Source of the DNA: Sphingomonas lacunae
GTDB lineage: Bacteria > Pseudomonadota > Alphaproteobacteria > Sphingomonadales > Sphingomonadaceae
Length of the DNA: 64,000 nucleotides
Direction of reading: 5' to 3'
NCBI RefSeq assembly: GCF_012979535.1
Contig: NZ_CP053015.1
Coordinates: forward strand, 1,488,001 to 1,552,000
Both the position numbers and the translations under genes were made by a program. Positions 1 to 64,000 of the stretch are shown in pieces; positions within the stretch are counted from its first letter, which is position 1; each line of letters begins with the position of its first letter. Below the pieces are notes generated by a model. That model ran no database searches. It had not been told where the DNA came from and was given only the letters and a program-made list of their open reading frames with translations.

Positions 1-1
1 C

Positions 2-505
2 GCCTCGACCGCCGGGCATGACACGACGGCCGCGACGACCGGCACGGGTATGTGGCAATTGGCCGAACGGCCCGACATATTGGCGATGCTCAAGGCGGAT
101 CCGGCGCTGATCCCTGGCTTTGTCGAGGAGACCATCCGCTGGGCAACGCCGGTTCAGCAGTTCGTCCGTTCGGCAACGCAGGATTATCAGATCAAGGGCC
201 GGACGATCAAAAAGGGGGATCTTGTGTATCTCTCCTACCTTTCGGCCAATCGTGATGAAGAGGCGTTCGAGGATCCCTTCACTTTCAACCCGCTGCGCTC
301 GCCCAACCGGCATGTCGGTTTCGGCTTTGGCGGGCACACCTGCCTTGGCATTCACCTCGCACGGATGGAAATGATCAGTTTCTGGCAACAGGTGATCCCG
401 CGGTTGAAGTCAGTGACGCTGACCGGCACACCGCGCATGGCCGAATCCGAATTTGTCTGCGGGCCGAAATCGGTGCCGATCCGATTTGAGGTCGAACCGG
501 ACTGA
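2..505 (+). CDS. cytochrome P450, C-terminal part (5' end outside window)
   Basis: Heme-thiolate monooxygenase; substrate cannot be told. The reading frame is open from base 2, and residues before the first ATG (position 50) already contain the helix-I oxygen-activation motif AGHDTT, so this is a truncated view of a longer gene. Further on are the helix-K motif EETIR and the heme-binding loop FGFGGHTCLG, whose Cys is the axial ligand. About 167 residues are present, against roughly 400 for a bacterial P450. The final residues run normally to a TGA. An alcohol dehydrogenase follows 72 bp downstream on the same strand and could oxidise an alcohol made by the P450; that link is inference from position only. 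Confidence 0.93.
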   Translation, partial: ASTAGHDTTAATTGTGMWQLAERPDILAMLKADPALIPGFVEETIRWATPVQQFVRSATQDYQIKGRTIKKGDLVYLSYLSANRDEEAFEDPFTFNPLRSPNRHVGFGFGGHTCLGIHLARMEMISFWQQVIPRLKSVTLTGTPRMAESEFVCGPKSVPIRFEVEPD

Positions 506-577
506 CCTGACGCGGATAGCAATTGCGGGCAACGTCGCCGTGCACCAGCCTGTCGCCAGATGAGAGGGAGAATTGCC

Positions 578-1690
578 ATGACCCAAGCCCGCGCCGCCAT
601 TGCCCATCAGCCCGGGGGCGACTTCACCGTCGAGCCGATCGAGGTCGACGCACCGCGCGCGGGGGAGGTGCGCGTGGCGATCAAGGGTGTCGGCCTGTGC
701 CACACCGACCTGGTGTTCCGCGACCAGTTGGCTCCCTTTGCGCTGCCCGGCGTGCTCGGCCACGAGGGCGCGGGTATTGTCGAGGCGATTGGTGAAGGTG
801 TCGAGGGGCTGGTGGTCGGCGACGAGGTGGTCGTCGGCTTTTCAAGTTGCGGTGCCTGCCCGCGCTGTGACGAGCATCTGCCCAGCTATTGCCAGAATTT
901 TGTCCCGCTCAACTATGCCGGGATGCGGCTGGAGGATGGCTCGACCGCCTATGCCAAGGATGGTGAGCGGCTGACGTCGCACTTCTTTGGCCAGTCCTCC
1001 TTTTCGACCCTCACCGTCACACGCGCCAGCAATGTGGTGAAGGTCGATACGTCAAAGGTCGCGCTGGAATTGCTCGGGCCGCTGGGCTGCGGTTTTCAGA
1101 CAGGCGCGGGCGGCGTCATGCGCTCGCTGAAGGCCCATGCCGGATCAAGCATCGCTGTGTTCGGCGGTGGCCCCGTCGGTCTGGCGGCGGTGATGGGTGC
1201 TGTTATCCAGGGCTGCTCGACGATCATCCTTGTCGAGCCGATTGCCGCACGGCGCGACATCGCGCTTGAACTGGGCGCAACGCATGTCATCGACCCGGCG
1301 GCGACGGCGGACCTGACCGCGGCGTTGCGCGAAATCGTGCCTCTCGGCCTCGACTTTGCCTTTGACACATCGGGCGTGGTGCCGGTGATCGAGGCCGGAT
1401 TGGCTGCGCTGGGTGCGCATGGCGCGATCGGCCTGGTCGGCGTTCCGGCCAAGGCGGAAGCGGCGATCAGCGTCAACATTGCCGCCCTCATGACGCCCGG
1501 CCTCAGGATCATCGGCATCATCGAGGGCGACAGCGTGCCGCAGGATTTCATCCCCGAACTGATCGCCCATCATGCTGCCGGTCGTTTTCCCTTTGATCGC
1601 TTGATCAAGACGTTCCCGCTTGAGCGGATCAATGAGGCGATTGCTGCGCAGGCGCGGGGCGAATGCATCAAGGTGGTGCTGATCCCCTGA
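578..1690 (+). CDS. zinc-dependent alcohol dehydrogenase (MDR superfamily)
   Basis: NAD(P)-dependent oxidation of a primary or aryl alcohol in the cytoplasm. Length of 370 aa fits the class. Catalytic zinc ligands are visible as Cys41 (GLCHTD) and His62-Glu63 (GHEGAG), with a later Cys in GPLGCG. The structural zinc lobe has Cys91, 94, 97 and 105. The nucleotide-binding loop is FGGGPVG. This pattern resembles aryl-alcohol or benzyl-alcohol type dehydrogenases more than adh1 types, but the substrate is not proven. ATG at 578 is chosen because a GAGAGGGAG ribosome site sits just before it; the in-frame ATG at 560 overlaps that site. It ends 17 bp from the stop of the convergent gspO. Confidence 0.92.
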   Translation: MTQARAAIAHQPGGDFTVEPIEVDAPRAGEVRVAIKGVGLCHTDLVFRDQLAPFALPGVLGHEGAGIVEAIGEGVEGLVVGDEVVVGFSSCGACPRCDEHLPSYCQNFVPLNYAGMRLEDGSTAYAKDGERLTSHFFGQSSFSTLTVTRASNVVKVDTSKVALELLGPLGCGFQTGAGGVMRSLKAHAGSSIAVFGGGPVGLAAVMGAVIQGCSTIILVEPIAARRDIALELGATHVIDPAATADLTAALREIVPLGLDFAFDTSGVVPVIEAGLAALGAHGAIGLVGVPAKAEAAISVNIAALMTPGLRIIGIIEGDSVPQDFIPELIAHHAAGRFPFDRLIKTFPLERINEAIAAQARGECIKVVLIP

Positions 1691-1706
1691 TGCCGGATGG
1701 TGTGGC

Positions 1707-2456
1707 TTACTGATGGGCGAGCAACCATAGGGTGGGGGGCGTTGCGAGTGCAAGCAGAGTCCCCAGTGGTAAGCGCATCAGTCGCCAGTCGTGCGTCACG
1801 CCATGATCGCGATTGACCGAGCGGGTCACAGCGACTGCCAGTCCGGCCAGTGCGGCGAACAACAGCAGCATCGGCAAGGCGGCCCAGCCCAGCCATGCAC
1901 CAAGCGCGGCAAGCATGGGCGCATCCCCGCCTCCCAGTCCATCACGTCCACGCAGCATCTTGTATCCCGCGCCGATCAGCCAGAGTAGAGCAAAGCCACT
2001 GGCGCAGCCAATCAGCCGGTCGGTCAACGCGGCGTCTATGCCGAGTGATGCCGTGGCAATGCCACCGAACAGCAGGCCGGCCAAGGCTGTGGTGGCGCTC
2101 AGCCTATGGGGCAACCAGAAATGGCGGGCGTCAAACAGGGCGAGTGTCAACAGCAGAAGACCGAGCAGAAAGAGGGCGGCGCCTCCTCCGTTCGGGGCGT
2201 GCCATAGGCAAAGGCCGCCGATGATCCCGGCCAAGGCCTCTGTCGCCGGATGAAGTGGATCAATCCGCCCCTGACATGTGCGGCAGCGCCCGCGCTGCAT
2301 CGCCCAGCTGACCAACGGCACAAGATCGCCAATGGCGAGCGTCCGGCCACACCCGTCACAGGCGGAGCGTCCGGTCACGGATTGGGCCCGGCCAGCGCGA
2401 ATGACCCAGGTCGCAATGAAGCTGCCCCAGACCGCACCCAACAAGGTGCCAGCCAT
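1707..2456 (-). CDS. gspO: type II secretion prepilin peptidase / N-methyltransferase GspO
   Basis: Inner-membrane aspartyl protease (family A24) that cuts the leader of the pseudopilins encoded upstream (GspG-K) and methylates the new N terminus. 249 aa with several hydrophobic segments. The N-terminal zinc-binding cytosolic loop is present: Cys33, Cys36, Cys58 and Cys61. The first catalytic Asp is probably in LFDARHFWLP and the second in GGGDAPML, the family's GxGD signature. It is the last gene of the gsp operon, 26 bp after gspN. No terminator hairpin is obvious in the 16 bp between it and the convergent dehydrogenase gene. Confidence 0.93.
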   Translation of the reverse strand: MAGTLLGAVWGSFIATWVIRAGRAQSVTGRSACDGCGRTLAIGDLVPLVSWAMQRGRCRTCQGRIDPLHPATEALAGIIGGLCLWHAPNGGGAALFLLGLLLLTLALFDARHFWLPHRLSATTALAGLLFGGIATASLGIDAALTDRLIGCASGFALLWLIGAGYKMLRGRDGLGGGDAPMLAALGAWLGWAALPMLLLFAALAGLAVAVTRSVNRDHGVTHDWRLMRLPLGTLLALATPPTLWLLAHQ

Positions 2457-2482
2457 GGCCGCTGTGACTGGAGCAAAGGCTG

Positions 2483-3193
2483 TCAGAACCGCCCCCGGAA
2501 GACACGATGCCAGCCTTCCGCCGTGCTGCTGAAACCAGCAGCGGATAAGGCTGTCGCTGTCATGGGGTCGCTGGCGGCGATACCGAAGCGGGCTTCATAG
2601 CGACCAGTGCCATCAATCGTCAGCGTAAGTCTCTCCATCCCTGACTGGCCAGCGAGCGGAATGACCAACGACCGGCCTTGGCAACGGGCACTGCCCGACA
2701 GGCCATTGCGCAGATCGAGGCCGGCAATGCGCCCCGCAAGCATCAATTGCACCTTGCCACTGGCAAGGCGGCAGTGGCCATCCCGGAAAAGCACGGAAAA
2801 TTTATCAAGCTGCACTGATTCGACCGGGAGGCCTCCCAATGCTGTGCCAGTGATGCCGATGGTACCGCTGAGTTGGTCAATCGCGCGCCGCCCGGACGAC
2901 AGTTCCAGGCTGCCCGCCAATGGCCCGGTGCCACCATTCCCTGCTCTCTCGACAACAAAGTGGGCCCGGCCAAGCAGCAGGGGCAAAGCAGAAAGGCCGG
3001 TGTCGACTGTTCCGAGGTGGAAAGGGCCGAGCCGTGACTGTTCGAGGCGGCCTGACCAAATCGTGCCGCTGGCCATTCGGGCCGTCAACCCTGCATCTTC
3101 CAGCCCGATGAGACTGACTGCCAAACGCAGCGGCAGGCACATGATGAACGCCAGGATCATTGCCGTGAGGGTCCATAGGTGGAGTCTGCTCAT
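2483..3193 (-). CDS. gspN: type II secretion system protein N (GspN)
   Basis: Accessory inner-membrane component of the type II secretion machine; exact role in the family is unclear. 236 aa, with one N-terminal membrane anchor (roughly residues 8-30) and a periplasmic beta-rich rest. The segment after the anchor, with MASGTIWSGRL, is the typical GspN start. It overlaps gspM by 4 bp (ATGA), which supports translational coupling. Identification rests on this motif and on its place between gspM and gspO, as in other full gsp operons. Confidence 0.85.
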   Translation of the reverse strand: MSRLHLWTLTAMILAFIMCLPLRLAVSLIGLEDAGLTARMASGTIWSGRLEQSRLGPFHLGTVDTGLSALPLLLGRAHFVVERAGNGGTGPLAGSLELSSGRRAIDQLSGTIGITGTALGGLPVESVQLDKFSVLFRDGHCRLASGKVQLMLAGRIAGLDLRNGLSGSARCQGRSLVIPLAGQSGMERLTLTIDGTGRYEARFGIAASDPMTATALSAAGFSSTAEGWHRVFRGRF

Positions 3194-3687
3194 TGTGCCC
3201 GCCGGATGCTGGCTGTCATCGCCACGGTGCCGTCGGCATTAGGCCGCAGGGACAGGTCGGTGACTGTAAGGCCCATGCTTTCCAGTCGGGTCAACCATGT
3301 GACCAGCGACGATGACTGGGCACTGGCGATGGCGATGGTCGCCGCGGCGTCACCGGCGGGCTCGTTGCGGGACAACGTCAAGCCCTGCTCGGCAGCACCC
3401 TGAGCGAGCACGAGTGTCACGGAGATGGCATTGGCGGAGCTGTTGATGGGAGCGGCGCGCGGTCCGGCAGCTTGCAGTTTCCTGATTTCTTTAACCCGGG
3501 CTGCAATGACGGCATGTCGTTCAAGTGCAATGGCATGCGTTTCACGTGCGGCAACCAGGGCGGATGTGAGCGGTGCGTAAACGGCAATCCAGCCGACCAC
3601 AGCCGCGGACAAAGCCAGGGCAATGCCTACCAGCCAGCGTTCGCGCAATGAAAGCCCGCCCCACCATTGGCGCAATCGGACCGTCAT
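3190..3687 (-). CDS. gspM: type II secretion system protein M (GspM)
   Basis: Bitopic inner-membrane protein that pairs with GspL in the platform of the secretion machine. 165 aa: a short cytoplasmic start containing LSLRERWLVG, one membrane helix around residues 20-40, then a periplasmic coiled-coil-like stretch and a ferredoxin-like domain. The LSxRERxL element before the helix is the common GspM signature. Start and stop overlap gspL and gspN by 4 bp each (ATGA). Confidence 0.88.
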   Translation of the reverse strand: MTVRLRQWWGGLSLRERWLVGIALALSAAVVGWIAVYAPLTSALVAARETHAIALERHAVIAARVKEIRKLQAAGPRAAPINSSANAISVTLVLAQGAAEQGLTLSRNEPAGDAAATIAIASAQSSSLVTWLTRLESMGLTVTDLSLRPNADGTVAMTASIRRAQ

Positions 3688-4856
3688 CGAACGCTCCTGA
3701 TCGTTATATCCCCCATGGTGCGTCCATCGGTGCCACTGCGCGGGGTGGCAGTGATTGTGTATCCGGCGGCCTGAAGCGCGAGAAGCACGGTGTTGATATC
3801 CTCTGTTCGGGGTGCGGCCAATGTTGCTGACAATGTCCCGTCCGGGCTCCAGGCCAGATTGGTGAGTGCGACGGTGGGCGCTGGTTCCATTGCGGCGACC
3901 AAAGCAGCATAGGTGGCCGAGAAGCGCGCGGTGCCGCCACCGAGGTTCGCCAGTCGTTCATCAAGTTGCGGGATGGCCTGAGCCAGCGGAAGGGGTTCGG
4001 TCAGGACATTCGCGGCTTGAGCGGTGGCGCGGCGATCCAGAGCAGCGGTATCCCATTTTAGCCGCCCCAGCATCGCGAGGGGGATGGCAATGCTGGCGAG
4101 CAGGATGAGGCCAAACAACAGAATAGCCCGGCTTAATGTGAAAGCATCGATCAAGGCGGGCGGGGCCTTGGCCCATTTGCCGCAAAGCAGATCCAGAGGA
4201 ATGGCCTCGGACAAGTCCTGCATGGCCCGTTCAATGGTGTCAGCGGGGGTATCAATGATCCGCGCGCTATCTTCCACGAGTTGGCTGACAAGCGCAGGAT
4301 CCGCAACGAATGCTGTGTTATCTGACCGCAGAATTGGCTGATCACCGAGCGTCGCACGAACGAACGAGCCGGGTCGGTCCACCGGTGGTGATGGCAGCAG
4401 AAGGGCGGCGGGAACCACATGGTCTGCAACAAGACCGTAGCTTGCGAGCCAGTCCCGCCATCGCGACATGAGGCTGTGGCTGGTGATGGCGATGAGGTGG
4501 CTGTTTGCGGAAAAGGATGTGGTGTGGCTTGTGGCTATGTGCAGATCGACTGCCGGAGTTATGCTCTTTTCCGCGGCAAGGAGACGCGCGGTGGCGTCTG
4601 CCTGTCGTGCGGTGAGACCAGGAAAATTGGCGCCTTGGAGGGTGACATCAGCAACGGGCGCAAGTGCGACCAGCATGGTCTGGCCATTCGTTGAATCCCC
4701 AGTCGCAGCATGCAGGTCATCAAGCGTGTTGCCTGACGCAATCACCTGGCCATCAAGCATATGCCACCAATGGCTGCGGTGGTGCACAGGTTCACCCGGC
4801 GCGGCAAGGCTTGCTGCCGGTGGCAAGGTAACGATCAAGACATCTTGTGCGCTCAC
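3684..4856 (-). CDS. gspL: type II secretion system protein L (GspL)
   Basis: Inner-membrane platform protein with an actin-like cytoplasmic domain that binds the GspE ATPase and a periplasmic domain that binds GspM. The product of about 390 aa has a large soluble N-terminal part, a hydrophobic helix about two thirds along (ILLFGLILLASIAIPLAML) and a ferredoxin-like C-terminal domain. A GTG at 4856 is preferred as start: GGGAG lies 5 bp before it and it clears the end of gspK. An ATG at 4889 in the same frame would overlap gspK by 20 bp and is the alternative. It ends with a 4-bp overlap onto gspM. Confidence 0.87.
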   Translation of the reverse strand: MSAQDVLIVTLPPAASLAAPGEPVHHRSHWWHMLDGQVIASGNTLDDLHAATGDSTNGQTMLVALAPVADVTLQGANFPGLTARQADATARLLAAEKSITPAVDLHIATSHTTSFSANSHLIAITSHSLMSRWRDWLASYGLVADHVVPAALLLPSPPVDRPGSFVRATLGDQPILRSDNTAFVADPALVSQLVEDSARIIDTPADTIERAMQDLSEAIPLDLLCGKWAKAPPALIDAFTLSRAILLFGLILLASIAIPLAMLGRLKWDTAALDRRATAQAANVLTEPLPLAQAIPQLDERLANLGGGTARFSATYAALVAAMEPAPTVALTNLAWSPDGTLSATLAAPRTEDINTVLLALQAAGYTITATPRSGTDGRTMGDITIRSVR

Positions 4857-4869
4857 GGGCACTCCCACT

Positions 4870-5865
4870 TCATTGATCGATTCCTTCAAGGCGCCGGATG
4901 ACTTTGGGCGGGGTCTCAGGGGCGCCCGCGTCGATCAGGCTTTCACTGACGGTCATGTTGTTGCCGATTCTGACCCGTGTTTGCAGGCGGAACCAGCGGG
5001 TAACGAGTTTGACCTGGGCGGCTGCTTCACCGCCCGGTTGTTGCCCGGCGAGAGCAGGGCCTGCCCAGAAACGATTGAGGCTGCCATAGCCGCCGGTCGG
5101 TCGGCTGGCGAGATGAGCGCGCGCCTGAGCCGGGGTCAGCCGTGTGGGCATCAGCATCATCAGCAGCGGTGCCTGTTCCGGCAACAGCGTGTTGACGTTG
5201 ACCGGCGACAGCTCGCTGGTTGGCAATGCGCAGACCCACGGACGCAGGCGTGACCAGTTTTGTTTGGTCACGCCAGCAACGGCACGCAGTTCAGCCGCGT
5301 CGCTCATCGCACGGTCTGCCGTGCGATAAGGCGTGGCGCTGACAGCATAGGCGGCGTCTTCGGCGCCGAGAGCAACGGCGTTCTGATCGGCGTCGATCCA
5401 GTCGGCTGCGCTGGCGGCAATGCGGTCCGCCTGGGCGCGATCTATCGAGACGGCCTGCATCAGGGCGATGAACTGTTCAAGGGCAAGCGCGCGCTGGGCA
5501 CTGCCGCCGACAGTGGAATCGGCGACAAGGCTGTTGAGGTTGAAGCAGTTGCCGCCATCAGTCAGCGTCAGTTCGGCACTGCCACCGCCTGGGAGAGGCA
5601 GGATGAAGGGCTTGCCGAGCCAGTCTCCCTCGAGTGTGACCTGTGACTTGCCCTTGACGAGTTGATCAATGCGCCTGAGTGCGAGGGCTTCGGCAGCGAG
5701 ATGATAGTGGCGCGCCTGTTCGATAGCGCTGGCACTTGCAGCGAGGCGGGTGGCGAGGGTGAGGCGCTCGATCGCGGTGGCCGAGATGACGGCCATGACC
5801 GCGACCAGTAGCAGGACGGTGAGCAGGGCGGCGCCTTGCTCGCGGTGAGGCGCGGTGTGGCTCAT
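4870..5865 (-). CDS. gspK: type II secretion minor pseudopilin GspK
   Basis: Largest minor pseudopilin; with GspI and GspJ it caps the pseudopilus. 331 aa. The prepilin leader ends at EQG followed by AALLTVLLLVAVM, so cleavage is expected after Gly11. GspK characteristically lacks the Glu5 seen in the other pseudopilins, and that is so here. The large C-terminal alpha domain and two-Cys region (GNCFNLN, PWVCALP) match the family. Its start overlaps the stop of gspJ by 4 bp. Confidence 0.92.
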   Translation of the reverse strand: MSHTAPHREQGAALLTVLLLVAVMAVISATAIERLTLATRLAASASAIEQARHYHLAAEALALRRIDQLVKGKSQVTLEGDWLGKPFILPLPGGGSAELTLTDGGNCFNLNSLVADSTVGGSAQRALALEQFIALMQAVSIDRAQADRIAASAADWIDADQNAVALGAEDAAYAVSATPYRTADRAMSDAAELRAVAGVTKQNWSRLRPWVCALPTSELSPVNVNTLLPEQAPLLMMLMPTRLTPAQARAHLASRPTGGYGSLNRFWAGPALAGQQPGGEAAAQVKLVTRWFRLQTRVRIGNNMTVSESLIDAGAPETPPKVIRRLEGIDQ

Positions 5866-6494
5866 GTCTGCCCTCCCGCAATCCCCTCTGGAGCGAGGCC
5901 ATCGGGCGCGACGAGGAAGCGCATGGTGAGCGGTGCGGCATTGCTGCGCTGGACGGTCAGTTCGACCGCCAGCGGCAGGCGCGCGGCGTCACCCGCGGCC
6001 CAACTGTCTGACCAGCCGCCATCAGGCCCGCGATAGCGCAGGGCGAGGCTGGTGACGTTGCGCAGCAGCACGGCCGTTTCGCCTTCGCCGGCGCCGTCGA
6101 GGGCGGCGCTGGTGCGACGGACGAGGGTGTTTGTGTCGAGGGTGTAGCTGACGCGGGCGAGGGCGGGGCCGCTGTCATCGCCCGCGCTGGCTTGGACGAA
6201 GGCAAGGCTGGTGGCGGTACCGGCGAGGGCGGGGCGCAACTGGCCCTGCTCGTCACGGCTGGGGCGGGGCTGGGCAGTGGCGAGTTCGCGTCCGAGCAGG
6301 GCGCGCAGCCGGTTGAGGCCGCCGCTGTCATCGAGGCGCGTGCTGATGACCGACTGGGTGTCGATGCTGGCGCGCAGGAGGAGGACGCCGGCAGTTGAGA
6401 GCAGCGCGAAAATGGCGAGCGCGACGAGCATTTCGACGAGCGTGAAGCCCTGTTGTAGAGGGCGAGTTAGAGCCACTTTCCGGGGGGTGGGCAT
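5862..6494 (-). CDS. gspJ: type II secretion minor pseudopilin GspJ
   Basis: Minor pseudopilin of the tip complex. The frame is open further upstream to 6614, but the real start is the ATG at 6494, which overlaps the gspI stop codon by one base and puts the prepilin leader at the N terminus (product about 210 aa). The cleavage site is QQG before FTLVEMLVALAIF, with Glu5 of the mature protein present. The rest is a globular pseudopilin domain. The upstream extension is Arg/His/Pro-rich and looks like a shadow of gspI. Confidence 0.92.
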   Translation of the reverse strand: MPTPRKVALTRPLQQGFTLVEMLVALAIFALLSTAGVLLLRASIDTQSVISTRLDDSGGLNRLRALLGRELATAQPRPSRDEQGQLRPALAGTATSLAFVQASAGDDSGPALARVSYTLDTNTLVRRTSAALDGAGEGETAVLLRNVTSLALRYRGPDGGWSDSWAAGDAARLPLAVELTVQRSNAAPLTMRFLVAPDGLAPEGIAGGQT

Positions 6495-6865
6495 CAGCCG
6501 GTTACCCGGACGGTGGTGAGGCGGGCGGGGGTGCCGTCGGGGGCGGTGACGCGGATCTCGATGCGCAGGACCGAAGGGTCTGCTGTGGCCGTAACCTGTT
6601 GATTTATTGTCCAAACAATGCCGCCATTGGTGATACTGGAGCGGGACTGGCCGATGGTTGGCGGAGCCGGATCGGTGAGGGCGTCGGCGGCGGCGTTGGC
6701 GGCGACGATGCGCGCGATCAAGCGCGTGTCGAGATCGGTGGTCGAGCGTACGGTGAAGGCATCAAGCCGGACCAGGGCAAGCGCGGCGATCGACAATATG
6801 GCGAGCGCGACGAGCATTTCGAGCAGGGTGAAACCCGACTGGTCCGTGGCATGGTGGTTGGTCAT
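6494..6865 (-). CDS. gspI: type II secretion minor pseudopilin GspI
   Basis: Minor pseudopilin that starts assembly of the pseudopilus tip with GspJ and GspK. 123 aa, the usual size. The leader ends QSG before FTLLEMLVALAIL, with Glu5 retained; cleavage by GspO is expected after the Gly. Overlaps gspH by 4 bp and gspJ by one base. Confidence 0.92.
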   Translation of the reverse strand: MTNHHATDQSGFTLLEMLVALAILSIAALALVRLDAFTVRSTTDLDTRLIARIVAANAAADALTDPAPPTIGQSRSSITNGGIVWTINQQVTATADPSVLRIEIRVTAPDGTPARLTTVRVTG

Positions 6866-7347
6866 CGCACACTGACCTCCCCGCTGGCACTGACGATGAC
6901 GCTCGCGCTGGTGCCGCCACTGGTGAAATCAATGCGCAAGGGCGCACTGGGCAAGCCGACCCGGTCAAAGGCGAGGCGGCCCTGACTGGCGCCATTGATG
7001 CTGACCGCCGTGCCGCTGGCCCAGTCATCCCGGGCAAGACGGCCATCCTCTAGCGGTTGCCATTGGCCACCGCTGCGCCGTTCAAAGCCATAGCCCGAAG
7101 CGGTGACCCACAGGCCATGCGGGCGAGCATCAATGACCGCCGTGTCGCGCAGCGCCGCGATCCGGGCGGCAAAGCGCGTCGCCTGCCCCATCGCTCCGCC
7201 GCCTGACGGGGGCATCGACAGGATCACGGCGGTCGCGGCAAGACCAACCAGCGCCAGCACAACCATCAGCTCGACCAGCGTGAAGCCGGCTTCGCGGGTC
7301 AGGGGAAGGCGATCAGTTCGAGCCACCGTAAATGTCGGCCTTGTCAT
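6862..7347 (-). CDS. gspH: type II secretion minor pseudopilin GspH
   Basis: Minor pseudopilin linking the tip complex to the GspG fibre. The leader ends REAG before FTLVELMVVLALVG, with Glu5 present. The start is uncertain: ATG at 7347 gives 161 aa and overlaps the end of gspG by 35 bp; an in-frame GTG at 7326 would overlap by 14 bp. The frame is open to 7467, but that extension lies wholly in gspG and is not credible as a pilin leader. Confidence 0.88.
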   Translation of the reverse strand: MTRPTFTVARTDRLPLTREAGFTLVELMVVLALVGLAATAVILSMPPSGGGAMGQATRFAARIAALRDTAVIDARPHGLWVTASGYGFERRSGGQWQPLEDGRLARDDWASGTAVSINGASQGRLAFDRVGLPSAPLRIDFTSGGTSASVIVSASGEVSVR

Positions 7348-7789
7348 CGCTGCCACCCGGCGCGCCGTCGGCACCCAGCGAATAGATGCTGAACGGGGCA
7401 CCATTCCGGCCCGGGACCTCAAGCTGATAGGGACGACCCCATGGGTCATCGGGGAGGTCGCGGACATAGCCGCCTGACCGGTAACGAGTGGGATCGGTGA
7501 GGCTGGCCGGCGGAGTGCGCAGCGCGGCGATGCCGTCGGCAGCGGTCGGGTAGCTGAGATTGTCGAGCCGGTACATCTCCATCGCCTGTTCGAGCGTGGC
7601 GATGTCCGCCTTGGCCTTGGTCACCATCGCCTTGTCCTGACTGGGCAGGACATTGATCAGCACGATGGTGGTGAGCAGGCCGAGGATGAACAGCACGACC
7701 ATCAGTTCGGTGAGGGTGAAGCCCTGTTCATCGCGGGGCCGCTTTGGCAGCGGTCGGCGGGTGAGGAGGCGGATGAGGGAAGGCAGCAT
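7313..7789 (-). CDS. gspG: type II secretion major pseudopilin GspG
   Basis: Main subunit of the periplasmic pseudopilus that pushes substrates through the secretin. 158 aa. The leader of 23 residues is Arg/Pro-rich and somewhat long, ending EQG before FTLTELMVVLFILG, with Glu5. Typical GspG features follow: KAMVTKAKADIATLEQAME, the DNLSYPTAADGI loop and the C-terminal SIYSLGADGAPGGSDDKADI region, whose acidic residues bind calcium in characterised homologues. Only 3 bp separate it from gspF. Confidence 0.95.
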   Translation of the reverse strand: MLPSLIRLLTRRPLPKRPRDEQGFTLTELMVVLFILGLLTTIVLINVLPSQDKAMVTKAKADIATLEQAMEMYRLDNLSYPTAADGIAALRTPPASLTDPTRYRSGGYVRDLPDDPWGRPYQLEVPGRNGAPFSIYSLGADGAPGGSDDKADIYGGSN

Positions 7790-7792
7790 GGA

Positions 7793-9007
7793 TCAGGGTC
7801 CGGTCATTTGCTGGAGTTGCAGGATGGGAAGCAGGATCGAGAGGATGATGAGCGCGACGATGACGCCCATGATGACGATGATCAGCGGTTCGAGAAGCGC
7901 CATCGCGGTCGAGGTGAAGCGGTCGAATTCGCGTTCAAGATAGTCGGCGGCGCGTTCGAGCATCGTGTCGAGCTGTCCCGCGCTCTCGCCACTGGCGGCA
8001 AGATAGACGAGCAGCGGCGGGAAGACATTCGCGCTGCGCATGGCGGCCGAAAGGCTGCCACCGCCGCGCACCTGTTCGACAATGTCGGCGGTGGCAGCGG
8101 CGAGGACGCTGTTGCGGATGGTCGGGATGGTCAGGCGCAGTCCCTCGATCAGCGGCAGGCGGCTGGCCACCATCGTCGAGAGCGTGCGGGCAAAGCGGGC
8201 GGCGTGCAGATCCCGCAGCAGCCGCCCGAGCAGGGGCAGGCGCAACAGCCAGCCGTCAAAGGCGCGACGCGGGCCAGGTTTCCGGAGCAAGGCCCAGCCG
8301 CCGGCAGCGACAAGGCCGAGAGCAATCAATACTGCCCACCACCAATTGGCGGCAAAGGACGAGAGGGCGATGACGATGCGGGTGAGCAGCGGGAGTTGCT
8401 GGCCGACCGTGTCAAACTGTTCGACCACCTTTGGCACCACCCAGATCATCAGCGCGGCGATGACCGACAGGGCGACGAGCGCAAGAACGACGGGATAGGC
8501 GAGCGCGGAGATCAGCTTTCCCCGCACTTCGGCCTGCCGTTCGAGCAGGGCGGAGAGGCGGGTGAGGATGGTCGGCAGCGAGCCCGAGCTTTCACCGGCG
8601 CTGACCATGGCGCGGTAGAGGGCGGGGAAGCTTTTGGGTTCTCGCGCCATGGCGTCGGCGAGGCGGCGTCCTTCGACAATGCCTGCATGGACATTGCCGA
8701 TGATGGTGCGGACATGTGCCGTCTCGGACTGGCGCGAGGCGGTGCGCAGGGCTTCCTCAAGCGGAGTGACCTCGGTCAGGGTGGCGAGTTGGCGGGTGAA
8801 CAGTGTCAGCTCACGCTGGCTGATGCGGTTGCGGGTCAGGGTGAGGAGGGACTGGCCCTTGATCGGAGCTGTGCCGGGGGTGCATTCGACGACGAACAGG
8901 CGGCGCTGGACCAGCTTGGCCTCGGCAGCGGCGCGATCCTCGGCGCTGATGTGGCCGCGTTTTTCCTTTCCAGCGGGGTCAATGGCGAGATAGCGGAAAT
9001 CAGCCAT
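7793..9007 (-). CDS. gspF: type II secretion inner-membrane platform protein GspF
   Basis: Polytopic inner-membrane protein at the base of the secretion machine, thought to couple GspE ATP hydrolysis to pseudopilus growth. 404 aa, the family norm. It carries two copies of the T2SSF domain (about residues 70-195 and 270-395), with membrane segments near residues 165-190, 220-240 and at the extreme C terminus (VIVALIILSILLPIL). Each repeat holds the typical 'F...Y..m...GE.sG' pattern: FPALYRAMVSAGESSG and FPPLLVYLAASGESAG. Confidence 0.95.
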   Translation of the reverse strand: MADFRYLAIDPAGKEKRGHISAEDRAAAEAKLVQRRLFVVECTPGTAPIKGQSLLTLTRNRISQRELTLFTRQLATLTEVTPLEEALRTASRQSETAHVRTIIGNVHAGIVEGRRLADAMAREPKSFPALYRAMVSAGESSGSLPTILTRLSALLERQAEVRGKLISALAYPVVLALVALSVIAALMIWVVPKVVEQFDTVGQQLPLLTRIVIALSSFAANWWWAVLIALGLVAAGGWALLRKPGPRRAFDGWLLRLPLLGRLLRDLHAARFARTLSTMVASRLPLIEGLRLTIPTIRNSVLAAATADIVEQVRGGGSLSAAMRSANVFPPLLVYLAASGESAGQLDTMLERAADYLEREFDRFTSTAMALLEPLIIVIMGVIVALIILSILLPILQLQQMTGP

Positions 9008-9010
9008 GGC

Positions 9011-10489
9011 TCATCCCGCCTCGCCCTCTTCGCGGCGCGAAATGCGGATGGCTTCCTCGACCGTCGTTTCGCCCTGCTGCACAAGCGCGCGGGCGGCGCT
9101 GGTCAGCGTCGGGCCGGATAGAAAGGCGTGGGCGGCGATGGCGCTTTCGTCGGCGCTCTCGTTGATCAGGCGACGGATGGTCTCATCAACCTGCACCGCC
9201 TCATAGACGCCGATGCGGCCGCGATAGCCGCTGTTGGAGCAGGCGGGGCAGCCAGTGGCGGTGAAGATGGCGGTGCCGGGGGCGATGCCGACCATGCCGG
9301 CGATGCTGGCGTCGGCGGGCACGGCACGGCGGCAATCGGGACAGAGGCGGCGGACGAGGCGCTGGGCAACGACGGCGCGCAGCGAGGAGGCGATCAGGAA
9401 GGGCTCGACCTTCATGTCGCGCAGCCGGGTGATCGCGCCGACCGCGTCATTGGTGTGGACGGTCGACAGGACGAGGTGGCCGGTGAGCGAGGCCTGCACG
9501 GCGATGTCGGCCGTCTCCCGGTCGCGTATTTCGCCGACCATGACAACATCGGGGTCCTGCCGCAGGATGGCGCGCAGACCGGCGGCAAAGGTCAGGCCGA
9601 CCTTTGGATTGACCTGTGTCTGGCCGATGCCGTCGACCGCATATTCGACCGGGTCCTCGACGGTGAGGATGTTGCGGCTGCCGTCGTTGAGCCGTTTCAG
9701 GGCGGCATAGAGGGTGGTTGTCTTGCCCGATCCGGTCGGGCCGGTGACGAGGATGATGCCATTGGGTTCGGCGAGCGCGGTGGTGAGGATGCGTTCTGCC
9801 TCGCCCGACAGGCCGAGCCGGTCAAAGTCGATGCCCGCCGTATCCTTGTCGAGCAGGCGCAGCACCACGCGCTCCCCTGCGCGGCTGGGCAGGGTGGAGA
9901 CACGGACATCGAGGCTCTTGCCGCCCAGCGTCAGGCCGATGCGGCCGTCCTGCGGCACGCGGCGTTCGGCAATGTCGAGCCGGGCCATGACCTTGATACG
10001 GCTGACAACGACGGGTGCGACATGGGCCGGCATCCGCAGCACTTCGCGCAGCAGGCCGTCTATCCGCATGCGGACGACAAGGCCGCTTTCATAGGGTTCG
10101 ATGTGAATGTCGCTGACGCCCTGACGCGCGGCGTCGGCGATGATGCCGTTGATCAGGCGGATGGCGGGGGCATCATCCGCGCTGTCGAGCAGATCCTCGG
10201 CGGTTGGCAGGTCGGTGGCGAGCAGATCAAGGCTGCCTTCCCCTGCGGCAATGGCTCCGGCCATGGCGGCGCGGCTGTCCATCGCATAATGATCGGCCAG
10301 CAATTCGTCGAAGCGGCTGGCGCTGACCAGATCGACGGCAAAGGCGTGGGTGAGGTGGCGGCGGACCTCAATCAGCACGCGTGGGTCGCTGCCCTCTCGC
10401 AGGGCGACGACAGGTGCACCGTCGCGTTCCCCGGCCAGCAGCACGCCCTGTTTCAAGGCAAAGGCATAAGGGATGGGTTCGACGACCAT
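9011..10489 (-). CDS. gspE: type II secretion ATPase GspE
   Basis: Cytoplasmic hexameric ATPase that powers secretion, docked by GspL. About 492 aa from the ATG at 10489; the frame is open to 10603 but that part overlaps gspD. Visible elements: N1/N2 domains, Walker A GPTGSGKTTTLYA, the Asp box and Walker B around DPDVVMVGEIRD, the His box region, and a zinc-binding C-terminal insert with CPDC and CPAC. It starts 15 bp after the gspD stop with only a weak ribosome site, so translation may depend on gspD. Confidence 0.94.
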   Translation of the reverse strand: MVVEPIPYAFALKQGVLLAGERDGAPVVALREGSDPRVLIEVRRHLTHAFAVDLVSASRFDELLADHYAMDSRAAMAGAIAAGEGSLDLLATDLPTAEDLLDSADDAPAIRLINGIIADAARQGVSDIHIEPYESGLVVRMRIDGLLREVLRMPAHVAPVVVSRIKVMARLDIAERRVPQDGRIGLTLGGKSLDVRVSTLPSRAGERVVLRLLDKDTAGIDFDRLGLSGEAERILTTALAEPNGIILVTGPTGSGKTTTLYAALKRLNDGSRNILTVEDPVEYAVDGIGQTQVNPKVGLTFAAGLRAILRQDPDVVMVGEIRDRETADIAVQASLTGHLVLSTVHTNDAVGAITRLRDMKVEPFLIASSLRAVVAQRLVRRLCPDCRRAVPADASIAGMVGIAPGTAIFTATGCPACSNSGYRGRIGVYEAVQVDETIRRLINESADESAIAAHAFLSGPTLTSAARALVQQGETTVEEAIRISRREEGEAG

Positions 10490-10503
10490 GGTCACTGTGC
10501 CCG

Positions 10504-12726
10504 TCACTGGCCCTGCGGTTCGGATGAGGGCTGAGGTGGGGGTGGTGCGAGGTCGCTCGGTGGAACGGCTGTGCTGGCCATTGGCGCATCGGGCGCGCGC
10601 CATTCGGTGAGCGGACCGCCGCTGACCGTGACATCGTCGGCGCGCGGTTGGACGGCGGGCGGGGTGGTGCCCAGATAGTCGCGAACGAGCAGGTCGATCT
10701 CCGGTTCCGCTTCCGGATCACGCGCCAATTGCTCGGCGCGGATGAAATTGTAGCGGCGCGCGGTCATCGCCGCATTGTCGGCAGCATTTTCAAGAATGGT
10801 CGGGCGGATGAAGACCATCAGATTGGTGCGGGCGTGGCTGCGCGAGCGGGAGCGGAACAGTTCACCGAGCAGCGGAATGTCCGAGAGCAGGGGAACCCGC
10901 TCAAGCGTGCGGCGCTCATCATCATTGAGCAGGCCGCCGATGGCGACAATCTGGCCATTGTCGGCTGTCATTACCGTGTCAAACCGCCGCTTGTTGAGGA
11001 CGAGGTCACTCGAACGGCTGGAGACGGGCCCGGCGACACTGGACACTTCCTGAGAAATGTAGAGGGTGACCTCGCCGGAGGCGTTGATCTGGGGCGTGAC
11101 CTCCAGCTTGATGCCGACTTCCTCACGCTGGACGGTGCGGAAGGCATTGTCGAAATTGTTGGACAGGCGCTCGCCGGTGGTCACCGGCACTTCCTGACCG
11201 ACGAGGAAGCTCGCCGGGCTGTTGTCGAGGGTGACGATGTGCGGCGTGGCGAGCAGGTTTGAGGCAGTGTCCGACTGGACCGCGTTGATGATCGCGCCGA
11301 ACACCGTGTTGCGGCCGACATCCCCGGCGAAGCCGGCAAAGCCGCCGGTCGCGGTGAGCAGGCTTTGCGCCGCTGCTTCGGAGACGGCGCTCCCGAACGG
11401 GTTGGTCGAGGTGGTGGTAACGACATTGCCGTTGATTGTCGTCGTGTCGCGGGAGAGTTCATAGCCGGCGACGGCAGCCCCGATGCTGAGGATATTGGGG
11501 TTGGCGTTGCTGTAGTTGGTCGCGACGAAGGGTGTGTTCTGGCCGCCAAGAAGGAATTGCACGCCAAGCTGGCGGGCGGCGTCATTGCCGATTTCGACGA
11601 CGATGGCCTCCACCAGAACCTGGCGGCGGCGGATGTCGAGCTGGCGAATCAACTCGCCCAACTGCCGCTGCACATCGGCATTGGCAGCGACAATGATGGC
11701 ATTGGCGCCTTCGTAGCGGGTGACGATGGCTGGCCCTCGCTGGACGATGCTGCCGCGACCGCCGGCGGTTGTGGTGGCCGGAGCCGAGGGGGCCGGGGCC
11801 GGGGCGGCGTTGCCATTGCCTTCACCTGCCGATGATGGTGCTGCGGGCGGAGGCACCGGGTCGCTGCCGCCGCCGACCAGTTGCTGGAGCGTCGGCAACA
11901 GACGGGCAGCATCGGCATGGTTGAGCCAATAGACGCGCACTTCAGCCGAGGAGGCGGAACGCTGGTCAAGCTCGTTGGCGAGGGCGGCAAAGCGTTCGAC
12001 GGCGGCAGCGTCGCCACGGATCGCGATGCTGTTCGAACTGTCAAAGGCGGCGACAGTGACCGCGCCGGTAGCCGGAGCACCATTGGCGCCGGCCTGTCCC
12101 GCGCCAAGTTGCTGCAGCGAGGCGGCGATTTCCCGCGCGCCGGCATTGCGCAGGTGAACGAGGCGCGTGGCGCTGGCGTCGCGGTCAATCGAGGCGACGA
12201 GGGCGCGGATGCGGCGGACATTGTCGGCAAAATCGACGACCACCAGGCTGTTGGCGTTGCGGTTGGCGGTGACCGACCCTTGCGCGCTGACCAGCGGGCG
12301 CAGCGTTTCGATCGCTTGTGTCGCGTCGATATGACGCAGGCGGACGACTTCGGTCACCAGCTGGTTGGCGGCGGCGCCGGCGGTGCCGAGGCGGCTCGGC
12401 TGGGCAGCGGCGCCATCGACCGGCTGGATGCGATAGCTGCCGTTGGGCAGGGGTATGGCGATCATGCCATTGGCGCGCAGGGTGGAAAGGAAAATCTCGA
12501 AATATTCGGCGCGGTTGAGCGGGCGTTCGGTGACAACGGTGACGCGCCCCTGCACCCGGCCATCGACGACGAAGGTGCGGCCGGTGACGCGTGCTGCATC
12601 GGCAATGAAGGCGCGGATGTCGGCATCGCGGACGTTGAGGACATGCTGGGCAAGGACCGGTTGGGCCGCCATGAGGACAATGGCACTGCCGAACAGGGCG
12701 TGGCGAAGGAAGGCGTGGCCGGTCAT
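10504..12726 (-). CDS. gspD: type II secretion outer-membrane secretin GspD
   Basis: Forms the 12- to 15-subunit outer-membrane channel. 740 aa with a cleavable signal peptide (to about residue 26, VLAQ), then the N0 domain, three N1-N3 repeats with a Pro/Ala/Ser-rich insertion in N3, and the C-terminal secretin domain. The secretin signature EVPVTTGER and the conserved end GGLLNDDERRTLERVPLLSD followed by LGELFRSRS are seen. A C-terminal tail of about 80 residues, Pro-rich, may serve as the S-domain; no separate pilotin gene is present in the cluster. Overlaps gspC by 4 bp. Confidence 0.95.
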   Translation of the reverse strand: MTGHAFLRHALFGSAIVLMAAQPVLAQHVLNVRDADIRAFIADAARVTGRTFVVDGRVQGRVTVVTERPLNRAEYFEIFLSTLRANGMIAIPLPNGSYRIQPVDGAAAQPSRLGTAGAAANQLVTEVVRLRHIDATQAIETLRPLVSAQGSVTANRNANSLVVVDFADNVRRIRALVASIDRDASATRLVHLRNAGAREIAASLQQLGAGQAGANGAPATGAVTVAAFDSSNSIAIRGDAAAVERFAALANELDQRSASSAEVRVYWLNHADAARLLPTLQQLVGGGSDPVPPPAAPSSAGEGNGNAAPAPAPSAPATTTAGGRGSIVQRGPAIVTRYEGANAIIVAANADVQRQLGELIRQLDIRRRQVLVEAIVVEIGNDAARQLGVQFLLGGQNTPFVATNYSNANPNILSIGAAVAGYELSRDTTTINGNVVTTTSTNPFGSAVSEAAAQSLLTATGGFAGFAGDVGRNTVFGAIINAVQSDTASNLLATPHIVTLDNSPASFLVGQEVPVTTGERLSNNFDNAFRTVQREEVGIKLEVTPQINASGEVTLYISQEVSSVAGPVSSRSSDLVLNKRRFDTVMTADNGQIVAIGGLLNDDERRTLERVPLLSDIPLLGELFRSRSRSHARTNLMVFIRPTILENAADNAAMTARRYNFIRAEQLARDPEAEPEIDLLVRDYLGTTPPAVQPRADDVTVSGGPLTEWRAPDAPMASTAVPPSDLAPPPPQPSSEPQGQ

Positions 12727-13568
12727 GGGTTTCCGTTCGGGATGGTGATGGCGATGGGCACGGTGCCCGCGCCGCGTTCGACATCAAGGCTGAGGCGGGC
12801 GCCGGGGGCAAGCTGGGCGGAGATGGCGGAGATATCTGCCGCAGAGGTGATCGGGCGACCATTGACCGCGCGGATCACATCTCCGGCACGTAAACCGGCG
12901 GCGGCAAAGGTGGTGCCATCACCCTGTTGCGCGACGCTGATCCCGGTGACGCGGTTGCCGATGGTGCGCGGGCTGAGCGCGAGACCGGACCGCAGGGCAG
13001 CGGCGCTGAGCGGGGCCCCGGCTTGGGGCGCGGGGATGGCGGTGGTGGGTGTGCCTGCGGGACTGTCGGCGCTGGCGGGGGCAGAGGCTGTGGCTTGGCC
13101 CTGGTCGAGGTAGAGCAGCTCGATCTTGCCGCCATTGTCGATGGCGACATGGTCGAAATGCACGGACCTCAGGCGAACGCCGGGCTGGATGTCCTCGCCG
13201 ACACCGATGCTTTTCTGAATCCCATCACCGCCGGCAATGATCGCCGATCCGCCCCCGCCGTCAATGCGGACGCCGAACAGTTGCAGTTGCAGCGAGGTGA
13301 CGGTGGTGCTTCCCGCTTCGGTTGGTGCAACGCTGCGGTAAAAGGGGTCGACGCGGGCGAACAGGTCCGCCTTGGCATCGGCGGGCATGTCGACGGGCTG
13401 GCGGGGTTGCCATGCGCCGACAGGTGTCGCGGGGGTAATCAAGACAAAGACCAGACGCGCGCATTGGATAATCAGCACCAGCGACAGGGCCGCGATAAGC
13501 CAGCCGCCGGGGCTGGCCCGCAGCGAACCGAGCCGCTGGCGCAGGCGCTGGTTGATGGTCATCACCAT
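12723..13568 (-). CDS. gspC: type II secretion system protein GspC
   Basis: Bitopic inner-membrane protein that links the platform to the secretin and helps choose substrates. 281 aa: cytoplasmic start, one membrane helix at about residues 22-42 (LIAALSLVLIIQCARLVF), the homology region, then a C-terminal PDZ domain (about residues 190-280, with LRAGDVIRAVNGRPI). ATG at 13568 or the in-frame ATG 6 bp later may be used. It is first in the gsp operon; a PhoB-box array begins 52 bp upstream. Confidence 0.92.
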   Translation of the reverse strand: MVMTINQRLRQRLGSLRASPGGWLIAALSLVLIIQCARLVFVLITPATPVGAWQPRQPVDMPADAKADLFARVDPFYRSVAPTEAGSTTVTSLQLQLFGVRIDGGGGSAIIAGGDGIQKSIGVGEDIQPGVRLRSVHFDHVAIDNGGKIELLYLDQGQATASAPASADSPAGTPTTAIPAPQAGAPLSAAALRSGLALSPRTIGNRVTGISVAQQGDGTTFAAAGLRAGDVIRAVNGRPITSAADISAISAQLAPGARLSLDVERGAGTVPIAITIPNGNP

Positions 13569-13620
13569 GGCCGCCGTTCATTCCCCTTGAGAGCGCGGAT
13601 ACGTCATGCGAGTCGCCGCT

Positions 13621-13671
13621 ATGACAGTCGCGTGACTATATGGTGACACTCACAATACGGAAATATGACAG
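13621..13671 (-). promoter_or_regulatory. PhoB-box array upstream of the gsp operon
   Basis: Five 7-bp units lie in exact 11-bp phase with 4-bp spacers (unit starts at 13621, 13632, 13643, 13654, 13665). On the minus strand four of the five match the Pho-box half-site CTGTCAT well (CTGTCAT, TAGTCAC, GTGTCAC, CTGTCAT); the unit at 13654 is degenerate. The gspC-proximal unit ends 52 bp before the gspC ATG, room for a -10 element and leader. PhoB boxes with this 7+4 layout are established in Proteobacteria; control of this operon is inferred from the pattern. Confidence 0.8.
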
Positions 13672-13696
13672 GTCCCGGCGATTGGCACCAAAACAA

Positions 13697-13728
13697 GCCC
13701 CTTCCGGCACCGGCGTGACGGAAGGGGC
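13697..13728 (-). terminator. terminator of the TonB-receptor transcript
   Basis: A perfect 10-bp stem (GCCCCTTCCG with CGGAAGGGGC) and a 12-nt loop. Read on the minus strand it is followed by TTGTTTTGG, a usable U-rich tail. It lies 30 bp after the receptor stop codon and just upstream of the PhoB-box array, so it insulates the gsp promoter from the receptor transcript. Confidence 0.8.
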
Positions 13729-13757
13729 AGGATTCCCTGGGGGAGGGGCCGGGAAGT

Positions 13758-16445
13758 TCAGAATTTGAGCGTGGCACCAAGGGAGACGCTTGTCCCGAGC
13801 CGGTAACGGTTGAACCAGATGCGGTTGGCGCCGGACTGTTGATATTCCTCATAGCGGCGGCCGGTCAGGTTGCGGGCCTCCAGCTTTACGTCGAGTTCGC
13901 GGCCGAACAGGGTGAAGCCCTGACGTGCGACAAAGTCGATCTGGATGCCGGGATGTTCCTGGATGTCCGGCTGACCCGAGGGACCGCGACTGGTGACGCG
14001 GGGACTCGAATAGGTGATCAGGATCGTCTGCTGCGAATTGGTTTCGGTGTCCTCAAGGCCAAATTGCAGGTTGACCAGATGGTCCGACTGGCCGGTGAGC
14101 GGGGAGCCGTCAAAGAAGAAATCCGAAGCATCCAGCGTCTGGCCGTTGATTACCGTGGTGTCATTGGCTGCAACGCTGATGTCTGATTGGGTATAGGTGT
14201 AGTTGGCGATGAGCACGGCCCGGCGATTGGCCCAGAAATCCCCACCCCATGTATCGAGCGGAAAATATTTCTGCAGTTCGAACTCGACACCATAGAGGCT
14301 GGCGGTGGGCGCGTTGGCATAGCTGGTGTTGACGGTGTTGCTGTCCTGCGAGGTGTAGGCCTCGATCGGATTATCGATCCGCTTCCAGAAGGCGGCGGCG
14401 GTGATGCGCTGTTCGCGGGCGAAATAATATTCGTAGCGCGCCTCTGCATTCCACAGCCGGCTGTCGGTCAACGAAGGGTTGCCGCGATAGAGGCGGTTCG
14501 ATTCCGGGTCCTGATAGACTTGCGCGACCAGTTCGCGGAATTGGGGCCGGGCGATGGTGCGCGAGGCATTGACCCGCAATTGCATGTCCTCTGCCATTTC
14601 CCAGGTCAGGGTGACGGCAGGCAGCCAATAGTCGTTGGCGAGGTTGGTCGCGGCGATGGCGCTGCCGCCGCTGCCGAACAGGTCGATGGGCACGACTGTC
14701 TGGGTCGCGTCTTCGTAGCGGACGCCCAGATTGACGTTGAGGCTTTCGACGACCGGCGCCTGGATTTGCGCATAGCCGGCATGGGTGGTCAGGGCAGCGT
14801 CAAAGGCTGCGGTGCCGTCCTGCGCCGAGGTTTCGAGGAGGGTGATGCCGAACTGCTGGATGGTGGCATCCGACAAGAGATAGTCGGGACGCAATTGCTG
14901 GACGGCGACCGGCAGGTTGGCGGCGCGATACTGGAAGGCACGACGGATGGCGATGCGCTGGGTATCGCTGTAGCCATAGCCGACGCTGAGCGTGGTCTGG
15001 GGCGCCAGTTCATAAGAAAGGTCAATTCCGCCTGACCACAGGGTTTCATTGAGGTCGGAAAAGGCGATGGTCGCCCCGCCCTTGTTGCCGCCGAGGTCGT
15101 TGACAAAGCGGTCACCGGTCGGGTCCTGTGCCAACGGCAGGTTGGTGCGGACATAGGTGAAGGTCCGTTCATAGGGCGCCTCACGCTGCGATTTGGCATA
15201 GCTGCCGCGCAGATCGAGGCTGAACGGGCCGAATTCAAACTCACCGACAATCTGGCTGTCGATCAGCTGGCGCTCATACCAGGCAGTGTCCTGCACCATG
15301 ATGTCGCGATCAACCTGGTTCTGGTCGGTGCCGGTGGCGAGACGAGCTTGTTTGAGCGTGTCGCGAATGTAGAGATTGGTCCAGCGCAGACGATGCTCGC
15401 CAAATTCCGCGCCCAATCCGAGCAGGCCGTTCACGACAACGCGATTGTCAGTGATGACCCGGCGATAATCGGTCTGCGGGTCGCCCGACAGGTCGAGTTC
15501 CAGCGAGGTTTGCTGAAGTGTGTCGCGGGTGCGCCACTTGTTCGAGATTCCGGCGGTGGCGATGATGCCAAAGCGGCTGTCGCCGATGTCGAACGAAGTG
15601 CCGCCCGTCAGCGTTCCCGACCAGTTGACCGGCATGTTGTTATTGGTCTGCAGCAGCGAGGTGCGGCTGTTGACTAGGCTCATGGCCAGGGTCTGGAGAT
15701 CGGTCCGGCTGAAATCAGCGCCTTCGATGATCGGCTTGCCGCTGGCGAAAGCGGCGGCAAGGCCTGCGGGGACATCGCGCGTGCCATCGTCAAAGCCGGT
15801 CCAGTCGGTCGGGCTGCCATAATAGACATAGCCGAGCTGCCCGGTGGTTTCGCTGTCACCACCCAGGCTGCCGCCGATTGACAGGAAGCTTTCGTCGGGG
15901 ATGGCACGGGTAGTGAGATTGACCACGCCACCGCCGAATTCGGCTGGGAAATTCACCGAGTAGCTTTTCTGGACCAGCGTCGAGGCGATAATGTTGGTCG
16001 GGAAAATGTCGAGCGGCACGACGCGCTTCAGCGGTTCGGGGCTGGGCAGCGGCGAACCGTTGAGCAGGGCCAGCGAATAGCGGTCACCCAAACCGCGGAC
16101 ATAGACATAGCCGCCACGGGCGACCGACAGGCCGGTTACCCGGCCGAGTGCGCCGGCAATGTCGCCTTCACCGGTACGGGCGATGTCTGCGGTCGACAGG
16201 ACCGAGACAACTTCAGGTGTGGCGCGCAGTGGATTGGGGGTGAAGCGACCGCGCACGATAATGTCCGCGCCGTCAAAGCCCGGCACCGAGACGTCCGCTT
16301 CTTGGCCGCCTTCGCTGGATTCCGGCGCTGCGTCACCGTCCAAGGATTCGACGGGTGATTCCGTCGGCCCTGTCTGGGCATGGGCGGCGGGCGCCACCAG
16401 CGCGGTTGACAGCAGGAGCAGGTGCAGCAGGGATTGCGGCTTCAT
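13758..16445 (-). CDS. TonB-dependent outer-membrane receptor
   Basis: Outer-membrane barrel for energised uptake; ligand not identifiable from sequence. 895 aa from the ATG at 16445, which has AAGGGGGAC before it and starts a clean signal peptide (ends AHAQ). The plug domain runs about residues 55-190 and includes VYVRGLGDRYSLALLNG and the NFPAEFGGGVVNLTTR end. The remainder is beta-barrel, and the last residue is Phe (LGATLKF), as expected for outer-membrane insertion. The lipoprotein gene 87 bp upstream and the PhoB array before it suggest uptake of a phosphorus compound, for example an organophosphate; this is inference. Confidence 0.93.
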   Translation of the reverse strand: MKPQSLLHLLLLSTALVAPAAHAQTGPTESPVESLDGDAAPESSEGGQEADVSVPGFDGADIIVRGRFTPNPLRATPEVVSVLSTADIARTGEGDIAGALGRVTGLSVARGGYVYVRGLGDRYSLALLNGSPLPSPEPLKRVVPLDIFPTNIIASTLVQKSYSVNFPAEFGGGVVNLTTRAIPDESFLSIGGSLGGDSETTGQLGYVYYGSPTDWTGFDDGTRDVPAGLAAAFASGKPIIEGADFSRTDLQTLAMSLVNSRTSLLQTNNNMPVNWSGTLTGGTSFDIGDSRFGIIATAGISNKWRTRDTLQQTSLELDLSGDPQTDYRRVITDNRVVVNGLLGLGAEFGEHRLRWTNLYIRDTLKQARLATGTDQNQVDRDIMVQDTAWYERQLIDSQIVGEFEFGPFSLDLRGSYAKSQREAPYERTFTYVRTNLPLAQDPTGDRFVNDLGGNKGGATIAFSDLNETLWSGGIDLSYELAPQTTLSVGYGYSDTQRIAIRRAFQYRAANLPVAVQQLRPDYLLSDATIQQFGITLLETSAQDGTAAFDAALTTHAGYAQIQAPVVESLNVNLGVRYEDATQTVVPIDLFGSGGSAIAATNLANDYWLPAVTLTWEMAEDMQLRVNASRTIARPQFRELVAQVYQDPESNRLYRGNPSLTDSRLWNAEARYEYYFAREQRITAAAFWKRIDNPIEAYTSQDSNTVNTSYANAPTASLYGVEFELQKYFPLDTWGGDFWANRRAVLIANYTYTQSDISVAANDTTVINGQTLDASDFFFDGSPLTGQSDHLVNLQFGLEDTETNSQQTILITYSSPRVTSRGPSGQPDIQEHPGIQIDFVARQGFTLFGRELDVKLEARNLTGRRYEEYQQSGANRIWFNRYRLGTSVSLGATLKF

Positions 16446-16484
16446 GGGATAGTCCCCCTTTGGACTGGAACAGATATGCAAAGG

Positions 16485-16511
16485 GGCGGAGGGCCGGACC
16501 GACCCTCCGCC
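16485..16511 (-). other. intercistronic hairpin between lipoprotein and receptor genes
   Basis: A perfect 9-bp inverted repeat (GGCGGAGGG and CCCTCCGCC) with a 9-nt loop, just after the lipoprotein stop codon. On the minus strand it is followed by CCTTTGCATATC, with no run of U, so it is more likely a partial terminator or a 3'-end stabiliser than a full stop. It would let the lipoprotein be expressed more than the receptor from one promoter. Confidence 0.5.
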
Positions 16512-16531
16512 TGATACGGGTCAGTGGCGGA

Positions 16532-18115
16532 TCAGGTCGGGATCAGCGTGCAAGCGCGGCTGGCCGAGCCGAAGTTGGCCGTCGACGAGTTGCAGGTCCA
16601 ACCGGTGTACCAGGTATCGTTGGCGTCCCTGACCGCACCGATATAGCTGGTGGTGTCAAAGAAGGCGTTCAGGGAACGGGCGTTGAACGGGGTGATGCCG
16701 GTTTCGGTTGCGCCGTTGATGAACAGGCTGACCAGCGACGGCGTGTAGCCGAAACTGTTGTTGGTGCCGGCGGTGAACAGCGTCTGCACATCGGCGTTGG
16801 TCACGCCGCCCGATCCGGTGAAGGGCGAGCTGCCGCACTGCATCTGGACCGAGTTGAATTTGGGCGCACCCAGTTCATCCAGAGCAGCGTCAACGGTCGC
16901 ACGGGTTGTTGTGGCGCTGTTGAGGCGAAGGCAGCTGAGCCCCGGAGCGATGACAATACCGTTCGACATGTTGTAATCGGCGCCGCCACGGATCAGCATG
17001 GCGGTGGCGTTGGCACCAGAGGTCGAACGCTGGATGAAGGTGAAGTTGGACAGGTTGACGGCCTGACGCGGGACCGCTTCCTCATTACCGTTCGAGTCGG
17101 CTTCGATGATCGAGTCACCGACGGCACCGCCAGCGCGCTGAACGGCGATGACATACTGGATATTGCCCTTGTAACCGACATCGGTGTCGAGATTGTCATC
17201 CTCCGCACCGGTGATGACCAGCCGCTTCATGTTGACCCGGCCACCGAACACTTCGATGCCGTCGTCCGAGCTGTTGTGGATCTGGATATTGTCGATCTGG
17301 GTGCCGCTGCCGACGCCTGAGGGAGTCAGGCCTTGCAGTTCGGAGTTGGCTGAAAGGATGAAGCCCGAATAGCGGATCTGGACATAGCTCATGCGGCCCG
17401 AATTGTCGGCTGGCTGTGCACCGCCGTAGAGCGCGTTCGACGTGCCTTCTGTGTCGCGTTCGCACGCGACAGTGCCGGGAGCAGCCCCGGGCGCGAGGCA
17501 GTCGGTGATCGGCGCTCGGCCGAGCAGGACGACACCGCCCCACAGCTGGGACGTTTGGTCGTCGGCCGAGCCAACGACATTGCCGCGACCGGTAAAGACG
17601 ATCGGCTGGGTCGGCGTGCCGACGGCGTCGATCCGGTTGCCGCGATTGACGACAAGATAGGAAACGCCGGTTGCGCCGAACACGGTAACACCCGGATCAA
17701 TGGTCAGCGTGACGACAGTGTTGGTGCTGGACGCGCCCTGATCGGTGCCGACATCGACCCGGCCGGGCAGCGAGTAGATGACCCCGGCGACCTTGGGGAT
17801 GGCGGTGGTGGCGGTGAATCGCGCCGGGAAGCCGCAATTGCGCCATTCGCCCTGCGGGCCGCTGATCGTGCCGAGGTTGGTGAGCTGATCGGGGCCGGCG
17901 ATGGTGGGGCATGCGGCCGTCGGGGTGACGGTGGTCGGCGTTGGCGTGGGTGTCGGAGCCGGGGCTGGGGCCGGAGCCGGTGCCGGCAGAACGATGGTGC
18001 CTTCGCCCGGCGAGGCAATGTCGTCGGCACCGCAGGCGGTCAGCGTCAGCGCGGCGACACCGGCGAGCAGGGCGGCGCGTCCCCGGCTGGATGATATAAG
18101 GGCGAAGTGTGCCAT
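16532..18115 (-). CDS. surface or secreted lipoprotein, partner of the TonB receptor
   Basis: About 527 aa. The signal sequence ends in a lipobox LTAC with the lipidated Cys at residue 28, followed by GADD and a Pro-Ala/Pro-Thr linker. The rest is Gly/Asn/Thr-rich, with repeated short beta-strand patterns (for example QIRYSGF, IQIHNSSDDGIEV, RLVITGAEDDNLD) that suggest a right-handed beta helix. It has no recognised catalytic motif. Start at 18115 is preferred over 18136 because GGAG precedes it. Position next to a Pho-controlled secretion operon recalls the phosphate-starvation lipoprotein ElpS that Caulobacter exports through its type II system; homology to ElpS is not shown here. It may be a substrate of the gsp machine. 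Confidence 0.8.
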   Translation of the reverse strand: MAHFALISSSRGRAALLAGVAALTLTACGADDIASPGEGTIVLPAPAPAPAPAPTPTPTPTTVTPTAACPTIAGPDQLTNLGTISGPQGEWRNCGFPARFTATTAIPKVAGVIYSLPGRVDVGTDQGASSTNTVVTLTIDPGVTVFGATGVSYLVVNRGNRIDAVGTPTQPIVFTGRGNVVGSADDQTSQLWGGVVLLGRAPITDCLAPGAAPGTVACERDTEGTSNALYGGAQPADNSGRMSYVQIRYSGFILSANSELQGLTPSGVGSGTQIDNIQIHNSSDDGIEVFGGRVNMKRLVITGAEDDNLDTDVGYKGNIQYVIAVQRAGGAVGDSIIEADSNGNEEAVPRQAVNLSNFTFIQRSTSGANATAMLIRGGADYNMSNGIVIAPGLSCLRLNSATTTRATVDAALDELGAPKFNSVQMQCGSSPFTGSGGVTNADVQTLFTAGTNNSFGYTPSLVSLFINGATETGITPFNARSLNAFFDTTSYIGAVRDANDTWYTGWTCNSSTANFGSASRACTLIPT

Positions 18116-18230
18116 GGGATGTCTTGCTCCGGACATGGGTTCTGGGAACCGGGACGAATGGATCGCGCCGAATCCGGAGCAGGAAAATGCACCCCCGATT
18201 CGCCGCCGGGGCAGCGTCTATGGGGCGGGC

Positions 18231-18292
18231 ATGACAGGGCCGTGCCACTTTGGTGACAGATGCGCGTCACCGGTGTGACGACTGTGTGACAG
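18231..18292 (-). promoter_or_regulatory. PhoB-box array upstream of the lipoprotein-receptor operon
   Basis: Six 7-bp units in exact 11-bp phase with 4-bp spacers (starts at 18231, 18242, 18253, 18264, 18275, 18286). On the minus strand the outer units read CTGTCAT and CTGTCAC, the others CTGTCAC, TCGTCAC and GTGGCAC; the fourth (18264) is degenerate. A CATAGA hexamer lies about 8 bp downstream of the last unit and could be the -10. The lipoprotein ATG is 115 bp downstream. Role in PhoB activation is inferred from the established box layout. Confidence 0.8.
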
Positions 18293-18323
18293 GCCGGGCG
18301 TCTATGCCCGGTCGGGCGTGGAT

Positions 18324-19970
18324 TCAGCCGTTGAGCTGGTTGCGGCCGTGATCGACGCTTTGCGTGACTTCACCGGCCATTGCGGCATCGGCGGTGCGCA
18401 CACTGTCCCACAATCTGAAGGTCGAGGAGGCGCGATCGGGCGTCAGGCTGACCTTCATATAGCCGCGACGTGATGTATCGACCCATTTGAGGCTTGGGTT
18501 CGCATGCCGCAGCGCGTTCGCCACCCGGTCTGGCGAGACCGGGGTGTAGGATTCAAAGCCGCCCGAGGTCACGCTTTGCCCGGCGAATTCGACACCGGCC
18601 GGGCGTCCATCATGGGCGAGGTCGAACGCCCAGCCATTGTGGCTGTCGCCCGAAAGGGTGACGAGATTGGCCCCGGCGGATTGCGCCGCAGAGAGCAGGC
18701 GGGCGCGGGCTGCGGGATAGCCGTCCCACGCGTCGAGGTTGAAGGGCAAGCCAGCGGCGGCAGCGGCGGCGCCTGCTTCCACCCGGCGCAGGACATAGGC
18801 GGGGGCGTTGGCGGGGAACCAACTGGCGGTATCCTGTGGCTGATAGATACTGCCCATGATCACCTGTTGCGCCAGCACCTGCCAGCGGGTGCCGTTGCGG
18901 GCGGAATGGGCGAGGGTGCGGGCCAGCCAGGCTTCCTGTACCATGCCCAACAATGTCCGGTCCGCAGCATTCCACACCGTGTCCCGGAAGCGGGCAAGGG
19001 CGGCGCCCCGTTCCGCCTCGCTGAGCAGCTCGGGGTGCATTTCAAGCTGCTGCATCCGCCCGGTGACGCGGGTTTCGGGCATGGCGATGGTAGCGAGGGT
19101 GCCGATTTCGTAGCTGCGGTAAGGCGTGTCGCTGACCGGCATCCATTCGTGCCATGCCTGAAGCGCAGCGGCTTTGCGCGTCTGCCAGTCGCCCTCGCTG
19201 TCGGGACTGTGGTTTTCGGCACCGCCTGACCAGGCGTCATTGGCAAATTCATGGTCGTCGGGCTGGGCGAGCATCGGCAGGCATTGATGGATGCGTTGCA
19301 GCGCGGGGTCGGCGCGGTAGCTGGCATAGCGCAGGCGATAGTCGGCGAGCTGGATAATCTCGGTTTCGGGCAGGAACCCGCGCCCGGCCACATGGCGTTC
19401 GCGCAGCGGATAGGTGCCCATCGCATATTCGTAGAGATAGTCGCCAAGGTGGATGGCAAGATCAATGTCGCCCGCCATCGCGGCATGGGCATAGGCATTG
19501 AAGAAGCCGAAGCCGAGGTTGGAGCAGGAAAAGACGCCAAGGTTGAATTGCGCGACATCGCCCTCTGGCAGGGTGCGGGTGCGGCCGATGGCGCTGCTGC
19601 TGCCGTCCGGCGCAATGAAGCGGTAATAGTACCAGCGGCCGGGCGCCAGGCCGGTGACCGTCAGCTTCGCGGTATGATCGCGCGCCTCGCTGGCGGTGAT
19701 GTTGCCGCCGGCGACGGGGCGGGTGAAGTCCTGCGTTTCGGACAGTTCGGCGATCAGGCGGCTTTCCGGGCCGCTGCCGATATAGCGTGTCCACAGCAGG
19801 ATGGATGAGGACGTTGGCTCGCCACTGGCGACACCATGGGTGAAACCGCGCGCTTGGCGGAGCGATTGGGCCGCTCCGGGGACAGCGAGCGCGCCAAGGC
19901 CGAGCGTTGAGAATTGCAGCAGCAGACGGCGATCGGGGCGCCATGACTGCCCCCGGTTGGGGTTGCTCAT
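18324..19970 (-). CDS. phoD: PhoD-type alkaline phosphatase / phosphodiesterase
   Basis: Exported metallo-phosphoesterase that frees phosphate from esters, using Fe and Ca in characterised PhoD enzymes. 548 aa. The N terminus has a twin-arginine pattern DRRLLLQF followed by a hydrophobic segment and AAQ, so Tat export is likely. A PhoD N-terminal beta domain precedes the catalytic domain. Metal and active-site motifs: FSCSN, HLGDYLYEY, DDHEFANDAW and LSGDSHNGWAFDL. It lies upstream of, and on the same strand as, the PhoB array, so it is not driven by that array; I see no clear Pho box before its own start, which has GGGAGAGAG. Confidence 0.93.
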   Translation of the reverse strand: MSNPNRGQSWRPDRRLLLQFSTLGLGALAVPGAAQSLRQARGFTHGVASGEPTSSSILLWTRYIGSGPESRLIAELSETQDFTRPVAGGNITASEARDHTAKLTVTGLAPGRWYYYRFIAPDGSSSAIGRTRTLPEGDVAQFNLGVFSCSNLGFGFFNAYAHAAMAGDIDLAIHLGDYLYEYAMGTYPLRERHVAGRGFLPETEIIQLADYRLRYASYRADPALQRIHQCLPMLAQPDDHEFANDAWSGGAENHSPDSEGDWQTRKAAALQAWHEWMPVSDTPYRSYEIGTLATIAMPETRVTGRMQQLEMHPELLSEAERGAALARFRDTVWNAADRTLLGMVQEAWLARTLAHSARNGTRWQVLAQQVIMGSIYQPQDTASWFPANAPAYVLRRVEAGAAAAAAGLPFNLDAWDGYPAARARLLSAAQSAGANLVTLSGDSHNGWAFDLAHDGRPAGVEFAGQSVTSGGFESYTPVSPDRVANALRHANPSLKWVDTSRRGYMKVSLTPDRASSTFRLWDSVRTADAAMAGEVTQSVDHGRNQLNG

Positions 19971-20030
19971 CGTCTCTCTCCCTGTGTGATGACGCGCCCC
20001 TATAGTCGGGGTCTGTGTCCGTTCAATGTC

Positions 20031-21137
20031 TTAGCCCAATGCCCCCAGTGCCAGCAATCCTGCCATGAAGAGGATGAGATTGATGCCGGCAACGGTGACA
20101 AGAATGGTCGCGCGCACCAATGCGCCGATACGCGAGCTGCGATAGGTGCCGCGCAACTGCCGGTACATGTGGAACGGCGGATAGAGCAGCAGCAGGAAGG
20201 GGATGAACGGTGCCCCCACGCCCATTGCGCCCAGCACGCGGCTGAACACCAGCAGGAGCAGCATGAAGCTGAGCGAAAAGGTGACGAACACCAGATGATC
20301 ATACATGCCGAAGCGGCGGCTGAACGGATAGAGCAGCCACAGGAAGGGAGCGGACAGCGGGATCAGCGCCCAGGCATATTTATAGGCGTTGCTTTGCAGC
20401 TTGTAGAGCATCAGCGCCGGATCGGCATTGGCCTGATCGATCATCTGGTCGATGAAAGGAGCGCCGGTCCTGATATCGGCAAAGGAGACGTTCTCTGGCC
20501 GTTGCGCCTCCCCTTTGGCATTGACGCCAAATCCGAAGGTTTGCGTCATCCCCTCGGCAACGCGTTTTTTCGCAGCAAGCTCGCGCTCCAGCTCATCGGT
20601 TGGCTGACCGGCGGAGCGGGCCTCGGCGAGGTGCCGTTCGCTGGAAGCAATCTCAGCCGCCATATTCTTGGTGACTTCGTACACGGCGCTCTGTCGCTGG
20701 GTGACGGTGAGGGTGCCCCCGTCTATAGCTGCTTCGTTGGGGTTGCCTAACCCGCTGCCCATTGCGCTGAAAATCGCAAAGGTCAGAAACACCGCGAACA
20801 GGAACAGCGCAAGCGGCGAGAAGAAACGGGCGCGCTCGCCATTGATGTAGCGGCGGGTCAGCTCACCGGGCCGCCAGAACAGTAGCGGCAGCGTGTGCCA
20901 CAGCTTCCCCTCGAAATGGAGGACACCGTGGAGGACGTCATGGACGAAACCCATCGCCGTGCGGTGGACATGGCCGCGCTGGCCGCAGCGGTTGCAAAAG
21001 GGGCCGGTGAGGAAGGTGCCGCAGTTGAGGCAGCGTTCACCGCCGCCGCTGTCGGCCTCACCCCTATCCGGTTCGACCGCGCGCGCGGCGAGGCCGCCGG
21101 TCAACACATCCCCAATGGCTTCGATGTCCCCACTCAT
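20031..21137 (-). CDS. DUF3667 zinc-ribbon membrane protein
   Basis: Function unknown. 368 aa from the ATG at 21137; the frame extends far upstream but only across proA on the other strand. Near the N terminus a zinc ribbon has CLNC and CNRC (residues about 36-54), followed by the family's conserved block around [19 protein letters not shown] and [12 protein letters not shown] membrane helix follows, then a soluble loop, and at least three C-terminal helices. It is divergent from proA (starts 100 bp apart) and is 60 bp upstream of phoD on the same strand, so cotranscription with phoD is possible. Confidence 0.85.
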
Positions 21138-21236
21138 GCCCGTTTGATAGCATCGCGCGGCCAGCGGGCAAGCGGGCAAGCGGGCATCGGGGCGGGCTTT
21201 GCCCTTTGTCCGCACCAGTGGTATCGGCGCATCATC

Positions 21237-22490
21237 ATGACGGATACGACCCAGCTGATCGCCGAAATGGGCCATGCCGCTCGCGCCGCCGCCCGGACAT
21301 TGGCCGCCACGCCAACGCCGGCCAAGGCTGCCGCGCTGAGGGCCGCTGCCGCCGAACTGCGGGCGCGATCGGCGAAGATATTGGCCGCCAATGCCGAGGA
21401 TATGGCGGCGGGCGCGGCGCGGGGACTGTCCGGCGCGATGCTCGACCGGCTGCGGCTCGACGAGGGGCGGTTGGCGGGCATTGCCGATGCGGTCGAGGCC
21501 GTGGCTGGGCTCACCGATCCGGTCGGACAGATGATTGATGAGACACGGCGGCCCAACGGCCTGACGCTGCAACGGGTGCGCGTGCCGCTGGGTGTTGTCG
21601 GCATCATCTACGAAAGCCGCCCCAATGTGACGGCGGATGCGGCAGCGCTCGGCCTGATGGCGGGCAATGCCGTGATCCTGCGCGGCGGCAGCGAGGCGGT
21701 GCACAGCAACCGCGCGATCCATGCGGCGATGGCCGATGGCATGCTCTCCGCCGGGCTGCCCGCCGATGCGGTGCAACTGGTGCCGACACAGGACCGGGGC
21801 GCGGTTGGCGCGATGCTGGGTGCGCAGGGCCTGATTGACATCATCATCCCGCGCGGCGGCAAGAGCCTTGTCGCCCGGGTGCAGGAGGAGGCGCGGGTGC
21901 CGGTGCTCGCCCACCTCGACGGGATCAACCACAGCTATGTCGACGGCGCAGCGGACCCGGCCAAGGCCGAGGCGCTGGTGGTCAACGCCAAGATGCGGCG
22001 CACGGGCGTGTGCGGCGCGACCGAGACGGTGCTGATCGACCGCGCCTACCCTGAGCCGCTGACCCTCGTCACCGCGCTGCTAAATGCCGGATGCGAAGTG
22101 CGTGGTGACACGCATGTACAGCGGCTCGACGCAAGGGTGCTGCCGGCCGATGATGCCGACTGGGACACGGAATATCTCGACGCCATTGTCTCCGCGAAGA
22201 TTGTTGACGGGGTCGGCGGGGCCATCGACCATATCGCCACCCACGCCAGCCACCACACCGACGCGATCATCACCGAGGATGCGGACGCGGCCGAACGCTT
22301 CCTTGCCGAAGTCGATAGCGCCATCGTCATGTGGAACGCCTCCACCCAGTTTGCCGACGGCGGTGAGTTCGGATTGGGCGCGGAAATCGGCATCTCGACC
22401 GGGCGGATGCATGCGCGCGGGCCGGTCGCGCTCGAAGGGCTGACGACCTACAAATGGCTGGTGCGCGGGACCGGGCAGGTGCGGGGGTGA
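21237..22490 (+). CDS. proA: glutamate-5-semialdehyde dehydrogenase (gamma-glutamyl phosphate reductase)
   Basis: Second step of proline synthesis: reduces gamma-glutamyl phosphate to glutamate semialdehyde with NADPH. 417 aa, family length. Seen: [18 protein letters not shown], the LRGGSEA loop, [12 protein letters not shown], and the catalytic Cys in [12 protein letters not shown] terminus holds [22 protein letters not shown]. Start ATG at 21237 begins MTDTTQL; the longer open frame upstream covers the DUF3667 gene and is discarded. proB is not next to it in this window. Confidence 0.96.
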
Positions 22491-22518
22491 TCCGCAACAG
22501 GGCTGGCAATTGAATCAC

Positions 22519-22537
22519 ATGTATACAAATGATACAT
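22519..22537 (+). promoter_or_regulatory. inverted repeat, likely operator of the toxin-antitoxin operon
   Basis: ATGTAT and ATACAT form a perfect 6-bp inverted repeat with 7-bp spacing, 7 bp before the antitoxin start codon. Ribbon-helix-helix antitoxins commonly bind such repeats to repress their own operon, so this is a reasonable operator. Confidence 0.6.
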
Positions 22538-22544
22538 TGCGTTC

Positions 22545-22853
22545 ATGAGCTCGCCCGCACCCCGCAAACCGTCGAATAAATCGGTGGTCATCACCGCCCG
22601 TATCGATCCTGAAACCGCCGCCTTGCTGGACAAGGTGGGGGCGGCGCAGGGGCGGAGCCGGTCTTGGCTGGTGGCGCAGGCGGTCAAGAAGATGGCCGAG
22701 GAAGAAGCGGCCTATCTGGCGTTCATCCAGGAGGGGCTCGACGACATTGCTGCTGGGCGGACGGTGCCGCATGAAGAGGTGATGGCGTGGCTGCATGATC
22801 GTTATGGCGAGGCGCTTGAGCGGGCAGAACCCATGGGCAGCAAGGCGGCGTGA
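22545..22853 (+). CDS. ribbon-helix-helix antitoxin (CopG/ParD-like)
   Basis: DNA-binding antitoxin that neutralises the toxin encoded next. 102 aa. The strand-helix-helix pattern lies at about residues 12-50 (SVVITARIDPETAALLDKV, then RSRSWLVAQAVKKMAEEE). The acidic C-terminal tail is the expected toxin-binding part. The stop overlaps the toxin's GTG start by 4 bp, and a promoter-proximal inverted repeat sits at 22519-22537. Confidence 0.85.
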   Translation: MSSPAPRKPSNKSVVITARIDPETAALLDKVGAAQGRSRSWLVAQAVKKMAEEEAAYLAFIQEGLDDIAAGRTVPHEEVMAWLHDRYGEALERAEPMGSKAA

Positions 22854-23134
22854 GGCGGCTGATCTGGTCGGAGGTTGCCCGTAAAGGACTGGCGACCATC
22901 CTTGACCCCTTTGTTGACGAACGGCCCGACCTGATCGCCAATGCGATTGTGCAGATTGGCCGGCTCGAAAAACTGTTGATCGATACGCCGGGAATTGGCG
23001 CGCCGCTGGATGAGGTGGGCTTGCGCAAATTGCGTGTCGGGCGGACATCCATCCTGCTGATCTATCGCATCGATGGCCCTGTCATCACCGTGGTTCAGGT
23101 CCACCACGCCGCCAGTGACTGGAAAGTGCCATGA
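22850..23134 (+). CDS. RelE/ParE-family toxin
   Basis: Small basic toxin, 94 aa, GTG start in a 4-bp GTGA overlap with the antitoxin. The fold pattern fits RelE/ParE: MRRLIWSEVARKGLATIL, a helical pair, then RKLRVGRTSILLIYRIDG and VTVVQVHHAASDW. The last block matches the common ParE end 'V..ilrvvHgardw'. Whether it inhibits gyrase or cuts mRNA cannot be told. Its stop overlaps nadD by 4 bp. Confidence 0.83.
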   Translation: MRRLIWSEVARKGLATILDPFVDERPDLIANAIVQIGRLEKLLIDTPGIGAPLDEVGLRKLRVGRTSILLIYRIDGPVITVVQVHHAASDWKVP

Positions 23135-23760
23135 TCACCACGGGGCTTCTCGGCGGCAGTTTCAATCCGGCGCATGGCGGGCACCGCTCAATCAGCCTGC
23201 TCGCCATGGCGGCGCTGGGGCTCGACGAGCTTTGGTGGCTGGTATCCCCCGGCAATCCGCTGAAATCCAAGGCGGGAATGGCGCCACTGCCGGCGCGGCT
23301 GGCGTCGGCGCAGCGCATGGCGCGGGCGAGCCGGATACGGGCGACGGCGATCGAGCGCGAACTGGGCACGCGCTATACGGTCGATACGCTGAAGGCGCTG
23401 GTGCGTTGTTACCCCAACCGGCGGTTCATCTGGCTGATGGGGGCGGACAATCTGGTGCAGTTTCACCAGTGGCGGCAGTGGCGGGAGATCGCCCGGCTGA
23501 TGCCGATTGCGGTTATCGCGCGTCCGGGCTATGATGGGGGTGCCCGCGCGGCTGTCGCGATGGGTTGGCTGCGGGCCCACGTCCGACCGCCAGGCCAGAA
23601 AAGACACTGGACGAAATGGAGCCCACCGGCGCTCGTGTTCCTGCGCTTTCCGCCTGATCCACGTTCTGCCACCCGGCTTCGTCTGGCTGACCCCGACTGG
23701 TTTTCAAAGGTGCCGACGCGCAGCCTGCGCGATTCGGTTACCCGCCATCCTGTCCTTTGA
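23131..23760 (+). CDS. nadD: nicotinate-nucleotide adenylyltransferase
   Basis: Makes deamido-NAD from nicotinate mononucleotide and ATP. 209 aa. The nucleotidyltransferase signature GGSFNPAHGGH is at residues 8-18, the LMGADN loop is in the middle, and a Ser/Thr-x-x-Arg motif (SATRLR) is near the end. It starts in a 4-bp overlap with the toxin gene and is followed after 3 bp by rsfS, the usual alphaproteobacterial neighbour. Confidence 0.95.
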   Translation: MITTGLLGGSFNPAHGGHRSISLLAMAALGLDELWWLVSPGNPLKSKAGMAPLPARLASAQRMARASRIRATAIERELGTRYTVDTLKALVRCYPNRRFIWLMGADNLVQFHQWRQWREIARLMPIAVIARPGYDGGARAAVAMGWLRAHVRPPGQKRHWTKWSPPALVFLRFPPDPRSATRLRLADPDWFSKVPTRSLRDSVTRHPVL

Positions 23761-23763
23761 GGA

Positions 23764-24174
23764 ATGACTTTGACTTCGACCACCCCGGCTTCGGCCACCG
23801 CTTCTGCCACAAGCCCTGAAAGTCAGGCATTGCACGCGCTGGTCATGCACCAGCTTGATGAGGATCAGGCACAAGAGGTCGTGTCGATCCCGCTTGCCGG
23901 TATCAGCAGCATTGCCGACCATATGGTGATCGCATCGGGCCGCTCGTCGCGGCATGTCGCGGCGATGGCGGAAAAGATCGTCACCCGCATCAAGCAGGAA
24001 GGGCTGGGCTTGCCCCGGCTCGAAGGGCTGCCGACTGCTGACTGGGTGCTGATCGACGCGGGCGATGTGATTGTCCACCTGTTCCGCCCGGAAGTGCGCA
24101 GCTTTTACAATCTTGAGCGGATGTGGGGCGGTGAGAGCCTGAACGCTCCGGCCGCGGCGCCCACTCCGCATTGA
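23764..24174 (+). CDS. rsfS: ribosomal silencing factor RsfS
   Basis: Binds ribosomal protein uL14 and blocks joining of the subunits when nutrients are low. 136 aa. After a Ser/Thr/Ala-rich start of about 18 residues comes the Iojap domain with HMVIASGRSSRHVAAMAEKI, DWVLIDAGDVIVHLFRPE and the FYNLERMWGG end. The nadD-rsfS-rlmH order is common. Confidence 0.94.
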   Translation: MTLTSTTPASATASATSPESQALHALVMHQLDEDQAQEVVSIPLAGISSIADHMVIASGRSSRHVAAMAEKIVTRIKQEGLGLPRLEGLPTADWVLIDAGDVIVHLFRPEVRSFYNLERMWGGESLNAPAAAPTPH

Positions 24175-24197
24175 TTTCCGCGCGGCCCTGACCCGCC

Positions 24198-24623
24198 ATG
24201 CGCATCCGCCTGTTCGTGCGCGGCCGTATCGGCCAGAGCCCGGAGGCCGAGCTGGTGCAACGCTATCTTAAGCGTGTGCCATGGGACGTGGACGTCACCG
24301 AATGGCCCGACAAGGGTGGCCCTGGCTTTCCGCCGGCGGACGGGCATGTGCGGACCATATTGCTCGATGAAAAGGGCAAGGACATGGACAGCACCGCCTT
24401 TGCCGCGCGGATCGGCGGCTGGCGGGATGATGGGGTGCGCGAATTGCGCTTTGGTATCGGCGCGGCGGATGGTTTTGATGATGCCGAGCGAGCCTCGGCG
24501 GACCTGTTGATCGCCTTTGGCCGGATGACCTGGCCGCACATGATGGCGCGCGCCATGCTCGCCGAACAATTGTGGCGGGCGGCTTCCATTCTTTCCGGCC
24601 ATCCCTATCACCGTGCAGGATGA
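24198..24623 (+). CDS. rlmH: 23S rRNA pseudouridine-1915 N3-methyltransferase
   Basis: SPOUT-family methyltransferase acting on helix 69 of 23S rRNA. 141 aa. Motifs: LLDEKGKDMDSTAFAARI, LRFGIGAADGF (the knot's SAM loop, normally FvIGGadG) and the C-terminal WPHMMARAMLAEQLWRA with HPYHRAG. Overlaps the next gene's chosen start by 4 bp. Confidence 0.95.
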   Translation: MRIRLFVRGRIGQSPEAELVQRYLKRVPWDVDVTEWPDKGGPGFPPADGHVRTILLDEKGKDMDSTAFAARIGGWRDDGVRELRFGIGAADGFDDAERASADLLIAFGRMTWPHMMARAMLAEQLWRAASILSGHPYHRAG

Positions 24624-25837
24624 GGATGCGCATGCGCCTTGGACTGATGCTGTTGCCGGTGGCGATTGCGGGCGGCCTGCTGGCGGCGCCGGCGCTGACC
24701 CGGCCGGCCGATGTTTTGGTCGATCAGGTGACTGCCGAGCGCAACGCTCTGGCAGAGGCGCAGCGGCAGGCGGCCGAGGCGGAAGCGCGGGCGGCCCGCA
24801 TGAGCGCGCAGGCCGAGCAGGCCAAGAGTGAGGCTGAACGCGAACGGCTGGCGCTCGCCGCCCTGGGTTTGCGCATCCAGTCGGCTGAGGCGGATTTGGC
24901 GGCGGTCCGGTCACAGGTGGCGATCCTAGCCACCCTGGAACGGCGGCAGTCGGCGCGTCTGGCCGCCCAGCAAAGGCCGGTGGCGGAACTTGTCGCCTCG
25001 TTGCAATTGCTGACCCGCCGTCCCCCGGTCACTGTGTTCGCACAGCCGGGTGCCGCACGCGATCTGGTCCATATGCGTGCCCTGATTGACACGATGCTGC
25101 CTGAAATCAGGAGGCGCACCGCCGGACTTCGCAACGAGATTGCCCGGTCACGCCAGCTGAAGGTGGCACGGCAGCGGGCAGCGGAATCGCTGGCATCGGT
25201 GCAGGCGCGTCTGGCCGAACGGCGCACGGCGCTGGCCCGCAGCGAGGCGCAGCAGCGGATCAGGGCTACAACATTGGCAAGCAGCGCTGGCCTTGAAAGC
25301 GACCGGGCGCTGGCATTGGGCGATGAGGCCCGCGACATCGGCGATTTGCTGGGCCAGCTGGAGGACGCCGGCGATGTGCGCGACCGGCTGGTCCGGCTGC
25401 AAGGCCCCGTGCCCCGGCCCGGCACCGTGCGCAATGGTGGGACGACTGGCGGCGCCGTGCCAGCGGTGGCAGGCAACCCGGCCTATCGCTTGCCAGTGCT
25501 AGGCACGGTGGCCAGCGGGCTGGGCGAAGTATCAGCGGAGGGCACGCGTTCCCGCGGGCTGACCATAAGGACCGCGCCCGGCGCGCAAGTTGTTGCGCCT
25601 GCCGCAGGGCGGATTGCCTATGCCGGTGAATTCCGCAGCTATGGCCGGATTATCATCATCGATCATGGCGGTGGCTGGACCAGCCTGATCACCAACATGA
25701 TCGCCCTGTCGGGACAGGTCGGGGAACGGGTCGAACAAGGCGCGCCGATTGGTCGTGCGGGGGTCAACCGGCCAACAATCACCGTCGAATTGCGCCGGTC
25801 AGGGCAACCGGTAGATATTGCCACTCTGGTATCCTGA
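24620..25837 (+). CDS. EnvC-like divisome protein with degenerate LytM (M23) domain
   Basis: Periplasmic activator of cell-wall amidases, as for EnvC. About 405 aa. A signal peptide comes first, then a long Ala/Glu/Arg-rich coiled coil (about residues 30-230), a linker and a C-terminal LytM domain. The LytM domain keeps its fold pattern (VVAPAAGRIAYAGEFRSYG, IIIIDHGGGWTSLITNM) but lacks the metal ligands: the HxxxD site reads SRGLTI, the YxH site reads ITNM, and the HxH site reads TITVELR. So it should regulate rather than cut. ATG at 24620 overlaps rlmH's stop; ATGs at 24626 and 24632 are also possible. Confidence 0.88.
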   Translation: MRMRMRLGLMLLPVAIAGGLLAAPALTRPADVLVDQVTAERNALAEAQRQAAEAEARAARMSAQAEQAKSEAERERLALAALGLRIQSAEADLAAVRSQVAILATLERRQSARLAAQQRPVAELVASLQLLTRRPPVTVFAQPGAARDLVHMRALIDTMLPEIRRRTAGLRNEIARSRQLKVARQRAAESLASVQARLAERRTALARSEAQQRIRATTLASSAGLESDRALALGDEARDIGDLLGQLEDAGDVRDRLVRLQGPVPRPGTVRNGGTTGGAVPAVAGNPAYRLPVLGTVASGLGEVSAEGTRSRGLTIRTAPGAQVVAPAAGRIAYAGEFRSYGRIIIIDHGGGWTSLITNMIALSGQVGERVEQGAPIGRAGVNRPTITVELRRSGQPVDIATLVS

Positions 25838-25989
25838 CCACGCGTTGCCCGATTGCCCACCGCGGGGCAGTCAGCGTTGCTTCATAAAAGCATGGTTAAG
25901 CGGCCTTTGCATTGATGGTCGATCCTCCTAATATCTTCGACAGCCGCCGGTTGAACCGGTGCCAGTTCGCCAAGCGAGACAATAGAGCC

Positions 25990-27396
25990 ATGGTTGCAGC
26001 ACGTCGTTCCACCACCGCCCGGCCAACCCTGTACCGGCTCGCCCGGCCGATTGCCGCCATGGGCCTGCTGATTGCCGTGCCGATGACGACATCGGCGATG
26101 GCGACAGTCGAAAGCCAGACCCGCAACGAGCTGGCCCGGTTCATGGGCGTGTTCCAGCAGGTGAAGGCCAATTATGTTGAGCCGGTGAGCGACGATGCGC
26201 TGATCGATGGCGCGATTTCTGGCATGTTGACCAGCCTGGACCCGCACTCGGGCTATCTGGATGTACGTGACTTTGCCAATTTGCGCACCCAGACAGATGG
26301 TGAATATGGTGGGCTGGGCCTGTCGGTGACGATGGAGGATGGCGCGGTCAAGGTTATCGCGCCAATGGCGGGGACGCCGGGTGACCGTGCGGGTATCAAG
26401 GCAGGCGATTACATCACCCATATCGACGGGGTGCTGATCGTGGGGTTCGAACTGGACGAGGCGGTGGAGAAAATGCGCGGCCGACCAGGCACCGACGTGC
26501 GCCTGACGGTGGTGCGCCCCGGTCGTGACGAGCCGATGCAACTGAACCTGACGCGCGAGGAAATCCAGGTCCGGCCTGTAACCTGGGAGGTGCGTGACAA
26601 TGTCGGCGTTCTGACGCTGAGCACCTTTTCCGCGCGTGCCGCCGAGGAATTGCGCAGCGCCATGGTATCGGTCGAACGATCGCTCGGCCGCCGTCCGGCC
26701 GGCTGGATTCTCGACTTGCGGTCCAATCCTGGCGGTCTGCTGGATGAAGCGGTCAACGTCTCTGACCTGTTCCTCGAACGCGGGGAAATCGTCTCACAGC
26801 GCGGTCGTCGCGCGGGCGATGTCGAACGCTATTCCGCCCATGCCGGTGATGCGGCGGGTGGCTTGCCGGTGATTGTGCTGATTGATGCCGGTTCGGCATC
26901 GGCCAGCGAAATTGTCGCCGGTGCCTTGCAGGACCAGCATCGGGCGCTGATCATGGGTGAAACCAGTTTCGGCAAGGGATCGGTGCAGACGGTCGTGCCA
27001 CTGAGCGATACCACGGCGCTGCGCCTGACTACCGCGCGCTATTACACGCCGTCGGGCCGGTCGGTGCAGGAAGGCGGCATAGTACCCGACATTCGTGTTC
27101 CCCAGATTTCGGATCCCGATTATCGCAGCCGTCCGGTGTTCCGGGAGGCGGACCTGCGCCGCCACCTGGTCAATGAAACGGCAATCGACAATCGCGCGGT
27201 AGAGGAAGATACCAACCCTGATCCGCGGTTCAGCCAGACCGCCGAACAGGTGCGGGCACAGGGCATCGAGGATTTTCAGCTGCACTATGCGCTGCAGACG
27301 GTGACGCGCCTTGCCAATAATCCGCGCTTGGCCGCCGGGATGCGTCGCTCTGCCGGCCCGGCTGGCCGTGGCACACCGGTTCGCACCAATCGCTGA
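25990..27396 (+). CDS. ctpA: carboxy-terminal processing protease (S41)
   Basis: Periplasmic Ser-Lys protease that trims envelope proteins. About 468 aa from the ATG at 25990, which gives a standard signal peptide (hydrophobic part AAMGLLIAVPM); the frame is open to 25912. A PDZ domain (about residues 85-175, GLSVTMEDG to EKMRGRPGTDV) precedes the S41 domain. The catalytic Ser is in DAGSASASEIVAGAL and the Lys in ETSFGKGSVQTV. The envC-ctpA order is typical, and in other bacteria both act on cell-wall enzymes. Confidence 0.94.
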   Translation: MVAARRSTTARPTLYRLARPIAAMGLLIAVPMTTSAMATVESQTRNELARFMGVFQQVKANYVEPVSDDALIDGAISGMLTSLDPHSGYLDVRDFANLRTQTDGEYGGLGLSVTMEDGAVKVIAPMAGTPGDRAGIKAGDYITHIDGVLIVGFELDEAVEKMRGRPGTDVRLTVVRPGRDEPMQLNLTREEIQVRPVTWEVRDNVGVLTLSTFSARAAEELRSAMVSVERSLGRRPAGWILDLRSNPGGLLDEAVNVSDLFLERGEIVSQRGRRAGDVERYSAHAGDAAGGLPVIVLIDAGSASASEIVAGALQDQHRALIMGETSFGKGSVQTVVPLSDTTALRLTTARYYTPSGRSVQEGGIVPDIRVPQISDPDYRSRPVFREADLRRHLVNETAIDNRAVEEDTNPDPRFSQTAEQVRAQGIEDFQLHYALQTVTRLANNPRLAAGMRRSAGPAGRGTPVRTNR

Positions 27397-27401
27397 ACGG
27401 A

Positions 27402-27890
27402 ATGGCTTTGCCGATGACCGCTTCTTCCCTGCGCCCAGCCGCTTTGCTCGCGTTTCTGATCCCGGCCATTGCACTGACAGGGGCATTGACCAGTCAATAT
27501 GTCTTTGGCCTCTACCCGTGTGAAATGTGCCATTGGCAGCGATGGCCGCACTATGCCGCGCTGGTGCCCGCACTCGCGGCGATTTTGCTGCCGCTGCAGC
27601 CGGGCGCGAAGCGCGGACTGATCCTGATCGCTGCCCTGCTGATTGCGGCCAGTGGCGCCATTGGTGCCTATCACGCTGGTGTCGAATATGGATTCTGGCC
27701 GGGTTTTTCGACCTGCACCGCAGGCGTCGGCACCAGCCTGGAGGCGATCTGGAACGCGCCGGTCATTCGCTGCGATGTTCCCGCCTTTACCCTGTTCGGC
27801 ATCTCGATGGCGGGCTATAACGCCATCGCGTCGCTGGGTGGCGCCGCTTTGGTGGCGGTGCTGCTCAAGCGGGCAAGCAGCCAAGGATGA
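27402..27890 (+). CDS. dsbB: disulfide bond formation protein DsbB family
   Basis: Inner-membrane quinone reductase that reoxidises DsbA. 162 aa with four hydrophobic segments. The first periplasmic pair is in YPCEMCHWQR (CxxC followed by the conserved QR). A second pair appears as STCTAG and RCDVP. Starts 5 bp after ctpA (an ATG at 27414 is an alternative) and overlaps coq7 by 4 bp. It may supply disulfides for exported enzymes. Confidence 0.92.
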   Translation: MALPMTASSLRPAALLAFLIPAIALTGALTSQYVFGLYPCEMCHWQRWPHYAALVPALAAILLPLQPGAKRGLILIAALLIAASGAIGAYHAGVEYGFWPGFSTCTAGVGTSLEAIWNAPVIRCDVPAFTLFGISMAGYNAIASLGGAALVAVLLKRASSQG

Positions 27891-28429
27891 CTCCAATGCA
27901 AGCGCACCGTCCCCCTTCCGAACGTGCCCGTGCCGCCATGGTGCGGGTTGATCAGGCCGGGGAATTTGGCGCAACCCGTATCTATGCCGGGCAACTGGCG
28001 ATATTGGGTGATCGGGGACCGGGGGCGCGGTCCATTGCCCATATGGCGGCGCAGGAAGAACGGCATCTGCAATGGTTCAACGAGGCGATGGCCCGCCGTG
28101 GCGTCCGCCCGACTGCCTTGCAGCCGGTTTGGAATGTCGCGGGTTTTGCTTTGGGCGCGGTGACCGCAGCGATCAGCCCTGAAGCGGCGATGGCCTGTAC
28201 CGTCGCGGTCGAGACCGAAATTGACCGCCATTATGCACAGCAGTTGGAGGAACTGGGGGATTGTGACCCCGAACTGGCCGACGCGATCAGGGATTTCCAA
28301 GCCGAGGAACTGGAGCACAAGCAGCATGCTCTGGATGCGGGTGCAGAACGGGCGCCGGCCTATCCGCTGATGTCGGCGTTGATCCGCGCGGGATGCCGGG
28401 TTGCCATCGGCCTGTCGCAGCGTATTTGA
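27887..28429 (+). CDS. coq7: demethoxyubiquinone hydroxylase (COQ7 family)
   Basis: Di-iron monooxygenase of ubiquinone synthesis, converting demethoxyubiquinone to the hydroxylated precursor. 180 aa. All iron ligands are seen: Glu in DQAGEFGATRIYAGQ, EExH in QEERHLQWF, Glu in VETEIDRHY and ExxH in AEELEHKQHAL. The start overlaps dsbB by 4 bp. Confidence 0.95.
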   Translation: MTPMQAHRPPSERARAAMVRVDQAGEFGATRIYAGQLAILGDRGPGARSIAHMAAQEERHLQWFNEAMARRGVRPTALQPVWNVAGFALGAVTAAISPEAAMACTVAVETEIDRHYAQQLEELGDCDPELADAIRDFQAEELEHKQHALDAGAERAPAYPLMSALIRAGCRVAIGLSQRI

Positions 28430-28485
28430 CTTTTTTCGATCGGCGGGCACCGTTCAGGCTCCCGCAATGTGGCCAAGGACAGAGG

Positions 28486-29112
28486 ATGACCATGACCAAG
28501 CTTTTGTTCCTCGCCACCGCTGCGGGAATGTCGATCCTGTCGGCACCTGCCCTTGCCCAGAACAGCAGTGCCGGGCCCGCTGCCGGAGGCGGTGAGCGTG
28601 TCAATCAGGTGATTGTCTATGGCGATGACCCGTGCCCGCAGGCAGAGGGGGATGAGATCGTCGTCTGTGGCCGGATGGCCGAGGATGAACGCTATCGCAT
28701 CCCCGAACCATTGCGCGGCAATCCCAATGATCCCCGCCGCGAAAGCTGGACTGCACGGGTCCAGTCGGTTGAGCGCATCGGTCGTACCGGCACCGACAGC
28801 TGCACGCCAGTCGGCCTCGGCGGCTTTACCGGCTGCGTTGACCAGATGGTGAACAATGCCATGGCGGAACGCCGACAGGCCGCCGGGATGGACTGGACCA
28901 ACGCGGTGGCCGAGGAGCGTCGCCGCCGGATGGAAGGCTTTGACGCCGAAGCCAATGAGGTCGAGGCGCAGATTGCCCGCGACGAAGCGGCGCGCATAGC
29001 CCGTGAACAGGCCGCCGCCGAGGCAGCGGAACGCGCCGAGGAAGAGGCCGCTGGCGTTGACAATTCGCCACTGCCGATGCCGCAAAGCGCTCCCCGCCCG
29101 CCACAGGGATGA
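28486..29112 (+). CDS. conserved periplasmic protein of unknown function
   Basis: 208 aa from the ATG at 28486 (AGAGG upstream); the longer frame to 28393 overlaps coq7 and lacks a signal. A Sec signal peptide ends in APALAQ. The mature part has four Cys (DDPCPQ, VVCGRM, DSCTPVG, GFTGCVDQ) and a C-terminal Ala/Glu/Arg-rich helix (EAARIAREQAAAEAAERAEE) that may form a coiled coil. I do not recognise a named domain; similar Cys-patterned exported proteins are frequent in sphingomonads. Confidence 0.7.
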   Translation: MTMTKLLFLATAAGMSILSAPALAQNSSAGPAAGGGERVNQVIVYGDDPCPQAEGDEIVVCGRMAEDERYRIPEPLRGNPNDPRRESWTARVQSVERIGRTGTDSCTPVGLGGFTGCVDQMVNNAMAERRQAAGMDWTNAVAEERRRRMEGFDAEANEVEAQIARDEAARIAREQAAAEAAERAEEEAAGVDNSPLPMPQSAPRPPQG

Positions 29113-29121
29113 GGCCAGCGA

Positions 29122-30909
29122 TCAGCCGGCCGGTGCTGCCTGCTGGCTGGCGATCCAGTCGTTGATCTGGGTTTCAAGCACGTCAAGCGGCACTGCACCC
29201 TGTCCCAGCAGGACATCATGGAAGGCGCGCTGGTCAAAGCGGGGACCGAGCTCCTGTTCAGCGCGGTCGCGCAAAGCACGGATGCGCAATTCGCCGACCT
29301 TGTAGCCCAGCGCCTGTCCCGGCCAGCTGATGTAGCGGTTCACCTCTGCATCAATGTTGGCGTTGGTCAGCGCGCTGTTGTCGCGCATGAAGGCGACCGC
29401 CTGTTCCTTGGTCCAACCGCGCGCATGAATGCCGGTGTCGACGACCAGGCGGCATGCGCGCCACATTTCATAGGACAGGCGGCCCATGTTGGTTTCCGGC
29501 GTGTCGTAGAGGCCCTGTTCAATCCCCAGCCGTTCGGCATAGAGCGCCCAGCCTTCGACAAAGGCGGTAAAACCGGTGAAATTGCGCCGCCACATCGGCA
29601 GGTCGAGTTCCTGCTGCAATGAAATCTGATGGTGGTGACCGGGTACCGCCTCGTGCATCGAAAGGGCGGGGATTTCCCAGAAGGGCCGTTGATCCAGTTT
29701 GGACGTGTTCACATAATAGGTGCCGGCAATGCCCGCCGCGGGTGACCCTTGCGAATAATAGGCCGTGGTCGTGCCCTCTGCCGTTTCCGCCGGGATCTGG
29801 CGCAATGTGTAGGGCAGTCTTGGCAAACGGCCGAACAGGCGGGGCATGAAACCGTCAATGCGGCGGGTGACGAGCGCGACGCGCATCATCAGTTCCTCCG
29901 GCGTGCGGGCAAACCAGCGCGGGTTGGTCCGCATGTCGGCGATCATCGCCTCTCGGCTGGCAAAACCGGCCTGGGCGGCAACCTGTTCCATCTCGCTGCG
30001 GATACGAGCCACTTCGGACAGACCCAACTGATGGATTTCATCCGCCGACATGTCGGTCGTGGTTTCCGCGCGGATCCGGAAAGCGTAATAGGCGCTGCCC
30101 CCAGGTTGGCTGGAAATGCTGGCCGAAGCTGTGCAGCGGGGCAGATAGTCATTGACGAAATAGTCGCGGTGATCGCGCAGTGCGGGGTTGATGCCGTCAC
30201 TGATGATGGCGCGGGCTTCGGTTTGCAAGGCCGCCCAATCGGCCTCACTGATCGCTGCCGGCCGGTTCCCGGCAAAGGGCTGATAATAGCGCGACTGCAC
30301 CGGGTCCGGGGCTATCAGCCCGCTGATCGACCGTTCGGTTGAGCCGAGCACGACGCAGGGGAGGACATGGCCTGCCGCCACTGCCTGTCGCGTGATCCGC
30401 AGCGCCTCCCGGTTGATCGCCGGATATTGGCGTAGCCGCGCGAGATAGCTGCGATAATCGGCAAGGGTGGCAAAAGGCATCGAATCGGAGAGGCTGGCAA
30501 AGCTTTGATGCCAGCCGGCATAGGTGGTGAACAGCATCATGCGTTGGCCGTGGCGATTGCCCTCGACCACTTCCGACAGCATCCGCCGCATGATCGCCTG
30601 ATTGACCCGGTTCACCGGGGAAAGGCCTGGCGTGGCAATGGCATTAAGGCGGTCCAGCAGGGCCTGTGCCTCGGCCGCCCGCCGATCCGCGCCGGCAAGG
30701 CTGATGTCGGTCACCCGGTCATCGAACCTGCGATCACCCAGCACCGTTGCATATTCCGGATTTTCCCGGAGCAGCCAGTTTTCATAATCCTGCTGCAGCG
30801 CGGTGTAATCTTCGTCTGGCGCCGCAAATGCCGGTGCCGCGCCGAACAGCATCAGCGGGGCAATTGTGAAACTCAGCCGGCGGCTGAGCGACAAGGATGA
30901 ACGGGCCAT
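29122..30909 (-). CDS. DUF885 family exported metallopeptidase-like protein
   Basis: 595 aa from the ATG at 30909, which gives a clear signal peptide ending in AFAAP; the frame is open to 31032. The conserved DUF885 core has the zinc-like motif HEAVPGHHHQ, an ALYAERLG block and the C-terminal YISWPGQALGYKVG. These proteins are thought to be peptidases, sometimes dipeptidyl carboxypeptidase-like, but the substrate is unknown. Convergent with the preceding gene, 9 bp apart. Confidence 0.88.
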   Translation of the reverse strand: MARSSLSLSRRLSFTIAPLMLFGAAPAFAAPDEDYTALQQDYENWLLRENPEYATVLGDRRFDDRVTDISLAGADRRAAEAQALLDRLNAIATPGLSPVNRVNQAIMRRMLSEVVEGNRHGQRMMLFTTYAGWHQSFASLSDSMPFATLADYRSYLARLRQYPAINREALRITRQAVAAGHVLPCVVLGSTERSISGLIAPDPVQSRYYQPFAGNRPAAISEADWAALQTEARAIISDGINPALRDHRDYFVNDYLPRCTASASISSQPGGSAYYAFRIRAETTTDMSADEIHQLGLSEVARIRSEMEQVAAQAGFASREAMIADMRTNPRWFARTPEELMMRVALVTRRIDGFMPRLFGRLPRLPYTLRQIPAETAEGTTTAYYSQGSPAAGIAGTYYVNTSKLDQRPFWEIPALSMHEAVPGHHHQISLQQELDLPMWRRNFTGFTAFVEGWALYAERLGIEQGLYDTPETNMGRLSYEMWRACRLVVDTGIHARGWTKEQAVAFMRDNSALTNANIDAEVNRYISWPGQALGYKVGELRIRALRDRAEQELGPRFDQRAFHDVLLGQGAVPLDVLETQINDWIASQQAAPAG

Positions 30910-31302
30910 GTTTCTCTCTTTGCAAAATGCTCTGGCACAGGATGGTTCGGCCCGGGGGCCAGGATGACAGGTTAGCAGAGACAGGCTGGTCGGCAAGCAT
31001 GGCGCGCTGATGGCCAGACCCGGCCCGAGCACCGGTTCGAGTGGTTGATTCGTGCCATTTTGCCAAGCCGCGACTCGGCGGTGAGATTAGCCTTGTTATT
31101 GGCAAGTAACGACCTGCGAAGAGGCTTTTGCAAAACAAATTGCCGTGGCGGCGTGAGTCAATTTTGTTACATCCAAGGCATTTGCGCTGAAACGTGCAAT
31201 TTTAGAGGCGAAATGTGTACGGCGTTAAGGGAGTCAAATTGACCGCTGCGCCGCAACATGGATTCCTGTTGCAAAGGTCAGAACCGGTGAGGGGTCGCCA
31301 CC
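30910..31302. other. 393-bp intergenic region without a supported gene
   Basis: Lies between the divergent DUF885 gene and a small membrane protein gene. It becomes clearly AT-richer from about 31100 to 31260, as expected for promoters. I see no conserved reading frame, convincing hairpin or repeated operator in it. An untranslated leader or small RNA in the AT-rich part cannot be excluded. Confidence 0.4.
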
Positions 31303-31692
31303 ATGGCAAGCGTTTTTCCGCATTCGCGGACACATATCGGCATGGAGCCGTTAGTCGGGGCGGATCGCCTGGCCAGACACATGTCGTGGCACGCTTCGGG
31401 CGCCCTTCTGACCTTTGCCGGACTGCAGATCTGGGGTGTGTTGCTGCTCATTGATGGCGCACTTGGTCGATTGTTGCCCTTTGCCGCGCTCGCTGTCCTG
31501 CTGCTGGTGGCAGTGCCTTTTTCGCGACGGATTGAGAAGCGCTGGCATCATTTTGCCAATACTGCGCTGCCCTGTTCCGGCCTGTTGCTCCGGTTCCGCA
31601 AGGATCGGTCGCGGCTCTGGCGGCTGGCGGTGCTTGTCCCGGTTCTGTGGCTGGGTGCCTTTGCCATGGTAACCCGCACCCTGATGGTCTGA
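31303..31692 (+). CDS. small membrane protein of unknown function
   Basis: 129 aa with three hydrophobic segments (about residues 35-52, 55-73 and 105-125) and basic loops between them (SRRIEKRWHHF, RFRKDRSRLWR). No recognised motif. GAGGGG precedes the ATG at a fair distance. The hydrophobic pattern and codon use look real, but the identification is not supported by any family I know. Confidence 0.55.
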   Translation: MASVFPHSRTHIGMEPLVGADRLARHMSWHASGALLTFAGLQIWGVLLLIDGALGRLLPFAALAVLLLVAVPFSRRIEKRWHHFANTALPCSGLLLRFRKDRSRLWRLAVLVPVLWLGAFAMVTRTLMV

Positions 31693-31735
31693 GCTTCGCT
31701 TTGACCTTGGGCGGGGCTGGTCCTATCTGCCGGGC

Positions 31736-33097
31736 ATGAACGCTCCAGATTCTGATCCCCGCGATACACTTCCCCATCTGATCGACCGTGCCGCCGATGC
31801 AGTCGCGCGTGCCCGCTCCGCTGGCGCCGATGCCGCCGAGGCGGTGGTCCGTTCGGTCCGGTCCAGCGGCGTTTCTGTCCGGCTCGGCGCGTTGGAGGAT
31901 GTGGAGCGGTCGGAAGACAGCGACCTTTCGTTGCGCCTTTATGTGGGTCAAAAATCAGCAAGTGTTTCCACAGCCGATGTGAGCCCGGCTGCGCTTGATG
32001 CGCTGGTGGAGCGGGCGGTCGCCATGGCGCGGGCAGCACCGGACAATCCCTGGGCGGGCTTGGCACCCGACGAATTGTTGCTTCGCGACGATCCGCCGGA
32101 TCTTGATCTGTTTGATCCGGCCGGTGAGCCTTCACCCGAGGGGATGCGGGCACTTGCACAGGAAGCGGAAGACGCCGCCCGATCCGTCCCCGGCGTCACC
32201 AATAGCGAGGGCGGTTCTGCCAGTGCCAATGTCGCGGTGCATGTGCTGGCCACCAGCCAGGGCTTTGCCCGCGGCTATGCTGCGACAGGATACAGCCTGT
32301 CAGCCAGCGTGCTGGCAGGCGACGGTGACATGATGCAGCGCGACTATGACTGGCATAGTGCCCGGCATTTCGCCGATTGCGAAGCGGCGGACATGATTGG
32401 CCGGCGTGCCGGTGAACGGGCGGTGGCCAGGATCAATCCCGGCAGCCTGCCAAGTGGCCGTATGCCAGTGCTGTTCGATCCCCGGGTGGCGGGCTCGTTG
32501 ATCGGCCATCTGATCAGCGGCATGTCCGGCCCGGCCATCGCCCGGGGCAAGAGCTTCCTTATCGGTCGTGAGGGGGCGCAACTGTTCCCTGCCGGTATCA
32601 TCGTGGAGGATGACCCGCTGCGTCCGCGTGGCTTGCGGTCCCACGCCTTTGACAGCGAAGGGCTGCCGACACGGTCGAGTCGGATGGTCGATGCCGGTGT
32701 GATCGCGCCCTGGCTGTGCGATACGGCATCTGCCCGCCAGCTGGGTCGACAGCCGACCGGCCATGCCGCCGGCCATGGTGGGGTGACAACCGGTAATCTC
32801 AGCCTGCTGCCCGGACCGCGCAGTCGCGCCGAGCTGATGGCGGACATCAAGGATGGCGTTCTCGTTACCGAATTGATCGGTCAGGGTGTCGACCTGATGA
32901 CTGGCGATTACAGCCGGGGCGCGTCCGGCTGGCGGATCATCAATGGCGAGATTGCCACACCGGTGGCGGGATTCACAATCGCCGGCAATCTGATCGACAT
33001 GTTCGCGGATCTGAGCGCGGCCAACGATGTCGACCGGCGTCATGCCACGCATGTGCCCACGTTGAGGACGGATAGTCTGACGGTGGCTGGTGACTGA
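31736..33097 (+). CDS. pmbA: TldD/PmbA family metalloprotease subunit (PmbA/TldE)
   Basis: One half of the TldD-TldE peptidase, which matures peptides such as microcins and may degrade unfolded chains. 453 aa. Seen: the N-terminal RSSGVSVRLGALEDVERSED region, the middle RDYDWHSARHFADCE block, and the C-terminal HAAGHGGVTTGNLSLLPG and LIGQGVDLMTGDYSRGASG. It lacks the zinc-binding HExxxH of TldD, which marks it as the PmbA/TldE partner; no tldD lies in this window. Confidence 0.93.
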   Translation: MNAPDSDPRDTLPHLIDRAADAVARARSAGADAAEAVVRSVRSSGVSVRLGALEDVERSEDSDLSLRLYVGQKSASVSTADVSPAALDALVERAVAMARAAPDNPWAGLAPDELLLRDDPPDLDLFDPAGEPSPEGMRALAQEAEDAARSVPGVTNSEGGSASANVAVHVLATSQGFARGYAATGYSLSASVLAGDGDMMQRDYDWHSARHFADCEAADMIGRRAGERAVARINPGSLPSGRMPVLFDPRVAGSLIGHLISGMSGPAIARGKSFLIGREGAQLFPAGIIVEDDPLRPRGLRSHAFDSEGLPTRSSRMVDAGVIAPWLCDTASARQLGRQPTGHAAGHGGVTTGNLSLLPGPRSRAELMADIKDGVLVTELIGQGVDLMTGDYSRGASGWRIINGEIATPVAGFTIAGNLIDMFADLSAANDVDRRHATHVPTLRTDSLTVAGD

Positions 33098-33902
33098 TAG
33101 GGGCGTTCCCGATCCCGCCATTCCGACAGAGGCGATCATTTCCGCCGCCCGCGAAGTGGGGGATGCGGCGCTCGGTCAATGGCGCCATCTGAGGGGTGGC
33201 GGCGATCTGGACCAGTGGAGCAAGGCTGATCAGAGCCTGGTGTGCGAGGTCGATATAGAAACCGACCGCCGGTTGAAGGCGATGCTCGGTGCCATTGATC
33301 CGGAGGCCGGCTGGCTCTCCGAAGAGACCGCCGACCGTTCCGACCGGCTGGCGCGGGACCGCATCTGGTGCGTCGACCCCATTGATGGCACGCGGGATTT
33401 CCTGCGCGGGCGTGAAGGATGGGCTGTATCGATTGCGCTGATCGACCGGGGTGCGCCGGTATTCGGTGTGCTGTATGCCCCGGCTCGCGACGAGCTTTGG
33501 ATGGCGCAATCTGGCCGGGGGGCGAGCCGCAACGGCGCGCCGGTACAGGCGGGGGACCGGGCCATCCTGACGGGTGCGCGCGTGCCGGCCGCACAATTGC
33601 CCAAGGTCGATATGGACCTGACCATGGTGCACCAGCCAAACAGTATCGCGCTGCGCATGGCGATGGTCGCGGCGGACGAGGCTGATCTCGTGGCAACGCT
33701 GCGTTGGGGATTCGAGTGGGACATTGCCGCCGCAGCGCTGATTGTCCACGAAGCCGGGGCGCGGGTGACTGATGCATTCGGCCAGCATCTCCGCTTCAAT
33801 ACCCCGCGTGCCCAGGCCTTTGGTGTCATCGCCAGCACGCCGGGCATCCATGGTGCGGTCGTCGACCGGTTGAGCGAGCGGGCGCGTTCCTTGGCCGGTT
33901 AG
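33090..33902 (+). CDS. inositol monophosphatase-family phosphatase (CysQ-like)
   Basis: Mg-dependent, lithium-sensitive-type phosphatase acting on a small phosphorylated compound, perhaps inositol phosphate or 3'-phosphoadenosine 5'-phosphate. 270 aa with a GTG start inside the end of pmbA (8-bp overlap). The metal-site motifs are LSEETAD, WCVDPIDGTRDF and GFEWDIAAAALIVHEAGA. Close coupling to pmbA suggests one transcript. The exact substrate is open. Confidence 0.88.
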   Translation: MTDRGVPDPAIPTEAIISAAREVGDAALGQWRHLRGGGDLDQWSKADQSLVCEVDIETDRRLKAMLGAIDPEAGWLSEETADRSDRLARDRIWCVDPIDGTRDFLRGREGWAVSIALIDRGAPVFGVLYAPARDELWMAQSGRGASRNGAPVQAGDRAILTGARVPAAQLPKVDMDLTMVHQPNSIALRMAMVAADEADLVATLRWGFEWDIAAAALIVHEAGARVTDAFGQHLRFNTPRAQAFGVIASTPGIHGAVVDRLSERARSLAG

Positions 33903-33964
33903 CGTGTAACAGGCCTCCGTGAATGGTCATCATCTGGATGGCCGGCGACCATAACCAGCTTCCG

Positions 33965-34480
33965 TCAGATGGCGCCAGCCATGCCGGCCAGTTTGGCGAT
34001 CGTGTTCATGTTCCTCGCAGTGCCTTCGGTCTCGGCGGGAATGCGCAAGCGGGAACGCGCCATTCCATCGGGGTAGGCAACAAAAATCTCCCGCTGTCCG
34101 AGACTGACCCTTTCTGTTCCGAGCCCGGTCACGCCGGCCAGCGGATCGGCAGGCAGCGGCCTGTCGACAAACAGCGCCACCACCTGGTTGGGCGGCATTT
34201 CCTGAAAGGGATTGCGCTTGACCACGGCTGCCATGTCAGCCGCCTCGCGCACCAGCACCCTAATCTCGTGCCCGGCATGCACATGGAGCCGTGCGGCCAA
34301 ATCGAGCCGCACCTGGTCTTCGGTGCCGCCACTGCGAAACACCACATTGCCGCTGGCGATGTAGGTGCGGACATTGGTGAACCCCGCCGCCTCGCACAGG
34401 CTCTTGAGATCCGCCATGGCCAGCTTGCCTGTCCCGCCGACATTGACCGCGCGCAGCAGTGCGACATAGCTTGTCATCAT
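33965..34480 (-). CDS. DUF1697 family protein
   Basis: 171 aa, unknown function. The N-terminal block YVALLRAVNVGGTGKLAMADL and the FTNVRTYIASGNVVF stretch are the hallmarks of this cytoplasmic ferredoxin-like family; the end has RNMNTIAKLAGMA, also conserved. It follows the GNAT gene on the minus strand by 20 bp, so the two may be cotranscribed. Confidence 0.87.
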   Translation of the reverse strand: MMTSYVALLRAVNVGGTGKLAMADLKSLCEAAGFTNVRTYIASGNVVFRSGGTEDQVRLDLAARLHVHAGHEIRVLVREAADMAAVVKRNPFQEMPPNQVVALFVDRPLPADPLAGVTGLGTERVSLGQREIFVAYPDGMARSRLRIPAETEGTARNMNTIAKLAGMAGAI

Positions 34481-34500
34481 TCATCCCCTGCTGAACCGCA

Positions 34501-35019
34501 TCACCGTGACGTCGGATCTGGCGGTGACCCGTAAAAGGCAGGATGATAGACGACTTCCCCCCGCGGCGTTTCCCCTTGCCAGGTCAGATGCTGGAAATTG
34601 GGGTTGGCCTCTCCGGCATAGGTCAGGCCGGGGTCATGGGCAAAGCCGAACCGGCCATAATAGGACGGATAGCCTAGCAGGACGCAGCCATCAGCGCCCA
34701 GCGCCTGTAGTCGGGACAACCCCTCACGGATCAGCGCGCTGCCGATGCCAAGCGATTGCAGGGGCGGTTTGACCGATACGGGCCCAAGGTCAAACCAATT
34801 GCCGGGCTGGCCATCAATCCTGACCCTGGAAAAGGCGATGTGTCCGACAATTTCGTCGCCGCGTACCGCAACAAGCGACAGGAACAGCGCACCGTCCGCC
34901 CGCAGCGCGTTGATCAAGTCCTGCTCGTCCCCGGCGCTATAGGGCATGGTGGCAAAGGCATCGCGCGTCAGCGTATAAATGGCATCGACATCGCCGGGCT
35001 GCTCGTCTCTGATCCGCAT
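34501..35019 (-). CDS. GNAT-family N-acetyltransferase
   Basis: 172 aa from the ATG at 35019 (the frame is open to 35067). The acetyl-CoA binding loop is QSLGIGSALIREGL, preceded by FDLGPVSVKP. The SYYGRFGFAHDPGL segment matches the YhbS-like subgroup of acetyltransferases. The substrate is unknown. Probably cotranscribed with the DUF1697 gene. Confidence 0.87.
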   Translation of the reverse strand: MRIRDEQPGDVDAIYTLTRDAFATMPYSAGDEQDLINALRADGALFLSLVAVRGDEIVGHIAFSRVRIDGQPGNWFDLGPVSVKPPLQSLGIGSALIREGLSRLQALGADGCVLLGYPSYYGRFGFAHDPGLTYAGEANPNFQHLTWQGETPRGEVVYHPAFYGSPPDPTSR

Positions 35020-35238
35020 TGTATGTCCCCATCCTCTTCGGGCGATGTACAGCATAACTGATTCCACTCAACCACAGCCCATCCGGGTTCCCCCTGCTTG
35101 ACCGCAAACGCGCTTTGCCCTAACAGCAGCGCATCTCGGAACCACGGACCGGTCGACAGCAGGCTGAAAGCCACGCTGACGGCCCGTTTTTGCGTTACGG
35201 GCAGGGGCATTGTCGCCCCGAATCACTCGCTTTGAGAT

Positions 35239-35259
35239 GGGATGGTTGCCAGCCGTCCC
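35239..35259 (+). other. small hairpin in the rpsM leader
   Basis: GGGATGG and CCGTCCC can pair (7 bp with one G-U) around a 7-nt loop, 23 bp before the rpsM start. It could be part of a ribosomal-protein autoregulatory leader, but it is short and might be chance. Confidence 0.3.
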
Positions 35260-35282
35260 GTGGAGCAAGGAGAAGTTACCAC

Positions 35283-35651
35283 ATGGCACGTATCGCGGGC
35301 GTCAACCTGCCCACCAACAAGCGCGTTATCATCGCACTGCAATATATCCACGGTATCGGTCCCAAGTTCGCTGCTGACATCGTCGGCAAGGTCGGCATTG
35401 AATCGCACCGCCGCATTCAGGACCTGAGCGACGCCGAAGTGCTGCAGATCCGTGAGACCATCGACGCCACCTATACGGTGGAAGGCGATCTTCGTCGCGA
35501 AACCGCGATGAACATCAAGCGCCTGATGGATCTGGGCTGCTATCGCGGCCTGCGTCACCGCAAGGGCCTGCCGGTCCGCGGTCAGCGCACCCACACCAAC
35601 GCCCGTACCCGCAAGGGCAAGGCCAAGCCGATCGCCGGCAAGAAGAAGTAA
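35283..35651 (+). CDS. rpsM: 30S ribosomal protein S13
   Basis: 122 aa. Head protein of the small subunit, contacting tRNA and the 50[20 protein letters not shown] and [20 protein letters not shown] are diagnostic. The ATG at 35283 has AAGGAG upstream. First of four genes rpsM-rpsK-rpoA-rplQ; the usual upstream genes (secY, adk) are not here, so the cluster is separated from the rest of the spc operon or has its own promoter. Confidence 0.98.
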
Positions 35652-35657
35652 GCGTTA

Positions 35658-35671
35658 GCGCGCCTTCCGGC
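35658..35671 (+). other. GC hairpin in the rpsM-rpsK spacer
   Basis: GCGCC-TTCC-GGCGC: a 5-bp perfect stem with a tetraloop, without a following U-run. It may stabilise or process the operon mRNA. Confidence 0.35.
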
Positions 35672-35715
35672 GCAGCACGCTTGCCCTTTCAACATTTCAG
35701 GCAGGGATATCCATC

Positions 35716-36105
35716 ATGGCCCGCGAACCCCAGCGCATCCGTAGGCGCGAACGCAAGAACATCTCGTCGGGCGTTGCTCACGTCAACGCCACCTTCAACA
35801 ACACCCTCGTCACCATCACCGACGCTCAGGGCAATGCCATCAGCTGGTCGTCGGCCGGCATGATGGGCTTCAAGGGATCGCGCAAGTCGACCCCTTATGC
35901 TGCCCAGGTCGCCGCCGAAGACGCCGGCCGCAAGGCTGCCGAACATGGCGTGCGCACCCTTGAAGTCGAAGTGAAGGGCCCGGGTGCCGGTCGTGAATCG
36001 GCGCTCCGCGCGCTGCAGGCTGCCGGTTTCCAGATCACCTCGATCCGTGACGTTACGCCGATCCCGCACAATGGTGTGCGTCCGGCCAAGCGTCGTCGCG
36101 TCTGA
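35716..36105 (+). CDS. rpsK: 30S ribosomal protein S11
   Basis: 129 aa. Platform protein of the small subunit near the mRNA exit. [15 protein letters not shown] and the C-terminal [17 protein letters not shown] are diagnostic. 64 bp after rpsM. Confidence 0.98.
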
Positions 36106-36113
36106 CGTTTTCA

Positions 36114-36155
36114 CGGCTCCGCGCGCGGCTGGCGGGCCGCGCGGTAACGGAGCCG
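36114..36155 (+). other. long two-part hairpin in the rpsK-rpoA spacer
   Basis: An outer 8-bp stem (CGGCTCCG with CGGAGCCG) encloses an inner 8-bp stem (CGCGCGGC with GCCGCGCG) around a 6-nt loop, with a 4-nt bulge on the 3' side. No U-tract follows, so it is unlikely to be a full terminator; mRNA processing, partial attenuation or protein binding are possible roles. Confidence 0.55.
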
Positions 36156-36231
36156 GCGTGACCGGGGTGGGGCGATGCTCCTCCCGCGAAACGCCCGCTT
36201 CCGTCGATATTCGAACCCATAGGGGAATGCG

Positions 36232-37290
36232 ATGACTGTCAACAGCAAGAACTGGCAGGAACTCAAGAAGCCGACCGGCCTCGAAGTGAAGCCCGGTTCG
36301 GACGCGCGCCGCAAGGCCACGTTCGTTGCCGAGCCGCTTGAGCGTGGTTTTGGCCTCACCCTCGGCAACGCGCTGCGTCGCGTTTTGCTCTCCTCGCTGC
36401 AGGGTGCAGCGATCACCTCGATCAAGATCGAGAACGTCCTCCACGAATTCTCCAGCCTCGCTGGCGTTCGGGAAGACGTGACTGATATCGTCCTCAACGT
36501 GAAGCAGATCGCGCTTAAGATGGAAGGTGAAGGCCCGAAGCGGCTTCAGCTTTCGGCTACCGGCCCGGCCACTGTCACGGCAGGTGACATTTCGGTCACC
36601 GGCGACATTTCGGTGATGAACCCGGAACTGGTCATCTGCCATCTCGACGATGGCGCGACGCTCAACATGGAACTGACTGCCGATACCGGCAAGGGTTATG
36701 TCCCGGCGTCGAACAACCGTCCGGCCGACGCGCCGATCGGCCTGATCCCGGTCGACTCGCTCTATTCGCCGGTCCGCCAGGTTGCCTACAAGGTCGACAA
36801 TGCGCGTATCGGTCAGGAACTGGACTATGACAAGCTGTCGCTGACGGTGGAAACCGACGCGACCGTCAGCCCTGAAGATGCCGTCGCCTATGCCGCGCGT
36901 ATCCTGCAGGACCAGCTGGCCGTGTTCGTCCACTTCACCGACGCTGCTGTCGAAAGCCCGCGCATCGGCCTTGCTGCGGCTCCGGCTTCTTCGGACGAAA
37001 CCGATACCAACCAGCTCAACCGCTTCCTGCTCAAGAAGGTGGACGAACTGGAACTGTCGGTCCGTTCGGCCAACTGCCTCAAGAACGACAACATCATCTA
37101 TATCGGCGATCTGGTGCAAAAGACCGAAGCCGAGATGCTGCGCACGCCGAACTTCGGCCGCAAGTCGCTCAACGAGATCAAGGAAGTTCTCTCCTCGATG
37201 GGTCTGCGCCTCGGCATGGACATCCCCGGCTGGCCGCCGGAGAACATTGAGGAAATGGCCAAGAAGCTCGAGCAGGAAATGCTGGGTTGA
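36232..37290 (+). CDS. rpoA: DNA-directed RNA polymerase alpha subunit
   Basis: 352 aa. The N-terminal assembly domain carries [20 protein letters not shown]; the C-terminal domain (about residues 265-330) carries [17 protein letters not shown] and [14 protein letters not shown], the surface that touches UP elements and activators such as PhoB. Standard length; 126 bp after rpsK. Confidence 0.98.
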
Positions 37291-37303
37291 TGAATCAGCG
37301 TTG

Positions 37304-37322
37304 CCCCGGATCCGATCCGGGG
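37304..37322 (+). other. palindromic hairpin in the rpoA-rplQ spacer
   Basis: CCCCGGATC and GATCCGGGG pair perfectly over 9 bp with a single-base centre, flanked by GTT and AAC that extend the symmetry. There is no U-run downstream. Possibly an RNA-processing or protein-binding site within the operon. Confidence 0.45.
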
Positions 37323-37408
37323 TAACGGCTCAGGGAAAGGGGCGGGCCCTTTAATCCGCCTGGACCGGGGTACCTTGCACGGCCCCCGTACGAACGAAGG
37401 ATAGAATC

Positions 37409-37831
37409 ATGCGTCATAAAGTAGGCGGCCGGAAGCTGCAGCGTACCTCGGCCCATCGCATTGCGATGTTCCGCAACATGTCGGCCTCGCTCATCAAGCA
37501 TGAGCAGATCACCACAACCGTTGCCAAGGCCAAGGAACTGCGTCCCTATGTCGAGAAGCTGGTGACCCTTGCCAAGCGCGGTGGCCTCGCCAACCGTCGT
37601 CTTGCCATGGCCCGTCTGGGTGACGAGACGCAGCTCAAGAAGCTGTTTGACGTGCTGGCAGACCGTTATGCCGGTCGCAACGGCGGTTACACCCGCATCG
37701 TAAAGGCCGGTTTCCGCGCGTCGGACGCCGCTGCCATGGCGATCATCGAATTTGTCGACCGCGACGAAAGCGCCAAGGGTCAGGATTCGGGCCCGGTGCA
37801 GACCGAAGAGGATTTCGCTGACGCGGCCTGA
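37409..37831 (+). CDS. rplQ: 50S ribosomal protein L17
   Basis: 140 aa. Large-subunit protein at the peptide exit. [20 protein letters not shown] is the conserved start, with [20 protein letters not shown] following. The acidic tail after the conserved domain is normal for alphaproteobacteria. Last gene of the operon; a strong terminator follows. Confidence 0.98.
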
Positions 37832-37858
37832 GCCGGACAGCGTTTCGACCGAAACAGC

Positions 37859-37890
37859 AAGGGGTCGGACAGCAATGTCCGGCCCCTTTT
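37859..37890 (+). terminator. terminator of the rpsM-rplQ operon
   Basis: A 13-bp stem (AAGGGGTCGGACA with TGTCCGGCCCCTT, one G-U pair), GCAA tetraloop, then TT and GC. Rho-independent type, placed 27 bp after rplQ. Confidence 0.9.
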
Positions 37891-37927
37891 GCTTGACGGT
37901 TTCTGATCACCGCGCCAGCAATGGCCC

Positions 37928-39352
37928 ATGATCCCGATTGTCCTTCGCCTCGCGCCTATCACCCTTTTGGTCATGCCCCTGTCAGCAATGGCGCAACAGG
38001 CACCATCCGCGCCTAATGCATTACCCACGCCTACACCCCAACAGGAGAGTCTCGCCGCAGGCTATGTGGCCCTCACGACGTGTAGCGCCGTCTTCACCGC
38101 CCGGCGAATGGGAGCCGAAAGAACACTGGAGAGCATTCGCGAAAACGAGCTTCGGGGCGTTTACCCGGACATCGACAGAATCGTTCAAACACAATCCACC
38201 TTCGACGATGGAGTGTCCTTTTCGGCTGGATGGGACCGGAACATGCCAGCTCGCCGTGCCGTACTGGATCTTAGAACCGATGGCTGCACGCTGGAACCTG
38301 TCGGTTCTGGTGTTGCGAGCCGTGACCATGTTCACCACGCCCCAGGTAGGACTGAGGTTGTTTTTCGTCCGGTTCGCCTCCATGCCCCTTGGCCGTTGGG
38401 TGACCGCGATGCGCTTGCCCGACCCGCGCGCGGAGCCGAGACAGATCGGCTCGACGGCGCGATACGGGCTGCCTTTGATGGCGGCTTTGGCCAGTCAACG
38501 AACACCACCGCAGTGGTGATTGTGCAAAACGGGCGGATAATCAGGGAACAGTATAAAGACGGGTTCGGTATACATGTTCCCCAACGCACATGGTCCGTGG
38601 CGAAGAGTATCGCCGCGACCATAGTAGGCTCAGCGGCCCATCGAGGCGAGGCAGATGTTGCCGCGCCCGCTGCGATCGCAAATTGGCAGCGGGACAATGA
38701 CCCTCGCCGCGCCATCACGCTTGACCAGTTGTTACGCATGGCCTCCGGCCTGACCAGCGATACCGCTGGCAACCGTACCGATGCCATTTATTTCGGCGGT
38801 ACAACGGTCGATGAACAGGCGCCCGGATGGCCCCTGATCGCACCGCCGGGTTCGACCTTCCGCTATGCGAACAATGACACGTTGCTGGCCGTGCTGGCGA
38901 TCAGCCCGACCTTTGCCCAACACCCGCCGCGGGTATTTTTTGAGAGCATCAACATGCATGCCACAGTCGCCGAGACGGATTGGCGCGGCAATTATGTGCT
39001 GTCGTCGCAGGTGTGGAGCACCGCGCGTGATCTGGCGCGCTTTGGCATGCTCTATCTGAATGATGGCGTGTGGAACGGCCAGCGCATCCTGCCCGAAGGG
39101 TGGCGGACCTATGTGACGACGCCGAGCGGGCCACAGCCGCCGGGTGAGTTCGGCTATGGCGCATCCTTCTGGCTGCTCAACCGCAGCGAGGGCGTGCCGC
39201 CGGACACGTTCGCTGCCTTTGGCAATCGCGGCCAATATGTGGTGATCGTGCCGAGCCGAAACATCGTCATCGTCCGGCGTGGCGAGGACCCTGCCGGCGC
39301 TCGGTTCGACATCGCCGCCTTCACCCGCGAGCTGTTGGCAGCCCTTGAATGA
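37928..39352 (+). CDS. serine hydrolase, beta-lactamase class C-like
   Basis: 474 aa, exported: signal peptide to about residue 22 (SAMAQ). The serine beta-lactamase/penicillin-binding-protein fold is indicated by SxxK in WSVAKS, a Tyr-x-Asn in FRYANND and the ending GNRGQYVVIVPSRNIVIV. The first 190 residues are outside the catalytic domain and contain two Cys and the HAPWPLGD element seen before the domain in this subgroup. Likely a peptidase or esterase rather than an antibiotic-resistance enzyme. The 5' half uses more AGA and ATA codons than its neighbours. Confidence 0.85.
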   Translation: MIPIVLRLAPITLLVMPLSAMAQQAPSAPNALPTPTPQQESLAAGYVALTTCSAVFTARRMGAERTLESIRENELRGVYPDIDRIVQTQSTFDDGVSFSAGWDRNMPARRAVLDLRTDGCTLEPVGSGVASRDHVHHAPGRTEVVFRPVRLHAPWPLGDRDALARPARGAETDRLDGAIRAAFDGGFGQSTNTTAVVIVQNGRIIREQYKDGFGIHVPQRTWSVAKSIAATIVGSAAHRGEADVAAPAAIANWQRDNDPRRAITLDQLLRMASGLTSDTAGNRTDAIYFGGTTVDEQAPGWPLIAPPGSTFRYANNDTLLAVLAISPTFAQHPPRVFFESINMHATVAETDWRGNYVLSSQVWSTARDLARFGMLYLNDGVWNGQRILPEGWRTYVTTPSGPQPPGEFGYGASFWLLNRSEGVPPDTFAAFGNRGQYVVIVPSRNIVIVRRGEDPAGARFDIAAFTRELLAALE

Positions 39353-39412
39353 GGCAGTTGAAGCCCGTCCCAAGCCGGTGCTATCGCTCCGCCAAACATA
39401 TAAGGGTCGGTG

Positions 39413-40402
39413 ATGACGGAATTTTGCACCCAATGCGGCGCGGCTCGAATTGCGGGCAATCGTTTTTGTGCGCACTGTGGCAAGGCGTTCGCCACAGCGG
39501 CCACGCCTAGCCCCGCTGCGGCTTCGCCAGCGACTCCTGCCTCGCCCTATGTCCCGCCGCCCATCCCGTTCCAGGCTCAGCCTGTTCATCAGCCATCCCC
39601 GGTCAATCGAAACCAGTTGTTGATCGGTGGCGTGGCGCTGGCCGCGCTCTTGGTGGCCGGCATTGCCTGGTGGGCCTTTTCGGATCTGCAAGTCAATGGC
39701 ATCCAGCCCAAGGCCAAGGCAGCGGTGGACAAGGGTGCGGTCGCAACAGCGCCGGTGGCTAGCGCCGAGGCGCCCTATGCCGATGATTTCCTCTCGCCCG
39801 CTGACGAGCCGATGGTGACGCGCGGGCCGGTTGCCCTGTTGCCTCTCCCCGGCCAGAGTGCCGGTGCGCCGCTGCGTTCCATGCCGGAAAATGCCGCGCT
39901 GACCGGTCGCTGGGTACGCGGCACTGACGGTACATCCCGCTGGTTCCGCGTCAATGGCGGTGGCTATTTGCCAGCGGCTGCTGTGGTGGCTGCGCCGGCG
40001 ACAGCCCCTGTGGTCCGTCCGTTTGACATGAACGCAGCCTTTGGTGCGCCGCTACGCAGCTATTTTGAAGTGGCGGAACGCGAGCACCGCCGGGCGCTGG
40101 AAATCGCGCAGAAAAAGGGTGGCGATGAGACCGCTGCCAGCGGTTTTGCCACCGTGCCCTCTCGATCGCTTGTTGGCGTTACCGTGACCGGTGTCGGCGC
40201 GCACTGGGAAGCGTCCACCGTCATGTTCCGCGAAAATGTCGGCACGGTCGCCGCCGCGCTGCGCCGTGCCGGCTGGCAGGTCGCCCGCGACGGGACGATT
40301 AATGTTGGCCCTGATGTCGCAGAAAGCTGTTCGATCAGTTCCGCGTCGCAGTGGCCCGAATTCGCCACCTATGGCGCCACCGTTCTGAGTTGCGGCGTCT
40401 AG
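39413..40402 (+). CDS. zinc-ribbon membrane protein of unknown function
   Basis: 329 aa. The N terminus is a zinc ribbon (FCTQCGAARIAGNRFCAHCG), then a Pro/Ala-rich linker, one membrane helix (LLIGGVALAALLVAGIAWWAF, about residues 70-90) and a periplasmic part of about 230 residues without a known motif. ATG at 39413 is preferred over the GTG at 39410, given AAGGG upstream. Not in an obvious operon. Confidence 0.72.
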   Translation: MTEFCTQCGAARIAGNRFCAHCGKAFATAATPSPAAASPATPASPYVPPPIPFQAQPVHQPSPVNRNQLLIGGVALAALLVAGIAWWAFSDLQVNGIQPKAKAAVDKGAVATAPVASAEAPYADDFLSPADEPMVTRGPVALLPLPGQSAGAPLRSMPENAALTGRWVRGTDGTSRWFRVNGGGYLPAAAVVAAPATAPVVRPFDMNAAFGAPLRSYFEVAEREHRRALEIAQKKGGDETAASGFATVPSRSLVGVTVTGVGAHWEASTVMFRENVGTVAAALRRAGWQVARDGTINVGPDVAESCSISSASQWPEFATYGATVLSCGV

Positions 40403-40503
40403 CGTCGCTGGGAACCGCGCGAACCATCCTGACTCCGTTCAAGTCCGCCGCTGTCGCCACCCTCGATGCTGGTGGGCGATGGTGACTTGACTTTGCGCCG
40501 TCC

Positions 40504-41097
40504 ATGACAGATATTTCTGTTATGACAGAAATAACGGAACAAGAAGATCGAGTCGCGCCGATGCCGCCAGCGGTGGCGGAGTTTGTCCTCCAGTGGGGCG
40601 AACTCGGCAAGCAATGGGGCGTCAGCCGGTCGGTCGCGCAAATTCATGCGCTGCTGTATCTGGCCGACGCGCCGATGACGGCGGAGGCCATTGCCGCGCA
40701 ACTGGCCATGGCGCGTTCCAATGTTTCGACATCCTTGAGGGAATTGCTCGACTGGAAGCTGATCCGCCGGGTGCCGGTGCTGGGCGACCGACGCGAGCAT
40801 TTCGCGGCGGAGCAGGATATCTGGGCGATGGTCACCTGCATCGCTGCCGGCCGCAAGGCGCGGGAGATTGATCCAGCCGAGGCGGCGTTGAAGCAATGCA
40901 CCGCGATGGCCGGAGACGATCCGGCGATCAGCGCGGGTGCGCGGGAGCGGCTCGACACGATGCTCGACTTCGTCACGACGATGAGCCGCTGGCACGATCA
41001 GATGCTGGGCGTGCCAAAGCCGGCGCTGATGGCGCTGATCAGGATGGGCGATGGTGTGACCCGCCTGCTGGGGCTGGCGGGGCGCAAAAAGGAGTAG
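40504..41097 (+). CDS. GbsR/MarR-family transcriptional regulator
   Basis: 197 aa. A winged helix-turn-helix at about residues 35-100: WGVSRSVAQIHALLYLADAP, MTAEAIAAQLAMARSNVSTS and LRELLDWKLIRRVPVLGDRR, the GbsR-type pattern. The C terminus is helical. ATG at 40504 or 40522 may be the start; the inverted repeat at 40512-40533 covers both. It sits 5 bp before a DUF4166 gene and a dehydrogenase-like gene, which it probably controls. Confidence 0.87.
   Translation: MTDISVMTEITEQEDRVAPMPPAVAEFVLQWGELGKQWGVSRSVAQIHALLYLADAPMTAEAIAAQLAMARSNVSTSLRELLDWKLIRRVPVLGDRREHFAAEQDIWAMVTCIAAGRKAREIDPAEAALKQCTAMAGDDPAISAGARERLDTMLDFVTTMSRWHDQMLGVPKPALMALIRMGDGVTRLLGLAGRKKE
40512..40533 (+). promoter_or_regulatory. 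inverted repeat at the GbsR-like gene start, probable operator
   Basis: TATTTCTGT and ACAGAAATA form a perfect 9-bp inverted repeat with a 4-bp centre. It overlaps the first codons of the regulator gene and contains the alternative ATG at 40522. Its place suggests autoregulation by the encoded MarR/GbsR-type protein. Confidence 0.55.
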
Positions 41098-41102
41098 GGA
41101 CC

Positions 41103-41849
41103 ATGGGCTGGGGCAGCGAAAGGGCTGTGGTGCTGGGCGAAGCGGGCGCGATGGTGGATGCCGAGGGCGTGCCGATCCATCCCCGCCCTGATCGTCATCC
41201 GTGTTTCGCCCGTTTCCCCGAGGCCCCCGGCCCACGCGACATCCGCTTTCGCATCCTTGTCGGCAGCGCCGGCTGGAGCCGATTGCCCGAGGCGGTGCGG
41301 CTGCGCTTTTCCAAACGGACGCGTGGCGGGCAGGTGGCGCTTTATCGCGGGAAGGTCATCGAAACGCGGCTGTCCCGCGCCGGCTGGTGGCTGGCGCAAT
41401 TGCTCCGCCCGCTTGGTACCCCGCTGCCATTGCGACAGGAGTCCGGCGTCCCCGCAATGGTCTGCGTCAGCGAGGATGAACGCAGCGGTGGTCAGATCTG
41501 GTCCCGCCTCTATGGCAGCCATGACCGCCTGCCGCAGGTGATCCACAGCGTCAAAAGCTTTGCCGGACCTACGGGGCTTGAGGAACGGATCGGATGGGGC
41601 ATCGCCATGGCGCTGACGGTCGAGGCGCGCGCCGATGGCCTTGTTTTCAGCAGCGATCATTATGCCTGGTACGGATTTGGCCGCCGCTGGCGCTTGCCGG
41701 CATGGGCGACGCCGGGGCAGACGGTGGTGACGCACCGCGACATGGGACAGGACAGCGAGGGCAGGGGCTGCTTTGCCTTTGACCTCGAGGTGCGCCATCC
41801 GCTCCTCGGCGAATTGCTCCACCAGCATGCGGTGTTTGCCGACCAGTGA
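41103..41849 (+). CDS. DUF4166 domain protein
   Basis: 248 aa from the ATG at 41103. Unknown function. The conserved DUF4166 elements are SHDRLPQVIHSVKSF, GWGIAMALTVEARADGLVFS and FAFDLEVRHPLLGELLHQHA, with PEAVRLRFSK near residue 60. Overlaps the next gene by 4 bp (GTGA). In many genomes DUF4166 is found beside or fused to a saccharopine-dehydrogenase-like Rossmann protein, as here. Confidence 0.85.
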   Translation: MGWGSERAVVLGEAGAMVDAEGVPIHPRPDRHPCFARFPEAPGPRDIRFRILVGSAGWSRLPEAVRLRFSKRTRGGQVALYRGKVIETRLSRAGWWLAQLLRPLGTPLPLRQESGVPAMVCVSEDERSGGQIWSRLYGSHDRLPQVIHSVKSFAGPTGLEERIGWGIAMALTVEARADGLVFSSDHYAWYGFGRRWRLPAWATPGQTVVTHRDMGQDSEGRGCFAFDLEVRHPLLGELLHQHAVFADQ

Positions 41850-42967
41850 CGCCGCTCACCGTCCTCATCATTGGTGCGACAGGTGTGTTTGGCAGCCGGC
41901 TGGTCGAGCGGGCGGCGCGCGAGCCCGGTATCCGCTTGATCCTCGCCGGGCGGACGCGGTCCAGCCTTGAGGAACTGGCGCGGCGGGTTGCCCCCGGTGC
42001 GGCGATCCGCCCGCTCGACCGTGATGCCCTGACCGCCGCTGACCTTGCCGGCGCGGACGTCGTGGTCGATGCCGCCGGTCCCTTTCAAGCCTCGCACGAC
42101 CGGGTGATCCGTGCCGCCATCGCCGCGCGCATCCCCTATGTCGACCTCGCCGACGGGCGGGACTTTGTTGCTGCCATCGGCGTGCATGATGCGGCGGCGC
42201 GCGCGGCGGGCATATCGGTGATCAGTGGGGCCAGCTCGGTCCCCGCCCTCTCGCATGCGGTAATCGACACGCTGACGGCGGGGTGGCAGGGGATCGAGGC
42301 GATCCGCGTCGGCATTTTCCCCGGCAATCGCGCGCCGCGTGGGCTGGCCGTGGTGCAGGCGATCCTCAGCTGGGCAGGCAAGCCGATGCGCGGCTGGCGC
42401 GATGGCCGTTGGCAGGCGCTGCCCGGCTGGGGGGAAACGCAGCGCTGGACCATGCCCGACGGCACGCGGCGCTGGGCGAGCCTGTGCGACACGCCCGATC
42501 AGGACCTGCTCGTCAGCCATTATGCGCCGCGCCGGACGGCTGACTTTTTCGCGGGGCTTGAACTCGCCGTGCTGCACCTCGGCCTCAGCGCGGCGAGCCT
42601 GCCCGTGCGCTGGCGCCTGATTGCCAGCCTGCGCCCGCTGGCCCGTCCGCTGCGCTGGTTTGCCGACTGGTTCGTGCCGCTGGGCAGCGACCGGGGGTAT
42701 ATGGACGTGCATGTCAGAGGAGAAGATGCGACGGGCACGTCCGTCACTGCGCGATGGACGTTGCGGGCAGAGGGCAATCGCGGGCCGTTTGTGCCGACGC
42801 TCGCGACGCTGGCCCTGCTGCGCCGTCACCGCGACGGCCAAGCGCCTGCACCGGGGGCACGCGCCTGCATCAACGAACTGGCGCTGAGCGATTTCACCGG
42901 GGATTTTGCCGAGCTGGGCATCGAAACGGCGGTTTCTGACCTTGCTTCACGCCAAACTGCTCCCTAG
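41846..42967 (+). CDS. saccharopine dehydrogenase-like Rossmann oxidoreductase
   Basis: 373 aa with a GTG start in the 4-bp overlap. The N-terminal nucleotide site is LIIGATGVFGSRLVERAA, followed by AGADVVVDAAGPFQ and IPYVDLADGRDFV, as in the SDH family's 'trans-acting' members. A C-terminal segment between about residues 215 and 270 is hydrophobic enough for membrane contact. Not a lysine-pathway enzyme by context; the substrate is unknown. Forms a cassette with the GbsR-like and DUF4166 genes. Confidence 0.85.
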   Translation: MTPLTVLIIGATGVFGSRLVERAAREPGIRLILAGRTRSSLEELARRVAPGAAIRPLDRDALTAADLAGADVVVDAAGPFQASHDRVIRAAIAARIPYVDLADGRDFVAAIGVHDAAARAAGISVISGASSVPALSHAVIDTLTAGWQGIEAIRVGIFPGNRAPRGLAVVQAILSWAGKPMRGWRDGRWQALPGWGETQRWTMPDGTRRWASLCDTPDQDLLVSHYAPRRTADFFAGLELAVLHLGLSAASLPVRWRLIASLRPLARPLRWFADWFVPLGSDRGYMDVHVRGEDATGTSVTARWTLRAEGNRGPFVPTLATLALLRRHRDGQAPAPGARACINELALSDFTGDFAELGIETAVSDLASRQTAP

Positions 42968-43007
42968 TTTCCCCGGCAACCAATGACTGTTTTCCCCGGA
43001 GATGATG

Positions 43008-45317
43008 ATGCCTCGTTCGCGCCGCGCGCCTTTTCGCGCCCTGATGCTGCTTGCCGGTTCGGCGCTTGCGTTTGTGCCTTCGCTGACATTGGCTGAAGAG
43101 GTGAGTGGCACGCCGGCCAGCACCGCGCCGGACGTTCCGGTGGTGACCGGAGCGGTTGGCGACCCGACGGCCGCGGCAACGGCGACGATGACCGCGATCA
43201 ACTATCCGCTGACTCGGCGGGAGGATTTGGTCGAGGAACAATTTGGTGTGCCGGTCGCTGATCCCTATCGCTGGCTGGAGGGCGATGTGCGGACCACGCC
43301 AGAAGTGGCGCAATGGGTCGAAGCACAGAATGCGACGACCGACGCCTATCTGGCAACGCTGCCTGGCCGTAGCGCTTTTGCCAGCCGCATGGCCCAGCTC
43401 TATCGCTATGACCGGCTCGGCCTGCCGGAAAAGCGGGGCGACCGCTATTTCTTCACCCGCAACAACGGGCAGCAAAACCAGTCGGTACTGATGGTGCGCG
43501 ATGGCCGGGATGGCGTGGGCCGGGTGCTGATCGATCCGAACAGCTGGGCGGCGGATGGCGCCACGGCGCTTGCCGAATGGGAACCCAGCCCGGATGGGTC
43601 GCGCCTTATCTATACGGTGCAGGATGGCGGCACTGACTGGCGCATTGTCCGCGTGCTGGATGTCGCGACCGGCGAACAGCTGGGTGACGAACTGCGCTGG
43701 GTGAAGTTTTCAGGCCTTGCTTGGGCGCGCGACGGATCGGGATTTTATTATTCGCGCTTCCCCGCACCCGAAGGCGGCATTTTCCAGACGACCAACACCA
43801 ACCAGGCGCTTTATTTCCACCGCATCGGCACGCCGCAGTCCGAAGACCGACTGGTCTATTCCACGCCTGATCACCCCAATTATGGCCACAGCGGTGAAGT
43901 GACTGATGATGGCCGCTATCTGGTTATCACCACGGCGGAGGGAACTGACGAACGCTATGAGATAACGCTGTTCGACCTCGCCCATCCTGACCGGCCGCCG
44001 GTCAAGCTGGTCAGCGGTCTGGAAAATGACTGGAGCTTGGTCGGCAATGACGGCAGCCGGCTGTTTTTCCGTACCAACAAGGATGCACCGCGCGGCCGCA
44101 TCGTCGCGCTCGACGCCCAGGCGCGGATCGCACCGGTGGAAATTGTTGCCCAGCGGGATGCGACGCTGCAAAATGGTCGTCGCGTCGGCAATCGCATCAT
44201 CCTGTCTTATCTGGGCGATGCCAGTTCACAGGCGGAGATGGTCGATCTGCAAGGTCGTCCGGTAGCGCGGCTGACGCTGGAGGCGATTGGCACCGCTTCG
44301 GGCTTTGGCGGAACCGCCAATGACAGCGAGACATTCTACGCCTTCACCAGCTTTGCGACACCAACGACCATCTATCGGCTCGATACCTCCACCGGCCGGA
44401 CCGAGGTGTTTGCCCGTCCTGAGGTCAGCTTCAACCCGGCGGATTACAGCATTGAACAGCGCTTCTACACCTCGCGCGACGGCACCCGCGTACCGATGTT
44501 CGTGGTGATGAAGCGCGGGATCGACCGGACTGGCGGGTCACCCACCATCCTCTATGGCTATGGCGGCTTCAACAATGCTGTGACGCCCAATTTCTCCGCC
44601 ACCCGCATGGCCTGGCTCGATGCGGGTGGTGTCTATGCCGTCGCCAATCTGCGCGGCGGCAGTGAATATGGTTCGGCCTGGCATGATGCGGGACGCCTGC
44701 TCAACAAGCAGAATGTGTTCGATGATTTTATCGCTGCGGGCGAATATCTGATCAGCGAAGGCATCACGGGTCGCGGGGAGCTGGCGATTGAGGGCCGTTC
44801 CAACGGCGGCCTGCTGGTCGGCGCGGTGGTCAACCAGCGGCCTGACCTGTTCGCCGCCGCGCTGCCGGGTGTCGGCGTGATGGACATGCTGCGCTTCGAT
44901 CGCTTCACGGCTGGCCGCTATTGGGTGGATGATTATGGCTATCCCAACCGGGAGCCTGATTTCCGCAATCTCTATGGCTATTCGCCTTACCACAATGTGC
45001 GCAGTGGATTGGATTATCCGGCGATCCTTGTCACCACCGCCGACACCGATGATCGCGTCGTCCCCGGCCACAGCTTCAAATATACCGCGATGCTCCAAGC
45101 CAGCGACATTGGCGACCGTCCGCATCTGATCCGCATTGAAACCCGCGCCGGGCATGGGTCGGGCAAGCCGGTTGACAAGATTGTCGCCGAATTTGCTGAC
45201 ATGTACGCCTTTGTTGCCCATTGGACAGGGCTGGATACCGCTGGCCTGTCCGCATCTGCGCTCGCTGCCGCAGCCGCGAATCCGGCCGGGGAGACTGTCG
45301 CTCCGCCCAACCAGTGA
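43008..45317 (+). CDS. prolyl oligopeptidase family serine peptidase (S9A)
   Basis: Cuts short peptides after proline. About 769 aa, exported: signal peptide near LTLAEE. The seven-bladed propeller covers about residues 130-480 and the alpha/beta hydrolase domain the rest. Catalytic Ser is in EGRSNGGLLVGA, Asp in DTDDRVVPGHSFK, His in RAGHGSGKP. The conserved N-terminal DPYRWLE is seen. Three consecutive ATGs (43002, 43005, 43008) follow GGAG; 43008 has the best spacing. Confidence 0.93.
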   Translation: MPRSRRAPFRALMLLAGSALAFVPSLTLAEEVSGTPASTAPDVPVVTGAVGDPTAAATATMTAINYPLTRREDLVEEQFGVPVADPYRWLEGDVRTTPEVAQWVEAQNATTDAYLATLPGRSAFASRMAQLYRYDRLGLPEKRGDRYFFTRNNGQQNQSVLMVRDGRDGVGRVLIDPNSWAADGATALAEWEPSPDGSRLIYTVQDGGTDWRIVRVLDVATGEQLGDELRWVKFSGLAWARDGSGFYYSRFPAPEGGIFQTTNTNQALYFHRIGTPQSEDRLVYSTPDHPNYGHSGEVTDDGRYLVITTAEGTDERYEITLFDLAHPDRPPVKLVSGLENDWSLVGNDGSRLFFRTNKDAPRGRIVALDAQARIAPVEIVAQRDATLQNGRRVGNRIILSYLGDASSQAEMVDLQGRPVARLTLEAIGTASGFGGTANDSETFYAFTSFATPTTIYRLDTSTGRTEVFARPEVSFNPADYSIEQRFYTSRDGTRVPMFVVMKRGIDRTGGSPTILYGYGGFNNAVTPNFSATRMAWLDAGGVYAVANLRGGSEYGSAWHDAGRLLNKQNVFDDFIAAGEYLISEGITGRGELAIEGRSNGGLLVGAVVNQRPDLFAAALPGVGVMDMLRFDRFTAGRYWVDDYGYPNREPDFRNLYGYSPYHNVRSGLDYPAILVTTADTDDRVVPGHSFKYTAMLQASDIGDRPHLIRIETRAGHGSGKPVDKIVAEFADMYAFVAHWTGLDTAGLSASALAAAAANPAGETVAPPNQ

Positions 45318-45394
45318 TTCCCACCTGTCATGTCTGATGCTTGAAATCGCGGCACAGAGCCGCGATGACGGCGCCACATGAGAGGGAGAATGTC

Positions 45395-46954
45395 ATGACT
45401 GCCGCCGCCGCATCACCAGAGCGTCACCTCGAACAGCCGTTCGGGGACTATACGGCGATCATGGCCGAATGGGCGGCGATCAAGCCTGACGAGCCCGCAT
45501 TGTCCGATGATCATGGCACGATCAGCTGGGCCGAGATGATGGACCGTGTCGATCGCATGGCGGCGGCGATGCAGCGCGATGGTCTGCAACGTGGACAAGC
45601 GGTGGCGATTCTTGGCACCACCGGCATTCCCTATGCGTTGGCCTATCTGGGGGCAATCCGCGCCGGAGGCTGTGCCGCGCCGCTGACCACCAGTGCGACG
45701 CCGACGCAACTCGCCGCGATGATGGCGGACTCCGGCGCGATGCACCTGTTCATTGACGCTGCCAAGGCGGATGATCTGGCTGATCAGCCGCTGCCCGCCA
45801 TGACCCGCATCATGCTCGACGGCGCGCGCGACGGCGCGCCCGGCCTTGACGAGTGGATGGCGCCCGCAGGGTCGAAGCCTGCGCATCGCGCACCCGAAGA
45901 GCGCGACCCCTTCAACATCATCTATTCGAGCGGAACGACCGGCACGCCCAAGGGCATTGTCCACAGCCATATCATGCGCTGGCGACAGGCGGCGGGCGGG
46001 TTCAAATCCATCTATGGCCCGGAATCGCGCTCGCTGCTCTCCACCCCGCTCTATTCCAACACGACGCTGGCGGTGTTCCTGCCGACGATGGTGTGGGGCG
46101 GCCATGCCCGGCTGATGGGCAAATTTGACGCCAAGCGCTGGCTCGAACTCGCCTCGGCCAATCGCATCACCCACACCATGCTGGTGCCGGTGCAATATCA
46201 GCGCCTGCTGCGGCATGATGGTTTCGACAAACATGACTTGTCGTCGATGGAACAGAAATTCTGCACCAGCGCGCCTTTCTCGGCGGAGCTGAAGGGCGAA
46301 GCGGTGCGGCGCTTCCCCGGGACGCTCAACGAGATATACGGTATGACCGAGGGCGGCGTCGTCTGCATGCTGATGGCGCACAAATTCCCCGACAAGCTGC
46401 ACACCGTCGGCCAGCCGTTGCCTGGGCATGAGCTGATCGTGTTGGGCGATGATGACCAGCCGGTGGCGCCGGGGGAAAAGGGCGTGCTGTGCGGCCGCTC
46501 GCCAACAATGATGCTTGGCTACAAGAACCAGCCGGAAAAAACGCGCGAGATGGAATGGCGTGATGCCGAGGGCAATTTGTGGCTCAAGACCGGCGACATC
46601 GGCATTGTCGATGCCGACGGCTTTGTCGAAATTGTCGGTCGCGCCAAAGACATGATCATCTCGGGCGGGTTCAACATCTATCCGGTCGACCTCGAAGCGG
46701 TGCTGCTGGAGGAGCCGGAGGTGGCTGAGGCCGCCGTGGTCGGGGTGCCGTCGGAGCAATGGGGTGAGACACCGGTCGGCTTCATCGTCACGGCGGCGGG
46801 ACAAGAGGTGGATGCCAATGTAATCCTCGCCCGCGTCAACGCCCGCCTCGGCAAGACGCAGCGCCTGTCCGCGCTCCACCTTATCGACGAAATGCCGCGC
46901 AGCCACATCGGCAAATTGCTCAAGACCGAACTCAGGGAGCGATTGGGCTTTTAG
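45395..46954 (+). CDS. AMP-forming acyl-CoA synthetase / ligase
   Basis: Activates a carboxylic acid with ATP and transfers it to CoA. 519 aa from the ATG at 45395, preceded by [12 protein letters not shown]-superfamily motifs: IIYSSGTTGTPKGIVHSH (A3), EIYGMTEGG (A5), LKTGDIGIVDADGFVEIVGR (A7-A8) and the C-terminal Lys in SHIGKLLKTEL (A10). Probably a fatty-acid or aromatic-acid CoA ligase; the substrate cannot be fixed. Not cotranscribed with a visible beta-oxidation gene. Confidence 0.92.
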   Translation: MTAAAASPERHLEQPFGDYTAIMAEWAAIKPDEPALSDDHGTISWAEMMDRVDRMAAAMQRDGLQRGQAVAILGTTGIPYALAYLGAIRAGGCAAPLTTSATPTQLAAMMADSGAMHLFIDAAKADDLADQPLPAMTRIMLDGARDGAPGLDEWMAPAGSKPAHRAPEERDPFNIIYSSGTTGTPKGIVHSHIMRWRQAAGGFKSIYGPESRSLLSTPLYSNTTLAVFLPTMVWGGHARLMGKFDAKRWLELASANRITHTMLVPVQYQRLLRHDGFDKHDLSSMEQKFCTSAPFSAELKGEAVRRFPGTLNEIYGMTEGGVVCMLMAHKFPDKLHTVGQPLPGHELIVLGDDDQPVAPGEKGVLCGRSPTMMLGYKNQPEKTREMEWRDAEGNLWLKTGDIGIVDADGFVEIVGRAKDMIISGGFNIYPVDLEAVLLEEPEVAEAAVVGVPSEQWGETPVGFIVTAAGQEVDANVILARVNARLGKTQRLSALHLIDEMPRSHIGKLLKTELRERLGF

Positions 46955-47101
46955 GGCCGTCCCTTCCGGCCGACCGAAGAGCGAATTTCCTTAACCGCCG
47001 CTGTCAGCCCGGTTCAGCAACGCCCAAGAGCGAATCGTCTAGACCCTCAACCATGGAGCCGCCCCCCTTTCTGGCTCCATCCGAAATGAGGAGTAGAGAC
47101 A

Positions 47102-47701
47102 ATGGCGAACACTGTTGCAAAAACCGCGAAGGCAGCGATGGGTTCGCTGCTGGCTGGCTCGATCCTGCTGACGGCGGTGCCTGCTGCGGCCCAGTATCGC
47201 GGTCATGATCGCTATGACCGCCGCCATGATGGCATCAGCGCTGGCGAGGTGATTGCCGGGGCGGTTGTTCTTGGCGGGCTGGCCGCCATCCTGTCGTCTG
47301 GCAATGACCGTCGCCTGGGTGACCGTTATTATGACCGTGGCGGTGACCGCTATCAGGATGGCTATCACGGTGGTTATGACTGGCAGCGGACAGGTGGTTC
47401 GCGCGGTGCCATCGAACGCTGCGTCAGCGCAGTTGAACGGCGCGGCGGCCGGCGTGATGACATCGACGTCACCCGCATCACCGACGTTGACCGCATCCGT
47501 GGCGGCTATCGCATCGAAGGCCGCGTCGCGGTCGACTATCGCGATGGCTGGCGGGACCGGGGCCGTTGGGACCGTGACGGGCGCGGTGGCCGCTGGGATC
47601 GCGGCGGACGCTGGAACAACAATGGCTATGATGATCGCGGCAGCTTCGCCTGCACCGTCCGCTATGGCCGTGTCGATGATGTGAGGCTGCGCGGCATCTG
47701 A
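47102..47701 (+). CDS. exported Gly/Arg/Asp/Tyr-rich protein
   Basis: 199 aa. A signal peptide ends AAAQ; a second hydrophobic glycine-rich segment ([18 protein letters not shown]) follows, then low-complexity YDRG/RGGRWD-type repeats and a small domain with two Cys ([13 protein letters not shown] and [14 protein letters not shown]). No enzyme motif. Sphingomonads commonly have such proteins; the role is unknown. The 3' terminator at 47728-47758 supports a real single-gene transcript. Confidence 0.78.
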
Positions 47702-47727
47702 CAGAGCAGCCACGCAGGCCAGCAAGA

Positions 47728-47758
47728 GGCCGCCGGAGGGAGAGCTCCGGCGGCCTTT
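47728..47758 (+). terminator. terminator after the Gly/Arg-rich gene
   Basis: An 11-bp perfect stem (GGCCGCCGGAG with CTCCGGCGGCC), a 6-nt loop, then TTTCC. It lies 27 bp after the stop codon. Confidence 0.88.
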
Positions 47759-47807
47759 CCTTGTGCCTCCCCTTTTCTTTTCGGGCGCGCTTCTTTATCG
47801 GCCCGTC

Positions 47808-49367
47808 ATGAGCATCCAGCCGTCCGACTCCATCCTCATCGTCGATTTCGGGTCACAGGTGACCCAGCTGATTGCCCGGCGCGTTCGCGAAGCCGGTGTC
47901 TATTCCGAAATCGCTCCGTTCAACGCTGCCGAGGCCGCCTTTGAGCGGATGAAGCCCAAGGGCATCATCCTGTCCGGCTCGCCCGCCAGCGTTCCCGCCG
48001 AGGGCAGCCCGCGCGCGCCGCAATGCCTGTTTGACAGCGGCCTTCCGATCCTTGGCATCTGCTATGGCCAGCAGGTCATGAGCCACCAGCTCGGGGGCAC
48101 CGTCCAGCCGGGTGACAGCGGCGAATTTGGCCGCGCCTTCATCGAAGTGTCGGATGATTGCCTATTGTTCGATGGGCTTTGGGACAAGGGGTCACGCCAC
48201 CAGGTGTGGATGAGCCATGGCGACAAGGTCACCGCCTTCGCCCCCGGCTTCCGCGTCGTCGCGACGACCGAGGGCGCACCCTTCGCGATGATCGCCGATG
48301 ATGATCGCAAATATTATGGCACCCAGTTTCACCCCGAAGTGGTCCACACGCCCGATGGCGCCAAGCTGATCGCCAATTTCGTGCACAAGGTCTGCGGCCT
48401 CGCCGGTGACTGGACCATGGCCGAATTTCGCGCGACCAAGGTCGCCGAAATCCGTGAGCAGGTCGGCTCGGGCCGCGTCATTTGCGGCCTGTCAGGCGGG
48501 GTCGACAGCTCGGTCGCCGCGATCCTCATCCATGAAGCGATCGGTGATCAGCTGACCTGCGTGTTCGTTGACCATGGACTGCTCCGCCTCAATGAGCGTG
48601 AGCAGGTCGAAAAGCTGTTCCGCGACCATTACAAGATCCCGCTGGTGGTGGTCGATGCCGAGGCGCGCTTCATGGCCGGCCTCGCCGGAGTCACTGACCC
48701 CGAGAAAAAGCGCAAGTTCATCGGTGGTGAATTCATCGCCGTGTTCGAGGAAGAGGCGAAGAAGCTTGGCGGCGCCGATTTCCTCGCGCAGGGCACCCTC
48801 TACCCTGATGTGATCGAGAGCGTCTCCTTCACCGGCGGCCCCAGCGTGACGATCAAGAGCCATCATAATGTCGGCGGCCTGCCCGAACGCATGAATATGA
48901 AGCTGGTCGAGCCACTGCGCGAACTGTTCAAGGATGAGGTCCGCCTGCTCGGCAAGGAACTCGGCCTCAACGACCTGTTCGTCGGCCGCCACCCCTTCCC
49001 CGGACCGGGTCTCGCCATCCGCATTCCGGGCGAAGTGACCAAGGAACGCTGCGACATCCTGCGCAAGGCCGATGCCGTCTATCTCGACGAAATCCGCAAT
49101 GCGGGTCTCTATGACGCGATCTGGCAGGCATTCGCCGTGCTGCTCCCCGTCCGCACCGTTGGCGTGATGGGCGATGGCCGCACATATGACAGCGTCTGCG
49201 CGCTGCGCGCCGTCACCTCAACCGACGGCATGACCGCCGACATCTACCCCTTCGACGCCGCCTTCCTCTCCCGCTGCGCCACGCGCATCATCAACGAGGT
49301 CAAGGGCATCAACCGCGTGGTCTATGACTATACGTCAAAGCCGCCGGGGACGATTGAGTGGGAGTAG
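47808..49367 (+). CDS. guaA: GMP synthase (glutamine-hydrolysing)
   Basis: Converts XMP to GMP with ATP and glutamine. 519 aa. The class-I glutaminase part has the nucleophile in [11 protein letters not shown] and His-Glu in FHPEVVHTP; the synthetase part has the P-loop [11 protein letters not shown] and the C-terminal dimer domain ending TIEWE. ATG at 47808 fits the family; the frame is open to 47763. The last 10 bases before TAG form the left attachment core of the mobile element, so the last few codons and the stop are element-derived or shared; the protein is intact. Confidence 0.97.
49356..49365 (+). repeat. attL core of the guaA element
   Basis: GAGTGGGAGT at the end of guaA (codons Glu-Trp-Glu and the first base of TAG). 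The same 10 bases recur at 59755-59764; with the preceding AT[T/C] the match is 12 of 13. Confidence 0.85.
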
Positions 49368-49551
49368 AATTTGTTTCTAAGTAACTGATATTCAACAGTT
49401 ATTTAGTTACACAAAACTTCCGTGACGCAGAAAAAATCGTTGCTTTCCAGTCCCAGTCTCGCTCAACCTGCACAAAAACCTACACAAACGTGTCACTACT
49501 CTCAAACGTAGGCGACGTTGATGTTTGGCTGAATATGGCTGAGGCTGGCTT
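49368..49551. other. left attachment arm, non-coding, with short repeats
   Basis: 184 bp between guaA and the integrase, AT-rich. It holds AGTTACACAAAA (49405-49416), which recurs identically near the right end (59687-59698), and TCAACCTGCACAA (49463-49475), which recurs inverted at 59589-59601. Related CACAAA words occur at 49468-49477 and 49480-49489. These look like integrase arm-binding sites; the promoter of the integrase must also lie here. Confidence 0.65.
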
Positions 49552-50793
49552 ATGTCACATCGTGCAAAGGAAAATGACAATCGCATCTGGTTGTTCGACA
49601 AGGTCTTGATCGAACGACGGGGCGAATACTGGCACTTCAGAATGTGGCTCGACGGCGAAGGCAAATATGCCCGCGAGAGCTTGAAAACGAAAGTGCTGGA
49701 GACGGCAAAAAAGCGTGCAGAGGAACGCTACATTCAGCTTCGCGCTGATCAGATGGTCGGCAAACGCTACTTCTCGATCACGGCTGAAGAGGGCGTAAAG
49801 CTCTATCTGGAAAGCAAGCAGAAAGAGGTCGAGCTGAAGACGATCACGAAGGGTCGCTATGGCACGGTTTCAACGCATCTCAAGCACTGGCTCGATTACA
49901 TCAAGCGGGACACGAGGCTCAAGGAGCTGGATGCAAACGCTGCGGAAGGCTACTTCGCATATCGCATGAAGAGCAGGAAAACGGGCGTCTCGCATACAAC
50001 GCTGGCGAACGAGCAATGCACGATCAATTCGATGATGGCGTTTCTCTTCCGCAAGAAGGAATCTCTGGTCGAAGCTTTCGAGTTTCCCAAGCTCAGCAAG
50101 TATGAAATCGATAACGAGGCTGTCAGGCGCGCAACGCTGACGAACAAGGAATACAGCGCGCTTACGGTGAAAATGCGATCCTACGTTGATCGCAATGCCA
50201 ACAATCTCGACGACGAAGAATATCTGACACGGGAACTGGCAAGGCACTATGTCTTGATCGCAGCAAACGCTGGGCTTCGCACAGGTGAGCAGCAGCAGCT
50301 ACGCTGGTGCGATGTGAAACTGCTCGATCACGAGCAGGGCGTTGGCATGCAGTCAAAGCTCTTGGCTGAAATCTATGTTCGCAAGGAAACCAGCAAGGTT
50401 CGCAAGGATCGCAAGCTCTATTGCAGGGGCGGTTTCTACTTCCAAAGATGGAAAGAAATCGTGCAGCCGAAATCGGAAACCGATCTGATCTTCAGTCTCG
50501 ATGGGAAAACGCGCATCTCAAACCGAACGATCCTCTACCACTTCCATCGCATGGTGAAGCTTGCGGGTATCGAGAATCACGAAGAGCGCGGCATCGTGCC
50601 ATACAGCTTGCGGCACTTCATGATCACGCAGCGGGTATTGAGCGGGCTGTCGTTTCAGCAGGTGGCGGAAATGTGCGGCACGAGCGACACCGAGATCCGT
50701 AAAACCTACTACCATCTGATCGATGATCGTAGGCTTGCGAATGCTGTGGCTGACTACAAGCGCGACAAAGATGGACGCATCGTTCCGATCTAA
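49552..50793 (+). CDS. tyrosine recombinase / phage-type integrase
   Basis: Probably integrates and excises the element at guaA. 413 aa with an Arg/Lys-rich N-terminal arm-binding part (about 1-75), a core-binding SAM-like domain (75-180) and the catalytic domain. Active-site residues: Arg243 in NAGLRTGEQ, a Lys in RKETSKVRKDRK, Arg354 in PYSLRHF (Tyr replaces the usual His in HxxR), and nucleophile Tyr386 or 387 in RKTYYHL. Start ATG at 49552. First gene of the element, 184 bp from attL, reading inward. Confidence 0.93.
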   Translation: MSHRAKENDNRIWLFDKVLIERRGEYWHFRMWLDGEGKYARESLKTKVLETAKKRAEERYIQLRADQMVGKRYFSITAEEGVKLYLESKQKEVELKTITKGRYGTVSTHLKHWLDYIKRDTRLKELDANAAEGYFAYRMKSRKTGVSHTTLANEQCTINSMMAFLFRKKESLVEAFEFPKLSKYEIDNEAVRRATLTNKEYSALTVKMRSYVDRNANNLDDEEYLTRELARHYVLIAANAGLRTGEQQQLRWCDVKLLDHEQGVGMQSKLLAEIYVRKETSKVRKDRKLYCRGGFYFQRWKEIVQPKSETDLIFSLDGKTRISNRTILYHFHRMVKLAGIENHEERGIVPYSLRHFMITQRVLSGLSFQQVAEMCGTSDTEIRKTYYHLIDDRRLANAVADYKRDKDGRIVPI

Positions 50794-50870
50794 ATATGTC
50801 TCGGTTTAATCAAGTGAGATCGTACAAAATGCCAAAATTTTATGATCAGCAAAGGGAACTGCAATCAATA

Positions 50871-51353
50871 TCATTTCTGTAGCATAAGCCACATCAAAGA
50901 CCCCCGCAGCTCAGCCTCACAGATATTTTCGCTTATAACTTCCCCGACCAAATCAAAATCATCATTTCTGATATCATTGAAAAAGATATTGAAATAAATG
51001 TCCAACTCACGTTCGGCATCATAAAAATATCGATACGTAACAAAAAATTCGATGTTTAATTTTATCTTGTTTTCAAGATATGCATCAGCTTTGACGACAT
51101 TGTTTTTTATATACTTCGCAATGAACATGTTTCCGTGATCATTATTGCTATATAGAAATGTCGATGCCAGTTTTGAATTCGAAATAATAATGAAACTATG
51201 GTGTGTAGTTCCTAAATCGTCATCTTCCGCCTCGAGGTCCTTTATAGTCTCGACGACATAATGCTTGATGTCTGGAAGTTTGTCCCGAATGCCAGACGCG
51301 TTCAGGATCCACAGGGCGAGATCGTCTCCCAAACTTTGAGTTTCAGCAGTCAT
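50871..51353 (-). CDS. hypothetical protein of the island, AT-rich
   Basis: 160 aa, acidic, no recognised domain. It contains long stretches of hydrophobic-polar alternation (SFIIISNSKLASTFLYSN, FFVTYRYFYDAERELDIYF) and ends SLMWLMLQK. The base composition is much more AT-rich than the host and even than the integrase, so it has a distinct origin. Convergent with the integrase, 77 bp apart. Function unknown. Confidence 0.6.
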   Translation of the reverse strand: MTAETQSLGDDLALWILNASGIRDKLPDIKHYVVETIKDLEAEDDDLGTTHHSFIIISNSKLASTFLYSNNDHGNMFIAKYIKNNVVKADAYLENKIKLNIEFFVTYRYFYDAERELDIYFNIFFNDIRNDDFDLVGEVISENICEAELRGSLMWLMLQK

Positions 51354-51453
51354 GCCTTGAGTCCTCTCGTTGCATGCTGGGTTTCAGCACAAGGATAGGC
51401 CCCGATCAATCGACCACCCAACAGATAAAGTTGCATCGATTCGTAGCGCATTG

Positions 51454-51756
51454 TCAGACCAGTTCCAGCTCGGCTGCGTCAGCGTTTACGATCTCTTGGC
51501 ATCGCTGGCTGAGTGCGAGAAACTGATCAGCGACATGGGCATGGGCTGGCGATTGACGGATGAACTGACTGGCTTGCTGTAATCTGCTGGCACAGATGGC
51601 AACGACACCCAGTGTCGGCTCTGTTTGCTTGAAACGCAGACCACGAAGATAGCTTTCGCATTGCCCAAGCCAGTCTATGCTGAAATCTGCTTCGGTGCTG
51701 ACGATGCCCTTGTGCTTCAAAAAATCATAAATCTCCATAATTAGATGTTTTTTCAT
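51454..51756 (-). CDS. small protein with conserved WLG-YLRGLR motif, unknown function
   Basis: 100 aa. The first half, IYDFLKHKGIVSTEADFSIDW followed by LGQCESYLRGLRF (given in two parts), resembles a small proteobacterial family of mobile elements (possibly DUF6626; from memory, unverified) that has a helix-turn-helix look. The second half is helical with no motif. ATG at 51756 has a GGAAGAGGA ribosome site, the same site as used by the gene at 56551. Confidence 0.55.
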   Translation of the reverse strand: MKKHLIMEIYDFLKHKGIVSTEADFSIDWLGQCESYLRGLRFKQTEPTLGVVAICASRLQQASQFIRQSPAHAHVADQFLALSQRCQEIVNADAAELELV

Positions 51757-52414
51757 CGTTTTCCTCTTCCTGTGCTAAATAAACATGTCGATATGCTGCG
51801 AGAGAGGAATGCAGTGTATTTATCTGCACATAGGGGCCTCGTAAAAAGCGAGGAGATTGCCAGCTTGCTGTAGCCGTCGGATCTCGCTGCCCTTTCACGC
51901 TTTAGCAGAGGCTGTGACAAAAACAGTATCGAGCGCATCTCTCTGCGCAAGATGCAGGAGCAGGATCGGGGCTGTGGCGACATGGCGACCTGCATGTGTC
52001 ATGATCGTAATTAGCTGGCGGTCATGACATTGCGTTGTGAAATCCATCGCGCGTTTGAGGTGACAGCATAACCCCACCTCCCAAACTCTGGTGCGCGCGC
52101 AGCTAGTGGCGACACCCATGCGAACGCTGGGGAGCTATGATGGGGCGTAAGCCCCATTGTGGCTCAACCAATCGAATGCCCCCAAACGAATATGAAGATA
52201 ATTGCGATGAGGGTTGCGCAGAAACCCGAAATCGCAAGCGTTGATGCGACAGCAGAGACGCTGATCAGTGCCGATAAGAAATAGCTGAAAGTTTATGAAA
52301 AACAGTCAGGTCACTGGAAGCCAAAGATAATAATCTGGTACGAAATCGGTAGGACCAAGTCACTGATTAATTTATAGTTCTCTCGTCACATAAGTTTATG
52401 AGAGACAGGCAAAA
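51757..52414. other. 658-bp region of the island without a supported gene
   Basis: AT-rich. Near its left end the words TGTGCTAAATAAACA (51771-51785) and TGTATTTATCTGCACA (51815-51830) form an imperfect inverted repeat upstream of the small gene at 51756 and could be an operator. A minus-strand reading at about 52162-52280 would encode a hydrophobic segment, but it has no start codon. Nothing else is recognisable. It is large enough for a small RNA. Confidence 0.4.
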
Positions 52415-52981
52415 ATGGCAAAAGCGAAGGTTCTCACGAAGGACGAAATCAAGCGTGTGATGCGTATCGCGGAGACAGGGAATAACGGTCTTCGTGACCG
52501 TGTCGCATTGTCGCTCAGCATCATGGCGGGAATGCGTGTCGGGGAAATCGCTGCGCTGACGATCGGCGATGTGCGTGGTCTCGATGGTAAGGCTGTCTCA
52601 GTCATCAATCTCAGCAAGCATCAGACGAAGGGAAATCGTGCACGGCGCGTGTTCGTCTCTGACGAGCTGCGAAAGCTCCTGACCCAGTATCTTTCTGTCA
52701 TTGTCGATCTGGACGACAGCAGGGCGCTCATTCGTAGCTCACGCACTGGTGGGCACTTCAGCAACGTCAGTTTGAGCCTTCGCTTCAAAGCGATCTACAA
52801 GGCAGCAGGCATCAAGACGAGCAGTCATTCAGGGCGCAGGACGTTTGCCACGAGGCTGAACGCAGCAGGTATCGGTATGCGCACGATTCAGAACGCTCTG
52901 GGACATGCCAGCATTCAGACCACGGCTCTCTACTGCGATGTCAGTGATGATCAGCTGGCGAATGCGGTCAACGCGATCTGA
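52415..52981 (+). CDS. compact tyrosine recombinase, catalytic domain only
   Basis: 188 aa with no N-terminal core-binding domain: the catalytic domain starts almost at once (KVLTKDEIKRVMRIAE). All active-site residues are present: Arg41 in AGMRVGEIAAL, Lys72 in KHQTKGNRARR, His138 and Arg141 in SHSGRRTFATRL, His164 in ALGHASIQTT and Tyr173 in ALYCDV. So it should be chemically competent but must bind DNA differently or with a partner. Possible roles: a second recombination step, an excision or inversion function, or resolution of dimers. A clear AGAGACAGG ribosome site is weak; the ATG at 52415 follows it. Confidence 0.88.
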   Translation: MAKAKVLTKDEIKRVMRIAETGNNGLRDRVALSLSIMAGMRVGEIAALTIGDVRGLDGKAVSVINLSKHQTKGNRARRVFVSDELRKLLTQYLSVIVDLDDSRALIRSSRTGGHFSNVSLSLRFKAIYKAAGIKTSSHSGRRTFATRLNAAGIGMRTIQNALGHASIQTTALYCDVSDDQLANAVNAI

Positions 52982-52989
52982 CGGGGAGC

Positions 52990-53190
52990 ATGGACATGTA
53001 TCACAATCGGCAGTGGGTCGTGATGGTGCGCTACAAGGACGAGCCTGGGGCTGGCATCGCGAAGCAGATCATCACGGCATCGAGCGAGATTGAGGCGTTG
53101 GCGATGGCGAGGGGGATCTACGGGAACCTGCTCGTGCCGAATGCGGTCGTTCCTGCGGGAAGCCAAACCTGCTTGTCGTCACTGGGATGA
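52990..53190 (+). CDS. small orphan protein downstream of the compact recombinase
   Basis: 66 aa, GGGAG 5 bp before the ATG at 52990 (a second ATG at 52996). Sequence includes QWVVMVRYKDEP and ITASSEIEALAMARGIYG, which looks like a small alpha/beta fold. It starts 8 bp after the recombinase stop and is probably cotranscribed. No known family. Confidence 0.5.
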   Translation: MDMYHNRQWVVMVRYKDEPGAGIAKQIITASSEIEALAMARGIYGNLLVPNAVVPAGSQTCLSSLG

Positions 53191-53356
53191 AAACACCAGC
53201 ATAGACGTGAGGGATGCCACCATAAGCCACAAGGGGGAGCGACCGCCACATTGTCCTTACCCCCTTCACCAGCTAAGAGACTTAGAAGTTGCTGCAAGCG
53301 ATTGGAACATCGCTGGAGCTTAATGCATTGGATATATTGTGCAAAATATAAGCTTG
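53191..53356. promoter_or_regulatory. promoter region of the methyltransferase with an imperfect palindrome
   Basis: Within this stretch, 53333-53350 reads as an 18-bp near-palindrome: arms TATATT and AATATA around a TGCA-centred core (16 of 18 positions symmetrical). It overlaps the possible GTG start at 53339. A methyltransferase or controller protein could bind it to balance expression of the restriction-modification pair; no separate C-protein gene is seen. Confidence 0.45.
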
Positions 53357-54796
53357 ATGTCTGGCGACCATCTAGGAAAGAGCCAAAATGCCCACCTTCT
53401 CGCTGAAGCGCGCGATGCAGCAAGTTCGCTTGAAGCAGATTTTAGCACGCGCCTTCAAGTGAACCGCGACTTAAAGCGATCCTTGGTCAGCTTTCAAGCA
53501 AACAAGGCGGAACCGATCTATCGGTGGTTCAAATATCGAGAGGGCTTTTCCAAGTCACTCATTGAATACATAATTGATCACTCAGGCTTAGAAAATCCAG
53601 CTCGGGTGCTGGATCCATTCGCAGGCACTGGTGCAACGTGCTTTGTTGCAACCCAATACGGATTTGATGCAATAGGGATTGAGCTACTCCCAGTTGGTAG
53701 TCATTTTATACGTTTGCGAAACGAAATTGATAAAATCCCAAGTGCAAAAATCATCGAATGGTTGGATGACATAAGTGAAGGAAAACCGTGGGATCAGCAC
53801 AATGATGCGACGCCATTCGAACATTTAAACATTACTGCAGGTGCTTTTTCGAACGATACTGAGATTGAACTTTCAAAGTATCGCACATGGTGCGCGGCTC
53901 ACAATCACCCTAAATCGCTTTTTCTCGATTTTATAGCTTACAGCTTACTTGAGGATATCAGCTATACGAGGAAGGACGGTCAATATCTTCGTTGGGATCA
54001 CAGATCACCTCGCGTGAAATTGCGAGGGAATTTTGATAAAGGAAAGATATACGAATTCGCTGAGGCCATTCATAAGAAGGCTTCATCTATCCGCATGGAC
54101 CTCACCGATGAATCCATGGACCTTTTTGATTTGCAAAGGGGCGATAATTTTCGCGGAAACTTCCATCTGTTTGAGGGTAGCAACTTTGAGGTCATGGAAA
54201 AGATCGACAAAGAATCGATTGATCTTGTTATTACCTCGCCGCCTTATTGCAATCGCTATGATTATACCCGCACATACGCACTCGAACTGGCATACCTTGG
54301 CTGTGACGAAGCTAAAGTCAGGCAGTTACGCCAACAACTGTTGAGCTGCACTGTTGAAAATCGCCCAAAAGATCTGAAAGGGGTTGTAAATAGCGAAGCG
54401 TTGGATCGCGCGACCAAAGCGTTTAATAGCAATTCTAGTCTGCAAAAAGCTTTAGCGTTTCTCGAAGCAGAGGCTGCCGTTGGCAATTTGAATAATAACG
54501 GAATCGTCAAGATGGTTCGTGGTTATTTTTTCGAAATGGCAGTCCACATTTCACAATTAGCGCAAGTGATGAAGCCGAGTGGCCTCGTTTACATGGTGAA
54601 TGACAACGTTAGATATAATGGACTCGACATACCAGTCGACTGCATCCTTTCAGATTTTGCCGAAAAAATGGGGTTCATTTGCAAGAAGATTTGGGTTTTG
54701 CCAATGGGAAAGGGTAATAGCTCTCAGCAGATGAAAGCACACGGTCGGTCCGAATTGAGGAAATGCGTTTATATTTGGGAGCGGCAAGACTCATAA
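53357..54796 (+). CDS. DNA methyltransferase of a type II R-M system (probably N4-cytosine, M.AvaI-like)
   Basis: Methylates a specific DNA site. 479 aa from the ATG at 53357 (485 aa if the GTG at 53339 is used). The SAM-binding motif I, LDPFAGTGATC, is near residue 85-95, and the catalytic TSPPYCNRYDY (motif IV) comes about 200 residues later, with the target-recognition region between. TSPPY is typical of N4-cytosine enzymes. The downstream convergent gene encodes an AvaI/BsoBI-like endonuclease, and 480-odd residues is the length I recall for M.AvaI, so the pair probably acts at CYCGRG; the site is an inference. Confidence 0.87.
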   Translation: MSGDHLGKSQNAHLLAEARDAASSLEADFSTRLQVNRDLKRSLVSFQANKAEPIYRWFKYREGFSKSLIEYIIDHSGLENPARVLDPFAGTGATCFVATQYGFDAIGIELLPVGSHFIRLRNEIDKIPSAKIIEWLDDISEGKPWDQHNDATPFEHLNITAGAFSNDTEIELSKYRTWCAAHNHPKSLFLDFIAYSLLEDISYTRKDGQYLRWDHRSPRVKLRGNFDKGKIYEFAEAIHKKASSIRMDLTDESMDLFDLQRGDNFRGNFHLFEGSNFEVMEKIDKESIDLVITSPPYCNRYDYTRTYALELAYLGCDEAKVRQLRQQLLSCTVENRPKDLKGVVNSEALDRATKAFNSNSSLQKALAFLEAEAAVGNLNNNGIVKMVRGYFFEMAVHISQLAQVMKPSGLVYMVNDNVRYNGLDIPVDCILSDFAEKMGFICKKIWVLPMGKGNSSQQMKAHGRSELRKCVYIWERQDS

Positions 54797-55729
54797 CCCA
54801 ACAAGGACTTGTGTTAGTTCATTAACCTGCATTTTGTTGTGTAAGTTTGCTGCAGCGGCGAGTGAGCCATCCTGCAGTTGGCCATAAATTTCATCAGCCA
54901 TTGACTGCTCGATAGCGGCTCCGACAAAAAACAAAGCAGGTGCAGCGCATTTTCTTTCTGCAAATGCTTGGCGAACTCGCTCAAGTGCAGATCTTGCAGT
55001 CTTCCAATGCTCATCTGCCCCAGCGGGGTCGATACCACCCTTAAGTTCACCACACGCCAAGATCGATCGAGGTTGCTCCAGTACAGAAGGATCGAAGCGA
55101 CCAGAGTTTAGCAAAATGAAGTCAATGTTTTTATTTATAAATTTTGGTTTTCGATCAAAAATGAGCGTCCTGGCTTCCCACATGATCGACGTGATTTTAC
55201 CATTGCCGTTGCGATCTGCGTGCCAACGAATTTGAGCGCGCTCAAGGTAGCTGCAGATATGATCTGATAATTCATTTTGCGCGCGCTGCCCAATAACATT
55301 TCTCATTGAGCCACCGAGGGCGTCGCCGCAAGTTAGAAGGTAGCGACGCTCAAGTTCAGCGAGATATTCTGGTTCTTTTAATCGTGGCAATTCGATTGTC
55401 GCGCTGATTATTTGGGAGCACAAAGCGGGGCCAAGCTGGCGAGACCCCTTTGCAGAGAGAGCGCAAGCGCCAAGCGCAAACTGATAAAGCCGTTGGTCAG
55501 CCTCTATATCAGCCACAGAATTGATTCGATTGGCAAATCTCGAAAAATGATCGGCAATGGCGTGAAATTCGTTTGCCCTCCTACCTTTTTCTTGAGCTTG
55601 CCAACGGAAACCCTCGACTGTGTCGCGACGGGTCGTAACAAGCGACTGGGGATTGGGTACGGTTTGCACGATGCCTCCGCGAACGATGTTGGAGGCTTGA
55701 TGCTGGCACAGTTCCTCTTGATGGTCCAC
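54791..55729 (-). CDS. type II restriction endonuclease, AvaI/BsoBI-like
   Basis: 312 aa. The block SILACGELKGGIDPAGADEH continues as WKTARSALERVR and matches my memory of the AvaI/BsoBI family. A PD-(D/E)xK site can be drawn as Asp203 (NIDFILL), Glu228 and Lys230 (GELK), similar in spacing to the catalytic trio of BsoBI. It ends tail to tail with the methyltransferase gene, overlapping by 6 bp. The start is a GTG at 55729. Predicted cleavage at CYCGRG follows from the family, not from this sequence. Confidence 0.8.
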   Translation of the reverse strand: MDHQEELCQHQASNIVRGGIVQTVPNPQSLVTTRRDTVEGFRWQAQEKGRRANEFHAIADHFSRFANRINSVADIEADQRLYQFALGACALSAKGSRQLGPALCSQIISATIELPRLKEPEYLAELERRYLLTCGDALGGSMRNVIGQRAQNELSDHICSYLERAQIRWHADRNGNGKITSIMWEARTLIFDRKPKFINKNIDFILLNSGRFDPSVLEQPRSILACGELKGGIDPAGADEHWKTARSALERVRQAFAERKCAAPALFFVGAAIEQSMADEIYGQLQDGSLAAAANLHNKMQVNELTQVLVGL

Positions 55730-55769
55730 AGGAAAGACCTAAGAAAGCAGTATGTTCGGCTTAGGCCTC

Positions 55770-56114
55770 TTACGTTTTCAGAAACGCGAGGAAATCGTCT
55801 ATCACCGCTTCCGTCGGCCTGCATCCTGCAAGCTTCTCGTTCGTCACACCGACGATCTGCTCAGCATCTGGTGACATTGGCGTTGAAGGCCTTGCCCACT
55901 CATCAAACTCGTCATCCTCGTCCCAGCGATTCACAGCGTAAAAATGGATGATATCGCCCTTTTCAGGCGTGAGTGCGCTCATCTCGAAACGGATGATCAT
56001 ATCGCGTTCGATACCGCGAATGCCCTGCTTCACCAGATCTGAGCCACCGAGCATATACAGCTCGAATAAGCTGTCATGACGCCTGCGCCTGCTATCTTGA
56101 AGATCTGGCCTCAT
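55770..56114 (-). CDS. truncated DnaQ/epsilon-like exonuclease domain protein
   Basis: 114 aa. Residues 38-113 follow the first half of a DEDD exonuclease: IRFEMSALTPEKGDIIHFYAV aligns to the Exo I strand-turn (split here: IRFEM and SALTPEKGD), then ARPSTPMSPDAEQIVGVTNE and DDFLAFL. In active enzymes the first block has Asp-x-Glu; here the Asp is Arg (RFE). The chain stops just where Exo II and III should follow. So it is unlikely to be catalytic: a decayed gene or a small binding protein. It overlaps the upstream gene by 4 bp (ATGA), suggesting it is still translated. Confidence 0.6.
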   Translation of the reverse strand: MRPDLQDSRRRRHDSLFELYMLGGSDLVKQGIRGIERDMIIRFEMSALTPEKGDIIHFYAVNRWDEDDEFDEWARPSTPMSPDAEQIVGVTNEKLAGCRPTEAVIDDFLAFLKT

Positions 56115-56551
56115 GACGTGAGCGCCTTCGCAGCCTGACGAAACCTTCGCTCTTCCGTGTCGCGTCCATAGATATGATGACGCAGCTGGTTCTTCTGGGA
56201 CTTCAGGGGAAGCGACGTGTCGGGAAGTGGTCTTGCGACCTGCTTTGCCCCTGTCTGCCCCATTGAGCGCCCCTGTGTCGCCTGTTTGGATTTCTGAGTG
56301 CGATTGACACGAGGCTGCTTGGGACGCTTCACAGGGGCTTTAGAGGGGAGGCTCTGCGCTGCTGGCTGCGACACGTGACCTTTTTCCTGTCGCTGAGCCT
56401 GCATCCAGTTTCGGCCATCGAGCTGATCGGTCAGGTCAGACTGCGCTGACGATAACAGCTCGATGCCCTGCTTGATCGCTCCATTGCCTCCCTGCGCTGC
56501 CTGCTTTGTCACCATCGCAATCCAGCGCCTCATCTCTTCTCGTGCATCCAT
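56111..56551 (-). CDS. basic Gln/Lys/Pro-rich orphan protein of the island
   Basis: 146 aa from the ATG at 56551. The N-terminal helix has MDAREEMRRWIAMVTKQAAQ; the middle and end are disordered-looking and basic (PVKRPKQPRVNRTQKSKQ), so nucleic-acid binding is possible. No known domain. The ATG is in the 3' arm of a 15-bp perfect inverted repeat and its ribosome site GGAAGAGGA is in the loop. A GTG at 56584 also opens the frame but would lack a ribosome site. Confidence 0.55.
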   Translation of the reverse strand: MDAREEMRRWIAMVTKQAAQGGNGAIKQGIELLSSAQSDLTDQLDGRNWMQAQRQEKGHVSQPAAQSLPSKAPVKRPKQPRVNRTQKSKQATQGRSMGQTGAKQVARPLPDTSLPLKSQKNQLRHHIYGRDTEERRFRQAAKALTS

Positions 56552-56590
56552 CGTGATAAATCCTCTTCCGAGTGTATTTATCACGATGGA
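56547..56590 (-). promoter_or_regulatory. 15-bp perfect inverted repeat around the ribosome site of the orphan gene
   Basis: TCCATCGTGATAAAT (56547-56561) and its exact complement (56576-56590) flank a 14-nt spacer. On the minus strand the spacer contains CGGAAGAGG, the ribosome site, and the downstream arm contains the ATG. It may be a dimer-bound operator or an RNA hairpin that hides the start codon. There is no following U-run, so it is not a terminator. Confidence 0.7.
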
Positions 56591-56611
56591 TCACAGGTCA
56601 GGCCTCTGACA

Positions 56612-57166
56612 TTATGCTGCTTCGTCCTTCAGAACATTCATGGGAATCATGAACTTCTTCTGGGCGGCTCCATTATCGTTGGCGGCCTTACGATGATTGG
56701 TAAGCAGCATGTTGAGGCGCTTAGAGTTATAGACGTATGCCATTCCCTTGTCATGGGGATGGGGCAAAACTACGCCGAAGCCAAGCTCCTCATGAAACCG
56801 CTTCAAACGCTCAGCGCGCTCAGCAGTGACGTGGATGTAGGCAAGGTCGTGATAGTCGCGGAGATGCGCGATCAAGGCCGCGGCAGCGCCATTATGCCTA
56901 TACTCCTTCTCGATCAGCATCTCCTCGAGCGAGCAAACACGGCAGTTCCTGATGCTCAGCACATTCCTTTCTTTAACCGCAATCCGTGCATATCCGACAG
57001 AAGCATCCTGATTTTCAATACGAATGTATTTTGAGCGATAACTACACATCATTTGGCGAACTTGGGCATCATAAGGCTGAATATTACCATCGTATTCCTC
57101 ACGGAACCTGAGGTTCCAGTAGTCCTTCTCTTTTTGGCTGGTGATGATCTTAAATTCCCACTGCAT
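56612..57166 (-). CDS. GNAT-family acetyltransferase of the island
   Basis: 184 aa. Acetyl-CoA loop region IEKEYRHNGAAAALIAHLRD (the R/Q-x-x-G-x-G/A signature is loosened to RHNGAA), followed by AYIHVTAERAERLKRFHEEL and GFGVVLPHP. The C-terminal 40 residues are basic. Substrate unknown; self-synthase or autoinducer-like acyltransferases share some features, and a protein-acetylating toxin is possible, but there is no paired antitoxin of a known type. Confidence 0.72.
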   Translation of the reverse strand: MQWEFKIITSQKEKDYWNLRFREEYDGNIQPYDAQVRQMMCSYRSKYIRIENQDASVGYARIAVKERNVLSIRNCRVCSLEEMLIEKEYRHNGAAAALIAHLRDYHDLAYIHVTAERAERLKRFHEELGFGVVLPHPHDKGMAYVYNSKRLNMLLTNHRKAANDNGAAQKKFMIPMNVLKDEAA

Positions 57167-57190
57167 GATATTTCTCCTCTGCCTGTCCGA

Positions 57191-57526
57191 TTACGCCGCC
57201 AGCGCGATGCCGCTGACGATCACGTCAGCGACACGCTCACATTCTTCCGCAGTCTTGCAGCCTGCGAACTCACGCACATTCTCGATGTTGATCAGCGTGT
57301 AGATCGCGCCAGCATTGTCTTCGCGTTCGCTTGCGAACAGTTCGAAGATCGCATCGACCTGACCACAATGTGCGCAAACGTTGATGCCGATGAATGCGTC
57401 AGCATTGAAGCTATGAATGCCAAGATCACAGCACGAGAGCGTTGCGATCAAGTTATCCTCATGTTGCTCGCCGTAGTAAACAAACAGAGGGATTTGGGTA
57501 TGATTATTAATATGAAACATTTTCAT
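57191..57526 (-). CDS. hypothetical protein, 111 aa
   Basis: No known family. Contains four or five Cys, including CAHCG and LSCCDLG, which might bind a metal, and an acidic C-terminal half. 24 bp upstream of the GNAT gene on the same strand; the two are likely cotranscribed from the AT-rich divergent region at 57527-57662. Confidence 0.55.
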   Translation of the reverse strand: MKMFHINNHTQIPLFVYYGEQHEDNLIATLSCCDLGIHSFNADAFIGINVCAHCGQVDAIFELFASEREDNAGAIYTLINIENVREFAGCKTAEECERVADVIVSGIALAA

Positions 57527-57662
57527 TGACTTTCTTCGTTATTTGGTTACGGTTGTTTTGCATTGCACGACTGCTTTGCTAAGTTCACACTATTCAAAAA
57601 TCGCACTGGATTCATCAAACGTGTCGGCCTAGAGCGGTGTCGTTAAGGCGCTTGGAGGTCGC

Positions 57663-58463
57663 ATGTTTGAGAAGATGCTCTACGGCGGTAAGTCGCTGTA
57701 TTTCCGCTACGCTCCGCCACTGACCGATCTTGATGCGATCTCTGACGACGAGCTGCCCAATGCGCCGTACGTTGGTGCACCGAAGCACAAACGCAGCGTC
57801 TATTTCTATTGGTGGGCATTTCTGCGCGAGAACGAGGATTACATAGCTTGCTGTGATGCAGGCGGCACTGGCTCGATGCAGCAGCTTTACGCAGACTTCG
57901 GCGATGTTCGCGGTGACTCGTTCATGGACTGGTGGCGGGCGGGTGGACGGCTGCTGTTTTGCGAACCGCCAGAAGAGCCCATCTCCACCTACCTATCGCC
58001 GCCGACTGATCAGATTTCGCAAGATCGCGTTTTGCTCAGTGTCCCTGTCACGGGCGATTTGGAGCGCACGATGGCTGAAATGCGAAAGATTCTGAGGGAG
58101 GCGTTTGAATACGAAAGACGGCGCAGAATTAGGGAGGAAGGCGCCGTCGATGCATTCAGCCGAGCGAATTATCCCGTGTTTAAAAAGCCCGTTCTGACTG
58201 CGCTTCATGAGAGGTTGGTCGTGCATCAAGCGAGAAAAGAAAACCCGAATGCTTCGCTCTACGAGATTGGCAAAATGACAGGCGTTGCTCAAAGAACGGC
58301 GGGCGTTGAGGGCGGCGCGGAGCACAGGAACGTTGTGGGAGCAAGCGTAAGCCGCTCATTGAAAGAAGCCAAAGCTCTGATCTACAATGTCGGTAGCGGG
58401 CGGTTTCCCGATACGACGCCGCCGCCAAAGGTGAGCACGGAAAGCATGGCTAAATCGGCCTGA
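57663..58463 (+). CDS. conserved mobile-element protein with WW-FLR motif, unknown function
   Basis: 266 aa, soluble. The segment SVYFYWWAFLRENEDYIACC followed by GGTG and DFGDVRGDSFMDWWRAGGRL resembles hypothetical proteins I have seen in integrative elements of Proteobacteria. The C-terminal part has a helix-turn-helix-like stretch (SLYEIGKMTGVAQRT) followed by a degenerate repeat of the same. It is divergent from the 57191 gene and heads a rightward run of three genes. Confidence 0.62.
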   Translation: MFEKMLYGGKSLYFRYAPPLTDLDAISDDELPNAPYVGAPKHKRSVYFYWWAFLRENEDYIACCDAGGTGSMQQLYADFGDVRGDSFMDWWRAGGRLLFCEPPEEPISTYLSPPTDQISQDRVLLSVPVTGDLERTMAEMRKILREAFEYERRRRIREEGAVDAFSRANYPVFKKPVLTALHERLVVHQARKENPNASLYEIGKMTGVAQRTAGVEGGAEHRNVVGASVSRSLKEAKALIYNVGSGRFPDTTPPPKVSTESMAKSA

Positions 58464-58480
58464 TACTGCTGAGCTTCGGT

Positions 58481-59098
58481 GTGACACATTCAGACGAAAA
58501 GCGGCTCGAAAAATTACAAGGTTTGCTGGCGCGTCTGAGGCGTGGCGAAAACGTGCAAAACCGTCAGCTTCAAACATGGCTCGGTGAGCAAGGTTTCAAG
58601 GTATTCGAGGATACTTGGTCCAACGTGGTTGAGCTTCGCAACACGCTGACATCCAAGCCAGGTGAGTTGATCGAGTATGAGATGCTGCTGAAGAAGGCGA
58701 TCATGCTCTACAATCGCGGCGAAGCGGCAAGTCTGAAAGGGCAAGCTTCAGCGCGCAGGTTTCATGCAAAGGCGCAGGCAGCGTTCGAGAAGGCACTGCT
58801 CAGGCTGGAAGAGATGATGGGTCAAGATCCGTCGTTGCAGATGTGGCTCGACAGGCACTGCGACTTCACCGCTCAGGGAACCTTGTCTCTCGACCCAATT
58901 GGAATGCCACGTGTGATCACCAGTCGCAGTCCAGATAATCAGAGCAGTGTTGGCTCGAAGCTGCGCAGCAAGCGCGATTGCAAGATCGCGGCAGTCGAAG
59001 CGGAAATTGAACGTATCAGGAATCCGCGAGAGGAATCAGATGACGAACTGATCGCGCAAAAACTACAGAGATTGCGGCAGATGGCAGGAAAACGGTAG
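58481..59098 (+). CDS. hypothetical protein, 205 aa, mostly helical
   Basis: GTG start 17 bp after the previous stop. Charged helical protein: N-terminal LEKLQGLLARLRRGENVQNR, a middle with ALLRLEEMMGQDPSLQMWLD, and a basic-then-acidic C-terminal helix. Coiled-coil-like end (AAVEAEIERIRNPREESDDE). No known domain. Same operon as the genes at 57663 and 59150. Confidence 0.58.
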   Translation: MTHSDEKRLEKLQGLLARLRRGENVQNRQLQTWLGEQGFKVFEDTWSNVVELRNTLTSKPGELIEYEMLLKKAIMLYNRGEAASLKGQASARRFHAKAQAAFEKALLRLEEMMGQDPSLQMWLDRHCDFTAQGTLSLDPIGMPRVITSRSPDNQSSVGSKLRSKRDCKIAAVEAEIERIRNPREESDDELIAQKLQRLRQMAGKR

Positions 59099-59149
59099 GA
59101 ATATCAATGTGAAGGATGCAGAATCGCGTTCTCGAAACAGGAGAACATT

Positions 59150-59575
59150 ATGTCGGTTATCGCATCTCTCAAGCTTGTCGAGTTCAAGCCTGAAACCTCT
59201 CAAGGGCGCATCTTCATGCGTCGTCGCAAGCTCGCTGACAAAATCGACCAGCAGATCAATCTCGCATCTGATCCAGCCTATGCCCCCACGAAGATCGTCA
59301 CCGTCACTGACAGTGAAGGCAATCAGCAACGCAAGGAAGTCGCTAAGCGCATCAAGCGTTGGTGGGTCGCAAACAGCGACGGCACGGTTCAGCTTACTGT
59401 GCGCTATGGCAGCAAGCCCCTTGAGCTTGCGAAGGGCAAGAACGCGATTCAGTGCAGCGATACCAACGAAATCAGCATGGTGCTGGGTAAGGTGAAAGAA
59501 GCTGTGCTGAACGGTGAGCTTGACGCTATGCTGGAGACTGTGACTGTGGTGGGACGTAAGGCTAAGAGGGCGTAG
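59150..59575 (+). CDS. DUF6641-like protein
   Basis: 141 aa. The pattern SLKLVEFKPE, an early Arg-rich FMRRRKLADKIDQQI, AKRIKRWWVANSDGTVQLTV and RYGSKPLELAKGKNAI matches what I recall for the DUF6641 family, small proteins common on mobile elements and in alphaproteobacterial islands; the name is from memory, the function unknown. 51 bp after the previous gene, with AGGAGA before the ATG. Confidence 0.65.
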   Translation: MSVIASLKLVEFKPETSQGRIFMRRRKLADKIDQQINLASDPAYAPTKIVTVTDSEGNQQRKEVAKRIKRWWVANSDGTVQLTVRYGSKPLELAKGKNAIQCSDTNEISMVLGKVKEAVLNGELDAMLETVTVVGRKAKRA

Positions 59576-59754
59576 AGATTCGTTGGGATTGTGCAGGTTG
59601 AAACTGACGCAATGTGTAACGTAAGCGACCTCAAGCTCTGAATTATCCAAGATATTGAAATATAAAGATAAAAAGTCCTTGCACGCAGTTACACAAAAGA
59701 CTGAAATCCTTATAAGTGATTGGTTGTAAATGGAAATATCGACGGCGCTCTATC
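59576..59754. other. right attachment arm of the element, non-coding
   Basis: AT-rich. Holds TTGTGCAGGTTGA (59589-59601), the inverted form of the left-arm TCAACCTGCACAA, a GTGTAAC word at 59614-59620 and AGTTACACAAAA (59687-59698), identical to the left arm. No gene is supported here. Confidence 0.6.
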
Positions 59755-59764
59755 GAGTGGGAGT
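59755..59764 (+). repeat. attR core of the guaA element
   Basis: GAGTGGGAGT in the context ATC GAG TGG GAG TGA, which reads Ile-Glu-Trp-Glu-stop, the same peptide end as guaA. This is probably the displaced end of the host guaA. Confidence 0.85.
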
Positions 59765-59800
59765 GAGCGGGTTTTGAGCGGAAGCGGGCGAGCGGAGGCA

Positions 59801-59965
59801 TTGTTTGGCATCCGGGCCGTTCTGCTCGGGCTTATCGCGGCCGCTCTGCTCGCCCTGCTGCTGATCTTTGCTATCGCGGGAGCATGTTCCGGTTGGGTTG
59901 CGTTCCGTGTTGCCAGCACCGCCGGACAGCGGGCACGGGACCCAAAGCCAAACTCTCTTGGTTGA
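59801..59965 (+). CDS. possible small membrane protein (weak)
   Basis: A TTG at 59801 with GGAGG just before it would give 54 aa containing one long hydrophobic helix (AVLLGLIAAALLALLLIFAI) and a polar end. Just outside attR, in host DNA. The ribosome site is too close to the TTG and the minus strand is also open. It may be no more than a chance frame in GC-rich DNA. Confidence 0.28.
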   Translation: MFGIRAVLLGLIAAALLALLLIFAIAGACSGWVAFRVASTAGQRARDPKPNSLG

Positions 59966-59992
59966 ACAGCCGCATTTTCAGCAGCGCGCGGA

Positions 59993-60487
59993 TTAATCCA
60001 CCTCCACAAACTTCCCCGCGTCCCGGTCCTTCCTCACCTTCAGCCCGTCGAACACCTCGCCGCTCATGGCGATCCACACGCCCGGCGCCGCAACCTGCGC
60101 CGTGGCAAAGGCTAGCCCCAGGTTGAAGCTGGCGTCGCTCTCGGCAAAGCGGGCGGGGGACAGGGCGCCGGTCAGGACGATGGTCTTGCCCGGCACCTCC
60201 TGCGCCAGCACTTTCGCCGTCTCTGTCATCGTGTCGGTGCCATGGGTGACGATGATCCGCGTCTCCGCCGCCTCACGCGCAGTCGCGGCGATCAGCGCAC
60301 GGTCAGCGTCGGTCAGCTCCAGGCTGTCCTTGCGCATGAGCTCAACGATGCGGAAGGGCAGGGCGACCCGGGCTTCCTTGAGCAGGCTGCCGATGGCACT
60401 ATCGGCAATCTGATATTCGGACAGCGCATCAAAATAGCTTTTGTCGATGGTGCCGCCGGTGGTCAGGATGAGGATCGATCGGGTCAT
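59993..60487 (-). CDS. short asparaginase-family protein (one domain)
   Basis: 164 aa from the ATG at 60487. It has the N-terminal asparaginase domain with both active-site threonine motifs, ILTTGGTIDKSY and VTHGTDTMTETAK, but not the C-terminal domain of a standard asparaginase (about 330 aa). Similar one-domain proteins are common in Proteobacteria. Whether it hydrolyses asparagine is unknown. It is divergent from ypeA with only 38 bp between starts. Confidence 0.83.
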   Translation of the reverse strand: MTRSILILTTGGTIDKSYFDALSEYQIADSAIGSLLKEARVALPFRIVELMRKDSLELTDADRALIAATAREAAETRIIVTHGTDTMTETAKVLAQEVPGKTIVLTGALSPARFAESDASFNLGLAFATAQVAAPGVWIAMSGEVFDGLKVRKDRDAGKFVEVD

Positions 60488-60525
60488 GCCCCGCTCATAG
60501 CGGCTGGGCGGGGGGAGTGAAAGCA

Positions 60526-60954
60526 ATGCAGCCAGAGATTGAGATGGCCACCGCCGCGGATGCGACGGATGTCATCGCCCTGTGGCACAGCTGCGGCCTG
60601 ACCCGCCCTTGGAATGATCCGCAGGCCGATTTCGATCTCGCCCTGACAACGCCGACCAGTACCATTCTGACTGCCCGCAACCCAATGGCGATTGTCGGCA
60701 CAGTCATGGTCGGCTTCGATGGCCACAGGGGTTGGGTCTATTATCTGGCAGTGGACCCTTCGCTGCGCCGTTCCGGTCTGGGCCGGCACCTGATGGCCGC
60801 AGCGGAGGCATGGTTGCGCCGGGCCGGCTCCCCCAAGATCCAGTTGATGGTCCGTGGCGACAATCAGGCTGCCGTCGGATTCTATCAGGCGCTTGGCTAT
60901 CAGATACAGGATGTTCTCACCATTGGACGACGACTGGATGGTGGCAACAACTGA
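60526..60954 (+). CDS. ypeA: GNAT acetyltransferase, YpeA family
   Basis: 142 aa. The family pattern is clear: ALWHSCGLTRPWNDPQADFD, GTVMVGFDGHRGWVYYLAVD, RRSGLGRHLMAAAEAWL and FYQALGYQIQDVLTIGRRL. Substrate unknown. ATG at 60526 has GGGGGAG 8 bp before it. Confidence 0.92.
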   Translation: MQPEIEMATAADATDVIALWHSCGLTRPWNDPQADFDLALTTPTSTILTARNPMAIVGTVMVGFDGHRGWVYYLAVDPSLRRSGLGRHLMAAAEAWLRRAGSPKIQLMVRGDNQAAVGFYQALGYQIQDVLTIGRRLDGGNN

Positions 60955-61162
60955 TGTAGCGTCAATCATACCATGTTGATCGAGCGTGTTTTGGTTCGTT
61001 AAGCTGGCATTATTCATGTCAATTGGCGGGTAGGGCGATGAATACATCCATTTTGGACTGATTAATCCAATACAGTCGTTATGAACTCAACTTTGCATTT
61101 ATCTGCATTTTGCCTTAATTGTCGTTGCGGTCGCACAATAACGGCAGGCAAGGCAGTATATC
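60955..61162. other. intergenic region before the MarR-like gene
   Basis: 208 bp, AT-rich in the middle (61000-61130), which probably contains the promoter. No repeat, hairpin or small gene seen. Confidence 0.35.
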
Positions 61163-61573
61163 TTGGACCATTTGGCTCATGTCCATGAAGAAGGGGCGGC
61201 GGACATCCCAATTGAGGATGCCCGCAGGGCGGCGTTGATTCGCCGCTTCATGGCCTTCCGTCGACAGCGCAATACTGTCTTTCCCGAAGCATCGGGGACG
61301 GATGCCAACTGGCTGATCCTGGTCGAACTCTATCTGGCGGCGCTGGAACGGCGGCGGGAGAGTATTTCCAGCCTGTGCGTGGCCTCGGGGGCACCGGCAA
61401 CCACGGCATTGCGCTATATCCGGACGCTCACCGACGCTGGCATTGTTGTGCGTGATCCCGATCCGGAGGATGGCCGGCGTGTCTTTGTCAACATGCAGCC
61501 GGCCAGTGTCGCACAGATGAAGCAGCTGTTTGACGGCCTCGAACAGCAACTGGTGGCTCTTCTTTCGGCATGA
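61163..61573 (+). CDS. MarR-like winged-helix regulator
   Basis: 136 aa. A winged helix-turn-helix covers about residues 45-105: WLILVELYLAALERRRESIS, SLCVASGAPATTALRYIRTL and DAGIVVRDPDPEDGRRVFVN. No ATG in frame at the start; a TTG at 61163 (or 61172) is used, with AAGG upstream. The target is unknown. It stands alone after a 208-bp AT-richer gap. Confidence 0.78.
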   Translation: MDHLAHVHEEGAADIPIEDARRAALIRRFMAFRRQRNTVFPEASGTDANWLILVELYLAALERRRESISSLCVASGAPATTALRYIRTLTDAGIVVRDPDPEDGRRVFVNMQPASVAQMKQLFDGLEQQLVALLSA

Positions 61574-61655
61574 TGGGTTTGGATGTGATGCGCGCTGACT
61601 GGTCTTGTCGGGATGAATGACGCATAACGCAGTCTCTTGTGCCAAAGGGGCTGAC

Positions 61656-62003
61656 ATGACGCTGATGCTTTTCGGAATTCCCAATTGTGACACTGTTAAA
61701 AAGGCGCGTATCTGGCTGGATGCCAAGGGCAGCGCTTATCAGTTCCACGACTATAAAAAGGCCGGGATTGATGCCGCCACGCTCACCGGCTGGGCCCGTG
61801 AAGCGGGATGGGAGGTGCTCCTGAATCGGGCCGGGACCACGTTCCGCAAATTGCCCGATGAAGCGAAGGCTGGTCTGGATGAGGCCAAGGCAATTGCCCT
61901 GATGGTCGAACAGCCGAGCATGATCAAACGACCGGTCGTCACCGGGGCGGGACGCTTGCTGGTCGGCTTCAAACCGGCCGAATGGGAGGCAGTACTTGGT
62001 TGA
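61656..62003 (+). CDS. ArsC/Spx/YffB-family protein
   Basis: 115 aa thioredoxin-fold protein. From the ATG at 61656 (AAAGGGG upstream): LFGIPNCDTVKKARIWLD with a single Cys in place of CxxC, RAGTTFRKLPDEAKAGLD and IKRPVVTGAGRLLVGF. This is the YffB-like branch, not a true arsenate reductase by sequence. Its stop is just before the glycerophosphodiesterase. Confidence 0.87.
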   Translation: MTLMLFGIPNCDTVKKARIWLDAKGSAYQFHDYKKAGIDAATLTGWAREAGWEVLLNRAGTTFRKLPDEAKAGLDEAKAIALMVEQPSMIKRPVVTGAGRLLVGFKPAEWEAVLG

Positions 62004-62012
62004 TGCGCAGCC

Positions 62013-62030
62013 CTGTCATCGTCAGGTCAC
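62013..62030 (+). promoter_or_regulatory. Pho-box-like pair before the glycerophosphodiesterase (weak)
   Basis: CTGTCAT and AGGTCAC spaced by 4 bp, the Pho-box layout. It lies only 11 bp from the chosen ATG, which leaves little room for a -10 and leader, so the start would have to be further on or the match is chance. Confidence 0.35.
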
Positions 62031-62041
62031 AGGGCGGCGGC

Positions 62042-63133
62042 ATGCAGCATTTCATGCGCCATGCCATCTTTCTCCTTGCCGCTCTGCTGTTTGGACTGCC
62101 TGCCATGGCTGATGCCCATGCCACACGGTCGGGTGAGCCACCGATCATCATCGCCCATCGCGGTGCCTCGGGCGAGCGGCCCGAACATACGCTGGCTGCC
62201 TATGACCGCGCGATCGAACAGGGCGCCGACTATGTCGAGCCCGATCTGGTGCTGACCCGCGACGGGGTGCTTGTGGCGCGCCACGAGAATGAGATCAGCG
62301 GTACCACCGATGTCGCCGACCATCCCGAATTCGCCGGTCGCCGCATGACCAAGATCATCGATGGCATAGAGGTGACCGGCTGGTTCACCGAGGATTTCAC
62401 CCTCGCCGAACTGCGCACCCTTCGCGCCCGCGAACGCCTGCCGCAATTGCGCGACGCGAACACCGCCTTTGACGGTCTCTACCCGATCCCGACCTTTGAG
62501 GAGGTCATCCGCCTCGTCCGCGCGCGGGAGGTGGAGATGGGGCGCACCATCGGCATCTATCCCGAGACCAAGCACCCCAGCTATTTCGCCAGCATTGGCC
62601 TTCCGCATGAGGCGCCATTGCTCGAACTCCTGGCCCGTTATGGCTATGACAGCGCCGATGATGCGCTGTTCATCCAAAGCTTTGAGGTGGGGAATCTGAT
62701 CGCGCTCAATGGCAAGACCAATGTCCGGCTGATCCAGCTGGTCGATGCCAGCGGCCACCCGGCAGACCGGCCTGACATGAGCTACGAGCGGATGATGACG
62801 GCGGATGGCCTGACAGTCGTTGCCGCCTATGCCGATGGTATCGGTCCGCCCAAGGACATGCTGATTGCCCGCAATGCTGATGGCTCGCTGGGTGCTTCAA
62901 CCGGACTGGTTGCGCGCGCGCATGCCGCGGGGCTCGACGTCCATCCCTGGACCTTCCGCCGCGAGAATTATTTCCTGCCCGCGAATTTGCGCAGTGGGGA
63001 AGATCCGCGTGCCGCTGGGGACCTCGCTGCCGAAATTCGCGCCTTCATTGCCGAAGGGGTCGATGGCCTGTTCACTGACAATCCGCTGGTGGGAGCGGCG
63101 GTAGTCCGCCCGGATGCTGGCGGATTGCATTGA
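62042..63133 (+). CDS. glpQ: glycerophosphodiester phosphodiesterase, exported (GlpQ-type)
   Basis: Hydrolyses glycerophosphodiesters to glycerol-3-phosphate and an alcohol, freeing phosphorus from phospholipid head groups. About 363 aa. Signal peptide ends at MADAHA if the ATG at 62042 is used (62003 is also possible). Active-site motifs: IIAHRGASGERPEHT, Glu-x-Asp in YVEPDLVLTRDG, HENEISGTTDVA, and the C-terminal DVHPWTFRREN. Fits the phosphate-scavenging theme of the gsp/PhoD region, though 45 kb away. Confidence 0.93.
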   Translation: MQHFMRHAIFLLAALLFGLPAMADAHATRSGEPPIIIAHRGASGERPEHTLAAYDRAIEQGADYVEPDLVLTRDGVLVARHENEISGTTDVADHPEFAGRRMTKIIDGIEVTGWFTEDFTLAELRTLRARERLPQLRDANTAFDGLYPIPTFEEVIRLVRAREVEMGRTIGIYPETKHPSYFASIGLPHEAPLLELLARYGYDSADDALFIQSFEVGNLIALNGKTNVRLIQLVDASGHPADRPDMSYERMMTADGLTVVAAYADGIGPPKDMLIARNADGSLGASTGLVARAHAAGLDVHPWTFRRENYFLPANLRSGEDPRAAGDLAAEIRAFIAEGVDGLFTDNPLVGAAVVRPDAGGLH

Positions 63134-63188
63134 TCTTGTCGGACCCTGCTGACACAGTGGGGCCACTGCACAGCGAGGAACCGCAAAC

Positions 63189-64000
63189 ATGACACAGCTT
63201 CGCCCTCTTGGCTCCAGCGGTTTTTCGACGCCTGCACTTGTGCTCGGCGGCAATGTCTTTGGCTGGACAGCGGATGAGGATGCGAGCTTTGCCGTGCTCG
63301 ACGCGTTCATGGCCGCTGGTGGCCGGATGGTCGACACCGCTGATGTCTATTCAGCCTGGGTGCCGGGCCACAAGGGGGGCGAATCCGAAGGGGTGATCGG
63401 CCGCTGGATTGCGGCGCGCGGCAGGCACCCCAATCTGCTGATCTCGACCAAGGTCGGCCTGTTGCCGGGCAAGGGAGGCAAGGGGCTGGCGCCCGAAAGG
63501 ATCGCCGCTGCCTGTGAGGAATCGCTCAACCGGCTCGGGGTCGATTGCATCGACCTCTATTTCTCGCACAAGGATGACCCCGACACGCCGCTCGACGAGG
63601 TGATGGGTGCCTTTGCCGAACTGGTCAGCGCCGGCAAGGTCAAGGCGCTCGGTGCGTCCCAGATCGGCGCCGAACGGTTGAGTGAGGCACTGGCCGCGTC
63701 GGACCGGCTTGGCCTGCCACGCTACAGCGTCATCCAGCCCGAACTGAACTTGATCCGCCGCGCGGATTATGAGGGGCCTTTGCAGGCACTGGCGATGGAG
63801 CAGAACCTCGGCGTCATTCCCTACTACGGCCTCGCCTCCGGATTCCTTACCGGCAAATATCGCTCGCCCGACGACTTGGGCAAAAGCCCGCGTGGCGGAG
63901 GCATGGCCAAGTTGCTCGAAGGCAAGGGCGCGACGGTGCTTGCGGCGATGGATGCGGTCGCCGCCGAAACCGGTGCCACGCTCGCCCAGATTGCTCTGGC
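63189..64000 (+). CDS. aldo/keto reductase, 3' end cut by window
   Basis: NADPH-dependent carbonyl reductase of the AKR superfamily. At least 270 residues are present. Seen: VDTADVYSAW (catalytic Asp and Tyr), the Lys in LLISTKVGLLPG, the His in YFSHKDDPDTP, and RYSVIQPELNL. The frame is open at 64000, so the last third or so is outside. Gene ATG at 63189, 55 bp after glpQ. Confidence 0.9.
   Translation, partial: MTQLRPLGSSGFSTPALVLGGNVFGWTADEDASFAVLDAFMAAGGRMVDTADVYSAWVPGHKGGESEGVIGRWIAARGRHPNLLISTKVGLLPGKGGKGLAPERIAAACEESLNRLGVDCIDLYFSHKDDPDTPLDEVMGAFAELVSAGKVKALGASQIGAERLSEALAASDRLGLPRYSVIQPELNLIRRADYEGPLQALAMEQNLGVIPYYGLASGFLTGKYRSPDDLGKSPRGGGMAKLLEGKGATVLAAMDAVAAETGATLAQIAL

Follow-up and report, generated by a model that had tools for sequence, protein, structure and literature searches.

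Phased PhoB-box arrays before the type II secretion operon and an elpS-like gene of Sphingomonas lacunae point to control by phosphate

Does Sphingomonas lacunae build its type II secretion machine when phosphate is short? The question is raised by a run of short direct repeats in front of gspC, at positions 13621-13671 (minus strand) of the window, by which we mean the whole stretch of 64,000 nucleotides analysed here. An initial annotation of this DNA had described the run as five 7-bp units with 4-bp spacers in exact 11-bp phase, four of them CTGTCAT-like, ending 52 bp before gspC, and had read it as a PhoB-box array through which phosphate starvation probably induces the secretion operon. 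Read on the minus strand from 13671, the units are CTGTCAT (13671-13665), CCGTATT (13660-13654), GTGTCAC (13649-13643), TAGTCAC (13638-13632) and CTGTCAT (13627-13621), separated by attt, gtga, cata and gcga, and the description is correct throughout: only the second unit, CCGTATT, is poor, the other four of the five are CTGTCAT-like, and 52 bp lie between the array end at 13621 and the gspC ATG at 13568. The PHO box as published is an 11-bp repeat of CTGTCAT (PMC4415409), and the gspC array, with at least two direct 11-bp repeats of CTGTCAT-like heptamers, has the form of one. Just upstream lies a credible terminator for the neighbouring TonB-receptor gene (13690-13728, minus strand), as had also been claimed: a 10-bp stem with an inner hairpin occupies 13728-13697 and is followed by UUGUUUU, the stretch giving a z-score of -2.55. 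This 13728-13697 structure is absent from the list of a simple terminator scan.

The genes behind the array form a complete type II operon, GspC to GspN plus a prepilin peptidase, all on the minus strand. They are gspC (12723-13568; T2SSC, PF11356, 67.6 bits) and, likewise assigned by Pfam, the secretin gene gspD (10504-12726), the ATPase gene gspE (9011-10603, the first ORF start of which may be too early), gspF (7793-9007), gspG, H, I, J, K, L, M and N in that order (2483-7789), and, 26 bp past gspN, the prepilin peptidase gene gspO (1707-2456; Peptidase_A24 and A24_N_bact). With thirteen genes from gspC to the prepilin peptidase in a row on one strand and never more than 26 bp apart, the proposal that the entire machine stands under the array is a reasonable one, and the transcription unit probably extends over all of them.

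We then asked how readily such an array would arise by chance. Scored against TGTCAY in each unit, the gspC array departs from the core at 4 of 30 positions; when the full window was dinucleotide-shuffled 200 times, no five-unit score was better than 7 misses, and in the real window five-unit decoys spaced at 9, 10, 12 and 13 bp came to 8, 11, 10 and 10 misses, respectively. The two-unit form of the pattern occurs 27 times in the window against a shuffle mean of 12.9, a count that 0 of 100 shuffles reached, and 7 of these 27 matches fall in the gspC array and the elpS-side array described below. Across the genome (2.98 Mb, single contig) the two-unit pattern is not discriminating, with 808 matches versus 613 in the reversed control. 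The three-unit phased pattern is: at up to 3 mismatches it yields 18 matches versus 3 in the control, and at up to 1 mismatch it is found in 4 places, versus 0.011 expected under an independent-letter model. These four are 1732323 (perfect), the gspC array, window positions 18231-18258, and 1623747; 3 further places and one overlapping match have 2 mismatches. The gspC array, with 1 mismatch, is tied second in the genome among three-unit matches. Its rank, which the initial annotation had proposed as a check, is thus high, and the accompanying statement that phased arrays of three or more half-sites are uncommon by chance stands. The annotation had also named many equal matches in coding DNA as a result that would count against it; this nearly applies to the two-unit form and does not apply to the three-unit form. 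The frequency of two-unit matches speaks for a chance resemblance, but the array scores far better than the shuffles, the decoys of other spacing and the reversed pattern, and it is conserved as well (see below); we give chance practically no probability.

A second array, unreported in the initial annotation, lies further upstream. It comprises six units in 11-bp phase at 18231-18292 (minus strand) and, read from 18292 to 18231, departs from the core at 4 of 36 letters, against 10 in the most favourable of 200 shuffles. It precedes a lipoprotein gene of 534 codons (16532-18136, minus strand; likely true start ATG 18115) with the lipobox LTAC, which is followed after 50 bp by a gene for a TonB-dependent receptor (13758-16481, minus strand), in the position of Caulobacter CC0171. 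This is the setting of elpS, a lipoprotein gene with a TonB-receptor gene between it and gspC, and we call the lipoprotein gene elpS-like; the grounds for relating it to Caulobacter ElpS are gene order and lipobox, and not a comparison of sequences. On its other side the six-unit array adjoins a gene for a PhoD-like alkaline phosphatase (18324-19970, minus strand), directly upstream of which no array was seen.

What the ElpS-like protein itself resembles can be stated in part. None of 21 members has a Pfam family, and by sequence no solved structure matches (best E 0.23). Its AlphaFold model (pLDDT 82) gives weak matches to beta-helix proteins in the PDB, e.g. AlgE4 epimerase, with a best E of 0.005, and the protein is predicted to be a parallel beta-helix. 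Invariant DD and GG pairs occur in the lipoprotein.

If these arrays are operators, which regulator reads them? The genome encodes a PhoB ortholog, which scores 337.3 bits with TIGR02154 (NCBIfam) against a cut-off of 296.2, matches the E. coli PhoB DNA-binding domain among solved structures (1gxp, E 4e-22) and is encoded next to phoU and pst genes. One of the arrays with 2 mismatches, at 1774527, lies in that same cluster (pstSCAB-phoU-phoB), between phoR and pstS. The strong array at 1623747 (L057:6748-6775) stands ahead of a NUDIX/PhoU_div (DUF47) gene and a PHO4 phosphate-transporter gene (pit-like); it sits within the mechanically longest ORF, started at TTG, the true start of which is probably later. 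PhoB thus probably controls the low-affinity PHO4 transporter as well, possibly as a repressor. Seven genome matches to the OmpR-type DNA-binding domain provide other candidates, and PhoB-related regulators can use direct repeats of similar spacing. A member of the OmpR/PhoB family other than PhoB is nonetheless an improbable user of the gspC array: unit sequence and spacing fit the PHO box, arrays of the same type stand before pstS and the pit-like operon, and the locus itself holds PhoD and ElpS-like genes.

To see whether the arrays are kept in relatives, we scored the sense strand over the 350 bp that precede each gene start with the three-unit 11-bp pattern at up to 4 mismatches, leaving unscored any locus that offered less than 200 bp of upstream sequence or had the gene in the opposite orientation. 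The same-genus set comprised 54 stretches out of 58 same-genus genomes with a gspD match (the window's included), G009, G021 and G026 being left out and L192, at a contig end, offering no scorable gspC upstream; the named relatives were the best 80 of 164, most with a 10-kb flank. G015 (L178) and L109 have identical GspD rows and contigs of equal length (65,629 bases), are probably one genome and are counted in both groups. An array precedes gspC in 84 of 133 loci (window 1/1, same genus 53/53, named relatives 30/79) and stands before 86 of 93 elpS-like genes (window 1/1, same genus 38/41, named relatives 47/51), counts that cover loci of shared ancestry and not independent events. TonB-receptor starts, used as a negative control, carry an array in 1 of 102 cases. 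At gspC and the elpS-like gene, respectively, decoys with 10-bp spacing gave 0/133 and 0/93, those with 12-bp spacing again 0/133 and 0/93, and reversed ones 6 and 3, while letter decoys gave 5 and 5 (CATGTY), 0 and 1 (GTTACY), 1 and 0 (TCGATY) and 55 and 46 (ACTGTY), the last of which shares a shifted CTGT with the motif and is not counted as independent. Within the genus (53 rows) the promoter block carries 1.6-1.8 bits per column versus 0.25-0.39 in its flanks. A stricter three-unit scan, at up to 2 mismatches, covered a first set of 110 loci (1.73 Mb; 30 short same-genus loci, the window's own included, and 80 named ones) and returned 23 matches, with none for each of the reversed, 10-bp and 12-bp decoys. 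One is the window's gspC array; another 16, on the sense strand and 5.5-9.6 kb ahead of gspD, are found upstream of the elpS-like gene.

The remaining six of the 23 matches fall in that intergenic area too but on the other strand, facing a divergent neighbour, about 6.0-6.3 kb before gspD (L105, L106, L107, L111, L112 and L176).

ElpS-like genes were also sought outside these sets. They occur in 6 of 192 sampled genomes of the class (the window's included), and in the other five there is no array in the upstream stretch covered, of up to 1.5 kb. Nor was an array found on the sense strand in the wider surroundings of three of those five; beside the pair, one of the three has a gspC-like gene and another a gspE-like gene.

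How would an array at this position act on the promoter? The hexamer TAGCGG at 13616-13621 (minus strand), a possible -10 element, starts 10 bp past the fourth unit; it is weak and overlaps the fifth unit. In the same-genus gspC consensus a TA stands 10 bp downstream of the last array unit, and at the elpS-like gene the hexamer TAGACG places its TA 10 bp downstream of the last unit of the 18292-18231 array; at both promoters the -10 assignment is an inference from sequence. The overlap in S. lacunae is what a repression operator could show, and PHO boxes are known in genes without obvious phosphate regulation (PMC4415409). PhoB might on these grounds repress the operon, or the array might have no regulatory effect at all. 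In the genus, on the other hand, a last unit 10 bp before a conserved TA-containing element is an activator-like layout, and conservation argues for function; we therefore give repression or inertness only a slim chance.

The pstS promoters of the genus provided a yardstick. Loci were taken from 30 of 59 genomes with a match, 29 without the window. These 29 same-genus promoters carry a two-unit box, 28 with 1 mismatch and 1 with none, and mostly no third unit, 28 of 29 scoring 4-5 for three units. At gspC, 51 of 53 same-genus loci score 2-3 for three units, and the best pair scores 2 in 50 of 53. The expectation that gspC would have a promoter no worse than that of pstS is consequently borne out for the number of units and not for the best pair, which is slightly poorer.

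Taken as a whole, the sequence evidence (the PHO-box match, the PhoB ortholog, the arrays at pst and pit-like genes, conservation in the genus and the Caulobacter precedent discussed below) supports the initial reading of PhoB control over the secretion operon. Very probably, the gspC array is the operator-promoter of gspC-O, through which PhoB drives production of the secretion machine in phosphate scarcity, with the elpS-side array acting likewise and the locus serving as a phosphate-scavenging cassette. We envisage that, when phosphate is scarce, PhoR phosphorylates PhoB, and that phosphorylated PhoB would bind the 11-bp units head to tail and recruit sigma-70 RNA polymerase, substituting for a -35 box. 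Transcription of gspC-O would follow, and the secretion machine would be made, or made in larger amount. The six-unit array would be a second PhoB promoter, driving the ElpS-like lipoprotein gene and probably the TonB receptor 50 bp downstream. Together with the adjoining PhoD, the locus would combine a secretion machine, a surface or secreted lipoprotein as its presumed cargo, an outer-membrane importer and a phosphatase. That the row is kept in many relatives suggests that the cell builds its secretion machine when phosphate runs short. Against PhoB control of the operon stand the weakness of the -10 element and the absence of the gspC array, at 4 mismatches, from 49 of the 79 named relatives. 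E. coli PhoB, moreover, binds many inert sites, those described being intragenic and mostly unconserved (PMC10294691).

The closest precedent is that of Caulobacter crescentus, where the order is elpS (CC0170), the TonB receptor CC0171 and gspC-N, and where phosphate-starved cells make ElpS and the type II system assists in its release (PMC2996285). A lipoprotein gene, a TonB-receptor gene, a complete type II operon and a tie to phosphate starvation are thus common to both. In S. lacunae, however, arrays stand directly before both gspC and the elpS-like gene, sites of a kind that do not figure in the Caulobacter descriptions as excerpted; the prepilin peptidase gene follows gspN on the same strand, whereas Caulobacter gspO has the opposite orientation (PMC2996285); and a PhoD gene adjoins the locus. 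A similar gene arrangement is ascribed in that paper to "Sphingomonas alaskensis", which is now Sphingopyxis alaskensis. Pho regulon promoters with multiple PHO boxes, E. coli ugp among them, likewise have a series of 11-bp repeats, head to tail, ahead of the promoter (PMC4415409), but the genes controlled here encode a secretion machine. The general link between phosphate and type II secretion is already known from Caulobacter; new here are the array before the elpS-like gene and the picture of which sphingomonads keep the arrays and which lack them. Among the matches listed for the open-access literature we recognised no description of Pho boxes before a sphingomonad type II operon.

The Hxc system of Pseudomonas aeruginosa is a second, dedicated type II system, in contrast to S. 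lacunae, where gspD has one match in the genome at E 1e-40. Hxc is similarly tied to phosphate starvation, secreting the alkaline phosphatase LapA, encoded beside it, and differs in that an extra sigma factor, VreI, works there with PhoB (PMC7035377).

The Caulobacter data also bear on how strongly PhoB would act. In 2010 the Caulobacter machine was called constitutive, gspE and gspL changing only 1.7-fold and GspL protein staying level (PMC2996285). By analogy, PhoB might merely modulate a basal, nearly constitutive secretion operon in S. lacunae too, the real starvation switch lying on the elpS-like cargo through the six-unit array. The wider retention of the elpS-side array (47/51 named loci, versus 30/79 for gspC) fits such an arrangement, as does the best unit pair of gspC, which in the genus is slightly poorer than that at pstS or at the elpS-like gene. 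The genus gspC array has, on the other hand, more units than the pstS box, and a 2024 study places the Caulobacter type II system within a PhoB regulon of 47 genes (PMC11208175). We consider mere modulation unlikely, if far from negligible, and partly compatible with a PhoB-driven machine, so that the probabilities of the two overlap.

Where, then, is the gspC array missing? On a GspD tree that took in 8 same-genus loci, it is present in 39 of 88 rows, a distribution that needs at least 14 changes, and in the main Sphingomonas clade in 3 of 35 rows, 32 being without it. The close relative L098 has neither elpS-like gene nor receptor nor array, and its phoD adjoins gspC. When the loci are sorted by the gap between receptor and gspC (the window included, other same-genus loci left out), the array is found in 17 of 22 with a gap below 400 bp, in 5 of 28 with a gap of 400-1500 bp, and in 8 of 28 with no such receptor upstream of gspC.

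In five of the wide-gap loci (L101, L104, L136, L163 and L171), the interval between receptor and gspC contains an ORF of about 208-227 codons that runs on the opposite strand; L136, L163 and L171 are without the gspC array, and L101 and L104 have it. By motif, this ORF may encode a 2-oxoglutarate/iron oxygenase-like protein.

A broader proposal, which we hold to be plausible if slightly doubtful, is that in Sphingopyxis-type sphingomonads PhoB acts directly on the machine as well as on its cargo, by way of more phased units than pstS has, a wiring that comes and goes by lineage while the elpS-side array stays nearly constant. If true, a secretion system would have been repeatedly captured by or released from the Pho regulon, and such lineage-variable wiring could help to reconcile the "constitutive" and "PhoB-regulated" reports on Caulobacter. 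Should PhoB control of the locus hold, production of the secretion machine, of the surface lipoprotein and probably of the importer would be joined under one regulator, giving a cis-element basis to a link so far seen in Caulobacter expression data. Across sphingomonads, gspC promoters could also indicate which ones use the machine for phosphate; phosphate-scavenging secreted enzymes are important to oligotrophic aquatic bacteria.

Some arrays of the genome lie elsewhere. Its best three-unit array, the perfect one at 1732323, is located at L056:7313-7351 (genome C1:1732312-1732350), between the cytidylate kinase gene and rpsA, and is followed by a 52-aa ORF. This ORF is not clearly conserved, with matches in 3 of 60 genomes, one being the window's own and the others having E of about 0.008 and 36-38% identity; a small RNA or rpsA itself is a possible target. 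For the array at 1589696 our ORF filter (120 codons, GC3 0.6) gave no gene, and that at 2647104 lies about 190 bp before an FAD/NAD oxidoreductase gene, also inside a mechanical ORF of 156 codons. Upstream of the FAD/NAD oxidoreductase gene, at L060:7094-7132, imperfect 11-bp tandem repeats resemble a PhoB array and may be a simple repeat.

Finally, 8 of the 80 named loci (L098, L109, L110 and L116-L120) have a phoD homolog in the vicinity of the type II cluster, upstream, divergent or downstream within the flank covered, hinting at a repeated association of phosphatase and secretion genes.
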